Shown here: positions 1 through 43,612 of the stretch, piece by piece | Layout of the letters: each line of letters starts with the position of its first letter | Position numbering within the stretch: the first letter of the stretch is position 1 | Assembly (NCBI GenBank): GCA_903894155.1 | Contig: CAITPF010000313.1 | Span: forward strand, 1-43,612 | Source: an uncultured beta proteobacterium | GTDB taxonomy: Bacteria > Pseudomonadota > Gammaproteobacteria > Burkholderiales > Burkholderiaceae_B | Length of the DNA stretch: 43,612 nt | Reading direction: 5' to 3' | Position numbers and translations under genes: made by a program | The notes under the pieces: model-generated | Databases searched by the model: none | Told to the model about the DNA's origin: nothing | What the model saw: only the letters and a program-made list of their open reading frames with translations

Positions 1-1
1 A

Positions 2-1564
2 CTGACGGGTTTTAGTCAGGACGAACTCATTGGAAAATCGCCTCGCGTTCTGACTTCGGGGGCTCAGGATCAGGATTTCTGGCGTGAGTTCTGGGAAGAA
101 CTGAGCACAAAGGGCAATTGGCGAGGCGAGGTGCGCAATCGTCGAAAAGACGGCACGATCGCCATTGACTATTTGAGAATTGACACCGTTCATCTCGACC
201 AGGGGACCGAACCTGTTCACGTTACGGCGTACCGCGATGTCACAGCCGAAAAGGCCAATCAGGAAAAGGTCTGGCAACTCGCACATTTTGATACGCTCAC
301 CGGCTTGGCCAATCGCCGCTCATTTCTGAATACGTTTGCGCATGCAATCATTCGGGCCGAGCGCAAGGGGGCGATGGTCGCCCTGATGTTTCTGGACATT
401 GATCACTTCAAGAATATCAACGACACGTTCGGTCATTCTGTGGCTGACTTGTTGCTGATCGAAGTTTCGTCAAGACTTAGAAAGACCCTGCGTCAGGCCG
501 ACAGTGTTGGCAGAATGGGTGGAGACGAATTCACCATCATGTTGAGCGAGCTATCCCATATTCACGACGTTGAACGCATCTGTCAGAAGATATTGAGTGA
601 ATTGGCGTTTCCCATTCGCGTCTACGATCACACGATCTACGTCACGGCAAGTGTGGGCATTGCGATATATCCCGACGATGGCGTAGACGTCGAATCCCTG
701 CTTAAGCGCGCGGATCAGGCGATGTACGTTTCAAAGCAAAGTGGCCGCAATCGCTACACATTTTTTTCGAGCTCCATGCAGGAGGAAGCCTCCAGGCGAG
801 CGCAATTGGGCAATGACCTGCAGATTGCGCTCACAGAAAGTCAACTGGTTGTCTACTATCAACCCATTGTTGAATTGTCATCAGGACTTATACGCAAGGC
901 AGAGGCTCTGATCCGCTGGCAGCATCCGACGCTCGGTCTTCTAAATCCAGCTGAATTTATTCCGTACACCAAGGAGGTCGGTCTGATTCAGAAAATTGAT
1001 CAGTGGGTCTTGGAACAGGTCACAACAAGATTGAGAGCATGGCCGGAGCATTTGCGCAAAAACTTTCAGATTTCAATGAACAAGTCAGCGATCGAATTCC
1101 GTTCCGCCGACGCCATTGATAAGACCATTGAAACGTGTCAAGGCCTCAGCCGCAACGTCATGGTGGAAATTACCGAGCGTGTGCTCATGGACGATGCGCC
1201 AAACACCACCACTAACTTGATGAAGTTGCACGAAGCAGGAATCGCCCTCGCGCTCGATGACTTCGGCACGGGATACTCGTCCATGTCCTACATTGCTCGA
1301 TTTCCAGTCACTTACGTGAAAATCGATCAGGGCTTTGTGAGTAAACTGGTCAGCACCGACGCAAGTGAAGCCGCGTTATGTAAAGGCATTGTCTTGTTGG
1401 CGCACGAATTGGGCATCAAGGTGATTGCCGAAGGCGTCGAAACCCAGGAACAAAATGACTGGCTGGCAAGCATAGGTTGCGACTATGTGCAGGGGTATCT
1501 GTACTACCGGCCGATGACTGCGGATGCCTTTGAGAAAATTGTTCTCACATCGGCCCCGACTTGA
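2..1564 (+). CDS. PAS-GGDEF-EAL cyclic-di-GMP signalling protein, 5' end missing
   Basis: The frame is open from the first bases of the window, so the N-terminus lies outside; a GTG at 131 is only an internal codon. The visible 520 residues start inside a PAS domain (TGFSQDELIGKSP, then NRRKDG). A GGDEF diguanylate cyclase domain follows, with an intact GGDEF motif at nucleotides 518-532 and an RxxD inhibitory site five residues before it. The C-terminal EAL phosphodiesterase domain has an intact EAL at 902-910, then EITER, DDFGTGYSS and EGVET. By family knowledge such proteins make or degrade cyclic di-GMP in response to a PAS signal. Both catalytic motifs look intact, so either activity is possible. 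By eye the gene is close to 52 percent GC, below the central genes. It is followed by a convergent gene, so it probably ends its own transcript. Confidence 0.95.
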   Translation: MTGFSQDELIGKSPRVLTSGAQDQDFWREFWEELSTKGNWRGEVRNRRKDGTIAIDYLRIDTVHLDQGTEPVHVTAYRDVTAEKANQEKVWQLAHFDTLTGLANRRSFLNTFAHAIIRAERKGAMVALMFLDIDHFKNINDTFGHSVADLLLIEVSSRLRKTLRQADSVGRMGGDEFTIMLSELSHIHDVERICQKILSELAFPIRVYDHTIYVTASVGIAIYPDDGVDVESLLKRADQAMYVSKQSGRNRYTFFSSSMQEEASRRAQLGNDLQIALTESQLVVYYQPIVELSSGLIRKAEALIRWQHPTLGLLNPAEFIPYTKEVGLIQKIDQWVLEQVTTRLRAWPEHLRKNFQISMNKSAIEFRSADAIDKTIETCQGLSRNVMVEITERVLMDDAPNTTTNLMKLHEAGIALALDDFGTGYSSMSYIARFPVTYVKIDQGFVSKLVSTDASEAALCKGIVLLAHELGIKVIAEGVETQEQNDWLASIGCDYVQGYLYYRPMTADAFEKIVLTSAPT

Positions 1565-1724
1565 GGGTTCCCGGTAACGGTTTTTGGCCGGGACGGTCAT
1601 TCAGTCCGCCGATGTCATTGGCGGGTAACAGACGCTCTGGCGCCGTTGCTGCGAAGAATGACAGAAGCTGAAACGGGTGCAATCCGGACAGCGACTGTCA
1701 TCACAAGTCACGCCTGATACAAGC

Positions 1725-2642
1725 TCAGGACTTCCGGCGAGCCTGCTCCACGCACAGGTGCGTATGAGCGGCCTTGAGAAGATCGCAGGGCAGGTTGTGC
1801 TCCATGCCATGCGCGATCATGTCGCCCAGGATGTGGTCATGCTCGGTATGGTTGCCCGCGCGCATGTCACGCAGCATCGAAGCGGCAAACCCCGAGCCCG
1901 GTTTGGTCAGCAGCCCGACCGAACGTTCGCGCGCGCTTTCCCGCATGGGGAACCCGTGCGCCTGGGCAATCGCGCAGCACTCGGCGAACGCCTTGGTCAT
2001 CATTTCCGCGCCCCAGGGCGCTGCGACGATCTCGCCCACCGTACCGCCAAAAAGCGTCGTCATGGCGGCAAGCGTGGCAAGGTAGATCCACTTGTCCCAG
2101 AGATTCTGCTCGATGTTCTCGCTGTAGGTTCGATCGAATCCCGCGTTCTCGCACAGATCATAGAAAGCCTTCGCAAGCGCCGCGTGGGCCGGCGATCGCG
2201 GGCCGACGGTCAGCGCGGCGAGGTCGGTCAATTGGCGCACGGCGCCGGTCTCTGTGATGGTGCCCGCGATTTGCGCCACCCCGCCCATGACCCGGTCACG
2301 CCCGAACTTCTCGTCAAGCAGTTTGATGTGGGCCAGGCCGTTGAGAAATGGCAGGAACGCGCCACGCGCACTGGCGAGCGCAACCGACTCCAGTGAATCG
2401 TCCAGGTCAAAGGCCTTGGGGGCCAGCACGATCAGGTCATATTCGGGCTTGAGCTGATCGCGCGTGACGGTCTTGGGCCGCACCGTGAAGGTTTCCTTGG
2501 GGGTCTCGATGACCAGCCCCTCAGCCTGGATCTTGCGGTTGCGCGCCTCGCGCAGCAGGAAGGTGACGTCCGCACCCGCGTTGATCAGCCTCGCGCCAAA
2601 GTAGCCGCCCACTCCCCCTGCACCTACGATCAGAATCTTCAT
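1725..2642 (-). CDS. Ketopantoate reductase family protein (PanE/ApbA-like)
   Basis: This 305-residue protein has the fold signature of 2-dehydropantoate 2-reductase, which reduces ketopantoate to pantoate with NADPH. The N-terminal Rossmann motif GAGGVGGYFG is at residues 7-16. An LNG turn lies near residue 101. The expected catalytic Lys sits in NLWDKW, about residue 184, at the start of the C-terminal helical domain. The length is normal for the family. Burkholderiales carry many PanE paralogues with other 2-oxoacid or catabolic substrates. The gene stands alone, away from panB or panC, so a housekeeping role in pantothenate synthesis is not assumed. It starts at ATG and faces away from the racemase-fold gene across a 199-bp spacer. 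Confidence 0.88.
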   Translation of the reverse strand: MKILIVGAGGVGGYFGARLINAGADVTFLLREARNRKIQAEGLVIETPKETFTVRPKTVTRDQLKPEYDLIVLAPKAFDLDDSLESVALASARGAFLPFLNGLAHIKLLDEKFGRDRVMGGVAQIAGTITETGAVRQLTDLAALTVGPRSPAHAALAKAFYDLCENAGFDRTYSENIEQNLWDKWIYLATLAAMTTLFGGTVGEIVAAPWGAEMMTKAFAECCAIAQAHGFPMRESARERSVGLLTKPGSGFAASMLRDMRAGNHTEHDHILGDMIAHGMEHNLPCDLLKAAHTHLCVEQARRKS

Positions 2643-2841
2643 TGGTCTTGTCTGCCCTGAATATGGTTAACGTTTTCTTCAGCCGCCTCAGCACCCGGAA
2701 ATTCGACCCAGGTGCCACGCAGGCTGACGGAGGATTTTAAGCCAGCTCCGAATGTCGCTGGACAATCGGGCCGCTTTCCTTCAAATTGCCCCTACAACGC
2801 TGCGGGCCCGGGCGACCACAACAACTACCAGGAGACCCTTC

Positions 2842-3696
2842 ATGAGATTCGGATGGCATGTTGTATTGACCAAGGACACCGCTGGGCGCGTCGCGGACAC
2901 TGCGCGCTTCTGGTCGCTTCTCGAAACGTATGCCAACCGCATCGTGGGGCCCAGCGACTCGGTCGAGTTACTGTTCACGCGTAGCCGCACACTGAGCACT
3001 CAAACGCTGATGACCGTCGTGAACACGATTACGCTGGTCAACGATGTCCTCGAGGCGCAAGCCGCGGGGCTCGATGGCGTCGTGCTGGCCGCCTCGATCG
3101 ACCCGGGCGTCTATGAGGCGCGGAGCATCGCGCGCATCCCGGTCGTGGGATCGATCGAGTCCGCGCTTGCCATCAGCGGCTTCATCGGGCAGAAGGCCGG
3201 CATCGTGACGATTGCAGGCGGGGCGGACCCCGCATCCTACGCACGCACCATCGAGCAGAACGCCTCGCGGTACGGCTGCAGGGACAAACTGATTGCCAAC
3301 CGTCCCGTTCGGGCGCTCGACCAGTCCTGGCAGGAGTTCTATCGTTGCTATTCAGACGCGGTCTCAGGCAATGGCGACGCCTTTCTATCCGCCTTTGACG
3401 CAACCGCGCGCGAACTGGTCCGCGACGGCGCAGACGTCGTGATCTGCGGCAACCAGCTATTCGGTGCGGTGCTCGATCATTACGGTCAACTCAAGTGCAC
3501 GTCCAACAATGTGCCGCTGATCGACAATACCGCCGCGGGCCTCAAGATGCTGCAGGTACTGAACTCGCTGCGCGCGACCACAGGCCTGGACATCAGCCGG
3601 ACCGGCGTCTTTCAGTCGCCTTCGCACGATTCAACCGAAAACGTGGCGCGGATGCTCGGCGCACTGTCTGGCGGCATCATCGGTGCCGTCGGGTAG
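2842..3696 (+). CDS. Asp/Glu/hydantoin racemase-fold protein with a single catalytic Cys
   Basis: The start is the ATG at 2842, seven bases after a GGAG ribosome-binding site; the frame is open further upstream but has no better start. The 284-residue product resembles the Asp/Glu/hydantoin racemase superfamily, whose racemases use two cysteines on opposite sides of the substrate. The second is present (VVICGNQ, about Cys202). At the first site, normally Cys just before the DPG turn, the sequence reads AASIDPG, with Ala/Ser near residues 84-85. A single Cys at the second site is the arrangement of arylmalonate decarboxylase. Racemisation is therefore doubtful, and a decarboxylase or isomerase is equally possible. 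Neighbours are a PanE-like gene and a Bug-type binding protein on the other strand. Confidence 0.8.
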   Translation: MRFGWHVVLTKDTAGRVADTARFWSLLETYANRIVGPSDSVELLFTRSRTLSTQTLMTVVNTITLVNDVLEAQAAGLDGVVLAASIDPGVYEARSIARIPVVGSIESALAISGFIGQKAGIVTIAGGADPASYARTIEQNASRYGCRDKLIANRPVRALDQSWQEFYRCYSDAVSGNGDAFLSAFDATARELVRDGADVVICGNQLFGAVLDHYGQLKCTSNNVPLIDNTAAGLKMLQVLNSLRATTGLDISRTGVFQSPSHDSTENVARMLGALSGGIIGAVG

Positions 3697-3710
3697 AGAC
3701 GCCCCGGGTT

Positions 3711-3731
3711 CTTGTCCTGGTGCGCGACAAG
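3711..3731. terminator. Possible bidirectional terminator hairpin
   Basis: CTTGTC at 3711-3716 and GACAAG at 3726-3731 form a perfect 6-bp stem with a 9-base loop. GGG at 3706-3708 and CCC just after the stem could extend it past a two-base bulge. It lies between the convergent ends of the racemase-fold gene and the Bug gene. There is no clear T tract, so the call is weak. Confidence 0.3.
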
Positions 3732-3777
3732 CCCCATCATTCAGGGCCAGCAGGGGTGCAACCGCAGCCCGGCGACC

Positions 3778-4773
3778 TCAATCGTCAGCGCGCACACCGG
3801 CTTCGCGCACCACCTTGCCCCACTTGGCATGTTCGGCACGAATAAACCTGGCGAAATCATCCGGTGTCGGGCTGATCGCGATCTCGACCGCCGACTGGCG
3901 CAATAATTTCTGGTTAACAGGGTCCTTCAGCGCCGTAAGCAGCGCGGCATGGATTTTTTCGATGGCCTCGGGCGGCGTGCGAGCCGGTGCGAGCAGCCCG
4001 GTCCAGTTCACCGCAATGACGTCCGGATAGCCTTGTTCCGCAGCGGTCTTCAGGTCGGGAAGAAACTCCGAGCGGTTGCTGCTGGCGATCAGGATTCCGC
4101 GAAGCTTGCCGTCGCGGATCTGGCCATAGACCGCCGGCAAATCGACGAGGACCCCGTTGACATGGCCGGCCACGGCATCTGCGACCGCAGGCCCGGCCGC
4201 CTTGTAGGGCACGTGCTCAAGACGCGACAGCCCGGTCGTGCTCCTGAGCAATTCGAGGGCAAGGTGTGGAAGCCCTCCGTTGCCCGACGTGGAAATCGTC
4301 ACCCCCTGACGTTTGGCCATTTCAATCAGTTGGGGAAGATCGCGCACATCGACTTTCGAATTCAGGGCGAGCACTTCCGGTGCGAGCCCCATCAGGCTAA
4401 TTGGTGCAAAGTCCAGGAACGGGTCGTACGAGACGTTTTTGCTGGTATGGGGCGTCAACGCCAGCGGGCTCGACGTGGTGACCAGCAGCGTGTAGCCATC
4501 CGGGGCGGACTTCGCGACATGGTTGGTGGCAATCATGCCTGATGCACCGAGGATATTCGTGACGACCACGGGCGCGCCCAGCGTCTGCGACATGGAGGGC
4601 GCGAGGACGCGCGCAAGAATATCCGCAGAGCCGCCTGGTGCAAATGAAACGACAAGCGTCACGGGTTTCGAAGGGAAATCGGTCGCCGCGCGAGCTTGCA
4701 GGCAGGGCGCAGCCGACAGGATCAGCGCCGTCAGGACCGAGCCCAGCGATAACCATCGTCTGGAATGTTTCAT
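3778..4773 (-). CDS. Bug/TctC-family periplasmic binding protein 1
   Basis: A 331-residue extracytoplasmic binding protein of the tripartite tricarboxylate transporter (TctC/Bug) family. It has a cleavable signal peptide (residues 1-29, ending near QARA), then the family pattern DFPSKPVTLVVSFAPGG, a DGYTLL turn after the first domain, and YKAAGPAVAD in the second domain. The ATG follows AAAGGAG by seven bases. Known members bind carboxylates, amides or amino acids and deliver them to a TctAB permease or to a sensor. No tctA or tctB is present anywhere in the window. It lies 100 bp downstream of an MmgE/PrpD gene on the same strand and is probably cotranscribed with it. Confidence 0.95.
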   Translation of the reverse strand: MKHSRRWLSLGSVLTALILSAAPCLQARAATDFPSKPVTLVVSFAPGGSADILARVLAPSMSQTLGAPVVVTNILGASGMIATNHVAKSAPDGYTLLVTTSSPLALTPHTSKNVSYDPFLDFAPISLMGLAPEVLALNSKVDVRDLPQLIEMAKRQGVTISTSGNGGLPHLALELLRSTTGLSRLEHVPYKAAGPAVADAVAGHVNGVLVDLPAVYGQIRDGKLRGILIASSNRSEFLPDLKTAAEQGYPDVIAVNWTGLLAPARTPPEAIEKIHAALLTALKDPVNQKLLRQSAVEIAISPTPDDFARFIRAEHAKWGKVVREAGVRADD

Positions 4774-4873
4774 GGTGCTTCTCCTTTAAGGAAAACGACC
4801 CGTCCCACGATCCAGCTCTGGGTGTCGGCCATCCTAATGGCGTACCGTCACGGCGTCAATGACAAACGCGACG

Positions 4874-6262
4874 TTAGCTTGCGCCACCGGGCCCGGCGCC
4901 AGATCCGAGATCCAGGATCTCGGCAACATCACCGGATGCGGGGACGCTGCGGCAGGCCGCAAGCGACTCGGCACCAGCGTGGGCTCCGATCAGGGGCTCG
5001 GCAAGCGCGAGGAACTTGGCGTCGATCATGGCATCGGAAAGCGGGTTGGACATGCTGCCGATCGCGTTTTCGACAAAGTAAGAGAGCTTCTTCCCGTCGC
5101 GCGTGGTCACCGTAACGTAGGCCTGGTTGTCCGCCACTGCATCGTCGGCCATTGCTGACGCGCGCTCCTGCAGATCACGCACCCGCGGATCCCAGACGCA
5201 ATCCGGTTCACCCTGGGCGATTCCGATGGCGCCGTGCACGAAGGCAGCCGCCACCCAGTGAAAGAGGCTGACTTGCGCCTCGAACACGTTGACCGGAAGC
5301 TTTCGCCACGTGAGGGCCAGCGTGTTCGGATTGACGCGCATGTCGATATGGGCGATATCGGCATGCGATAGCCCATGTGCCCTGACCAGATGCAAACAAG
5401 CGTCAAGGGCAGGATGGATCACAATGCCGCACGGGTACGGCTTGTACGTGTTGTTCATCATTTCAAACCGGTCGCCCAATCCCTGTGTGATCAGCGCAGC
5501 ATCGGATCCATTGCCCAGTACCTGGAGCAAGCCGTTCTTTCCGTCGATGGAAATCGCGCTGCAGGTAAACCCCGCCTGTGCGAAATAGGCTGACGCCACC
5601 CCGGCGCGCGCGGCCATGCCGGGAACATAGGTCATGGCCATGCTGCCGTGCGTTGCGCGCATGCCGCCGGCATGTGTGGCGGCAAGACCGATGGCATCGA
5701 CCATTTGTTCCCGGGTTAGCCCGAGCACCAACCCGACCGCAACACCCGCGCCAATGCCACCCGACAGCCCGGTGATAAACCAGCCCCTGCTCGCGCCATT
5801 GGCCAGAATCGCACAACTCATTCGGCATTCAAGTTCCATTCCGGCGATGAGCGCGCCCAGCATGCTCGCTCCGCTGACCGGCTGACCTTCCTGGGACAAT
5901 TTATCCGCGACCGCAAGCAACGCCGACGCAATCGGCCCGGTTGGATGCGTCGTCGTCGCGAGGTGGGTGTCGTCGTAGGTCTGCGAGGTCGAGGCCAGCG
6001 CGCCCAGCAGTGCCGCGTCAGCGACGCAAAAGCGCTGGCCACGCCCCAGGACACGCACAGAGCCGCCCGACGCCATCGCAAGCATTCCTTGTACTGCCGC
6101 ATCCATGGCCGAGGTCGCCGATCCGCCAAGCGCACAGGCAACCCAGTTCGTCCACGCACGCACCCCCTCGGTGCGCACCCTGTCTGGCAGCGTGTCCCAC
6201 GTAAGCGCTCCTGCGAAATCAGCCATGCGGTACGTCACTGGATCTTTCGTTTGGTTCGACAC
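4874..6262 (-). CDS. MmgE/PrpD family protein 1
   Basis: A 462-residue protein of the MmgE/PrpD family, named after 2-methylcitrate dehydratase; cis-aconitate decarboxylase is another member. Family features are TYDDTHLATTTHPTGP (the conserved Asp/His-rich region, about residues 115-130), a following Ala/Gly-rich helical stretch, and NTYKPYPCGIVIHPALDA in the second half. The start is GTG, seven bases after GGAG. The window has no 2-methylcitrate cycle genes (prpB, prpC, acnD). In Alcaligenaceae, MmgE/PrpD genes often sit beside Bug genes, as here, so a dehydratase or decarboxylase on an imported organic acid is the likeliest role. Substrate unknown. Confidence 0.92.
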   Translation of the reverse strand: MSNQTKDPVTYRMADFAGALTWDTLPDRVRTEGVRAWTNWVACALGGSATSAMDAAVQGMLAMASGGSVRVLGRGQRFCVADAALLGALASTSQTYDDTHLATTTHPTGPIASALLAVADKLSQEGQPVSGASMLGALIAGMELECRMSCAILANGASRGWFITGLSGGIGAGVAVGLVLGLTREQMVDAIGLAATHAGGMRATHGSMAMTYVPGMAARAGVASAYFAQAGFTCSAISIDGKNGLLQVLGNGSDAALITQGLGDRFEMMNNTYKPYPCGIVIHPALDACLHLVRAHGLSHADIAHIDMRVNPNTLALTWRKLPVNVFEAQVSLFHWVAAAFVHGAIGIAQGEPDCVWDPRVRDLQERASAMADDAVADNQAYVTVTTRDGKKLSYFVENAIGSMSNPLSDAMIDAKFLALAEPLIGAHAGAESLAACRSVPASGDVAEILDLGSGAGPGGAS

Positions 6263-6444
6263 GAGATAGCTCCGGATTCAATGGAAATTACCGCCAGCGA
6301 TCACACTTTACACTCGAGGCCGGTTTAATAAGCCAAACGTCGGAATCGTCCGGAAACGAGGGAAAGCGATTAGAATCCACGTAATTATCCTGAGTCACTG
6401 TCATCCAGATTAGTGCTCGCGTCAAAAGAAAGACTGCTCACGGC

Positions 6445-7179
6445 ATGTTTCAAAAACTAAAGATGACCTCTGTGGTCGTCGCGATCGTTTTTTTTCTGCT
6501 GAGCCTGCTCGCGGTGCTGCAGTATTACCGTTTCCAGACGCTGCTCTACGAAGTCAATTCCTCCCGCATCAGCGTCCCGACCCAGGCATTGAAGAGTGAC
6601 ATCGAACGCAGCCTCGGTCTCGGGCTCGCGCTGCAAAGCAACGTCGCCCTGAAATCCATGCTCGAAACCACCATCGAACGCAATACCGATATACGCTCGA
6701 TCAGGCTGGCCGATACGAAGTCGGAGACGGCGCAGATTCTGTGGGAAGCCGGCAAACCACCGCCCCTGACCGAATTGCAACCTTCCGTGAGCGCGCACCT
6801 CCGTACAAACAAGGAAATGTCATTCGATCCCGACCACAAGGACGATTTCGTCCAGGTCTGGTCGATCCGTGACCCGATCGGACGCGTCGTCGCGGCGCTG
6901 GTCGTGCGAGTCGACAATACCGAAGCGCGGAACCTGCTGGCGGACGCGCGTGCACACCTGCTGCAATACTGGCTGCTACTGTGCGGCGCAACGCTCGTTT
7001 GCCTCGCCCCGATCCTGATTTACCTGTTCTCCAACCTGGATCGACTGATCAGTTCCGCCAACCGCATTCTGCGCGGAGATGCCGCGCCGAACGTGCAGCA
7101 TGCGCAGCACAGCGAGATCCTTGATCTCGCGACGCAAGTCATGGAGTCGGGCCAGTCGGCCGGCACCGGGAGGCGGTAA
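6445..7179 (+). CDS. Two-TM membrane sensor module without output domain
   Basis: This 244-residue protein has one transmembrane helix at about residues 8-28, a periplasmic region of about 140 residues, a second helix at about 173-195, and a short cytoplasmic tail resembling the start of a HAMP linker (NLDRLISSANRILRGD). No kinase, GGDEF or methyl-accepting domain follows. The periplasmic part shares a pattern with the sensor part of the next protein: a GLGL/GLGI turn, a hydrophobic helix, then ERNTDIRSIRLAD here against IENPEIAFIKVQR there. They look like related Cache/PDC-like modules. Its TAA overlaps the next ATG by one base (TAATG), so translation is coupled. I infer a subunit or ligand-sensing partner of the downstream MFS fusion. 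Family name not recognised. Confidence 0.75.
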   Translation: MFQKLKMTSVVVAIVFFLLSLLAVLQYYRFQTLLYEVNSSRISVPTQALKSDIERSLGLGLALQSNVALKSMLETTIERNTDIRSIRLADTKSETAQILWEAGKPPPLTELQPSVSAHLRTNKEMSFDPDHKDDFVQVWSIRDPIGRVVAALVVRVDNTEARNLLADARAHLLQYWLLLCGATLVCLAPILIYLFSNLDRLISSANRILRGDAAPNVQHAQHSEILDLATQVMESGQSAGTGRR

Positions 7180-9128
7180 TGCGTTACACCGCAACCGCCG
7201 GGAAGCCGGCCAGCATCGAAAAGACCCTCGCCAAGCGAACCTACGCGTTGTTTCTGCTATGCAGTGTGGCGGCAGTTGCCCTCCTGACCTGGTTCACGCT
7301 CGTGCATTTCGAGCGCATCCTGTTGCCGCAGGTTCTGGCCAAGAGCGACGTGATCGCCAGTTCGGTTCGTACAACGATTGAGGAAGCGACCGGCCTTGGC
7401 ATCCCCTACGATTCCCTTGTTGGCGTCGAGGATTTCCTGTCCGACACACTGATTGAAAATCCTGAAATCGCCTTCATCAAGGTGCAGCGCGAGGGCATGC
7501 GCGAGTACGTGAAGGCGCGCTCCGGGTCGGCGGGCGCGGCCAACCAGGAAGTCGTGCTGCGCCAGATCGACGCCGCAGGCGACGCACCCCGGGTGATCGT
7601 GGCAGTGCGTGCCTCGTACGTCCAGGAAAAGCTGCAGGTGATGGTCGGGGACGCCCTCGTCGTTTCGGTGGTCGCGCTCATCGCCGGGCTTGAGATCGCG
7701 CTGTTCTTCATGGTGCGATGGATCATGCGACCGATCGACACCTGGCGCGCCATGATTGGCGGAATGCAGTCGGGACAGCTTGACCGCGAGTTAAAGCAAC
7801 CCGAGTATGGTCCATTCTCGGAACTACTGCGCCTTTCCAACGACAAGATCACGACCCTGCGCAAGCGCTTCTCGGGCGGCGCACCGTCGGCCGATGGGCG
7901 TGGCGGCTGGTACCAGCCCCAGGCACGCGATGTGCGGATGGCGCTTTTCCTTTTTGTGTTATCCGAAGAATTGTTGCGGTCCTTCCTGACGCTTTACGTG
8001 AAGGAGTTTGCCGATCCGTCCAACCGGCTGAACACGGAACTTGCCATCAGCGCCCCGATCATTGCCTACATGTTCGTGGCCGGCGTTGGCACACTGTTCG
8101 GCAGCGGGCTGGTGGATCGCCTCGGGTTGCGCCGTGCGTTCGGGCTGAGCGTGATCGTGTCGACCGTGAGCCTCTGCGGCCTGGCTGCGGCGCATTCGGT
8201 GACAGAAATCGTCATCTGGCGTTCGGTCAGCGCCTTCGGGTATGCCGTGGCCACGATCGCCTGTCAGGTGTTCATCGCGCGCACAGGCACCGCCGGCGGC
8301 GCGAACGTCCGCGCCCTGTCGATTTTCGTCGCCGCAGTGACCGCCGCGTGCATTTGTGGCGCGCCGATCGGTGCGGTCCTCGCCGATATGCTTGGAAAGC
8401 CTGCGGCGCTGCTGTTCGCAGCACTGATGGCCGTGCTGTCCTGGGCGTTCTTCAGCAAGATCACCATGCCGCCCGCGCCGGCCGGCAAGGATGGGGAAGG
8501 GCCCGAGCGGGGCATGGCGGGGTTCGGCGCGCTGTTGCGCTGCCGTGCGATCCTCACAGCCATGGTGTGCGGCGTACTGCCGGGCAAGCTGATGATGGCC
8601 GGGATGCTGTTCTACATCACGCCGCTGCTGCTGCAACAGTACCAGTTGTCGCAAGCCAGTATCGGTCAGTTCTTCATTCTGTATTACGTCCTGCTCTCGC
8701 TGGGCAACGCCGTCATCAGCCGTGCCGATCCCAAATTGCGAACAAAGACCATGCTGGTCATCGCGGGCGCGGTGACAAGCGGCGCTGGCGGGCTGATCAT
8801 GATCTGGTTCAACACGCCACTTGCACTCGCGCTCGTCATTGTCTGCTTCGGCCTGGGGCAAAGCATCCTGCTCACCCCGCTCACCACCGTCATCCTCGAT
8901 ATCGCGGCACGCGAGCTACCCGATGTATCGCCTTCGCGCGCGCTGGCGCTGGCCCGCGCGTTCGAACGGGTCGGAGGTATCACCGGCGCCGTTCTTGCGG
9001 CCGTGCTCTCGGCGACGCTAGGCTATCGCAGCGCAACCGCGCTGCTGGGCATCATCGTACTCACGCTGGGGCTGGGCACCTTGTCGCTGCTGCGTCCCGT
9101 CAGCTCGCGGGGGTTTGCCCATGGCTAG
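7179..9128 (+). CDS. Sensor-HAMP-MFS fusion transporter
   Basis: A 649-residue fusion. Residues 22-44 form a first transmembrane helix, 45-155 a periplasmic sensor-like domain, 160-182 a second helix, and 184-225 a HAMP-like linker (RPIDTWRAMIGG, SELLRLSNDKI). From about 250 to 645 follows a full major facilitator domain with about twelve helices and the cytoplasmic-loop motif GSGLVDRLGLRRAFG. The MFS part alone matches a normal transporter length, so the sensor is an added N-terminal half. GGGAGG lies five bases before the ATG, and the previous gene ends within that ATG. The 3' end overlaps the next gene by eight bases. The architecture suggests a transporter gated by a periplasmic signal, or a sensor with an MFS core. 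Transport substrate unknown. Confidence 0.82.
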   Translation: MRYTATAGKPASIEKTLAKRTYALFLLCSVAAVALLTWFTLVHFERILLPQVLAKSDVIASSVRTTIEEATGLGIPYDSLVGVEDFLSDTLIENPEIAFIKVQREGMREYVKARSGSAGAANQEVVLRQIDAAGDAPRVIVAVRASYVQEKLQVMVGDALVVSVVALIAGLEIALFFMVRWIMRPIDTWRAMIGGMQSGQLDRELKQPEYGPFSELLRLSNDKITTLRKRFSGGAPSADGRGGWYQPQARDVRMALFLFVLSEELLRSFLTLYVKEFADPSNRLNTELAISAPIIAYMFVAGVGTLFGSGLVDRLGLRRAFGLSVIVSTVSLCGLAAAHSVTEIVIWRSVSAFGYAVATIACQVFIARTGTAGGANVRALSIFVAAVTAACICGAPIGAVLADMLGKPAALLFAALMAVLSWAFFSKITMPPAPAGKDGEGPERGMAGFGALLRCRAILTAMVCGVLPGKLMMAGMLFYITPLLLQQYQLSQASIGQFFILYYVLLSLGNAVISRADPKLRTKTMLVIAGAVTSGAGGLIMIWFNTPLALALVIVCFGLGQSILLTPLTTVILDIAARELPDVSPSRALALARAFERVGGITGAVLAAVLSATLGYRSATALLGIIVLTLGLGTLSLLRPVSSRGFAHG

Positions 9129-10137
9129 CCGCTCAGGATTCGTCCGGTTTGCGATTGTGCTGTGCGTATGGCTGGCCGCCAGCCTTGGGCTCGCCGCACA
9201 CGCGGCCGACGCCAAGCCGTACCGGATCACGATGGTGGTGTTCCGTGGCTGCGAGCAAGCTTGTCAGGGCTTCAAGGACTACTTCGCGGATCGCAAGATT
9301 CCGGTGGAGATCGAAATCCTGGACTGCAACACGGATCTCCTGAAGATCCCCGGATTCGTCGCCAGGGTCAAGGCGTCCAGGCCAGACCTGCTCGTGACCT
9401 GGGGCACAACCGTGTCACTCGACATGCTGGGCACCATCGACAATGTCGATCCGGCCAGGCACGTGACCGATATACCCGCGATATTCATGATCGCCTCGAC
9501 CCCGGTGGGATCCGGCCTGGTCCGCGACCTGGCGTCCCCGGGGCGCAACGTCACCGGCACGCTGTATATCGTCCCGGTGGAAACCCAGCTCAATGTCGCG
9601 CGGTTGTACATGCCGTTCAAGCGCGTCGGCTACATCCTGAATCCGACCGAAAACAATTCAAAGGTCGTGCTCGACGAGTTGCGCGCTGCGCAGGCCAAAT
9701 TCGGTTTCGAACTGGTCGAACGCACCGTTCCGCTGACCAAGGCGGGCAAGCCCGACGCCGCGAGCCTGCCGGCCATCGTCAACCAGCTTGCGGACGCCCG
9801 CACGGATTTCCTGTACTTCGCGCCAGACACCTTTTTGCTGCTGAACCGTGATGTCATCACCAAATCCGCAGTCGCGCGAAAGCTTCCGGTGCTGGCAACC
9901 TCTGAATCCGTCGTCCAGGAAGCCGATGCGCTGTTCGGCGTCGTCAACCACTATTACACCGTGGGCCAGCTGACGGGGTCCAAGGCTGAACTGATCCTCA
10001 CGAAGAAGGCCCAGGCGAAAGACATCCCGGTGGTCGCGCCACCGGGCTTCGCACTGATCGTCAACATGCGCGTGGCATCCCTGATTCAGGAATACCCTCC
10101 GATTCGCGTATTGAAAGTGGCAGAAATCGTACGCTAG
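9121..10137 (+). CDS. ABC_sub_bind-family periplasmic binding protein
   Basis: A 338-residue secreted protein. The ATG at 9121 is chosen because it starts a typical signal peptide (hydrophobic core FAIVLCVWLAASLGLAA, cleavage near AHAA); a TTG six bases earlier adds only two residues. The mature part resembles the ABC-transporter substrate-binding family PF04392: a VVFRGCEQACQGFKDYF start, then VTWGTTVSLDMLG, IFMIASTPVGSGLV, GRNVTGTLYIVP and a late second-domain segment. Three cysteines lie near the mature N-terminus (CEQAC, then ILDC), which may form a disulfide. No ABC permease or ATPase is nearby. Instead the gene overlaps the sensor-MFS gene, so it may present ligand to the sensor domains encoded just upstream. 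Confidence 0.88.
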   Translation: MASRSGFVRFAIVLCVWLAASLGLAAHAADAKPYRITMVVFRGCEQACQGFKDYFADRKIPVEIEILDCNTDLLKIPGFVARVKASRPDLLVTWGTTVSLDMLGTIDNVDPARHVTDIPAIFMIASTPVGSGLVRDLASPGRNVTGTLYIVPVETQLNVARLYMPFKRVGYILNPTENNSKVVLDELRAAQAKFGFELVERTVPLTKAGKPDAASLPAIVNQLADARTDFLYFAPDTFLLLNRDVITKSAVARKLPVLATSESVVQEADALFGVVNHYYTVGQLTGSKAELILTKKAQAKDIPVVAPPGFALIVNMRVASLIQEYPPIRVLKVAEIVR

Positions 10138-10155
10138 GCGCCAGCGGCCTTGCCG

Positions 10156-11097
10156 CTACGTCCGAAGCGCAAGGCCTTCGCCCACAAGCGGCGCGCGCAG
10201 GCGTTCGACGACCCCGTCGATTCCCTGTGTGTGTATGTCGGCTGCCGCCTGCTCGACCGCCGCAGGGCTGACGATCTCAAGCAGTTTTGGTGAAGTGGAC
10301 ACCGGGCAAAACCTGAGCACCAGATCGCTGTACGCATCGAACGAAACCAGGCAGATCCCGAGGCGACGCATTTGCTCGAAAACCTCGCTTCCCGGAAGGT
10401 GGTAGTAACGAAAGCCCTCCTGGGTTTGTTCCCGCATTTGCGGCTGACGGCCCGCTTCGAGCGTCTGCAGCACTTCAAGCAGACTGGTCAGCCCCATCTC
10501 GTAAAGATGCCCGATGTGGCTGAAGACCGAGGCGGATGGTGTCGCCGGCATCGTGGAAACCGAGTAAATCGGCCCGGTATCGATACCCATATCGACCTTG
10601 TGCAGCGTGCAGCCGAGCTTTTCCTCGCCGTTCACCAGCCCGCGCAACGGTGCGCACAAGCCGGCATACCCGGGCAACGCGCCCGGGTGAATGTTGTAGA
10701 TGCCAAAACGCGGGATTCGCTCGATATTGCCCTTGAAGATCAGGCTGAAACGGGCCGACACGATGACATCCGGCCCCCAGGCGCGAATCTCCTGCTCGCT
10801 TTCAGGCGAGTTGATCTTTTGGCTGATCTCGATGCTGACACCGTACTTGCGGGCACAGCCCTCGAACGTCAGCAGTTCGCCGGCATCAGCGCCAGCATCG
10901 ATCGCAGGGAAGACCACGTGCAGAGGAAAGTCGCGCTCAAGGAACTTTTCTTCCGAAAGCTCGGGCACCTGATTTTCGGCCGAGCGGGTCTTGTCCGAAA
11001 GGAACACACGCAGCTCATGCCCGGCAAGGCGGGGCAAAATAAAGTTGAGGATCGATGCCCCGAAAATATCGTTCTTGGTACAAAAGAGAATCTTCAT
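10156..11097 (-). CDS. Formyltransferase-fold enzyme
   Basis: A 313-residue protein of the formyl_trans_N fold, used by methionyl-tRNA, GAR and sugar N-formyltransferases with a folate formyl donor. The diagnostic stretch is YNIHPGALPGYAG followed by LHKVDMGIDTGPI, giving the catalytic Asn135, His137 and Asp173. The N-terminal Rossmann half starts MKILFCTKND and carries an unusual acidic insertion around residues 45-75. The C-terminal about 100 residues do not resemble the methionyl-tRNA formyltransferase tail, so it is not fmt. It lies 48 bp downstream of the TAXI-type gene on the same strand and is probably cotranscribed. The acceptor could be an amino sugar or another amine; the sequence does not tell. 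Confidence 0.82.
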   Translation of the reverse strand: MKILFCTKNDIFGASILNFILPRLAGHELRVFLSDKTRSAENQVPELSEEKFLERDFPLHVVFPAIDAGADAGELLTFEGCARKYGVSIEISQKINSPESEQEIRAWGPDVIVSARFSLIFKGNIERIPRFGIYNIHPGALPGYAGLCAPLRGLVNGEEKLGCTLHKVDMGIDTGPIYSVSTMPATPSASVFSHIGHLYEMGLTSLLEVLQTLEAGRQPQMREQTQEGFRYYHLPGSEVFEQMRRLGICLVSFDAYSDLVLRFCPVSTSPKLLEIVSPAAVEQAAADIHTQGIDGVVERLRAPLVGEGLALRT

Positions 11098-11145
11098 TAC
11101 CGCCTGCTGGATCCTAGGAGTTGGCTCGCTGCCCGGGCCGATCGT

Positions 11146-12438
11146 TCAAACCGCCGACCGTCCCTTGTGGCCCGGATGGCGGGCCGAGATATCGGAGATC
11201 AGCTTCGAGGCCTTCTTGCCTGCATGGTTGCTTTCAGTGAAATGGAGTTCGATCCGTCGAATGCGCTCGAGTTCGCGCTCGGATAAAGGAATCCTGAGCG
11301 ACTTCTTGTGCAGGGACTCCAGGGTGGCCACGTAACGATCGGCCGTACTGCTCACCCACATCGAATAGAGGCTGGGGAATCCCATAAAGCTGAAAAACAC
11401 ATACGCGCTCAGCACGAAACTCAGCAGCAACGCGATTTTGTCGAGGACGCCCGCGACCCAGAAGTTGAGCACCTTGTAGAGCGGAGGGATATAGCCGGTA
11501 CCGCTCTTGTAGATTTTTTCGGCGTCGGCGTTACTGTCGAGATCGCGCTCGAGGTCCATGGTCGGGAAGGTACCGCGTGCCGTGACGAGCGTCGGCGCCC
11601 TGAAGGCATCCTTGAGCGCCAGGGTCACGTCCGTCACGATGGCGGGATGCAGGTAATCCTTGGAAATCACCGTCACCGGTATGCCGACCATGTGGACGTC
11701 TGCGGGCGGAAGATCCTTTTCGAGGCTGAAACCGCCCCGGTCGATCGTCAGGTGGTGCAGGTATCCATACTTCTTTACGATCGCATCGGCGCGCTCGAGG
11801 GACATCAGTTTGACCTTGCCCCCTTCGCCTAGCCGCGCAACGATCTTGTTGTTGGTGGGCTGCAGGAAGAACGCAACGTCGATCAAGCCCCCTTCGACCG
11901 CGCTGGCCATCTCCATGAGCGAAAGCGTCACGAACGTTGCGTTCGACGAACTGATGCCATACAGCCCGAGGATCGCGTCGGTCACGATCCGCGCGCCGCT
12001 GTTGGCGGGGCTGACCCCAAGCCTGAGACCCGCGAACTGGCTTGGGCTGGTGATATCCAGCCCAGGGCGCAGGTAGATGAACAGCGGATCCATGGTGATG
12101 GACCCAAGCGACTGGATGTTTTCGTACTTGTCGTGATCGACCTCGTGCGCGATGAAGCCGATATCGACTTTGGACTTCGTGTCGTCGACTGCCTTGATGA
12201 TGTTCAGGGTCTCGTCGGTATTGACGATTTCGACCGCGACACCGTCGGCCTTGAGTTTGTCCCGCAGCATCTGGGCGGTCGTGTCGAAAAACCCGCCCTT
12301 GGGGCCCGCGGCGATGGTGATCTTCCTGGGTGGCGCGTTCAGGAAAACGGCGAGCACCAAGCCGATCGCCACGACCAGTGCGATCCAGGGAAGAAACCGG
12401 TAGATATTGAAGTTGCTATCGGGGGCTGCGTTACTCAT
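11146..12438 (-). CDS. TAXI-type solute-binding protein anchored by two TM helices
   Basis: A 430-residue protein. Residues 15-33 form an N-terminal transmembrane helix with no obvious cleavage site. A TAXI-family (TRAP-associated extracytoplasmic binding) domain follows: ITIAAGPKGGFFDTTAQMLRDKL, then DIGFIAHEVDHD and LRLGVSPANSGARIV. A second helix lies at about 333-356 (VLDKIALLLSFVLSAYVFF), then a charged C-terminal tail of about 70 residues with many Arg/Lys/Glu. Classical TAXI proteins are secreted and work with DctQM-type permeases; none is adjacent. The anchored form with a cytoplasmic tail suggests signalling, or scaffolding for the downstream formyltransferase. That role is inference. 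Confidence 0.85.
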   Translation of the reverse strand: MSNAAPDSNFNIYRFLPWIALVVAIGLVLAVFLNAPPRKITIAAGPKGGFFDTTAQMLRDKLKADGVAVEIVNTDETLNIIKAVDDTKSKVDIGFIAHEVDHDKYENIQSLGSITMDPLFIYLRPGLDITSPSQFAGLRLGVSPANSGARIVTDAILGLYGISSSNATFVTLSLMEMASAVEGGLIDVAFFLQPTNNKIVARLGEGGKVKLMSLERADAIVKKYGYLHHLTIDRGGFSLEKDLPPADVHMVGIPVTVISKDYLHPAIVTDVTLALKDAFRAPTLVTARGTFPTMDLERDLDSNADAEKIYKSGTGYIPPLYKVLNFWVAGVLDKIALLLSFVLSAYVFFSFMGFPSLYSMWVSSTADRYVATLESLHKKSLRIPLSERELERIRRIELHFTESNHAGKKASKLISDISARHPGHKGRSAV

Positions 12439-12485
12439 TTATCGAATTGGCAATCAAGTGGTTTGAAAAACGCGGCAAAAAAGCA

Positions 12486-12517
12486 GGGGTAAACCCCAGA
12501 GCATGAAAATACCATGC
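12486..12517. other. Two small inverted repeats upstream of the TAXI gene
   Basis: GGGG-TAAA-CCCC (12486-12497) and GCATG-N7-CATGC (12501-12517) lie in the 147-bp spacer between the oxidoreductase stop and the TAXI start. They could end the upstream transcript or bind a regulator. Neither has a T tract, and no promoter was assigned. Confidence 0.3.
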
Positions 12518-12585
12518 GTGATCTTAGGGGAATTATCCACCGATGGCTAGTGATTCCTTGATACGACAGACATCCCGCGATCGGC

Positions 12586-13596
12586 TCAGGGCGTCAGGAT
12601 GATTTTCCCGAAGACGCTGCGCTCCTGCAGCAACCTGAAGGCAGCAGGGGCTTGCGCGAGGGGCAGCACCCGGTCAATCGCCGGCGTAATGCTGCCTGTC
12701 CTCACCAGATCGATCAGGCTGTACAGATCATCCTCAAGCCATCCGTTGGAGCCGATGATATTGAGTTCGAACGTCCAGATGTACCGGATGTCTTCCTTAG
12801 GGTCGAAGCCCGCGGTCGCGCCACAGGTGAGCAAACGCCCGTCGTTCGTCAGGCATTTCAGCGAAGGGACCCAGGTGTCGCCCCCGGTGAAGTTGACCAC
12901 GACATCGACGCCGCCGGCGTCATGGCCGCCAAACCGGGCCTTGCCGTACTTTTTCTGGATTTCCCTGACCCAATCCTGTGAAGCGTAATTAACCGCGTCA
13001 TCCGCGCCGAGCGCCTTGAGACGGTCGATTTTCTCGTCGGACGAGGCAGCCACGATCACGTGGCACCCCGCCGCCTTGGCAAGCTGTACGCAACAAGTGC
13101 CCACGCCACCCGAAGCCCCGAGGATCAGGACTTTCTCGCCAGGCTTCAGGCTGCCGCGCACCACCATCATGCGATAGGCGGTTCCGTAGGCGACCGGCAA
13201 CGCCGCCGCCGCCTCGAAGGAAACGTCGTCGGGTAGCGGCAGCAGGAGCTTTTCCCTGACTTTGCAATATTCGGCCAGGCCGCCGTCCGAACGCTCGCCC
13301 ACCAGGGTTTGCGCCTTGCGGTCAAACGGATCCACCAGGACGCGGTCACCCGGCTTGAAGCGCGTCGCGCCCGGCCCGCAGGAAACCACCTCCCCGGCGA
13401 CGTCGATCCCCATGATCAGCGGCAGGTCCAGCTTGATTCCCGGCATTCCGCGCAGCGTGAACAGATCGTGATAGTTGAGCGCGCAGGCCCGAACCCTGAT
13501 CACCACCTCGTGCTCGCCCGCCACGGGATCCGGCCAGTTTGGCTCGTATTCGATATTCTCGATCGGGCCGTGGGCCCGCAGCACTTGCGCTTTCAT
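12586..13596 (-). CDS. Quinone-oxidoreductase-like MDR family dehydrogenase
   Basis: A 336-residue medium-chain dehydrogenase/reductase. It has the N-terminal GroES-like part (ACALNYHDLFTLRGMPG, LIMGIDVAGEV) and the NADPH-binding Rossmann motif ILGASGGVGTCCVQLAKAAG around residue 158. The structural-zinc four-Cys lobe of true alcohol dehydrogenases is absent: the region after VDPFD has no CxxCxxC pattern. It is therefore closer to the quinone oxidoreductase / enoyl reductase branch. It lies 77 bp downstream of an acyl-CoA ligase gene on the same strand and probably reduces an alpha,beta-unsaturated or quinone-like intermediate of that pathway. Start ATG, normal length. Confidence 0.9.
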   Translation of the reverse strand: MKAQVLRAHGPIENIEYEPNWPDPVAGEHEVVIRVRACALNYHDLFTLRGMPGIKLDLPLIMGIDVAGEVVSCGPGATRFKPGDRVLVDPFDRKAQTLVGERSDGGLAEYCKVREKLLLPLPDDVSFEAAAALPVAYGTAYRMMVVRGSLKPGEKVLILGASGGVGTCCVQLAKAAGCHVIVAASSDEKIDRLKALGADDAVNYASQDWVREIQKKYGKARFGGHDAGGVDVVVNFTGGDTWVPSLKCLTNDGRLLTCGATAGFDPKEDIRYIWTFELNIIGSNGWLEDDLYSLIDLVRTGSITPAIDRVLPLAQAPAAFRLLQERSVFGKIILTP

Positions 13597-13673
13597 TTCA
13601 ACTCCAGTTCAGTCCTGTCTGGTCCGACGGGGATAGAGTTTATCCGCTCGCGCCGGAAATCCGCTGCGGCCAG

Positions 13674-15173
13674 TCAACGGGAAAACGTCCGTGCGCGCTG
13701 CGCGAGCGCCTGCCGATCGATCTTGTTGGTGCCCGCCAGGGGCATTTCGGCCAGAAACTCCACGAAGCGAGGGTGTTGATAAGCCGGGGCATGTTTCAGG
13801 GCAAAGGCGCGGACTTCCCCGGCGGTGAGCGAAGCGCCGGGGCGGCAAACGATGAAGGCGGCGGGGATCTGGCCCTTGATCTCATCGTCCACCGCAATGA
13901 CGACGGCCTGGGCGATCCCGGTGTGCCGTTCGAGCATTTTCTCGACCTCGCCCGGGTAGATGTTTTCTCCGCCGCACACGAACATATCGTCCACGCGGCC
14001 CACAAAATAATAGAACCCCGCCTCGTCCCGGCGCATGACATCGCCCGTGACGTACCAGCCACCAACGAACCGGCTGCGGGATTGCTCCGGTCGATTCAGG
14101 TAGCCTGGTGCCACCGCGCGACTGCGGATCCAGAGTTCACCTTCGTCCGGGCTGCTGCCGTCGCGCAGCTCCATTTCGACCTCGTCCAGCGGATATCCCA
14201 GGGAAAGCCGGGGCCGGACCAGCCCGCGCGGATGGGGCCCGAAGGCGAGCGGGCCGGACTCGGTCGTCCCCCACCAGTTGGATACGACGGCGTTCGGAAA
14301 TATGCCGGCCAGGCGCTCAAGCAACGCCTCGGTGACTGGCGCAGACCCGGATTTGACGCTCGCCACCCCTCTGAAATCGAGTTGTCCCAGCAGATCGGAT
14401 TCCCGGCACGCGAGGGCAAACATCGTCGGCACTGCCGTGACCATGTCACAGCGCAGGCGCGCGGCGACCTCGAGGTACTGGCGTGCATCGAACTTGCAAA
14501 GCATCACGTTCGTGCCGCCCATCGACGATGTCAGCAGGCACTGGATCACGGCGTTCATGTGATACAGCGGCGCGGCGAAGAGCGCCCGTTTGCCGAGGAA
14601 AGGCGGCGATATGCGGGCGAGCGTGCGGATGACCCAGACGTAGCCGCCATGCGTGAGCGGTACGCCCTTGGGTAGACCGGTCGATCCCGACGTATAAAGA
14701 ATCATCGCGAACTCATCGGGCGCCATCGACGCGGCTTGCCCAGCGACCATGCCATGGGGCGGCTCGCTTCGCGCCTGGCCGACGGCCTCGTCGATGTCGA
14801 CGATCCGCGCATCGCCTGATCCGGCCAGCCCCGCATGCTGCGCATCGACCAGCAACAGGCCGATTTGCGCGTCAGCGATGATGTGCTCGATCGTCGCCGC
14901 CGGAAGCTTGAAATTGATCGGCACGACCACCAGGCCCGCGCGCATGATACCGAGCCCGGCAATCAGGTTCGACGCGCTGTTGGAGGCCAGAACGCCAACA
15001 CGCGCGCCACGTGCAAGCCCCGCTCGTCCGAGCCATTGCGCGAACGCGTCTGCGTCGTGCTGCATGCGCGCGAAGGAGTAATGCGTCGTGCGCCCGTCGG
15101 GGGACACCTCGATCAGCCAGGGAGTCTGCGCGATGCCTTCGCGCGCCGCGACATCCCCAAGATTGTTGCTCAT
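13674..15173 (-). CDS. Class I adenylate-forming acyl-CoA synthetase
   Basis: A 499-residue AMP-binding enzyme that activates a carboxylic acid to an acyl-CoA through an acyl-adenylate. The ATP P-loop is MILYTSGSTGLPKG. Later core motifs are SNWWGTTESGPLAFG, WYVTGDVMRRDEAGFYYFVGR and DDMFVCGGENIYPGEVE, and the C-terminal catalytic Lys is in MPLAGTNKIDRQAL. All regions are present at normal length. The ATG starts nine bases after the thioesterase stop, so the two genes are coupled. The type of acid (aliphatic, aromatic or terpenoid) cannot be read from these motifs. Confidence 0.94.
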   Translation of the reverse strand: MSNNLGDVAAREGIAQTPWLIEVSPDGRTTHYSFARMQHDADAFAQWLGRAGLARGARVGVLASNSASNLIAGLGIMRAGLVVVPINFKLPAATIEHIIADAQIGLLLVDAQHAGLAGSGDARIVDIDEAVGQARSEPPHGMVAGQAASMAPDEFAMILYTSGSTGLPKGVPLTHGGYVWVIRTLARISPPFLGKRALFAAPLYHMNAVIQCLLTSSMGGTNVMLCKFDARQYLEVAARLRCDMVTAVPTMFALACRESDLLGQLDFRGVASVKSGSAPVTEALLERLAGIFPNAVVSNWWGTTESGPLAFGPHPRGLVRPRLSLGYPLDEVEMELRDGSSPDEGELWIRSRAVAPGYLNRPEQSRSRFVGGWYVTGDVMRRDEAGFYYFVGRVDDMFVCGGENIYPGEVEKMLERHTGIAQAVVIAVDDEIKGQIPAAFIVCRPGASLTAGEVRAFALKHAPAYQHPRFVEFLAEMPLAGTNKIDRQALAQRARTFSR

Positions 15174-15182
15174 CGCGCCACC

Positions 15183-15605
15183 CTAGCCTGTCTGCGCGCT
15201 GTAGCACGCGCGGCCGACCGCGGTAAGACGATCCTGGTCGTCGAGTATGTCGACATCGACCACGGCCACCGTTCGGCCGGATCGGCGAACGCGCGCGCGC
15301 GCGACCAGATAAGGTCCCGTCGAGGGGCGCAGGTAGTCGACACGAAAATTGATCGTTGGCACCGCGCCGCGCACCAGCAGCGCAACCGCGAAATCCCCGA
15401 CGGTGTCAATGAGCGCGGCAATGGGCCCGCCGTGGAACTGGCCGTTCATCGGACCGCCCCGCTCGAACTCGGGCCGTATCGGCATCTTCATCGCGACCTC
15501 CCCGATCGTGGCGTCGAGGCTGACGAGTTCGAGCCCCATGAACCGTATGAACGGCGAACCCGCGATGAGTTGGTCGATCAGGTCGGCATCGGGTTCTTGC
15601 TGCAT
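15183..15605 (-). CDS. PaaI-type hotdog thioesterase
   Basis: A 140-residue hotdog-fold protein of the PaaI/YdiI thioesterase group, which hydrolyses acyl- or aroyl-CoA esters. The signature GQFHGGPIAALIDTVGDFA (about residues 55-73) contains the HGG turn; the Asp in LIDTVGD occupies the usual catalytic acid position. RVDYLRPSTG and a C-terminal strand complete a single hotdog domain. It is the first gene of a minus-strand set with acyl-CoA ligase and MDR oxidoreductase, where it could free CoA from dead-end products. Confidence 0.9.
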   Translation of the reverse strand: MQQEPDADLIDQLIAGSPFIRFMGLELVSLDATIGEVAMKMPIRPEFERGGPMNGQFHGGPIAALIDTVGDFAVALLVRGAVPTINFRVDYLRPSTGPYLVARARVRRSGRTVAVVDVDILDDQDRLTAVGRACYSAQTG

Positions 15606-15668
15606 GGCGGTGGATTCCTGAGGAAAGTTGAGGTTTAGCGGCGAAACGATACTGCGCGCTCAGATACG

Positions 15669-15697
15669 TTGCAACGCGCCACCTGTTTCGTGATAAT
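15669..15697 (+). promoter_or_regulatory. Candidate sigma-70 promoter for the 15911 operon
   Basis: TTGCAA (15669-15674), 17 bases, then GATAAT (15692-15697): four of six and five of six matches to the consensus. It lies in the 305-bp region between the thioesterase start and the LivK-like start. The rest of that region holds only the SDR-like remnant. Confidence 0.4.
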
Positions 15698-15735
15698 CAG
15701 GTTCCTATTGTGCCTCGTGTCGACGATGCGTCAAC

Positions 15736-15894
15736 ATGTCCGTTCGGGAAGCCGCATTTATGCTGAAGGGCACCACGGTCCCCCTCCCGCCAGAGAGCGT
15801 CGCCAATGCGATCGTTCACTTGGTGACGAGCCCAGGCACGATCGGTTGTATCGACTATCTCGAGCTACGCCCAAATGGCGCAGCCACTCACTAA
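15736..15894 (+). pseudogene. Probable remnant of an SDR 3' end
   Basis: A 52-codon frame from ATG to TAA. Its product resembles the last 40 residues of short-chain dehydrogenases of the YdfG-like kind: PLPPESVANAIVHLV, then IDYLELRPNG, matching the usual PEDVA-AV...I-IRPT ending. No Rossmann motif or YxxxK precedes it in any frame, so the body of the gene seems deleted. It ends 16 bases before the LivK-like ATG. The alternative is a small unrelated peptide. Confidence 0.4.
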
Positions 15895-15910
15895 CCCTGG
15901 AGCCCTCCTC

Positions 15911-17149
15911 ATGAACCTCACTCTATCGAGACTTGCCGCGTTCGTCGCCCCGGCAATCCTGGCCACAGGCCTTGCGAGCGCGCAAACGCCGAAGATATCC
16001 GACGAGGTCGTCAAGATTGGCGTGCTGACCGACATGACGGGCACGTTTTCCGATATCTCCGGGCCTGGCGCCATCATCGCGACCAAGATGGCGGTCGAGG
16101 ATTTTGGCGGCAAAGTCCTGGGCAAGCCTATCGAGGTCCTCTCCTCGGATCACCAGAACAAGCCGGACATCGGCGTGGCCAAGGCACGCGAATGGATTGA
16201 CGTCGACCATGTCGACATGCTCGCCGACGTGATGAACTCATCTGTCGCGCTGGCCGTGGTGCGCCTTGTCAAGGAAAAGGACCGTATCGCCATCGTCAAT
16301 GGCGCAAGCACGTCGCGACTGACGAACGAAGACTGCACGCCCAACAGCATTCACTACAACTGGGACACCTACTCGATCGCCAACGGCACCGCCCGCGCGG
16401 TCGTCAAGCAAGGCGGCGACACCTGGTACTTCGTGACCGTTGATTTCGCCTATGGCCTTTCGCTGCAGTCCGACGCCGAAGCCGCGCTCGCCCAGCTGGG
16501 TGCCAAGGTGCTGGGCGGCGTCAGGCATCCGCTGAATTCATCCGACATGTCATCGTTCCTCGTGCAGGCGCAGAGTTCAGGCGCCCGCATCATCGCGCTG
16601 TCCAATGGCGGAGGCGACACCATCAACGCGATCAAGACCGCGCATGACTTCGGGATCGGTCGCGACGGCAAGCAATCGCTGGTGGGCCTGGCGATCAACC
16701 TCAACGACACGCACGCGCTGGGCCTCGAACAGGCGCAGGGCCTGATGCTCACCGAGGCGTTCTACTGGGATCTGAACGACAAGACCCGCGCCTGGTCGAA
16801 GCGGTTCTTCGAGAAGATGGGCAAAATGCCGACGTCCACGCAAGCCGCCATCTACTCATCCACGCTGCACTATCTCAAGGCGGTCGAGGCGGCCGGCACC
16901 GACTCCGCACAGCCCGTCATGGCCAAGATGCGCGAAACTCCGGTCAACGATTTCTTCGCTACCAACGGCAAGATCCGGATCGACGGGCGCATGGTGCACG
17001 ACATGGTGCTTGCGCAAGTCAAGAAGCCATCGGAATCCGCGTATCCCTGGGACTACTACAAGATCCTGGCGACGATCCCTGGCGACGAAGCATTTCTGCC
17101 GCTCGCGAAGAGCAAGTGCTACCTGGTGACCGAGGCCGCGAAAAAATAA
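15911..17149 (+). CDS. LivK-like (Peripla_BP_6) ABC substrate-binding protein
   Basis: A 412-residue periplasmic binding protein of the branched-chain amino acid/aromatic acid type. The ATG at 15911 is chosen because GGAG lies eight bases upstream and it opens a clean signal peptide (cleavage near LASA-QTPK). Family motifs are VVKIGVLTDMTGTFSDISG at the mature N-terminus, then FVTVDFAYGLSL and IIALSNGGGDTINAIK. No LivHMGF permease is present, so it is an orphan here. It is followed after four bases by a Bug gene and then an MmgE/PrpD gene, all plus strand. It may feed a distant ABC importer. Ligand unknown. Confidence 0.93.
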   Translation: MNLTLSRLAAFVAPAILATGLASAQTPKISDEVVKIGVLTDMTGTFSDISGPGAIIATKMAVEDFGGKVLGKPIEVLSSDHQNKPDIGVAKAREWIDVDHVDMLADVMNSSVALAVVRLVKEKDRIAIVNGASTSRLTNEDCTPNSIHYNWDTYSIANGTARAVVKQGGDTWYFVTVDFAYGLSLQSDAEAALAQLGAKVLGGVRHPLNSSDMSSFLVQAQSSGARIIALSNGGGDTINAIKTAHDFGIGRDGKQSLVGLAINLNDTHALGLEQAQGLMLTEAFYWDLNDKTRAWSKRFFEKMGKMPTSTQAAIYSSTLHYLKAVEAAGTDSAQPVMAKMRETPVNDFFATNGKIRIDGRMVHDMVLAQVKKPSESAYPWDYYKILATIPGDEAFLPLAKSKCYLVTEAAKK

Positions 17150-17153
17150 TCCG

Positions 17154-18155
17154 ATGATGTGGATCGCACGGTGGTTGCGCCAATCCGTCCAGTGCCTGTC
17201 GGCGCTCGCGTGCGTGCTGCTTGCAGGCACTCAGTGGATTCCAACGGCGCTGGCGCAGGACTATCCCGTGCGGCCGGTCCGGATCATCGCGCCTTTTCCG
17301 CCGGGCGGCGGTGCCGACATCATCCTGCGTGCGCTCGGGCCCCGCATGGCGCAAGCGCTCGGCCAGCCGGTCATCATCGACAACCACGCAGGGGGCGGCG
17401 GCACGATCGGAACCAAGCTTGCAGCCGCGGCGACGCCCGACGGCTACACGCTGGTCCTGGGCCTGACCGGAACGCTGGCCATCAACCCCGGGCTCTATCC
17501 GGACCTGTCCTACGACCCCCAGAAGGATTTCACGCCTATCGCCCTGCTTGCGACCGGCGCGAACGTCCTCGTGGCAAATCCCGGCCTTGAAATCCGGTCG
17601 TTCGATGAACTGATCGCGTACGCAAAGCTTCACCCCGGCAAGCTGACGTACGCCTCGTCCGGGATTGGCGGGGCACCGCACCTGGCCGGCGTACTGCTTG
17701 GATCCATGGCTGACGTAGAGCTTGTCCACATTCCGTACAAAGGCGGCGCGCAAGCAACGGCAGATTTGCTGGGCGGCCACGTATCTCTCATGTTCGCAGG
17801 GCTCGGCCCAGCCATCTCCAACATCCAGTCAGGCAAGTTGCGCGCCCTGGGTGTCGCAAGCCCAGGCCGTTCTTCGCTGCTGCCGGATGTACCCGCCATC
17901 GGTGAATCCCTGCCGGGATTTTCCGCCGTTACCTGGTTTGGAATCCTCGCGCCCAGCGGCACGCCCGCCCCCATCGTCGCCCGCCTTTCCGGGGTCATCC
18001 TGGAGATCGCCGCCAGTCGCGATTTTGCACGCCAGCTTGAGGCCGAAGGGTATGAAGTCAGCGCCGGGTCGCCCCAGTCCTTTGCAACGCTCATCGCCTC
18101 GGACAAGGCCAAGTGGGCCGACATCATTCGCACGACCGGCGCGACGATTCAGTAG
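17154..18155 (+). CDS. Bug/TctC-family periplasmic binding protein 2
   Basis: A 333-residue Bug protein with a signal peptide ending near ALAQ. The family start QDYPVRPVRIIAPFPPGGGAD follows, with DGYTLVLG, SYDPQKDFTPI and VHIPYKGGAQAT. Two ATGs in tandem (17154 and 17157) can serve as start. It begins four bases after the LivK-like stop and sits 49 bases before an MmgE/PrpD gene, so it is the middle gene of a three-gene operon. It is unusual to find two different classes of binding protein adjacent with no permease for either. Confidence 0.95.
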   Translation: MMWIARWLRQSVQCLSALACVLLAGTQWIPTALAQDYPVRPVRIIAPFPPGGGADIILRALGPRMAQALGQPVIIDNHAGGGGTIGTKLAAAATPDGYTLVLGLTGTLAINPGLYPDLSYDPQKDFTPIALLATGANVLVANPGLEIRSFDELIAYAKLHPGKLTYASSGIGGAPHLAGVLLGSMADVELVHIPYKGGAQATADLLGGHVSLMFAGLGPAISNIQSGKLRALGVASPGRSSLLPDVPAIGESLPGFSAVTWFGILAPSGTPAPIVARLSGVILEIAASRDFARQLEAEGYEVSAGSPQSFATLIASDKAKWADIIRTTGATIQ

Positions 18156-18204
18156 CTGCCGATCACCTCCGATACCCGCTCACACCAGGCCCACTCCAAA
18201 CGAC

Positions 18205-19626
18205 ATGATGAACGTCACCGAACAACTCGCGCGCTTTGCCATTGAGACGCCAGAAGGCTTCCTGTCCGCCCAGGACATCGCCTCAGTCAAAGTCAAGTTC
18301 CTGGATACGCTGGCGACCACGCTGGCCGGCTCGCAAACGCCCGCGGCGAGGGCGGCGCTCGCGCTGGCACGCGAATTGGGGGGCACTGCCCAGGCCACCA
18401 TCCTGGGCGCGGGTGACGCGACCTCCCTGCCCATGGCAGCCTTCGTCAACGGCATCAGCGGGCATGCGCTCGAATACGACGACAACACGACTGGCGCAGG
18501 CCACATCAGCGTCTGCCTCCTCCCGGGCTGCCTTGCGGTGGCTGAACACCTCGATCGCCCGGGACGCGCGATGATCGAGGCGTTTGCAATGGGATTCGAA
18601 ATATTCTGTCGCATCGCCTGGGGCCTTCGCCCCCAGTTGATCGACCGCGGCTGGCACCCTCAGGCGGTCATCGGCGGCCAGGGCGTGGCCGTAGCGGCTT
18701 GCCGGCTCTTCGGCACGGATGCCATGACAGCGCGCATGGCGATGGGCATCGTCGGGTCTTCGGCGACAGGTCTGCGAAAGAACGTTGGTTCGATGGGGAA
18801 GGCGTTTCACGTCGGAAACGGCGCGCGCGCGGGCGTGCTCGCCGTCCTGCTGGCGCGGCACGGTTTCGAGGTCGATCCCGACATCATCGAGGGGTCGGAC
18901 GCGCTGCCCGACGGCCATGAGCGCTTCGGTCTGGCAGACACCTACAACGGCATCGGCAACTACCGGCTCGAGCGGATGGTGGACGGTCTGGGCGCCGCGC
19001 TCGAAGTCGGGCGCAACACCACGATGGTGCGCCTGCACCCCGGCTCAAGCGCACCTGCCGCGGCCATCGATGGCATGATCGAGCTGGTGAAAACGCACGA
19101 CCTCGATCCCGACGCCATCGCCTCGATCGTGCTCGAATGCACGCCGCAGTGCCTGGCGATTGCGCCCTACACAGAGCCCGTCGATACTTATAAGGCCAAG
19201 TTTTGCATCGCCTACACGATGGCGGTCGCCTGCATGGACCGCAAGGTCGGCATCGAGCAGTACACCGAAACGCGCATTCGCGAGCCGCGCGTGCTGGATC
19301 TGATGCGTCGGGTCACGGTGACGGTGCCGGACGACTTCAGCCACCATCGCGGGCAATGGGGCGAGAACGGCGTCAACTGGGGCGAAGCGCGCGTGACCGT
19401 ACAGCTCAAGAATGGCGAGACATTGCACCGTGCCTGTTCGCACGCGATCGGGTGGCCCGAGCGCCCGGCGACCTGGGAGGCCCTGTGCGGAAAATTCGAG
19501 GACTGCGCAGCGCCCGTACTCTCGCCGACCCAAATCGCCGACGCCATCGCCATGATCGAAAACCTCGAGCATCTTCCTTCGGTGCGGGATCTGACCCGCG
19601 CGCTTGTCACGCGGCCGGCGTCCTGA
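18205..19626 (+). CDS. MmgE/PrpD family protein 2
   Basis: A 473-residue MmgE/PrpD protein. The frame is open for about 480 bases upstream across the Bug gene, but the family alignment starts at MNVTEQLARFAIETP, so the tandem ATGs at 18205/18208 are the start. Features are ALEYDDNTTGAGHIS (the conserved Asp/His-rich region; the second TH pair of protein 1 is altered), RGWHPQAVIGG, and RTTMVRLHPGSSAPA-like residues in the second domain. It is clearly diverged from the 4874-6262 copy, so the two probably act on different acids. It ends the LivK-Bug-MmgE operon and converges on a third Bug gene. Confidence 0.92.
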   Translation: MMNVTEQLARFAIETPEGFLSAQDIASVKVKFLDTLATTLAGSQTPAARAALALARELGGTAQATILGAGDATSLPMAAFVNGISGHALEYDDNTTGAGHISVCLLPGCLAVAEHLDRPGRAMIEAFAMGFEIFCRIAWGLRPQLIDRGWHPQAVIGGQGVAVAACRLFGTDAMTARMAMGIVGSSATGLRKNVGSMGKAFHVGNGARAGVLAVLLARHGFEVDPDIIEGSDALPDGHERFGLADTYNGIGNYRLERMVDGLGAALEVGRNTTMVRLHPGSSAPAAAIDGMIELVKTHDLDPDAIASIVLECTPQCLAIAPYTEPVDTYKAKFCIAYTMAVACMDRKVGIEQYTETRIREPRVLDLMRRVTVTVPDDFSHHRGQWGENGVNWGEARVTVQLKNGETLHRACSHAIGWPERPATWEALCGKFEDCAAPVLSPTQIADAIAMIENLEHLPSVRDLTRALVTRPAS

Positions 19627-19653
19627 GACAAGCCCACGCCGTGGCGCGCCCGA

Positions 19654-20655
19654 CTAGTCGAACTTGATGTTCGCGGTCGTGATGACGGACTGGAACTTTG
19701 CCATGTCGCGGTGCATCAGTGCGTCAAAGTCGGCCGGCCCGAGCACGTAAGGCTCAAGGCCTTGCTGGCGCAATTGCGACCGCACGCCTTCGGAACCCAT
19801 GATGTCCCGTATCGCTTCGGCGAGTTTGCCAACGATCTCGGGCGGCGTGTGCGCGGGGGCTAGCAGGCCATACCAGGTCGTGACGTCCACGCCCGTCAGG
19901 CCCGCCTGTTCAAATGTCGGCACATCCGGCAAACCCTCGACGCGGCTCGTGCCCGAAACCGCCAATGCCCTGAGCTTTCCGGACTTGATATGCGGGAGCG
20001 CAACGATCGGCGGGCCGAAAAACATCTGCACGTGCCCACCCAGCGTGTCGGCGAGCGCCGGGCCCGCGCCTTTGTAGGGAACCCCCTGTATCCTGACCCC
20101 GGCGCGCAGGTTGAACAGCTCGCTTGCCAGATGTGTGACGCCGCCGTTGTCGCCCGCCCCGTAAGAAAGCTGCCCCGGCCGTGCACGGGCCAGCGCGACG
20201 AATTCGGCGAGGTTGTTCGCCTGCACCTCCGGGTTGACCACCAGCACGTACTCCGTGCTGTAAATCGTGCAGATCGGGGCAAAATCGGCAAAGGTATCGT
20301 AGGGCAGCTTCATGACCAGCGGATTGATCACGTGCGTGCTCACCACCAGCAGGATCGTGTAGCCGTCGGCCGGCGAGCGGGCCAGCGCTTCGGTGCCGAT
20401 GCTGCTGTTCCCACCCGCGCGATTCTCGACCACCACGGGTTGGCCCCATCGCTCGGTCAGATTCTGGCCGATGAGGCGCGCGACCGTGGTGGTGCTGCCG
20501 CCTGGCGCAAACGGAACGATGATGTGGATCGGTCTCGATGGATAATCCTGGGCCGGACCGCGCCCCTGCGCGTGTGCGAGGCTCGCCGCAGCGCCCAGGA
20601 GACCAGCAAGCAGCAGGCAAGTCAGCGATCGGCGCGCCCGCGAATGAATAACCAT
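19654..20655 (-). CDS. Bug/TctC-family periplasmic binding protein 3
   Basis: A Bug protein of about 333 residues. The ATG at 20655 is preferred over a GTG nine bases upstream because AAGGTG lies at good distance and the signal peptide (LTCLLLAGLLGAAASLAHA) follows directly. The mature part has DYPSRPIHIIVPFAPGGSTT, DGYTILLV and GVPYKGAGPALAD. It lies 22 bases downstream of an alpha/beta hydrolase gene and probably belongs to the transcript coming from the acyl-CoA dehydrogenase. It is the second Bug gene of this cluster. Confidence 0.95.
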   Translation of the reverse strand: MVIHSRARRSLTCLLLAGLLGAAASLAHAQGRGPAQDYPSRPIHIIVPFAPGGSTTTVARLIGQNLTERWGQPVVVENRAGGNSSIGTEALARSPADGYTILLVVSTHVINPLVMKLPYDTFADFAPICTIYSTEYVLVVNPEVQANNLAEFVALARARPGQLSYGAGDNGGVTHLASELFNLRAGVRIQGVPYKGAGPALADTLGGHVQMFFGPPIVALPHIKSGKLRALAVSGTSRVEGLPDVPTFEQAGLTGVDVTTWYGLLAPAHTPPEIVGKLAEAIRDIMGSEGVRSQLRQQGLEPYVLGPADFDALMHRDMAKFQSVITTANIKFD

Positions 20656-20677
20656 GACCGGCACCTTGTTGGGCTGT

Positions 20678-21547
20678 TCACAAAAGATGGGCGTGGTACC
20701 AGCGCAATGCGCTGGAAAGCACCGTGGGATGCTCGTACACGCCCCAGTGGGACATGTTGGCCGGCAACATCACGAGCTCTCTGGGCGGACCGCAGCGCTG
20801 GTAGGCGCTGATCGCCTCATCGGCTGGAACGATCGTGTCGGTCGGGGATGCGATCAACATGACGGCGCGCGGCGAAATGCGGTCGGCGTTGCGTTCCGGG
20901 TAGAAGTGAATCAGGTTTTCGGCGGAGCGCAAATTCGTGGTCATGCTCATTCTGGGCGCCTCGCTCGTCGTGATCGTCCTGAATTGCTCGAGGCTTTCGG
21001 GATCGGGCACCATGAGGTCATAGGCCTCAATGGTCTCGGAATCCTGTCCTGCATAGCGCCGGACACGGTCCGCGTCGATGCGATCCAGCAGAGCGTACCA
21101 GTCGTGAGGATGACGCAGTCCGCGCAGCCAGCGGCCAACGTCGGTGACCGGGCCCGCGATCACGGTCGCCGCCACGCGGCGATCCAGGATTGCCGTCTGC
21201 AGGGCGATCGCTCCGCCAAAGCTCACCCCGAACAGGCCGACCGATGGCCCGCAGACCTCGGGCAACCCCAGCGCGTAGGTCATTGCATCGCGGACGTTTT
21301 CAACGAACGCACCGGGATCGAGTTCCCCGCGCGGCAAACCTTCGCTTTCGCCTCTGCACTGGTAATCAAAAGCCAGCGCCACATAACCGGCGTTTGCCAG
21401 TTGCACGCCGAGCTTTGGAAAAAATCGCTCCTTGACGCCCGTAAATCCGTGGCACAGCACAATGCAGGGATGGCGCCCCTCCCCCTCCGGCAAATAAAGG
21501 TTGGCAGCGATGCTCAGCCCGCCACTGACGAATTGCGTAACCCGCAT
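20678..21547 (-). CDS. Alpha/beta hydrolase (dienelactone hydrolase/esterase-like)
   Basis: A 289-residue hydrolase. The ATG at 21547 is chosen over an upstream one because GGAG precedes it by six bases and the protein family starts here. The oxyanion-hole segment is LCHGFTGVKE (residues 32-40), the nucleophile elbow GVSFGG with Ser near 109, the acid probably Asp in ASPTDTIVP, and the His in SHWGVYEH. DYQCRGES is typical of the BAAT/DLH-like peptidase-esterase group. No signal peptide, so cytoplasmic. Between a TRAP permease and a Bug gene it could open a lactone or ester after uptake. Confidence 0.88.
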   Translation of the reverse strand: MRVTQFVSGGLSIAANLYLPEGEGRHPCIVLCHGFTGVKERFFPKLGVQLANAGYVALAFDYQCRGESEGLPRGELDPGAFVENVRDAMTYALGLPEVCGPSVGLFGVSFGGAIALQTAILDRRVAATVIAGPVTDVGRWLRGLRHPHDWYALLDRIDADRVRRYAGQDSETIEAYDLMVPDPESLEQFRTITTSEAPRMSMTTNLRSAENLIHFYPERNADRISPRAVMLIASPTDTIVPADEAISAYQRCGPPRELVMLPANMSHWGVYEHPTVLSSALRWYHAHLL

Positions 21548-21622
21548 CTCATTCTCCGGACAGAACGCAAGCCAGGCAATGACGCCGCCCGACGGCAAAA
21601 TATACCTCGGCACACAACGCCA

Positions 21623-23506
21623 TCAAAGGAATCCGATCGAGATCCAGGGAATGGCTGCGACCAGGATCAGGCCGACCGTCATCGCGGCCAGGTAAGGCCA
21701 GATGGGCTTGAAGGCCGCAGAAGGATCGACGCGGCCGATTGCGCACGCAGCGTAATAGCCCACCCCGAATGGCGGAGCGAACAGGCCGATGCCCATGGCC
21801 AGGATCACGACCATCGCGTACTGGATGTCGTGGATGCCGAGCTGGCGCGCGATCGGAAAGAGCAGCGGCCCGAACAGCACGATCGCAGGGATCCCTTCGA
21901 GCACGGAGCCAAGCACGATGAAGGCAACAATGGAGACCGCCATGAACGACGTGGCGCCACCCGGCAGCCTGGCCATGCTGGCGGCCAGCTCGCGCGAAAA
22001 GCCCGATTGCGTGAGCGACCAGGCCATTGCGGTCGCCGCGCCGATGATGATCAGGATTGCGCCCGACAGCGAGGCAGTCTCGACGAGCATCGGCCGCAAA
22101 CGGTGCCACTCGATCTTCTGCCGGAAAAACAGCGCGGCGACCACGGCGTACACCGCCGAGTAAATGATCCCGATGGTCGAGACCTCAGTCGCGGTCGCAA
22201 CACCCTCCACGACCGCTGCGCGAATCAGGAAAGGCAAGGCAATGCCGGGCAATGCAACGAGGAACGCGACGAGGATCTCGCGGTGCGAGGCGCGACGAAC
22301 ACCCGAGAGGTCGTCGTGCCGGGTCTTCCACCATACGATCACGCACAGGGTTGCTGCCAGCACCAGTGCGGGCACCAGACCCCCGGTGAACAGACCGGCG
22401 ATCGATACGCCCGTCACGGAGCCGATCGTAATCAGCACCAGCGAGGGCGGGATGGTCTCCGACATGGCGCCCGAGGCCGAGAGCAGCGCCACGAGGTTGC
22501 CGGGGTTTTCACCGCGCTTTTTCATCTCCGGGAACAGCACCGGCGCGATCGCGGCCATATCCGCCGCCTTGGAGCCGGAGATGCCCGACACCAGGTACAT
22601 GCCGGCGAGCAACACGTAGGACAACCCGCCTCGCAGGTGCCCGATGAGGCTGGCCAGGAAGTTGACCATGGCCCGCGCCATGCCGCTGAGTTCGATCAGC
22701 AGACCGAGGAATACGAACAACGGCACCGACAGCAGGATGATGTGGCTCATGCCCTCGTCGATGCGGGAAACGACGACCGTCAGGGGCGTCCTGGTGGTCA
22801 GCGCCAGGAACGCGAATGTCGCCAGGCCAAAAGAGAACACGATCGGCGCGCCCGAAAGCACCAGCGTGCCCACCAGCAGCACGAAAAAAACGATGAGGCG
22901 ATAGTTTCCCATCGCCATGATGAGCGGCGTCGCGATCCACAGCGCCAGCGTCACGGCACCCACGAGCACCAGTGCGCCCAGTACGTTGCGAGCCGATCCC
23001 TGGCGAAACAATCGTATGACGCCCAGGACCAGCATGAGCCCGATGCCGATGGGAAGCGCCGACGCGCGCCAGACGTTCGGGATCTCGAGCGCCGGGGTGA
23101 CGACCATGATCTCGTCGATCGCATATTCGATCGCCGGACCGAACACAAGTGCCAGGAACACCACGCCCGTCACCAGCGCGAAAGCCTCGAAGAACGCCCT
23201 GCGCGCTGGCTGCGCCCGGTTGACCAGCGCTGACATGCGCATGTGCTCGGATTTTTGATAGGCAATCACGGCGCCCAGCATGGCGAGCCACAGGAACAGG
23301 ATCGAGGCGAGCTCGTCGGACCACACCAGGGGCCTGCGGTAAACATAGCGCGCCAGGACGCCGGCAAACAGCAACAAGGTCTCGACGACCACGAGTGTGC
23401 CGGCCACGCCGGCCGTCACGAAGCCAATCGCGCGTTCGATACGCGTGAAGATCGAGGTCGACGATGCCCCGGGTACGGCATCTTCTTTGGAATGCGGGGA
23501 GTGCAT
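21623..23506 (-). CDS. Fused TRAP transporter permease (DctQ-DctM)
   Basis: A 627-residue membrane protein. The first about 170 residues are a DctQ-like small subunit (four helices; ARYVYRRPLVWSDELASILFL). From about 185 on comes a DctM-like large subunit of the ion-transporter superfamily, with SGISGSKAADMAAIAP, GAMSETIPPSLVLI and GIGLFAPPFGVGYY. TRAP systems import organic acids using a sodium gradient and a DctP or TAXI binding protein. No DctP is adjacent; the flanking binding proteins are both Bug type. The TAXI protein at 11146 is far away and on another unit. It therefore depends on an unlinked partner or on an unusual one. Confidence 0.93.
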   Translation of the reverse strand: MHSPHSKEDAVPGASSTSIFTRIERAIGFVTAGVAGTLVVVETLLLFAGVLARYVYRRPLVWSDELASILFLWLAMLGAVIAYQKSEHMRMSALVNRAQPARRAFFEAFALVTGVVFLALVFGPAIEYAIDEIMVVTPALEIPNVWRASALPIGIGLMLVLGVIRLFRQGSARNVLGALVLVGAVTLALWIATPLIMAMGNYRLIVFFVLLVGTLVLSGAPIVFSFGLATFAFLALTTRTPLTVVVSRIDEGMSHIILLSVPLFVFLGLLIELSGMARAMVNFLASLIGHLRGGLSYVLLAGMYLVSGISGSKAADMAAIAPVLFPEMKKRGENPGNLVALLSASGAMSETIPPSLVLITIGSVTGVSIAGLFTGGLVPALVLAATLCVIVWWKTRHDDLSGVRRASHREILVAFLVALPGIALPFLIRAAVVEGVATATEVSTIGIIYSAVYAVVAALFFRQKIEWHRLRPMLVETASLSGAILIIIGAATAMAWSLTQSGFSRELAASMARLPGGATSFMAVSIVAFIVLGSVLEGIPAIVLFGPLLFPIARQLGIHDIQYAMVVILAMGIGLFAPPFGVGYYAACAIGRVDPSAAFKPIWPYLAAMTVGLILVAAIPWISIGFL

Positions 23507-23635
23507 AGTGAATCTTTCGAACGCGCCGCGCAGCCAGCGTTGCGCGAGGATCGTTAACGGGGGGAATCGGAAGTCGTCAATGACACGTCAGGCGCAGATA
23601 GTAACAAGACATGACAACGATTGCGCCCCGCCCGA

Positions 23636-23695
23636 GGGGTGGGAAACCCCTAGTCCAAAGGCTGCGCCGGGGCCATCCCGCCAGGGCTGGCGGGA
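23636..23695 (-). terminator. Hairpins downstream of Bug gene 4
   Basis: A perfect 9-bp inverted repeat (23676-23684 with 23687-23695, arms TCCCGCCAG/CTGGCGGGA) begins 12 bases after the stop of the Bug gene on the minus strand. A second hairpin GGGGT-GGGAA-ACCCC follows at 23636-23650. GC-rich and lacking T tracts, they may attenuate rather than end transcription into the TRAP gene. They occupy much of the 201-bp spacer. Confidence 0.4.
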
Positions 23696-23707
23696 CAAAG
23701 TCCCAGG

Positions 23708-24709
23708 CTAATCCGGCTTGATGTTCGCCTGCCGGACGACCACGCGCCACTTGGCCACTTCCTGCGCGATGAAGGCGCGCAAGCCGTCTGGCGTGAGGTC
23801 CGTCGCCTCGACGATGCCCTGGGCCGCGAGCGTTTGCCTGACCTGCGGATCCGCCATGGCACCGACAAACGCCTTATTGAGTACAGCGATGACATCCGAT
23901 GGCGTTGCGGCAGGCGCCACGATCCCGAAGAAGACGCTGACGTCATAGCCTTTGAGTCCCTGCTCGGACAGCGTCGGCAAATCGGGTAGCGCCGCCGAGC
24001 GCTCGGCGCTGGCAAGCCCGATGGCCCGTAATTTGCCCGCCTTGATATGCGGCAGCGCGGTCAGGATATCGGTAAACACCATCGTGACCTGCCCGCCGAG
24101 CAGGTCATTGAGCGCCGGGCCGGTTCCGCGATAGGGAATGTGCTGGATATCGGTGCCGGCCATCTCGTTGAACAGAATGCCGGCGAGGTGCGAAGATGCG
24201 CCGTTGCCCGACGAGGCATAGCTCAGCTTGCCGGGGTTCGCGCGGGCGTACGCAACCAGCGATTGCAAGTCGGTCGCAGGCACGGCGGGGTGCACGGCCA
24301 GCACATTGGGCAGGTGGCCGATCCGCACGATCGGTGCGAAACTCTTTTGCGGATCGTAGGACTGGTTCGGGTAAAGGCTGACGTTGATCGCCAGCGGCCC
24401 TGATGTGCCGAAAAGAACCGTGTAGCCGTCGGGCTTCGCGCTGGCGACAAACTCGGCGCCGATGTTGCCGCCCGCACCCGCCTTGTTCTCGACCACGACC
24501 GTCTGGCCCAGTTGCGCCTTCAGTCCCTCTGCCAGCCTGCGTGCCAGCGCATCGGTCGGCCCGCCTGGCGGGAATGGCACCACCAGGGTGACAGGGCGCG
24601 TCGGGAAATCGGTCGCGGCAAAGGCCGCAGGGAATCCTCCCGATGCCGCGAAGCCTATCGCGATCAGTGTGCCCTGGATCAGGCGTCGCTTATTCATGCA
24701 TCGATTCAT
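23708..24709 (-). CDS. Bug/TctC-family periplasmic binding protein 4
   Basis: A 333-residue Bug protein. GGAG lies seven bases before the ATG. The signal peptide is followed by TDFPTRPVTLVVPFPPGGPTD, then DGYTVLFG, SYDPQKSFAPIVRIG and HIPYRGTGPALND. It lies 68 bases downstream of the AidB-like acyl-CoA dehydrogenase and upstream of the TRAP permease, all minus strand. It could serve an unlinked TctAB permease. Cooperation with the adjacent TRAP permease is only a hypothesis, since Bug proteins are not known to dock on DctM. Confidence 0.95.
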   Translation of the reverse strand: MNRCMNKRRLIQGTLIAIGFAASGGFPAAFAATDFPTRPVTLVVPFPPGGPTDALARRLAEGLKAQLGQTVVVENKAGAGGNIGAEFVASAKPDGYTVLFGTSGPLAINVSLYPNQSYDPQKSFAPIVRIGHLPNVLAVHPAVPATDLQSLVAYARANPGKLSYASSGNGASSHLAGILFNEMAGTDIQHIPYRGTGPALNDLLGGQVTMVFTDILTALPHIKAGKLRAIGLASAERSAALPDLPTLSEQGLKGYDVSVFFGIVAPAATPSDVIAVLNKAFVGAMADPQVRQTLAAQGIVEATDLTPDGLRAFIAQEVAKWRVVVRQANIKPD

Positions 24710-24777
24710 GCACTATCTCCGTCATTATCGTTGGCCGGCACTTCGGTGGCCGTCGCCTGAGTGGCCGCTACCGCACT

Positions 24778-26472
24778 TCAGATCGATTGCGCCAGCCAAT
24801 CGCACAGTTCCTGATCGGCGCAGCTACCATCGGCCACGGGATCGCGCGGAGCAAGGCGATGCGTGAGGACCATATCGGCCAACCGCTCGCGCATCGGCAT
24901 GCCCGCTTCACGGGCCTCCCACCGCATCGCGGCCATCGTCACGACGTTATACAGCGCTGTCGCAACCTGCCGGGCGCGCTCGGCATCGTGCGCTGCGGCG
25001 GCGGTCGCCGCAAACGCAAAAGCGCTCTCGATGCGTTCCTGTTGCAACGAGGCCAGGCGGGCGGCAACCGGCTCGCCATGGTCAAGCAGCCACTGCACAT
25101 GCTCGCGCAGCGCCGGCAGCGAGTTTTCGCGCTGGATCGCGCGCATCACGTCAAGCGCCACGATGTTGCTCGTGCCTTCCCAGATCGACCCCAGGTGTGC
25201 GTCGCGCAGCACGCGCGGATCGCTCCATTCCTCGATGTAGCCGCAGCCGCCGCGCACTTCCATTGCGTCGCCCGCTACCTTCCGGGCGTCCCGGCAGGCG
25301 CGGAACTTGATGAGCGGCGTCATGATGCGCACCAGCGGCTTGCCCGCCGGATCTTCGTCTGCGCGCTGCAGAGCCTGTGCCGTCTGGAAGACCATTGTGC
25401 GCGCCTGTTCGGCCCAGACGGCCATCTTCGTCAGCTGGCGCTGCATCAGCGGCATGTCAATCAGTCGTTTGCCAAAGGCGCGGCGGTACTTGGACGCGAA
25501 CAGCGCCTCGGTCAGCGACCGGCGCATCAGCCCGGCGGCGCGCACGCCATTGGAAAGCCGGGAGCTGTTGATCATATCGGCCATATGCTTGAACCCCAGG
25601 CCGCGCTGGCCGACCAGCCAGGCGAACGCGCCTTCCATCCGGATCTCGCCGCTGGCCATCGACCGCGTACCGAGCTTGTCCTTGAGCCGAAGGATGCGGT
25701 AGGCGTTCGGTGTGCCATCGGGCAGCGTGCGCGGCAGCAGGAACAGTGAAATGCCCTTGAGGCCGTCCACAGGCTCCGAGCGTGCGAGCACCATCGCGAA
25801 CCCCGCGTCGGGATTCGAACAGAACCATTTTTCGCCGGTCAGGGACCACGATCCATCGGCAGACTGCTCGGCGATCGTGGTCGTGGCGCTGACGTCGGAT
25901 CCGGCGCCCTGCTCCGTCATGAACATCGCGCCCTGGTGCAGGGCATCGAAATCCTGCGTCGTAACCATGGGCAGGACGCGCTCGACCAGGGCCGGATCGC
26001 CAAACTTGCGCAGCGTGCGCGCCAGCGAATCGGTCATGCTGACCGGGCAGCAAAGGCCGAACTCCGCCTGCACGAAGAGATAGGTCAGCGCGTACTTCGC
26101 GGCAGGCGGCATGGGCGTGGGCCAGCCCAGCACGCCGCCACGATGCGACATTGCCGCCAGTCCGAACTCGCTGTAGGCGTAGCGCTCGAGCTCCACGTAG
26201 GCCGGGTGCTTCTCGATGCGGTTCAGGTCGATGCCGCTGCGACTGCGGACCGACAGCGTCGGGGGATTCTTGTCGGCGGTGCTTGCGAGATCGTCGAGCA
26301 GTGCGCCCGCAAGCCCCCCCAGCCGCTTGAGGTGGGGCTGAAGGTGCGCCAGCAGGTCGGGCGTCAAATAGCAGCCGAGCAACCCGCGCGCGACATCCGC
26401 CTCGTAGAGGTTGATGCCATGCGCGTCGGGCACGAGATTCATCGACGAGACTTCAAGCGGATTGATTTTCAT
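24778..26472 (-). CDS. AidB-like acyl-CoA dehydrogenase
   Basis: About 564 residues, longer than ordinary acyl-CoA dehydrogenases and matching the AidB/ACAD11-like group. Motifs are FMTEQGAGSDVSATTT (FAD/substrate loop), WSLTGEKWFCSNPDAG, RLKDKLGTRSMASGE and AMEVRGGCGYIEEW. HLGSIWEGTSNIVALDV contains the Glu (about 432) at the MCAD-type base position. The start is the ATG at 26472; translation from further upstream would read the 9-bp tandem repeat as a low-complexity tail and is rejected. A second ATG, 30 bases in, is also possible. It heads a minus-strand unit and is divergent from a LysR gene, its likely regulator. Confidence 0.92.
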   Translation of the reverse strand: MKINPLEVSSMNLVPDAHGINLYEADVARGLLGCYLTPDLLAHLQPHLKRLGGLAGALLDDLASTADKNPPTLSVRSRSGIDLNRIEKHPAYVELERYAYSEFGLAAMSHRGGVLGWPTPMPPAAKYALTYLFVQAEFGLCCPVSMTDSLARTLRKFGDPALVERVLPMVTTQDFDALHQGAMFMTEQGAGSDVSATTTIAEQSADGSWSLTGEKWFCSNPDAGFAMVLARSEPVDGLKGISLFLLPRTLPDGTPNAYRILRLKDKLGTRSMASGEIRMEGAFAWLVGQRGLGFKHMADMINSSRLSNGVRAAGLMRRSLTEALFASKYRRAFGKRLIDMPLMQRQLTKMAVWAEQARTMVFQTAQALQRADEDPAGKPLVRIMTPLIKFRACRDARKVAGDAMEVRGGCGYIEEWSDPRVLRDAHLGSIWEGTSNIVALDVMRAIQRENSLPALREHVQWLLDHGEPVAARLASLQQERIESAFAFAATAAAAHDAERARQVATALYNVVTMAAMRWEAREAGMPMRERLADMVLTHRLAPRDPVADGSCADQELCDWLAQSI

Positions 26473-26521
26473 GGCGCACTCAGGGTGGAAAGCGAGCCGC
26501 GGGCGGGTCGGGCGCGGCGGT

Positions 26522-26602
26522 AACGCGGGAAATGCGGGTAACGCGGGAAATGCGGGCAATGCGGACAATGCGGACAATGCGGAGAATGCGGAGAATGCGG
26601 TC
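26522..26602. repeat. Nine tandem copies of a 9-bp repeat
   Basis: Nine consecutive units of the form AAYGCGGNN fill 81 bases without interruption. The core GCGG is constant and the last two bases drift in steps (GA, GT, GA, GC, AC, AC, AG, AG, TC). The array lies between the acyl-CoA dehydrogenase start and the LysR operator region. The unit length keeps any reading frame, and both strands stay open through it. Copy number is likely to vary between strains. Confidence 0.95.
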
Positions 26603-26618
26603 ATGATGCAACCAGGCA

Positions 26619-26653
26619 TTGATTCGATCAAATACTATTTTTGTGTTAAACAA
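26619..26653. promoter_or_regulatory. Two LysR-type T-N11-A dyads
   Basis: TTGAT-TCG-ATCAA (26619-26631) and TTGT-GTTAA-ACAA (26641-26653) are both 13-base T-N11-A dyads with perfect arms. Their centres are 22 bases apart, about two helical turns, on one DNA face. They sit between the LysR gene and the divergent acyl-CoA dehydrogenase, the classical place for LysR recognition and activation sites. Confidence 0.6.
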
Positions 26654-26682
26654 TACGAAAATCCTATCAATCAGGAGCGGCC

Positions 26683-27576
26683 ATCGACCTTGATCCACGC
26701 CTGTTGCGCTACTTCATCGCCGTGGCTGAGGAGCGGCACTTCAACCGGGCCGCGCAGCGCCTGCACATCTCGCAGCCGCCGGTCAGCTATGCGATACAGC
26801 AGCTCGAGAGCACGCTCGGGGTGAGGCTGCTGCAGCGCACCAGCAGATCGGTCACGCTCACCGAGGCTGGGCGCGTGTTCTATCGCGAGGCCCAGACACT
26901 GCTGCGCCTGGCTGACGATGTCGGCACACTGGTGCGACGCGTCGACGCCGGCCTCACCGGCCGGCTCAAGATCGGGTTTGTCGGATCCATGCTCTATCGC
27001 GGGCTCGCGCAATTGCTGTCACGGCTGCGCGAGACGCTCCCCGATGTCGAGCATGTCCTGACGGAACTCAACTCGAACGAGCAGATCGAGGCGGTGCGAC
27101 GCGGCGAACTGGATCTGGGCTTCATCCATGCCAACCCGGTGCCCGATGACGTCGAGGCGATCGACCTGGTTTCCGAACCCTTCCGGGTCTGTATCCCGCA
27201 GACGCATCCGCTCGCGCAGCAAGCGAGCATCCGTTTGAAGGATCTCGCGGCGGAAGAGTTCGTGCTGTTCAGCCGATCCGCCTCACCGATCTATTTCGAG
27301 ACCGTGCTTTCGATGTGCGGGGCCGCAGGCTTCACGCCGCGGATACACCACGAAGTGCGGCACTGGCTCACGGTGGCTTCCCTGGTGTCCCAGGGCCTGG
27401 GCGTATCGATCGTTCCCGCGTGCCTCGCGCGCAGCGGGTTGCAGGGCGCGGCCTTCCTGGATTTTCGTCACACGACGCGCTCGGTGACCCAGCTGATCCA
27501 GAGCCGCGAGCGGGCAGGCGCGCTGCACCGCTCGACGGCTTCGGTCATCCGTGACCACTTCGGTGTCGCTGCATGA
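26683..27576 (+). CDS. LysR-family transcriptional regulator, probable ATC start
   Basis: A regulator of about 297 residues with an N-terminal winged helix-turn-helix (RYFIAVAEERHFNRAAQRLHISQPPVSYAIQQLE) and a periplasmic-binding-like effector domain. Family members usually start M-D-L-x-x-L-R-Y-F. Here that position reads ATC-GAC-CTT-GAT, and AGGAG (26673-26677) lies five bases before the ATC. No ATG, GTG or TTG is available at the right place; TTG at 26704 or CTG at 26701 would cut into helix 1. ATC is therefore the most plausible initiator, or a base error hides an ATG. It likely controls the divergent acyl-CoA dehydrogenase/Bug/TRAP genes and itself. Confidence 0.85.
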   Translation: MDLDPRLLRYFIAVAEERHFNRAAQRLHISQPPVSYAIQQLESTLGVRLLQRTSRSVTLTEAGRVFYREAQTLLRLADDVGTLVRRVDAGLTGRLKIGFVGSMLYRGLAQLLSRLRETLPDVEHVLTELNSNEQIEAVRRGELDLGFIHANPVPDDVEAIDLVSEPFRVCIPQTHPLAQQASIRLKDLAAEEFVLFSRSASPIYFETVLSMCGAAGFTPRIHHEVRHWLTVASLVSQGLGVSIVPACLARSGLQGAAFLDFRHTTRSVTQLIQSRERAGALHRSTASVIRDHFGVAA

Positions 27577-27635
27577 CGCTGGATAACGCGGCGTCGCTGC
27601 ATGGCGCTGCATGACGCTGGATAACGCGGCGTCGC
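27568..27635. repeat. Direct repeat, 30 bp with 38-bp period
   Basis: Identical 30-base copies at 27568-27597 and 27606-27635, separated by eight bases. The first copy contains the last codons and the TGA of the LysR gene, so the duplication copied the end of the gene into the spacer. Confidence 0.95.
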
Positions 27636-27640
27636 GCCGC

Positions 27641-27700
27641 GTCACACCGCGTCACACCGCTTCACACCGCTTCACACCACACCACACCACACTACGCCAC
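27641..27700. repeat. Degenerate 10-bp and 5-bp tandem repeats
   Basis: Four units of the type KTCACACCRC (27641-27680) run into shorter ACACC/ACGCC units up to about 27700. They fill the spacer between the convergent LysR and TrpB2-like genes. No hairpin with a T tract is seen. Confidence 0.85.
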
Positions 27701-27706
27701 GCCACG

Positions 27707-29074
27707 TCACGCCGCTGGCACGCTCGGCAGGCCCGCCAGCGCCATGGCGAGTTCCTGCTCGTCGTAGGTCTCGTCGGTGAGCTCCCCGGCGAAGTACTTC
27801 TGATAGGCGGTCATATCGAAGTGGCCATGGCCGCAGAGGTTGAAGAGAATGGTCTCGGCGCGGCCCTCGCGCTTGCAGCGCAACGCCTCTTCGATCGCCC
27901 CCTTCACCGCATGGTTGGCTTCAGGCGCCGGCACGATGCCCTCGGTGCGCGCAAACAGTACACCTGCAGCGAAGCACTCCACCTGCGTGTAGGCAACCGC
28001 CTCGATCAGGTCGAGCTCCTTTAAGTGTGACACCAGTGGCGCCATGCCGTGGTAGCGCAGGCCGCCGGCATGAAAGCCTGGCGGCGTGAAGGACGAGCCC
28101 AGCGTGTGCATCTTGGTCAGGGGCGTCATGTGACCCGTATCGCCAAAATCGTACGCATACTTGCCACGGGTGAGCGACGGGCAGGCAGCCGGTTCGACCG
28201 CCACGATGCGCGGCATCTTCCCGCCACGCAGCCCCTGGCCGATGAACGGGAACGCAATGCCCGCGAAATTCGATCCCCCGCCCGTGCAGCCGACCACCAC
28301 GTCGGGGTAGGTGTCGGCCATCTCCATCTGCTGGATTGACTCCAGGCCAATGATGGTCTGGTGCATCAGGACGTGGTTCAGCACGGAACCGAGCGCGTAC
28401 TTGGTATCGTCGCGCTGCGCTGCAAGCTCGACCGCCTCGGAAATCGCGATGCCCAGGCTGCCCGGGTGATCGGGACGGGCCTCCAGCACCGCACGCCCGT
28501 AGACGGTTTCCGTCGACGGCGACGGCAGGCAGCGCGCGCCATAAGTTTCCATCACGGCGCGGCGGTAGGGCTTCTGGTCAAACGAAACCCGCACCTGGAA
28601 TACCAGAACTTCGAGGCCGAAGAGATTGCCCGCGAACGCCAAGGAGGTGCCCCACTGGCCGGCACCGGTTTCGGTGGTCAGGCGCTTGGTGCCCGCAACG
28701 GCGTTGTAGAAGGCCTGCGGCACCGCGGTGTTCGGCTTATGACTGCCGGCGGGGCTCACGCCCTCGTACTTGTAGAAAATCTTCGCCGGCGTGCCCAGCG
28801 CCTTTTCCAGTCGGTGCGCGCGGTACAGCGGCGCGGGGCGCCAGAGCCGGTAAATATCGCGCACAGGCTCCGGAATCTCGATCTCGCGCTCGGTGCTGAC
28901 TTCCTGCAGGATCAGTTCCATCGGGAAGAGAGGCGCAAGATCCGCCGGACCGATAGGTTGCAACGTGCCGGGGTGCAACACCGGCGGCAACGCCTTGGGA
29001 AGATCAGCCTGGATGTTGTACCAGGACCGGGGCATCTGACTCTCTTCAAGCAAGTACTTTGTGACCGCCGTCAT
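27707..29074 (-). CDS. TrpB2-like PLP-dependent tryptophan synthase beta chain
   Basis: A 455-residue fold-type II PLP enzyme of the TrpB2 group. The ATG at 29074 is chosen because AAGGAG precedes it by five bases; upstream codons in frame are not family-like. The PLP Lys is in GSHKPNTA (Lys113), ETGAGQWG is the substrate-carboxylate loop, and GCTGGGSNFAG binds the cofactor phosphate. The long N-terminus (SWYNIQADLP) is typical of TrpB2 and absent from TrpB1. TrpB2 makes tryptophan from indole and serine, often without TrpA, and trpA is absent here. The next gene is a divergent enolase-superfamily enzyme. Confidence 0.93.
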   Translation of the reverse strand: MTAVTKYLLEESQMPRSWYNIQADLPKALPPVLHPGTLQPIGPADLAPLFPMELILQEVSTEREIEIPEPVRDIYRLWRPAPLYRAHRLEKALGTPAKIFYKYEGVSPAGSHKPNTAVPQAFYNAVAGTKRLTTETGAGQWGTSLAFAGNLFGLEVLVFQVRVSFDQKPYRRAVMETYGARCLPSPSTETVYGRAVLEARPDHPGSLGIAISEAVELAAQRDDTKYALGSVLNHVLMHQTIIGLESIQQMEMADTYPDVVVGCTGGGSNFAGIAFPFIGQGLRGGKMPRIVAVEPAACPSLTRGKYAYDFGDTGHMTPLTKMHTLGSSFTPPGFHAGGLRYHGMAPLVSHLKELDLIEAVAYTQVECFAAGVLFARTEGIVPAPEANHAVKGAIEEALRCKREGRAETILFNLCGHGHFDMTAYQKYFAGELTDETYDEQELAMALAGLPSVPAA

Positions 29075-29251
29075 AGTGACTCCTTCAAGGGTGCACATGG
29101 CAAAAAAGAAAATGACCCGGACGCTCGCCGAACGCGGCAAAGTGCAGCGCAAACAGAAACCCGTGCCGGAATGTGGTTTTTCATTTTGTCACAATTCCTG
29201 AGGGCCAACCAAGCCCGCCACCAACTGCAGAGCGCAGGTTTGCCCTGATAT

Positions 29252-29280
29252 TTGCGATGAATCAATCTGCTCATTAATAT
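29252..29280 (+). promoter_or_regulatory. Candidate promoter for the enolase-superfamily gene
   Basis: TTGCGA (29252-29257), 17 bases, TAATAT (29275-29280). Each hexamer matches consensus at four of six. It lies in the 310-bp divergent region between the TrpB2-like and enolase-superfamily genes. That region contains no other recognisable feature; an AT-richer stretch near 29175-29200 could serve the opposite strand. Confidence 0.35.
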
Positions 29281-29384
29281 GGCCCTATGCACAACACGAC
29301 AAATGTCGATGGCAACCGCCGCATGGCCATTGAAAACCCAGTGCGCCGGCGTCTGGCCGCGCGCTACCCCGGCGGCGTCAGGCC

Positions 29385-30515
29385 ATGACCACGCTGCGCA
29401 TCGCCAGGATCGAAGCACAGGTATACCGGGCCCCGATCGCCAACCCCGTGCAGACTTCGTTTGGCGTGATGCGGGATCGCCCCGCCGTGCTGGTGCGCAT
29501 CGAGGATCACGAGGGCGCGGTCGGATGGGGCGAAATCTGGTGCAACTTCCCCACCGTCGGGGCGGAGCATCGCGCGCGCATCCTGGAATCGTGCGTGGCG
29601 CCCATCCTCCTCGAGAGGGTCTGGTCGGATCCCGAGCAAGCCTTTGCCGAGGTAACGCGCCGCCTGCACGTGCTTTCCATCCAGACGGCGGAGCCCGGGC
29701 CAATCGCACAGGCGATCGCGGGCGCCGATATTGCACTTTGGGATCTCCTGGGCAAGCGACAAGGCCAGCCGCTATGGCGTCTGTTGGGCGGCGCCCCGGA
29801 AGTCCAGACCTATGCGTCGGGGCTGAACCCGACAGATCCGGAAATTCTCGCCGCCACCAAGCGCGACGAAGGCTATACAGCGTTCAAGCTCAAGGTGGGT
29901 TTCGGCGCGGAGCGTGATTTGCGCAACCTGCAGGCCTTGCGCGACCTGTTGGGTGTGCACGCAACGCTGATGGTCGACGCCAACCAGGCGTGGTCGCTCA
30001 ATGAAGCGATCGAGATGAGCCAGCGCATCGCGGGCTTTCATCCATTGTGGCTCGAAGAACCGATCCCGGCGGATTCGTCCCCGCAAGACTGGCACACGCT
30101 CGCCCGCGCGACGCCAGTGCCCCTGGCGGGCGGTGAAAACATTCTGGGCGAGGAAAACTTTGATGCCGCGATCGCGGCCGGCGCGCTCAGCGTCATCCAG
30201 CCCGATCTCGGCAAATGGGGCGGCTTCAGCGGTTGCCTGCCGGTCGCTCGCCGCGCGGTGGCAAACGATCGCATGTTCTGTCCGCACTGGCTGGGCGGCG
30301 GCGTCGGCCTGGTCGCATCGTGCCACCTCAAGGCGGCCGTCGGCGGACCTGGTTTCGTCGAGGTCGACGCCAATCCCAACCCGCTGCGCGACCTGATCGC
30401 ACGGCCCGCACTGGCGCGCATGGGCGGCTCCATCCGGCTTTCCGATCGCCCGGGGCTTGGGCTTTCGGACGATTGGGGTGCCATTGCCGGCTTGCGGCGT
30501 GCGCACGAATACTGA
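29385..30515 (+). CDS. Mandelate racemase/muconate lactonizing enzyme family protein
   Basis: A 376-residue enolase-superfamily enzyme. The metal ligands are Asp198 (VDANQAW), Glu224 (LEEP) and Glu251 (GGENI). The KxK motif FKLKVG gives Lys168/Lys170, and His301 lies in CPHWLGGGVG, as in mandelate-racemase-type members. The N-terminal capping domain (residues 1-125) is complete. The group performs racemisation or dehydration of alpha-hydroxy or sugar acids, starting with proton abstraction next to a carboxylate. Acid-sugar dehydratase and racemase are both possible. Start ATG. Confidence 0.93.
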   Translation: MTTLRIARIEAQVYRAPIANPVQTSFGVMRDRPAVLVRIEDHEGAVGWGEIWCNFPTVGAEHRARILESCVAPILLERVWSDPEQAFAEVTRRLHVLSIQTAEPGPIAQAIAGADIALWDLLGKRQGQPLWRLLGGAPEVQTYASGLNPTDPEILAATKRDEGYTAFKLKVGFGAERDLRNLQALRDLLGVHATLMVDANQAWSLNEAIEMSQRIAGFHPLWLEEPIPADSSPQDWHTLARATPVPLAGGENILGEENFDAAIAAGALSVIQPDLGKWGGFSGCLPVARRAVANDRMFCPHWLGGGVGLVASCHLKAAVGGPGFVEVDANPNPLRDLIARPALARMGGSIRLSDRPGLGLSDDWGAIAGLRRAHEY

Positions 30516-30578
30516 ACGCGCGTTGCAAACTTCAGCGACTCCGGTTACGGTTGCGGTATTGGCAACGAAAGGAAGTTG

Positions 30579-31058
30579 ATGAATGACTTGCGCGCGCAGT
30601 TCCTGAGAGAGCTCGTTGACTTCATCCGGTCGAAGCTCAACGCACATATTGCGAAGGGCGGCGGATTGAACGAGTTCGTCAACGGCTATCTGCGAATCCC
30701 GTGCAACGACGATCGTGCAAGACGCGATCTCGATGTGCAGTCACTCGCATCCCGGCGCGAATTTCTCGAAGAGGTCATCAGCTGCACGCTGTTTTCTGTG
30801 CAAATCATCGGCCTTGTGCTCGATGCCGGCATGAAACCCGTCTGGACGCTGGTCATTCATCCGACGTTCAACAGCATCGACCAGTCAGTGATCGAGTATT
30901 TCGAGCTTGAAGTGCACGGACACGGCTACAAGCTGCTGGATGTCCGGGAGCGCGCTCAAATGCCCGTGGATGCCACCGGGTGGAGCATCGTGATCAATGA
31001 ATTGCGTATCGAAAGCACGATGGATGCCCTGAAGAGAACCGAGCCACCCGCAGGTTGA
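30579..31058 (+). CDS. Protein of unknown function, 159 residues
   Basis: Not recognised. AAAGGAAG lies just before the ATG at 30579 (a TTG at 30576 is also possible). The product is soluble, without signal peptide or transmembrane helix. It begins with a helix (LRAQFLRELVDFIRSKLNAH), has two central hydrophobic strands (TLFSVQIIGLVLDAG, PVWTLVIHP) and an acidic middle. It has no metal-binding or nucleotide-binding pattern that I can see. Codon use is like that of the neighbours, supporting a real gene. It lies 63 bases after the enolase-superfamily gene on the same strand. Confidence 0.65.
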   Translation: MNDLRAQFLRELVDFIRSKLNAHIAKGGGLNEFVNGYLRIPCNDDRARRDLDVQSLASRREFLEEVISCTLFSVQIIGLVLDAGMKPVWTLVIHPTFNSIDQSVIEYFELEVHGHGYKLLDVRERAQMPVDATGWSIVINELRIESTMDALKRTEPPAG

Positions 31059-31074
31059 TCCAAGGCACGACTGT

Positions 31075-31094
31075 CTTCGCCCTTTAGGGCGAGG
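31075..31094. terminator. Bidirectional terminator hairpin
   Basis: CTTCGCCC-TTTA-GGGCGAGG: an 8-bp stem (one T-G pair) with a four-base loop, in the 46-bp gap between convergent genes. There is no long T tract. Position and symmetry support a shared terminator. Confidence 0.5.
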
Positions 31095-31104
31095 AGCAGG
31101 CCAA

Positions 31105-31638
31105 TCAGGCCGAGTCGCCAGGCAGGGAATCAAGATCCAGCCACATGTGCACCTTTTGCACGAAGCTGCCTGCCACGCAAACGGCCAGCGGTTCAATGCC
31201 AAACACCTGAAACCCAAAGCGTTCATAGAGCCCCTGTGCGGCGAGGTTCCCGTGCGTCACGCTCAGTTGTACGACCCGCACCCCTGGTCGCGCACGCGCC
31301 AGAGCGATCGCCGCGCGCACCAGATCGCCCCCAAGACCGCGTTGTCGGTGATCAGGCGAAACGTACATGCCAAACAGCGTAGCCTTGTGGCTTGTCTTTT
31401 CACGCGACTCGAATGAAAGGCCCACCACCCCGCACAACCCGGTCGAGTCCATGGCGCCAAGCACCGCCTCGGGCGCGGAATCCAGCGCAAGCAACCGCGA
31501 CTCCCACCAGGTCAACGGCAAGGCGGCACGCTCTGCGGGGCTTGAGGTGAACGCATCGGGATGCGCCTCATAAGCCTCGAGCATCAGAGCCCGGTAAGCG
31601 GGTGCGTCGCCGCGTGACAGCCTTGCGATTTCCATCAT
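31105..31638 (-). CDS. GNAT family N-acetyltransferase
   Basis: A 177-residue GNAT protein that transfers an acyl group from acetyl-CoA. Motif A is FGMYVSPDHRQRGLGGDLV, where RQRGLG binds the pyrophosphate, and VTHGNLAAQGLYERFGF is motif B. Its start overlaps the stop of the upstream acyl-CoA synthetase by four bases (ATGA), so the two are translated together. In protein acetyltransferases of the Pat/PatZ type these same two domains form one chain. Target unknown: a protein lysine, an N-terminus or a small amine. Confidence 0.9.
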   Translation of the reverse strand: MMEIARLSRGDAPAYRALMLEAYEAHPDAFTSSPAERAALPLTWWESRLLALDSAPEAVLGAMDSTGLCGVVGLSFESREKTSHKATLFGMYVSPDHRQRGLGGDLVRAAIALARARPGVRVVQLSVTHGNLAAQGLYERFGFQVFGIEPLAVCVAGSFVQKVHMWLDLDSLPGDSA

Positions 31639-33758
31639 TGCCCCCCGGGTTCGCGAAATGCCCTTGCGTCGGCAGCCACGACCTTGCCATCGGCCAGCAT
31701 GAGCGGATTGACGTCGAGTTCACGCAAGGCCGAATCGCCTGCCGCGAGCTCGCCCAGGCGCACGATGACCTCTGCAAGCTGATCGAGGTCGGCGGGCTTG
31801 GACCCACGCCACCCCTCGAGCAACGGTTTGCAGCGCAACCGGGACACCATGGCGAGCGCCTGCGCGCGGGTCACCGGTGCGGGCGCCATCTGGACATCCC
31901 TGAGCAACTCGACAAGCACTCCGCCTGCGCCGATCATCACCATCGGACCGAAGGCCGGGTCGCGCTGCACGCCAAGGATAAGCTCGGCATCGGGGCGCAC
32001 CATGGCGGTCACGAGGAAGCCGTCAAGCTCGTGGCCCGCATCGCGTACCGCAGCCGCGATTGCGGCGCAGGCTTGGCGGGCCTCCTCGTCGCTTGCGATC
32101 CCCAAGCGCACGGCGCCGATGTCGCTCTTGTGCACAAGCGTCGGGCTCACCGCCTTGATCGCAACCTTGCCAGGAAAGTGCGCCAGGGCTCGCACAACGC
32201 CATCGACATCGTGCGCATGGCGCCACTGCGTGGTTGGCAAACCATAGGATTCGATCAATTGGCGCGCCTGCACCTCATTCAGGAACCCGGAAGGTGTGTC
32301 GGCAGCCGTGCGATGATCCGGCGAAGGCGTGTGCGAAGGGTCGCACAGCGCCGCACCTGCCGCATCGCGCAGGGCGCCCATAATCCTGAGGGCGTCGTTC
32401 TGGCTCTCGAGATATCCATAGCCTGCATCGCGCAGCACTTCGCGCGCCGCGTGGCCGGTCGATCCGGCCGCATGCACAAATACGAGCGGCTTGCGCGTCA
32501 TCGCACCGACGCGCACCACGGCGCGCGCCACCACATCCATCGCCGGCTGGCTGGTCAGCATCACCACGCCGGCGCCCACGCCATCATCCTCCATCACGCG
32601 GCCAATCAGCGTGCCCGCCTCGTCGCCATAGACCGCATCGGGGGATGTCTGCGCGATGATGGTGCCAAAATCGATGGGGATCTCGCGATTGGCCTGTGGC
32701 AGAAGCGGCGCAATGTGCGCGCGGCTCGCCTGCGACAGCGTTGCGGTCTCGATTCCGGCCACCTCAAGCGCATCGACGAGCAGCGCGCCCGCGCCGCCCG
32801 ATCCCGAAAACACCGCAACGCGCGGTCCCGACATGCGCTGCCCTCGCGCCATGATCATGGCGCAGTCGAGCAGATCGGCAATGTTTTCGAACAAGGCCAC
32901 GCCGTGCGCGCGGCACACCGCCTCGAACACCGGCCACTCCCCTGCGAGACTCGCAGTGTGCGACATCACGGCGCGTTGCCCGGCGCGGCTGCGCCCGGAT
33001 TTTGCGATCAGCACCGGCTTGCCTGCGGCGTTGGCGCGCGCCAGCAATCCGCGGAACCGCGCCGGATCCCGTACTTCCTCAATATAAAGGCAGATGACAC
33101 TGGTATCCGGGTCTTCGATCAGGTAACCGAACACTTCGTTGATGTCGATATCGCACTGGTTTCCGAGCGACACCAACGAACTGAACCCCGCGCCCGTATC
33201 GATACCACGCGCCAGCATCATCCCCATGAGCGCCCCGCTTTGCGAAGCCATGCCGATGCCGCCTGCTGCGATCCGGTCCACCGCGGCCAACGCGACGGCC
33301 GTACTGGCAATCACGTTGCGCCGCGCATTGAGAAAGCCGATGCAGTTCGGGCCGATCAGGCGTACCCCGTTGGCACGCGCCAACGCCACCAGATCCTGCT
33401 CGGTCTGCCGTCCCTCATCGCCAAGCTCAGCGAACCCCGCCGTCACGATGACCGCGCAACCGACGCCCGCCGCAATGCAGTCCTCGAGCGCCTGGCGCGT
33501 GCGGTCACGCGGGACCAGCAACATCGCCACGTCGACGGGCCCGGGGCAGTCGCGCAGGGATGCGTAGGCCGGCATCCCCATCAGCGTGGCGGCCCTCGGA
33601 TTGACCGGCAACACGCGCGCCGACACCTGGTGCCTGACCTGGATCGCCAGCGCGCGGCCGCCCCACTTGGCGGGATCCTCGGATGCGCCGACAATGGCCA
33701 CGCTGCGCGCGTTGAGGATCTCCCGGATCGAGAGACGTGGTTTACCCATGCTACTCAT
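31635..33758 (-). CDS. NDP-forming acyl-CoA synthetase (fused alpha and beta)
   Basis: A 707-residue protein that couples acyl-CoA formation or cleavage to ADP or GDP. The ATG at 33758 follows GGAGGAG by five bases; an earlier in-frame start is rejected. The order is: CoA-binding Rossmann domain (VAIVGASEDPAKWGGRAL, about 19-36), succinyl-CoA-ligase-like domain with GMASQSGALMG and IGPNCIGFLN, then an ATP-grasp domain from about 470 (VAIKAVSPTLVHKSDIGAVRLG; ELDVNPLML at the end). The expected phospho-His is present in AVMSHTASLAGE, so catalytic activity is likely retained. It lies 17 bases downstream of a Bug gene and overlaps the GNAT gene. Confidence 0.93.
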   Translation of the reverse strand: MSSMGKPRLSIREILNARSVAIVGASEDPAKWGGRALAIQVRHQVSARVLPVNPRAATLMGMPAYASLRDCPGPVDVAMLLVPRDRTRQALEDCIAAGVGCAVIVTAGFAELGDEGRQTEQDLVALARANGVRLIGPNCIGFLNARRNVIASTAVALAAVDRIAAGGIGMASQSGALMGMMLARGIDTGAGFSSLVSLGNQCDIDINEVFGYLIEDPDTSVICLYIEEVRDPARFRGLLARANAAGKPVLIAKSGRSRAGQRAVMSHTASLAGEWPVFEAVCRAHGVALFENIADLLDCAMIMARGQRMSGPRVAVFSGSGGAGALLVDALEVAGIETATLSQASRAHIAPLLPQANREIPIDFGTIIAQTSPDAVYGDEAGTLIGRVMEDDGVGAGVVMLTSQPAMDVVARAVVRVGAMTRKPLVFVHAAGSTGHAAREVLRDAGYGYLESQNDALRIMGALRDAAGAALCDPSHTPSPDHRTAADTPSGFLNEVQARQLIESYGLPTTQWRHAHDVDGVVRALAHFPGKVAIKAVSPTLVHKSDIGAVRLGIASDEEARQACAAIAAAVRDAGHELDGFLVTAMVRPDAELILGVQRDPAFGPMVMIGAGGVLVELLRDVQMAPAPVTRAQALAMVSRLRCKPLLEGWRGSKPADLDQLAEVIVRLGELAAGDSALRELDVNPLMLADGKVVAADARAFREPGGQ

Positions 33759-33775
33759 CTCAACTCCTCCGCTCG

Positions 33776-34753
33776 TCATTGGGCAACGGCGCCGGAATCC
33801 CGCACCGCCTTGCCCCAGACTTCAATTTCGCGCTTCAGGCGCGGCATGGCGCCATCGAGCGGCCCGCCGAAGATGAAGAATCCCTGAGCATTCAGTGTCT
33901 CGACAACCTCGGGTTTGGCCAGCGTACGATTGATCGCGACGTTCAGCTTCTCAAGAATGGGCCGCGGCGTGCCAGCCGGCGCGAAGATGCCGAACCAGGA
34001 CACTGCCGAAAAATCCTTGTAGCCAAGCTCCTGCATGGTGGGCACATCCGGCAGCAATACCGAGCGTTGCGGCCCGAGTTGGGCGAGCGCCCGCAGGCGT
34101 CCGGATTTCACGTGCGGCGCGCCTAGAAACACGGTATCGATCACCAGGTCGGTTTGCCCGGCGAGCAGGTCGGCGACCGCTGGCGCGCTGCCCTTGTACG
34201 GTATGTGCATCAGCTGAATGCCCGTCGCGGCTTCGATCATCGAGGTCGCGAGATGCGGGGAGCCGCCGTTGCCCGAACTGCCGTACGTGTAAACGCCGGG
34301 TTTGGCCTTCGCCGCCTCGACCAGATCATTGAGCGAGCGCCATGGCGATTTTTCATTCACCAGGAGGACCAGCGGGATGGCCCCGGTGAAGACCACCGGA
34401 TCAAATGACTTCACCGTATCGAAGTTGACTGTCTTGACCAGCGTCGCGTTGATCGCGAACGGCGTGGCCGTCGCCAACAGCGTGTAACCGTCGGGATCGG
34501 CGCGCGCAACAGCCTCGGTACCCAGCAAGGTGCCTGCGCCGCCCTTGTTTTCAATGATCGCCGTCTGGCCCAGTTCGTCCTTCAGTCCGTTGGCCACGAC
34601 CCGCCCCATGTAGTCGCTCGACCCCCCGGGTGGGAAAGGAACGATGAGCTTGATCGCGCGGCTCGGATAATCCTGTGCCATGACCGGTGTCGAAAACAGC
34701 GACAGACCCGCGAGCAGGATCAGCAGTTTGATGACGGGAACGAACAATCTCAT
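33776..34753 (-). CDS. Bug/TctC-family periplasmic binding protein 5
   Basis: A 325-residue Bug protein. The ATG at 34753 opens a signal peptide (LFVPVIKLLILLAGLSLF, cleavage near VMAQ); the open frame upstream would add 49 unrelated residues and is rejected. Mature motifs are DYPSRAIKLIVPFPPGGSSD, DGYTLLAT and HIPYKGSAPAVAD. It lies between a crotonase gene (70 bases) and the acyl-CoA synthetase (17 bases), all minus strand. It could capture the acid that the operon activates and degrades. Confidence 0.95.
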   Translation of the reverse strand: MRLFVPVIKLLILLAGLSLFSTPVMAQDYPSRAIKLIVPFPPGGSSDYMGRVVANGLKDELGQTAIIENKGGAGTLLGTEAVARADPDGYTLLATATPFAINATLVKTVNFDTVKSFDPVVFTGAIPLVLLVNEKSPWRSLNDLVEAAKAKPGVYTYGSSGNGGSPHLATSMIEAATGIQLMHIPYKGSAPAVADLLAGQTDLVIDTVFLGAPHVKSGRLRALAQLGPQRSVLLPDVPTMQELGYKDFSAVSWFGIFAPAGTPRPILEKLNVAINRTLAKPEVVETLNAQGFFIFGGPLDGAMPRLKREIEVWGKAVRDSGAVAQ

Positions 34754-34823
34754 GATGCGAACTCCGAATGTCGCTGCAGGGCGGGTGGGTGATGTTCCGG
34801 CGAACTGTCGAGGCGCAGTCGGT

Positions 34824-35564
34824 CTACTTGCCCTTGAACACCGGCTTGCGTTTTTGCAGGTATGAACTCCATCCTTCCTCGAAATCCTCGCTCTTGGCAA
34901 CGATCTCCAGATCGCGGCGCGCCCGCGCCATCTGTTCGGCCGGACTGATCGGCAACACGCTGTTCACGATGAAGCGCTTGAGCGTCTTGTGCACCAGCGG
35001 CGCCATCGTTGCCATCTGGCGGGCCATTTCAAGCGCGCGCGACACCTGCGATCCCGTGGGCACCACTTCGTTGATCATGCCAACCTCGTACGCCCGACGC
35101 GCGTCGCACGGCTTGGCCAGCATGATGATCTCCATCGCGATCTTGTGCGGAATCCGCGCAACCAGCGCGGCGATCATGCCGTGGGTCAGACCGAGTTTGG
35201 CTTCCGGGTACGAAAAGTTTGCATTCTCCGCGGCAACGATCAGGTCGCACATCGTGGCAAGCACCAGCGCACCGCCCACGCACCAGCCACCGATCGCGGC
35301 GATCACCGGTTTTTCGGTGGTGATGCCCACCGTGGGGATGCAGCGCCAGAGCTCCGGCACGTCATTGACGTCGGCGCCGGCGGAGAAAGCAAGATCGCCG
35401 CTGCCGGTAATGACCGCCACGCGCTGGTCGGATTGATCGAACTCAGCGAAGGCCTGTTGCAACGCGACCGCAGTCTTGGAGCAAATCGCGTTGCGCCGCT
35501 CGGGACGATTGATGGTGAAGAGGGTCACGCCGTCTTCGAAGTTTTCGACCAAGATAGTGCTCAA
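34824..35564 (-). CDS. Crotonase-family protein A (enoyl-CoA hydratase/isomerase)
   Basis: About 246 residues. The TTG at 35564 is preferred because GGAG lies six bases before it and the product then starts MSTILVEN, matching the paralogue at 38027; a TTG 21 bases upstream is the alternative. The CoA oxyanion-hole motif is SAGADVNDV. PEAKLGLT carries the second catalytic Glu (position 164 in rat hydratase). The first Glu (position 144) is replaced: GGALVLATMCD instead of GGxxELAxxCD. A standard hydratase needs both, so an isomerase or other crotonase reaction is likely. It lies 37 bases after the BisC-like gene. Confidence 0.9.
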   Translation of the reverse strand: MSTILVENFEDGVTLFTINRPERRNAICSKTAVALQQAFAEFDQSDQRVAVITGSGDLAFSAGADVNDVPELWRCIPTVGITTEKPVIAAIGGWCVGGALVLATMCDLIVAAENANFSYPEAKLGLTHGMIAALVARIPHKIAMEIIMLAKPCDARRAYEVGMINEVVPTGSQVSRALEMARQMATMAPLVHKTLKRFIVNSVLPISPAEQMARARRDLEIVAKSEDFEEGWSSYLQKRKPVFKGK

Positions 35565-35601
35565 GGTAATCTCCACATGAATCAACAGTTTTCAATCGCC
35601 G

Positions 35602-37908
35602 TCACGCGCGCGACTCGCGCTCCACGATGGGCGGCAGCGTGTGCGCGGTGACCGCAGGCGGATCGCCGGCGAATTTCTCGATGGCGACCAGGCAAGTCTG
35701 CGCGATGCAACCCTGGGATAGCGCCGAGGCGCCAATATCCAGTGTCACCATATTCGGATTGCCATGCTTGTCGTCGCGAATGTCGCGCCAGTCCGCCGGG
35801 TCAAGCCAGGCACCTGTTGACAGCTTGGCCACGCCGCGACCGATGCCATCGGACAGCACCGCCGCCGCCAGGCAGCTTCCCCGGTCATTGAACACGCGCA
35901 CGATATCGCCGTGGGCGATTCCCAGCGCGGCGGCATCCTCGTGATGCATCAGCACAGGCTCACGACCGTGGATCCGGTTGCCCATACTCAGTGAGCCGTG
36001 GTCCAGCTGACTGTGCAGTTTCGTATGCGGCTGATCCGAGATCAGGTGGAAGGGACGCTCCTGCGCCGCCCCGGCGCCAAGCCACTCGATGGGCTCCATC
36101 CACTTCGGATGCCCGGGGCAATCGTCGTAGCCGAAGCCTGCGATTCGCTCGCTGAAGATCTCGATGCGCCCTGAGGGTGTGCGCAACGGGTTGGCGGTGG
36201 GGTCATCTCGAAACTGCTGCATCATGACCAGACTCTGGTCGGCGCGCGCGGTGTCGATCAACCCTGCTTCCCAGAAGTCGTCAAACGAAGGCAAATCGAT
36301 TCCGGCGAGCCGTGCGCGCGGACGACAGTCGTCGTAAATATGCCGCAGCCAGTCGTGCTCGGAGCGCGATTCCGTGAATGCCTGCGCGACACCCAGCCTT
36401 TGGGACAGCGCCGAAAAGATCTCGTAATCGCTTTTCGCCTCGCCGACAGGCTCAATGACTTTCTTCATCGCCACCATGTAACGCTCACGTGTCGCGAAAC
36501 CGACATCATCGCGCTCAAGCGTCGTGGTGGTGGGAAAGACGATATCGGCCATGCGTGCGTTGGCTGTCCAGAATTGCTCGTTGACGATCACGTGCGGCAC
36601 AGTGCGCCAGGCTTTGGCCAGACGGGCGAGATCCTGGTGATGGTGAAAAGGATTGCCCCCCGCCCAGATGATCAGCCGGATCGGCGCGTACTGGTAACTG
36701 GAGCCGTTGTAGCTGAAGGTTTCGCCGGGTCGTTCGAGCAAGTCAGCGATGCGCGCTACCGGGATGAAATCCGGTATCGTGCCCCGACCCTGCGAAAGCG
36801 TCGGCCCGCTAAACCGCGGATTGGCGTTGCCCATCACGCCGGTCGCGCCATAACCCACGCCAAAGCCGCCACCGGGCAACCCGATCTGGCCCAGCATCGC
36901 GGCCAGCGTCACCAGCATCCAGAACGGCTGCTCGCCGTGGTGCGCGCGCTGCAGCGACCAGGCCACGTTGAGCATCGTCCGCTTGCCTGCCATCCGCGCC
37001 GCAAGATCCACGATCACCTGCGGGCCGACCCCGGTGATGGCGCTCGCCCACTGTGCGTCCTTGGGCACGCCATCGTCCTCGCCGGTCAGGTAGCGCTCGA
37101 ATCGATCGAACCCGACGCAATAACGTTCGAGAAAGGCACGGTCATGCGACCCGTTGCGGTGAAGCTCGTGCGCGATCCCGAGCATCATCGCCGTGTCGGT
37201 GTTGGGCCGGATGGCCACCCACTGGAATGCAGCGCCGGTATCGAGGTCGTCACGCACCGGGCTCACATTGACGAACTCCACGCCCGCGCGCGCCATCGCG
37301 GCAAGGCCGCCGCGCACCAGGTGTTCTCCCGCACCTCCCGGGTTGACCTGCGCGTTCTTGCGCGGCACGCCGCCAAACGTGACGAACAGCTCGGTATGAT
37401 CACGCATCACGTTCCAGCTTGTGTGCTCGACGATCAGCTCGTCCATCGGCGCGACGATGTGCGGCATCAGCACGCGCGCGGCGCCCAGGCTATATGAATC
37501 CGTGTGGCGAACGTAACCGCCCAGGCAGTTCAGAAACCGATGGATCTGGCTTTGCGCGTGATGAAAGCGACCGGCGCTGCCCCACCCGTAGGATCCCCCG
37601 AACACAGCGCGATTCCCGTGGTCGGCAATGGTCGATCGCAGCGCACCCGCGGCCAGGTCCAGCGCGGTATCCCAATCGACCTCGACGAAAGGCTCCAGGC
37701 CCCGCAACTCGGGCGCGGCTCCCATGCCGTGCTCGAGGCAACTCCGGCGCACCGAAGGACGCATGACGCGCAGGCGCCGCACCGCGTCGAGCATGGAAAA
37801 GCCGATGTCCGACGGATCGGGATCGCCGTCGAAGGCAGCGAGTCGCGGGTCGGCCGGAAACCCGACGACCTCATAGATACCCCAGTGCGTGGATGTATAG
37901 CGCCGCAA
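35602..37908 (-). CDS. BisC-like molybdopterin oxidoreductase
   Basis: A 768-residue member of the DMSO-reductase family, closest by motif to biotin sulfoxide reductase BisC. HWGIYEV stands at the N-terminus, GGSYGWGSAG follows, and DSYSLGAA carries the expected Mo ligand Ser140 (DYSTGAA in BisC). Later come VTLAAMLGQIGLPGGGFG, the WAGGNPFHHHQD-like loop and RTPSGRIEIFSERIAGFGY. There is no N-terminal CxxC cluster motif and no Tat signal, so it should be cytoplasmic without Fe-S. The start is TTG, four bases after GGGGAG. BisC reduces S- or N-oxides. In this operon it may act on the pathway substrate instead. Confidence 0.92.
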   Translation of the reverse strand: MRRYTSTHWGIYEVVGFPADPRLAAFDGDPDPSDIGFSMLDAVRRLRVMRPSVRRSCLEHGMGAAPELRGLEPFVEVDWDTALDLAAGALRSTIADHGNRAVFGGSYGWGSAGRFHHAQSQIHRFLNCLGGYVRHTDSYSLGAARVLMPHIVAPMDELIVEHTSWNVMRDHTELFVTFGGVPRKNAQVNPGGAGEHLVRGGLAAMARAGVEFVNVSPVRDDLDTGAAFQWVAIRPNTDTAMMLGIAHELHRNGSHDRAFLERYCVGFDRFERYLTGEDDGVPKDAQWASAITGVGPQVIVDLAARMAGKRTMLNVAWSLQRAHHGEQPFWMLVTLAAMLGQIGLPGGGFGVGYGATGVMGNANPRFSGPTLSQGRGTIPDFIPVARIADLLERPGETFSYNGSSYQYAPIRLIIWAGGNPFHHHQDLARLAKAWRTVPHVIVNEQFWTANARMADIVFPTTTTLERDDVGFATRERYMVAMKKVIEPVGEAKSDYEIFSALSQRLGVAQAFTESRSEHDWLRHIYDDCRPRARLAGIDLPSFDDFWEAGLIDTARADQSLVMMQQFRDDPTANPLRTPSGRIEIFSERIAGFGYDDCPGHPKWMEPIEWLGAGAAQERPFHLISDQPHTKLHSQLDHGSLSMGNRIHGREPVLMHHEDAAALGIAHGDIVRVFNDRGSCLAAAVLSDGIGRGVAKLSTGAWLDPADWRDIRDDKHGNPNMVTLDIGASALSQGCIAQTCLVAIEKFAGDPPAVTAHTLPPIVERESRA

Positions 37909-38026
37909 TCGTCTCCCCTACCTTGATTTGCTATTTTCTTTGCGCGCCTTACTATACCTGCAACATGCGCGGTATTGATGCCAGAGCCCATAACAACTTC
38001 CTATTTCCTTATTGCCGGAGACACTG

Positions 38027-38761
38027 ATGAGCGAAGTCCTGGTGCGCCACGAGGGGCCCGTTACGATCATATCGATCAACCGTCCCGATAAGCTCAACGC
38101 GCTGTCCAACAAGGTGGCGCACAAGTTGCAACGGGCGTTCGCTGAATTTGATGCGTCGCCGCAAAAAGTGTCGATCCTGACCGCCGAGGGCCGCGCCTTT
38201 ACGTCGGGAGCCGACGTCAGCGACCTTCCTGAATTCTGGCGATGCGTGCCAACGCTGGGGATCACCACCAACAAGCCAGTCATCGCTGCCGTGCAAGGCT
38301 GGTGCGTCGGCGGCGGCGTGGTCATGTCGGCCATGGCCGACCTTTGCGTTTGCACTGAAAACACAACTTTCTGGTATCCGGAAGCGACCCTCGGGCTGAC
38401 CGGCGGCGTCATCTGCAGCCTGGCGGGCCGCATCCCGCACAAGGCGGCGATGGAGGTGATGTACCTGGCGCGCAAGACCTCGGCACGACGCGCCTACGAA
38501 ATCGGGCTGGTCAATGAAGTCGTGCCCGACGGGGAGCATCTGCAGGCCGCGTTGCGCATGGCCAATGAATTGTGCAGCCTGGCGCCGCTCGTGCTCGGCG
38601 CTATCAAGAAAATCGTCAACGGGAACATCCTGCCCAAGGGTCCGGCCGAGATCGCCGCGATGATGACACGCGACATGGGCGTCATCTCCACGAGCGACGA
38701 TTTCCGTGAAGGCCAGCAGGCGTTTCTGGAGAAACGCCGGCCGGTGTTCTCGGGGCGTTGA
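38027..38761 (+). CDS. Crotonase-family protein B, paralogue of A
   Basis: A 244-residue crotonase; GGAG lies six bases before the ATG. It is similar to the copy at 34824 along its whole length (TSGADVSDLPEFWRC against SAGADVNDVPELWRC; KRRPVFSGR against KRKPVFKGK), so one arose from the other by duplication. It also lacks the first catalytic Glu (VGGGVVMSAMAD) and keeps the second (YPEATLGLT). It is divergent from the BisC-like gene across a 118-bp spacer with AT-rich stretches that probably hold promoters for both. Hydratase activity is doubtful for the same reason as copy A. Confidence 0.9.
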   Translation: MSEVLVRHEGPVTIISINRPDKLNALSNKVAHKLQRAFAEFDASPQKVSILTAEGRAFTSGADVSDLPEFWRCVPTLGITTNKPVIAAVQGWCVGGGVVMSAMADLCVCTENTTFWYPEATLGLTGGVICSLAGRIPHKAAMEVMYLARKTSARRAYEIGLVNEVVPDGEHLQAALRMANELCSLAPLVLGAIKKIVNGNILPKGPAEIAAMMTRDMGVISTSDDFREGQQAFLEKRRPVFSGR

Positions 38762-38861
38762 TCCGAAGTTCGGGAAGCCCTGTCCGGGCGTGCAGGATTA
38801 AGGCATCCCGACAAAGTCATCCCCCGCTCCCGGAGGGATCATCGCTGCCGGCGGGTGGCTG

Positions 38862-39455
38862 CTACACGCCGCCCAGCATCCCGCTTGCCCCAAGGACCGC
38901 TCCCGCGGCCAGCAGGGTCAGCATGTGGACCTTGGTGCGCCAGACGATCAACGTGGCCACAGCCGTCACCGCCAGGTAGCGCCAGTCGCGCACGAGTTCC
39001 TTGCCGCTGCTGGCAAGAAGCCAGCCCGAGGCGATCAGCATCGATATCACCACCGGACTCATCCCCTGCTTGAAGGCGCGTACCACGCGCAGCGCGCGAT
39101 TGCGGTAGACCCACCCGGCCGTCACGAACACCAACGCGGAACACGGCAGCAGAATGCCCGAAAGGCAAACGATCGCAGCCACGATTGGCGTGAACAACCC
39201 GCCTTCGTTTAGCCCAAGGTTCCAGCCCATGAGCGCGATGAAAAGAATATTGGGCCCAGGCGCGGCCTGGCCGAGCACGATTGAGGCGCTGAACTGGGCG
39301 TCCGTCAGCCATTGGTGCTCGACAACCAGATACCGGTGCATTTCGGGAATCATTCCGAAGGGGCCGCCAATCGACATGAGCGAATAGGCCAGGAAGTGCC
39401 CGGACAGGTCGAGCCAATCGGCCCATTGCATCACGAAGGGCGGAACCTCGCTCAC
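38862..39455 (-). CDS. Chromate transporter, short chain 2 (ChrA half)
   Basis: A 197-residue membrane protein with one CHR domain: FLAYSLMSIGGPFGMIPEMHR, then SIVLGQAAPGPNILFIALMGW, followed by several hydrophobic helices. The GTG start at 39455 overlaps the stop of the first half (GTGA), so the pair is translated together. Short-chain CHR proteins occur as pairs that together form the ChrA-like transporter. The substrate may be chromate or another oxyanion; chromate resistance is not proven by family membership. Confidence 0.9.
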   Translation of the reverse strand: MSEVPPFVMQWADWLDLSGHFLAYSLMSIGGPFGMIPEMHRYLVVEHQWLTDAQFSASIVLGQAAPGPNILFIALMGWNLGLNEGGLFTPIVAAIVCLSGILLPCSALVFVTAGWVYRNRALRVVRAFKQGMSPVVISMLIASGWLLASSGKELVRDWRYLAVTAVATLIVWRTKVHMLTLLAAGAVLGASGMLGGV

Positions 39456-40018
39456 GGTGCCACCTTGCGATAGGCGATCACGCAGCCGATCACCCCCAGC
39501 ACCGGCAGCACGAAAATGAGGTTCAGGTGCAGCAGCGCCAGGCAAATAAATCCCGCCGCAGCGAGCGAAACGCAGACGCGCAGGCCCATAGGGTTCATCT
39601 TGAGCGCTGTCGACAACTTGAGCCCTGTGGCGATGATCAGGCCTGCTGCGACTGCACCCATGCCGTGCAACGCCTCGGTCACCTGCGGGTAGTTGCCATA
39701 GCGCCCATAGGCCAGCGCCAGCAACAGAATGAGCAGCGCAGGCAGCGACAACATGCCGAAAACCGCAGCCAGCGCGCCTCGCAGCCCAAAATATTGGGCC
39801 CCGATCATGATGCTCAGATTCAGCGCCGGCGGCCCGGGCATCGTGCGCGCGACAGCCCAATCCTCGATGAACTCCTCGCGGGTCAGCCACTTCTTGCGCT
39901 CGACCATCTCGCGCTCGATGAACGCCAGCACGCCGCCGAACCCCTGGAGCGCCAGGACGGTGAATGACAGGTAAATATCGGCGACCGATTTCGGGCGGTG
40001 GCGTTCGCTCTGGGACAT
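39452..40018 (-). CDS. Chromate transporter, short chain 1 (ChrA half)
   Basis: A 188-residue membrane protein with one CHR domain: YLSFTVLALQGFGGVLAFIERE, then EEFIEDWAVARTMPGPPALNLSIMIG, which includes the conserved PGP turn after the first helices. It is the 5' half of the split pair. A GGA-type ribosome site lies six bases before the ATG. No chrB regulator is next to it; the genes upstream are acyl-CoA metabolism. Confidence 0.9.
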   Translation of the reverse strand: MSQSERHRPKSVADIYLSFTVLALQGFGGVLAFIEREMVERKKWLTREEFIEDWAVARTMPGPPALNLSIMIGAQYFGLRGALAAVFGMLSLPALLILLLALAYGRYGNYPQVTEALHGMGAVAAGLIIATGLKLSTALKMNPMGLRVCVSLAAAGFICLALLHLNLIFVLPVLGVIGCVIAYRKVAP

Positions 40019-40117
40019 CAGGGATCCTGCGCTGCGAAGGGTGGTGAAACCCGGAAGCGACCGATTCTATTCCAGCGCGACCTGGGACGCATCCGCGCCG
40101 CGGTCCCGGTCAGGTGG

Positions 40118-40143
40118 CCCGACTCAGTGGCCCGACTCAGTGG
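40118..40143. repeat. 13-bp tandem duplication
   Basis: CCCGACTCAGTGG occurs twice in direct succession in the 208-bp spacer between the crotonase and chromate transporter genes. An inverted repeat GCCCGG/CCGGGC (40155-40160, 40170-40175) lies nearby and could mark the end of the acyl-CoA transcript. It has no T tract. Confidence 0.7.
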
Positions 40144-40226
40144 CCAGGGTGCAGGCCCGGTGTGCCGACCCGGGCATACGCCCATACGCAGTGACCCCGA
40201 AAAACTGCCCGGGACGCCCTCAGAGA

Positions 40227-41012
40227 CTAGCTGCCCTTTTTGCCCAGCCGGTCACGGTATTCGCCAATGCGCTGCTTGTGCTCGGGCGTGCGAAAGGCGT
40301 AGCTCTGCAAGTACGCCTCGACCTCCAGGTTCGCCGAGAACTGCATTTCGGTCCCGTGACGCAGAGCGATCTTCGAAATCCGGACTGAGCGATCCGAAGC
40401 CGACACCACCCGCAGGGCGGCGGCGCGCGCCGCGTTCATGACCTCGGTCGGTTCCACCACCTCGGCAAACAGCCCAAGGCGCTGACCGGCCACGGCATCG
40501 ATCGACCCGGCCGTTAACAGGTAGTAATTCGCCATTGGCGCACCGACTGCGCGCGTCAGCAACCAGGGCACGCCGACGTCCGCGCCGGAAAGGCCGAGAC
40601 GGTGAAAGAAAAGGTCGTAGCTGGCGGTGGTCGAGGCGATCGCGAAGTCGCACGCCAGCGCGATTCCCGCCCCGCCGCCCACGGCTGGCCCGTTCACTGC
40701 GGCGATCACCGGCAAGTCGAAGTAATACAGCCGCTTGGCGATCATGTTGTAGCCGCGCACCAGCGCGAGTTCGGCTTCCATGTCCGTCGGATCGGGGCTC
40801 ATGATTTCACGCAAATCGCCGCCGCCGCAAAACGTGCGCCCGGCGCCCGTGAGAATCACGCAACGCACATCCCGGTTGGCCTCGACACGGTCGAGCACCG
40901 CGTTGAGCGTCGCCGAGAACGTCAGCCCCATCGGATTGCGCTTTTCGGGCCGGTTGAATGTCACGGTGGCGATGCCATCGGTCACATCCAGCAAGATATC
41001 TTCCTGATTCAT
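40227..41012 (-). CDS. Crotonase-family protein C (isomerase-like)
   Basis: A 261-residue crotonase. The ATG at 41012 has AGGGGG just upstream; a longer open frame before it is not family-like. The oxyanion hole is FCGGGDLREI. Both hydratase glutamates are replaced: GGGAGIALACD at the first site and SYDLFFHRLGL at the second. An Asp in GLSGADVG matches the position used by PaaG-type isomerases. It is distinct from copies A and B. It starts eight bases after the acyl-CoA dehydrogenase stop. Confidence 0.9.
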   Translation of the reverse strand: MNQEDILLDVTDGIATVTFNRPEKRNPMGLTFSATLNAVLDRVEANRDVRCVILTGAGRTFCGGGDLREIMSPDPTDMEAELALVRGYNMIAKRLYYFDLPVIAAVNGPAVGGGAGIALACDFAIASTTASYDLFFHRLGLSGADVGVPWLLTRAVGAPMANYYLLTAGSIDAVAGQRLGLFAEVVEPTEVMNAARAAALRVVSASDRSVRISKIALRHGTEMQFSANLEVEAYLQSYAFRTPEHKQRIGEYRDRLGKKGS

Positions 41013-41020
41013 GGATCCCC

Positions 41021-42169
41021 CTATGTAAAGCTGACGATCTGTTTGCCGAGGATCTCGCGCGCGATCACGATGCGCTGGATCTGGCTCGTGCCCTCGCCGA
41101 TCTGGTACATCTTGGCGTCGCGGTAATAGCGCTCGACCGGGAAGTCTCGCAAGTAGCCATAGCCGCCCAGGATCTCGATCGCCTTGTCGCACACGCGCAG
41201 GCTTGCCTCTGCGGCAAAATATTTCGCGATCGACGCCTCCTTCTTGATCGGCATGCCGGCGTCGTACATCCTGGCAGCGTTCAGCGTCAACAACCGGGCC
41301 GCCTCAATGTCGGTTGCCATCTCCGCGATCTGCATGTGAATGCCCTGGAAGGCCCCGATCGGCTTGCCGAACTGCGTGCGTTGCTGCACGTAGTCGACAG
41401 CCACCTCGTAGCTGGCCTGCGCGAGCCCGACCGAGAGCGAGGCCACGTTCACCCGGCCCTTGTCCAGCGTGCGGGCGAACTTGCGAAACCCCGTGCCCTC
41501 CTCGCCAATCATGTTCCCGACCGGCACCCTGACGTCGTCGAAATACAGCGTCGATGTCGGCGATCCATGCACGCCCATCTTGCGGTCGGGCTTGCCGATC
41601 GCAAAGCCCGGCATGCCGCGCTCGAGCACGAACGCGCTCACCCCGTTGGTGGTGCGCGCCGTGATGACGAACGTATCGGCGACCCATCCGTTGGTGTTGA
41701 ACGCCTTCGATCCATTGATATGAAAATAGTCTCCCCGTCGCACGGCGGTCGTCTTCGGATCGGCCGCGTTCGATCCGCCCGAAGGCTCGGTCAGGCCGAA
41801 TGCACCGATCTTGCGCCCGGAGGTCAGATCCGGAAGGTACTTCTGTTGTTGCTCGGGCGATCCGTGTTCGGCCAGCACAGTCGAGGCCAGCCCGATGTGC
41901 GCGTTGTACGAGCTGCCGACCGCGCCCGATGCCCTGGAGATTTCCTCCAGCACGATGCAGATGGACACCAGGTCGAGCCCGGCGCCGCCAACGTCGATGC
42001 TGCTTGAGGCTCCCATGAAACCGAGTTCGCCGAGCCCGCGAAAAATGTCGTGGGGGAACTCGTCCGATTCATCGATATCGCGCGCGCGGGGCACGATGCG
42101 CTCGACGCAGAATCGCCGGATGGCGTCCTGGATGGCCAGTTGGTCTTCAGTCAGAAAATACTTGTTCAA
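41021..42169 (-). CDS. Acyl-CoA dehydrogenase (short/isovaleryl type)
   Basis: A 382-residue flavoenzyme that makes the alpha,beta double bond in an acyl-CoA. Motifs are [18 protein letters not shown] (FAD/substrate loop), [17 protein letters not shown], and a C-terminal [30 protein letters not shown] provides the Glu (about 359) at the MCAD base position. Length and spacing are standard. It lies between the CoA ligase frame (19 bases upstream) and crotonase C (8 bases downstream) in one minus-strand operon. Confidence 0.95.
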
Positions 42170-42188
42170 GCGAATCTCCAGCGAATGT

Positions 42189-43612
42189 TCAGGTTTTTGC
42201 CGCGCGCTCGCGCGCCAGGGCGCGCAGCTCGAAGCGCCTGATTTTGCCCGACGCGGTCAACGGCAACTCATCCAGGAACGTGACTTCGCGCGGCACCTTG
42301 TAGCGGGCAATCATTTGCGTGCAATGCGCGATCACCGTGTCGCGATCCAGTTGCTGGCCAGGACGCAGCACCACGAACGCGTGGATGTTCTCGCCGCGGA
42401 TTTCATCGGGCACCCCGATCACGGCCACGCTCTGGACCGCGGGAATCTCGATGATCGCGTTTTCGACTTCCTTCGGATAGACGTTGTTGCCGCTCGAAAC
42501 AATGATGTCCTTGATGCGATCGCGGATGTGGATCTCGCCGCGCTCGTCGACGATGCCGATGTCGCCTGAATGCAGCCAGCCGTCACGCAGCGTTTGCGCG
42601 GTCAGTTCCGGCTGGTTCCAGTAGCCCGCCATGAAGGTATCGCACCTGAACAGCAACTCCCCTGCCTCGCCCGGCGGTTGATCGCGTCCGTTGCCGTCCA
42701 CCACCCGCACTTCGATGCCCGGCAGCGCGGGCCCGCAAGAGCCCTCGCGCTGTTCGATGCCCGGAATCTGCACGCTCGCGACCGGAGCGATCTCGGACAA
42801 TCCATAGCTTTCGACGACATCGATGCCAAAATCCTCGACCAGCTCTTTTTTGAGCCGATCCGACACCGGACCGCCCCCGACGTCGATCAGGCGAAGGCTG
42901 CTCACGTCGGCCGACGACGCCGTCACATGCTCAAAGAGTCGCGCATACATCGTCGGGACCCCGGCAAGTGCCGTGACGCGATGCCTGGCGATCAGGTCGG
43001 CGACGGGCCCCGGGTCAAACCGCGGCGACACCACCAGTGTGGCGCCCGCCAACGCCACCTGCAGAAAATCGTAGCTAAAGCCGAACGAGCTGAACAACGG
43101 CAGTATCGTGAGCAGCACGTCCGACTGCTGGTAGCGCATGACCGAAAGCGTCATGCGCGCATTCTCAATGAGCGCATATTCGCCAAGCAGGATGCCCTTG
43201 GGCTTGCCGGTCGTGCCGGAGCTGTAGATCATGACGACAGGGTCGCCGCGGGCGGCGCTGCGCCCCTGCGCAAGCGGCGTGGCGCGGGAGAATGCCACAT
43301 CGGGGGTGAGCCCGAGCTTTTTGGCGTACATGTGCTCCATGGCAAGGGGCAAATGCGTTTTAAAAGTCTCGAGGGCTTTGACAGTCGCATCGGGGTCAGC
43401 AATCAGGGGCATCAAGGCTTGTCCCAGGCAAAAGAGGTTCCAATAGGCCACCTTGGGCTGGCGTGCGTAGGCGTATCTCCCCTCTTGGTCGGTGTGGTTG
43501 CAAATGTGCATGGGGTTATAGCCGTCCATGAACTGAAACGGTCCATAGTCCAAGGTCAGGCCCAAAATGCTCATGTTATCGGTGTTCATCACACCATGGA
43601 CGAAACCGACCA
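42189..43612 (-). CDS. Acyl-CoA synthetase C-terminal part joined in frame to SelO core; partial
   Basis: The frame is open to the window edge. The first about 95 visible residues match SelO (YdiU), the Fic-like protein AMPylase with a pseudokinase fold: [18 protein letters not shown], then LDYGPF (metal-binding Asp) and [12 protein letters not shown]. After KKLGL, near 43308-43250, the sequence changes to a class I acyl-CoA synthetase: [58 protein letters not shown]. The first about 130-150 residues of a normal ligase and the C-terminal domain of SelO are missing. The SelO part has clearly lower GC. It could be a true recombinant gene or a false assembly join. The downstream dehydrogenase and crotonase fit the ligase half. 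Confidence 0.85.

Follow-up and report, generated by a model that had tools for sequence, protein, structure and literature searches.

A possible sensory transport module: a PF04392 binding protein, paired Cache/HAMP-type sensors and a covalently attached MFS carrier

Described receptors and binding-protein-dependent carriers

HAMP-linked receptors drive kinases, cyclases and chemoreceptors. The cassette described here, found in a 43,612-nucleotide stretch of DNA from an uncultured beta proteobacterium (the whole stretch is called the window below), appears to share with LuxP-LuxQ an input made of a periplasmic protein and a PAS/Cache-type receptor, but LuxQ has a histidine kinase as output and carries its sensor domains in tandem in one chain (passages on LuxQ in PMC8534201). 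Two sCache_3-HAMP hybrid kinases found in the present work (L068 and L069) have a homologous TM-Cache-TM-HAMP input and an adjacent PF04392-type gene, as in the cassette; they differ in that a kinase and receiver replace the MFS half and that no separate match to the first sensor, sensA, occurs in their loci. A third kinase with the same input (L070) has no binding-protein match on its 6.1-kb contig. Since sensor halves homologous to this one act on histidine kinases encoded next to PF04392 genes, the MFS carrier occupies what is usually the output position.

To our knowledge, TRAP and TTT systems have no receptor half. Like the cassette as we read it, they pair a secondary carrier with a binding protein, but their carriers are unrelated to MFS proteins and work by inward substrate symport (PMC5812351, in the portions on these families). 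TAXI-GltS of Bordetella pertussis also has a binding protein working with an unexpected kind of secondary carrier, and fusions have been found; that carrier, however, is a GltS symporter serving uptake, and the words MFS and major facilitator are absent from the available text (PMC12344293). TrpX and other PF04392 proteins belong to the same family as the cassette's binding protein, TrpX itself being described as a component of a system for tryptophan uptake (PMC9382623).

Some relatives of the cassette resemble the Bordetella btr locus, BtrV-BtrW-alr-BtrO-BtrU-BtrN-BtrM, in which BtrO (MFS, BP2229) and BtrN ("ABC transporter", BP2231) are listed as being of unknown function (relevant part of PMC7498569). 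Loci of the L048/L049 type contain the same genes in the same order (STAS, HATPase, alanine racemase, MFS, SpoIIE, PF04392, and in L049 an adjacent GCS2), a likeness of gene order and product names drawn for these relatives only. The window cassette, in contrast, belongs to a distant branch, splits its sensors between two genes, and was found to have no partner-switch genes beside it. Among the matches listed for open-licence PubMed Central, none is about an MFS carrier fused to HAMP or Cache. In PMC10924467 the matching words stand in unrelated gene lists, and the words MFS and transporter are absent from the available texts of the Cache census PMC4822843 and of PMC1592074.

Layout of the cassette and nature of its parts

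The first-pass annotation had described three overlapping genes, and the open reading frames of 244, 649 and 340 residues do overlap on the + strand:

6445 to 7179, + strand: sensA (244 residues), an open reading frame with TM, putative periplasmic Cache-like domain, TM and HAMP-like tail, without an output domain
7168 to 7173, + strand: GGGAGG, a ribosome-binding-like motif before the 649-residue gene, read from the sequence
7179 to 9128, + strand: sensMFS (649 residues), an open reading frame fusing sensor, HAMP-like segment and MFS carrier; MFS_1 match, homologues likewise fused
7305 to 7658, + strand: sCache_3-like periplasmic sensor domain of sensMFS (residues ~43-160), from the profile match to HAMP-kinase N-termini
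7710 to 7874, + strand: HAMP-like segment of sensMFS (residues ~178-232), from homologue L055 and a transducer profile match
7926 to 9113, + strand: MFS carrier half of sensMFS (residues ~250-645), from MFS_1 and the TM5 and loop motifs in the family alignment
9115 to 10137, + strand: ABC_sub_bind (PF04392) periplasmic binding protein, a 340-residue open reading frame with a hydrophobic N-terminus (residues 9-27)
10156 to 11097, - strand: formyltransferase-like gene, a convergent neighbour (PF00551, E 1.7e-17)

The sensA/sensMFS junction is TAATG, with base 7179 common to stop and start. The binding-protein frame opens at TTG 9115, ATG 9121 is the likelier start, and the overlap with sensMFS is 8-14 bases depending on which is used. 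A promoter scan gave 1 site where shuffles average 1.0, and a terminator scan gave 5 against 3.2.

Pfam finds no match in sensA or in the N-terminal half of sensMFS, and no window protein reaches the cut-off of a Pfam Cache model (a few relatives give sub-threshold matches); the labels "sensor" and "HAMP" therefore rest on relatives. A crude hydropathy scan places two TM segments in sensA and 2 + 11, at the threshold used, in sensMFS, whose periplasmic domain lies between TM 24-42 and TM 161-179. In profile-profile comparison, the sensor-half family matches the N-termini of the sCache_3-HAMP kinases L068-L070 (probability 99.4, E 1.4e-21), with shuffled, reversed and MFS controls at ≤0.7, and the sensA family matches the sensor half of the MFS fusion (probability 99.0, E 7.2e-18). 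Homology thus links the two sensors with one another and with the inputs of Cache-HAMP kinases, and by these profiles sensA is a sensor that ends after its HAMP-like segment and, as first annotated, lacks an output; its residues 145-232 also give sub-threshold NCBIfam matches to CreC/BaeS. A profile search revealing no sensor in the N-terminal half had been named in advance as the result that would speak against the annotation; the search recovered a Cache/HAMP-type sensor and rules out that alternative. The AlphaFold models are too poor to bear on docking or gating (mean pLDDT 43.9 with 5 close sequences for sensMFS, 55.4 with 6 for sensA), only residues 51-120 of sensMFS reaching moderate confidence (block means 58-79), with a predicted helix/strand order that looks Cache-like. 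Fold searches added little information: the matches listed for the sensMFS model are MFS-type carriers at TM-scores ≤0.23 by query length, and the sensA model gave no match at E ≤ 0.001.

The HAMP assignment likewise comes from relatives. Pfam HAMP has no match in sensMFS of the window but one at residues 184-233 of homologue L055 (E 4e-9), and positions 149-233 of the family profile match the sensory rhodopsin II transducer (E 5.8e-4). HAMP is seen at E < 0.1 in only 5/40 family members, and since L048-type proteins apparently join sensor to MFS by no more than a short linker, HAMP would be dispensable within the family.

MFS_1 (PF07690) covers residues 255-578 of sensMFS (E 3.6e-35, 122 bits against a cut-off of 33.4). 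The annotated fusion of sensor, HAMP and MFS is borne out by profile and homologues; a complete set of 12 helices would be expected of an MFS carrier, the hydropathy scan giving 11 in the carrier half at its threshold. The MFS half holds the motif C-like ICGAPIGA in TM5 and the motif A-like GLVDRLGLRR in a loop, both as in MFS H+-antiporter exporters. The TM5 pattern is kept in 36/40 family members and the loop motif (an acidic then a basic residue) in only 27/40, and VMAT, NorA and EmrB are among the nearest solved relatives of the family. By its sequence the MFS half looks like an H+-antiporter, which makes export likelier than uptake.

The 340-residue protein matches PF04392 at E 3.6e-25 (89.3 bits, cut-off 25.9) and misses the TrpX NCBIfam cut-off (79.7 of 390 bits). 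No ABC permease or ATPase occurs among the neighbours scanned at 2752-15173 (a subset of the window's frames), in keeping with the initial description of an ABC_sub_bind protein without an ABC transporter. The carrier linked to it is an MFS protein, not the DctQM, TctAB or GltS of TRAP, TTT and TAXI-GltS.

Conservation and linkage of the three genes

Sensor-MFS loci were gathered by the fusion's own sequence or profile. Three of the 54 were dropped because a contig end cuts the MFS gene (L041, L042 and L097, the first two of which do have sensA), leaving 51; the kinase loci L068-L070 and six loci without the sensor half (L050-L053, L056 and L071) were also left out. A PF04392-type gene lies within ~2.2 kb in 51/51, with a binding-protein match at E ≤ 1e-5 in 49/51; the remaining two, L065 and L067, match at E 1.5e-5 and 1.6e-5, the former confirmed by PF04392 (E 1.7e-11). 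The gene is cut by the contig end in L040, and L048-type loci encode a distant version of the protein (E 5e-6 to 3e-12), on the opposite strand. By comparison, none of the six MFS relatives without a sensor half has a binding-protein or sensor match at E ≤ 0.01, two of them (L053 and L071) lying on contigs of 4.7 and 3.9 kb. For background, 71/200 genomes of the phylum have any PF04392 match, and the window's own genome has two. These loci are not independent, because 33/51 come from the window's family.

The sensor pair is conserved as well. Wherever a single-sensor fusion has an intact flank, sensA adjoins it on the same strand (24/24), and both sensors are in one frame in 23 of the 26 longer fusions. 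The MFS and binding-protein trees agree with r 0.83 (permutation maximum 0.26, n = 49, L036 dropped along with L037, to which it is 96% identical), a correlation that includes shared ancestry. Homologues with the same fusion thus recur in several families, and the 244-residue and PF04392 proteins stay with it, the two points on which a check had been proposed. The dozens of homologues also rule out an assembly accident.

The distribution is patchy. With the E-value limits applied, 12/31 other genomes of the window's genus have a match spanning the fusion, and a fused sensor-MFS with binding protein occurs in 3/368 other genomes of the class and 11/397 of the phylum. One such cassette (L055) lies on a plasmid of the laboratory strain Azospirillum brasilense Sp7. 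In one search, 13 of the 69 genomes with a match belong to the window's genus (its own included), and 22 of the other 56 were inspected (20 plus G033 and G034). The phylum search gave 25 genomes with a match, of which 15 were fetched besides the window's own; the other nine have the MFS half only, in frames of 403-476 residues. The persistence of the set in bacteria that are only distant relatives suggests that signals from outside the cell switch the transporter.

Possible modes of action

We tentatively favour a three-protein sensory transport module, inferring docking, HAMP pairing, gating, direction and substrate from the arrangement above. The PF04392 protein would capture a small periplasmic ligand and engage the two related Cache-type domains of sensA and sensMFS, whose HAMP segments, paired across the membrane, would act as a switch for the fused MFS carrier. 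That carrier would probably release a compound resembling an amino acid, by H+ antiport. In such a pair sensA would be the partner lacking an output of its own, and a receptor of two parts would drive a single MFS monomer; in other lineages a single chain holds the two sensors together with one MFS. The ligand-gated MFS system first proposed survives in its recurrent fusion, linked genes and Cache/HAMP-type N-terminal half, and is altered in that the carrier is antiporter-like and more probably an exporter.

An unlikely alternative is a transceptor, in which the MFS half would serve mainly as input, its transport state or bound substrate being read, with a neighbouring phosphatase, cyclase or GGDEF protein as output. 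A SpoIIE, nucleotide-cyclase or GGDEF gene does lie within 7 kb in 29/51 loci (the window counting through a GGDEF-EAL gene 5.6 kb away), and the transporter-sensor KsAmt5 binds ammonium without efficient transport (passage in PMC8534201); against this, probes found no such gene within 7 kb in the close relatives L034-L040, some on short contigs, and the TM5 transport motif is widely kept. Similarly unlikely is an MFS counterpart of TRAP, TTT and TAXI-GltS, with the PF04392 protein passing its ligand to the carrier and the sensors as docking scaffold. The constant binding-protein linkage would fit, as would the precedent of TAXI-GltS, in which an unrelated secondary carrier has taken on a binding protein (PMC12344293), but the homology of the sensor half is to the input modules of kinases, and the MFS motifs, with antiporters among the nearest solved relatives, lower the uptake reading. 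An ordinary drug exporter with an accidental N-terminal extension and two unrelated neighbours is very improbable: Pfam matches in the window proteins are limited to MFS_1 and PF04392, but linkage across families, single-chain versions, sensor homology and tree agreement all speak against it.

Returning to the sensor-gated exporter, a wider proposal, which we regard as rather doubtful, is a new class of receptor-transporter, with a binding-protein/Cache/HAMP receptor acting through an MFS exporter as its output; in several lineages it would belong to a self-sensing circuit. An enzyme that modifies amino acids (racemase, ATP-grasp ligase, acyltransferase-like protein or formyltransferase) would make a compound that the MFS releases; the binding protein and sensors would gauge it outside and set export and the neighbouring phosphatase or cyclase, and type III and type VI secretion loci may be among the users. 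Alanine racemase is next to the cassette in 16/51 loci, all of one GTDB family, so that this linkage may be inherited synteny. The formyltransferase-like gene adjoins the cassette in the window and its close relatives L034-L039; there are nine matches, two of which (L059 and L078, of other lineages) lie 3.8-6 kb away. Pfam gives little backing to the GNAT label (E 0.044 in L045; nothing at E ≤ 0.001 in L063, L074 and L076).

If the sensors do act on the carrier, the same input that drives kinases elsewhere would drive a transporter, uniting receptor signalling with transport in a single machine, and MFS would join the few carriers with a dedicated binding protein. BtrO and BtrN would gain a testable role, as would the cassettes lodged in type VI secretion loci.

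The sensor-MFS cassette and its conserved linkage

The cassette consists of three ORFs running head to tail and adjoined by a convergent formyltransferase gene, which is kept in L034-L039 (L numbers denote homologous loci from other genomes or plasmids).

6445-10137, plus strand: ORFs of 244 aa (sensA, a sensor without output), 649 aa (the fusion: sensor, HAMP-like segment and MFS) and 340 aa (the binding protein)
11146-12438, minus strand: TAXI/NMT1-like binding protein of 430 aa, hydrophobic segments 15-33 and 335-353
3778-4773, 15875-17149, 17154-18155, 19654-20664, 23708-24709, 21623-23506: four TctC-type receptors, one Peripla_BP_6 and one DctQ-DctM fusion

The sensA and fusion genes meet in TAATG, with one base in common and a GGGAGG box preceding, and the 340-aa ORF starts inside the fusion ORF at TTG 9115 or ATG 9121, the latter of which we judge to be the likelier start. 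In Pfam, the fusion matches MFS_1 (E = 3.6e-35) in its MFS half only and the 340-aa protein matches PF04392 (E = 3.6e-25); the same scan gave no family match for sensA or for the N-half (the sensor half of the fusion). The TAXI/NMT1-like gene adjoins the formyltransferase gene also in L034, L035 and L037; it encodes a TAXI-type protein anchored in the membrane, and no gene for a carrier was identified next to it.

When whole genomes were searched with the fusion, or with its alignment, as query, matches (a number of them to the MFS half only) were found in 18 of 61 near relatives (E ≤ 0.001), 69 of 250 family genomes (E ≤ 1e-30), 5 of 369 class genomes (E ≤ 1e-40) and 25 of 398 phylum genomes (E ≤ 1e-20), counts that include the genome of origin. 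The cassette is patchy, present whole or in part in 12 of the 31 other genomes of the genus, and it occurs in full on two named plasmid records (Vibrio sp. THAF190c and Azospirillum brasilense Sp7). We assembled 54 loci in which an MFS carries a fused N-terminal extension of sensor type; in three of them the gene is truncated where the contig ends. The other 51 loci come from the window's GTDB family (33), ten other families (16) and the two plasmids. A binding-protein match at E ≤ 1e-5 lies within ∼2.2 kb in 49 of the 51, and the remaining two have matches at 1.5e-5 and 1.6e-5, one confirmed by Pfam. Six MFS relatives without the sensor half had neither a binding-protein nor a sensor match (E ≤ 0.01). 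PF04392 is not a common family: any match is found in 71 of 200 phylum genomes, and the window's own genome has two. Trees of the MFS half and the binding protein agree across 49 loci (r = 0.83; maximum of 0.26 in 2000 permutations), an agreement to which shared ancestry contributes.

Two predicted receptor modules ahead of the carrier

Profiles were built from 22 N-halves, from 21 sensA proteins and, for three hybrid kinases picked up by the family profile (L068-L070), from their N-termini. Pfam recognizes HAMP in each of these kinases, and sCache_3_2 in L068 (E = 8.5e-17) and L069 (E = 1.3e-15) and, below the cut-off, in L070 (E = 1.9e-5). In profile-profile comparison, the N-half matched the kinase N-termini with a probability of 99.4 (E = 1.4e-21, 228 columns including the HAMP region) and sensA with 99.0 (E = 7.2e-18), and sensA matched the kinases with 98.7; control profiles (MFS half, column-shuffled, reversed) gave at most 0.7, except for kinase versus MFS (8.5). 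An Azospirillum homologue has a direct HAMP match (E = 4e-9), and a search of solved structures with the family profile found the sensory rhodopsin II transducer (E = 5.8e-4), which we take to bear HAMP domains in the matched region. Because of these matches, the N-half is predicted to be a TM-Cache-TM-HAMP-type receptor module and sensA a second such module, ending after a HAMP-like segment. A full HAMP is not universal in the family, since L048-type proteins (a distant branch) seemingly have just a short linker ahead of the MFS. Predicted structures of the fusion and sensA were too poor for use.

Fusions shorter than 715 aa account for 25 of the 51 loci, of which 24 have a sensA gene on the same strand at a distance of 0-72 bases; the 25th, L096, has a flank of 104 bases only. 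The 26 longer fusions measure at least 743 aa by ORF (over-long start in some), and in 23 of them the MFS is preceded by two separate stretches of sensor (domain E 0.05), the exceptions being L077 and L080, with one stretch, and L079, with none. The strongest indication that sensA and the fusion would work as one receptor is this natural joining of two sensors.

Proposed gating and probable direction of the carrier

In L068 and L069, a histidine kinase with the homologous input module has a binding protein of the same type as its neighbour (the L070 kinase has no binding-protein match on its short contig). Because this input drives histidine kinases there, the MFS holds the output position; that the MFS half is instead chiefly an input or signalling device (a transceptor) we consider rather unlikely. 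The best-supported reading, which extends the idea of the first-pass annotation, is that the ligand-loaded binding protein would act through the paired Cache domains and HAMP helices to gate the MFS; one MFS would serve each two-sensor receptor, which would explain why sensA lacks an output. In L069 (5097-12181), an AcrB-type RND pump lies on one side of the PF04392-type gene and an sCache_3-HAMP-PAS-GAF hybrid kinase on the other.

Among solved structures, those nearest in sequence to the MFS half include vesicular amine carriers, NorA and EmrB, and the weak NCBIfam matches of this half are mostly to drug-efflux models. The pattern Gxx[ILVF]G[AGS] in TM5 (36 of 40 family members) and an acidic-basic pair in the TM2-TM3 loop (27 of 40) resemble motifs C and A, respectively, of H+-antiporter-type MFS exporters, and a TM1 signature resembling FxxEELxRSFLP runs across much of the family. 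Because of these relatives, matches and TM5 and loop motifs, we read the MFS half as a probable H+-antiporter-type exporter. The binding-protein family includes TrpX-type proteins (the NCBIfam TrpX match is below cut-off), and its solved relatives 6hni, 3lkv and 3lft are ones that we take to bind aromatic amino acids. A binding-protein-dependent importer, in which the PF04392 protein would hand its ligand to the MFS, is rather unlikely.

Gene neighbourhoods and the Bordetella btr locus

At up to 7 kb from the fusion, BLAST probes of the 51 loci, with examples of the families confirmed by Pfam, found SpoIIE phosphatase (21), HATPase (19), alanine racemase (16), GCS2 (11), STAS (10), formyltransferase (9), GNAT-like (9; label weak), ATP-grasp (5), nucleotide cyclase (4), GGDEF (4), VgrG (4) and ClpV (2). 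Type VI genes (VgrG, PAAR, DUF6931, FHA, TssJ or ClpV) lie near the cassette in L054, L057, L058, L061, L062 and L094: VgrG directly follows it in L054, L057 and L058, ClpV adjoins it in L062, and FHA/TssJ genes and ClpV flank it in L061, where a small SBP_bac_3-like protein (5581-6306, minus strand; E = 3.6e-6) also follows the PF04392-type gene. In L045-L047, a second lineage of the genus, a GNAT-like gene (weak by Pfam) separates fusion and binding protein. That the substrate is of amino-acid type is no more than a reasonable guess. A second sensA-like gene adjoins the SpoIIE phosphatase, with the MFS cassette alongside, in L059 (10359-15299), L076 (1010-4574), L077 (12194-15761), L078 (9773-13449) and L064 (553-3392), and in L076, L077 and L078 the phosphatase itself matches the sensor profile; a similar two-sensor input may drive the phosphatase in these loci.

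Among the matches listed from the open-licence literature, none describes a sensor-MFS fusion of this type, and we found no description there of such a system (sensor-fused MFS plus binding protein); the nearest published ideas are LuxPQ and KsAmt5 (PMC8534201), TRAP/TTT (PMC5812351) and TAXI-GltS (PMC12344293). The distant-branch locus L048 has the order STAS, HATPase, alr, sensor-MFS, SpoIIE, PF04392, and L049 has the same core plus GCS2 beyond PF04392. In a review of type III secretion in Bordetella, the btr locus reads BtrV (STAS), BtrW (serine kinase), alr, BtrO (MFS), BtrU (SpoIIE), BtrN ("ABC transporter") and BtrM (gamma-glutamylcysteine synthetase), with BtrO and BtrN given as of unknown function (PMC7498569). 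The loci are alike by gene order, the basis on which they were compared, and we conclude from order, not sequence, that BtrO and BtrN are likely members of the sensor-MFS/binding-protein family that have already been published without an assigned function.
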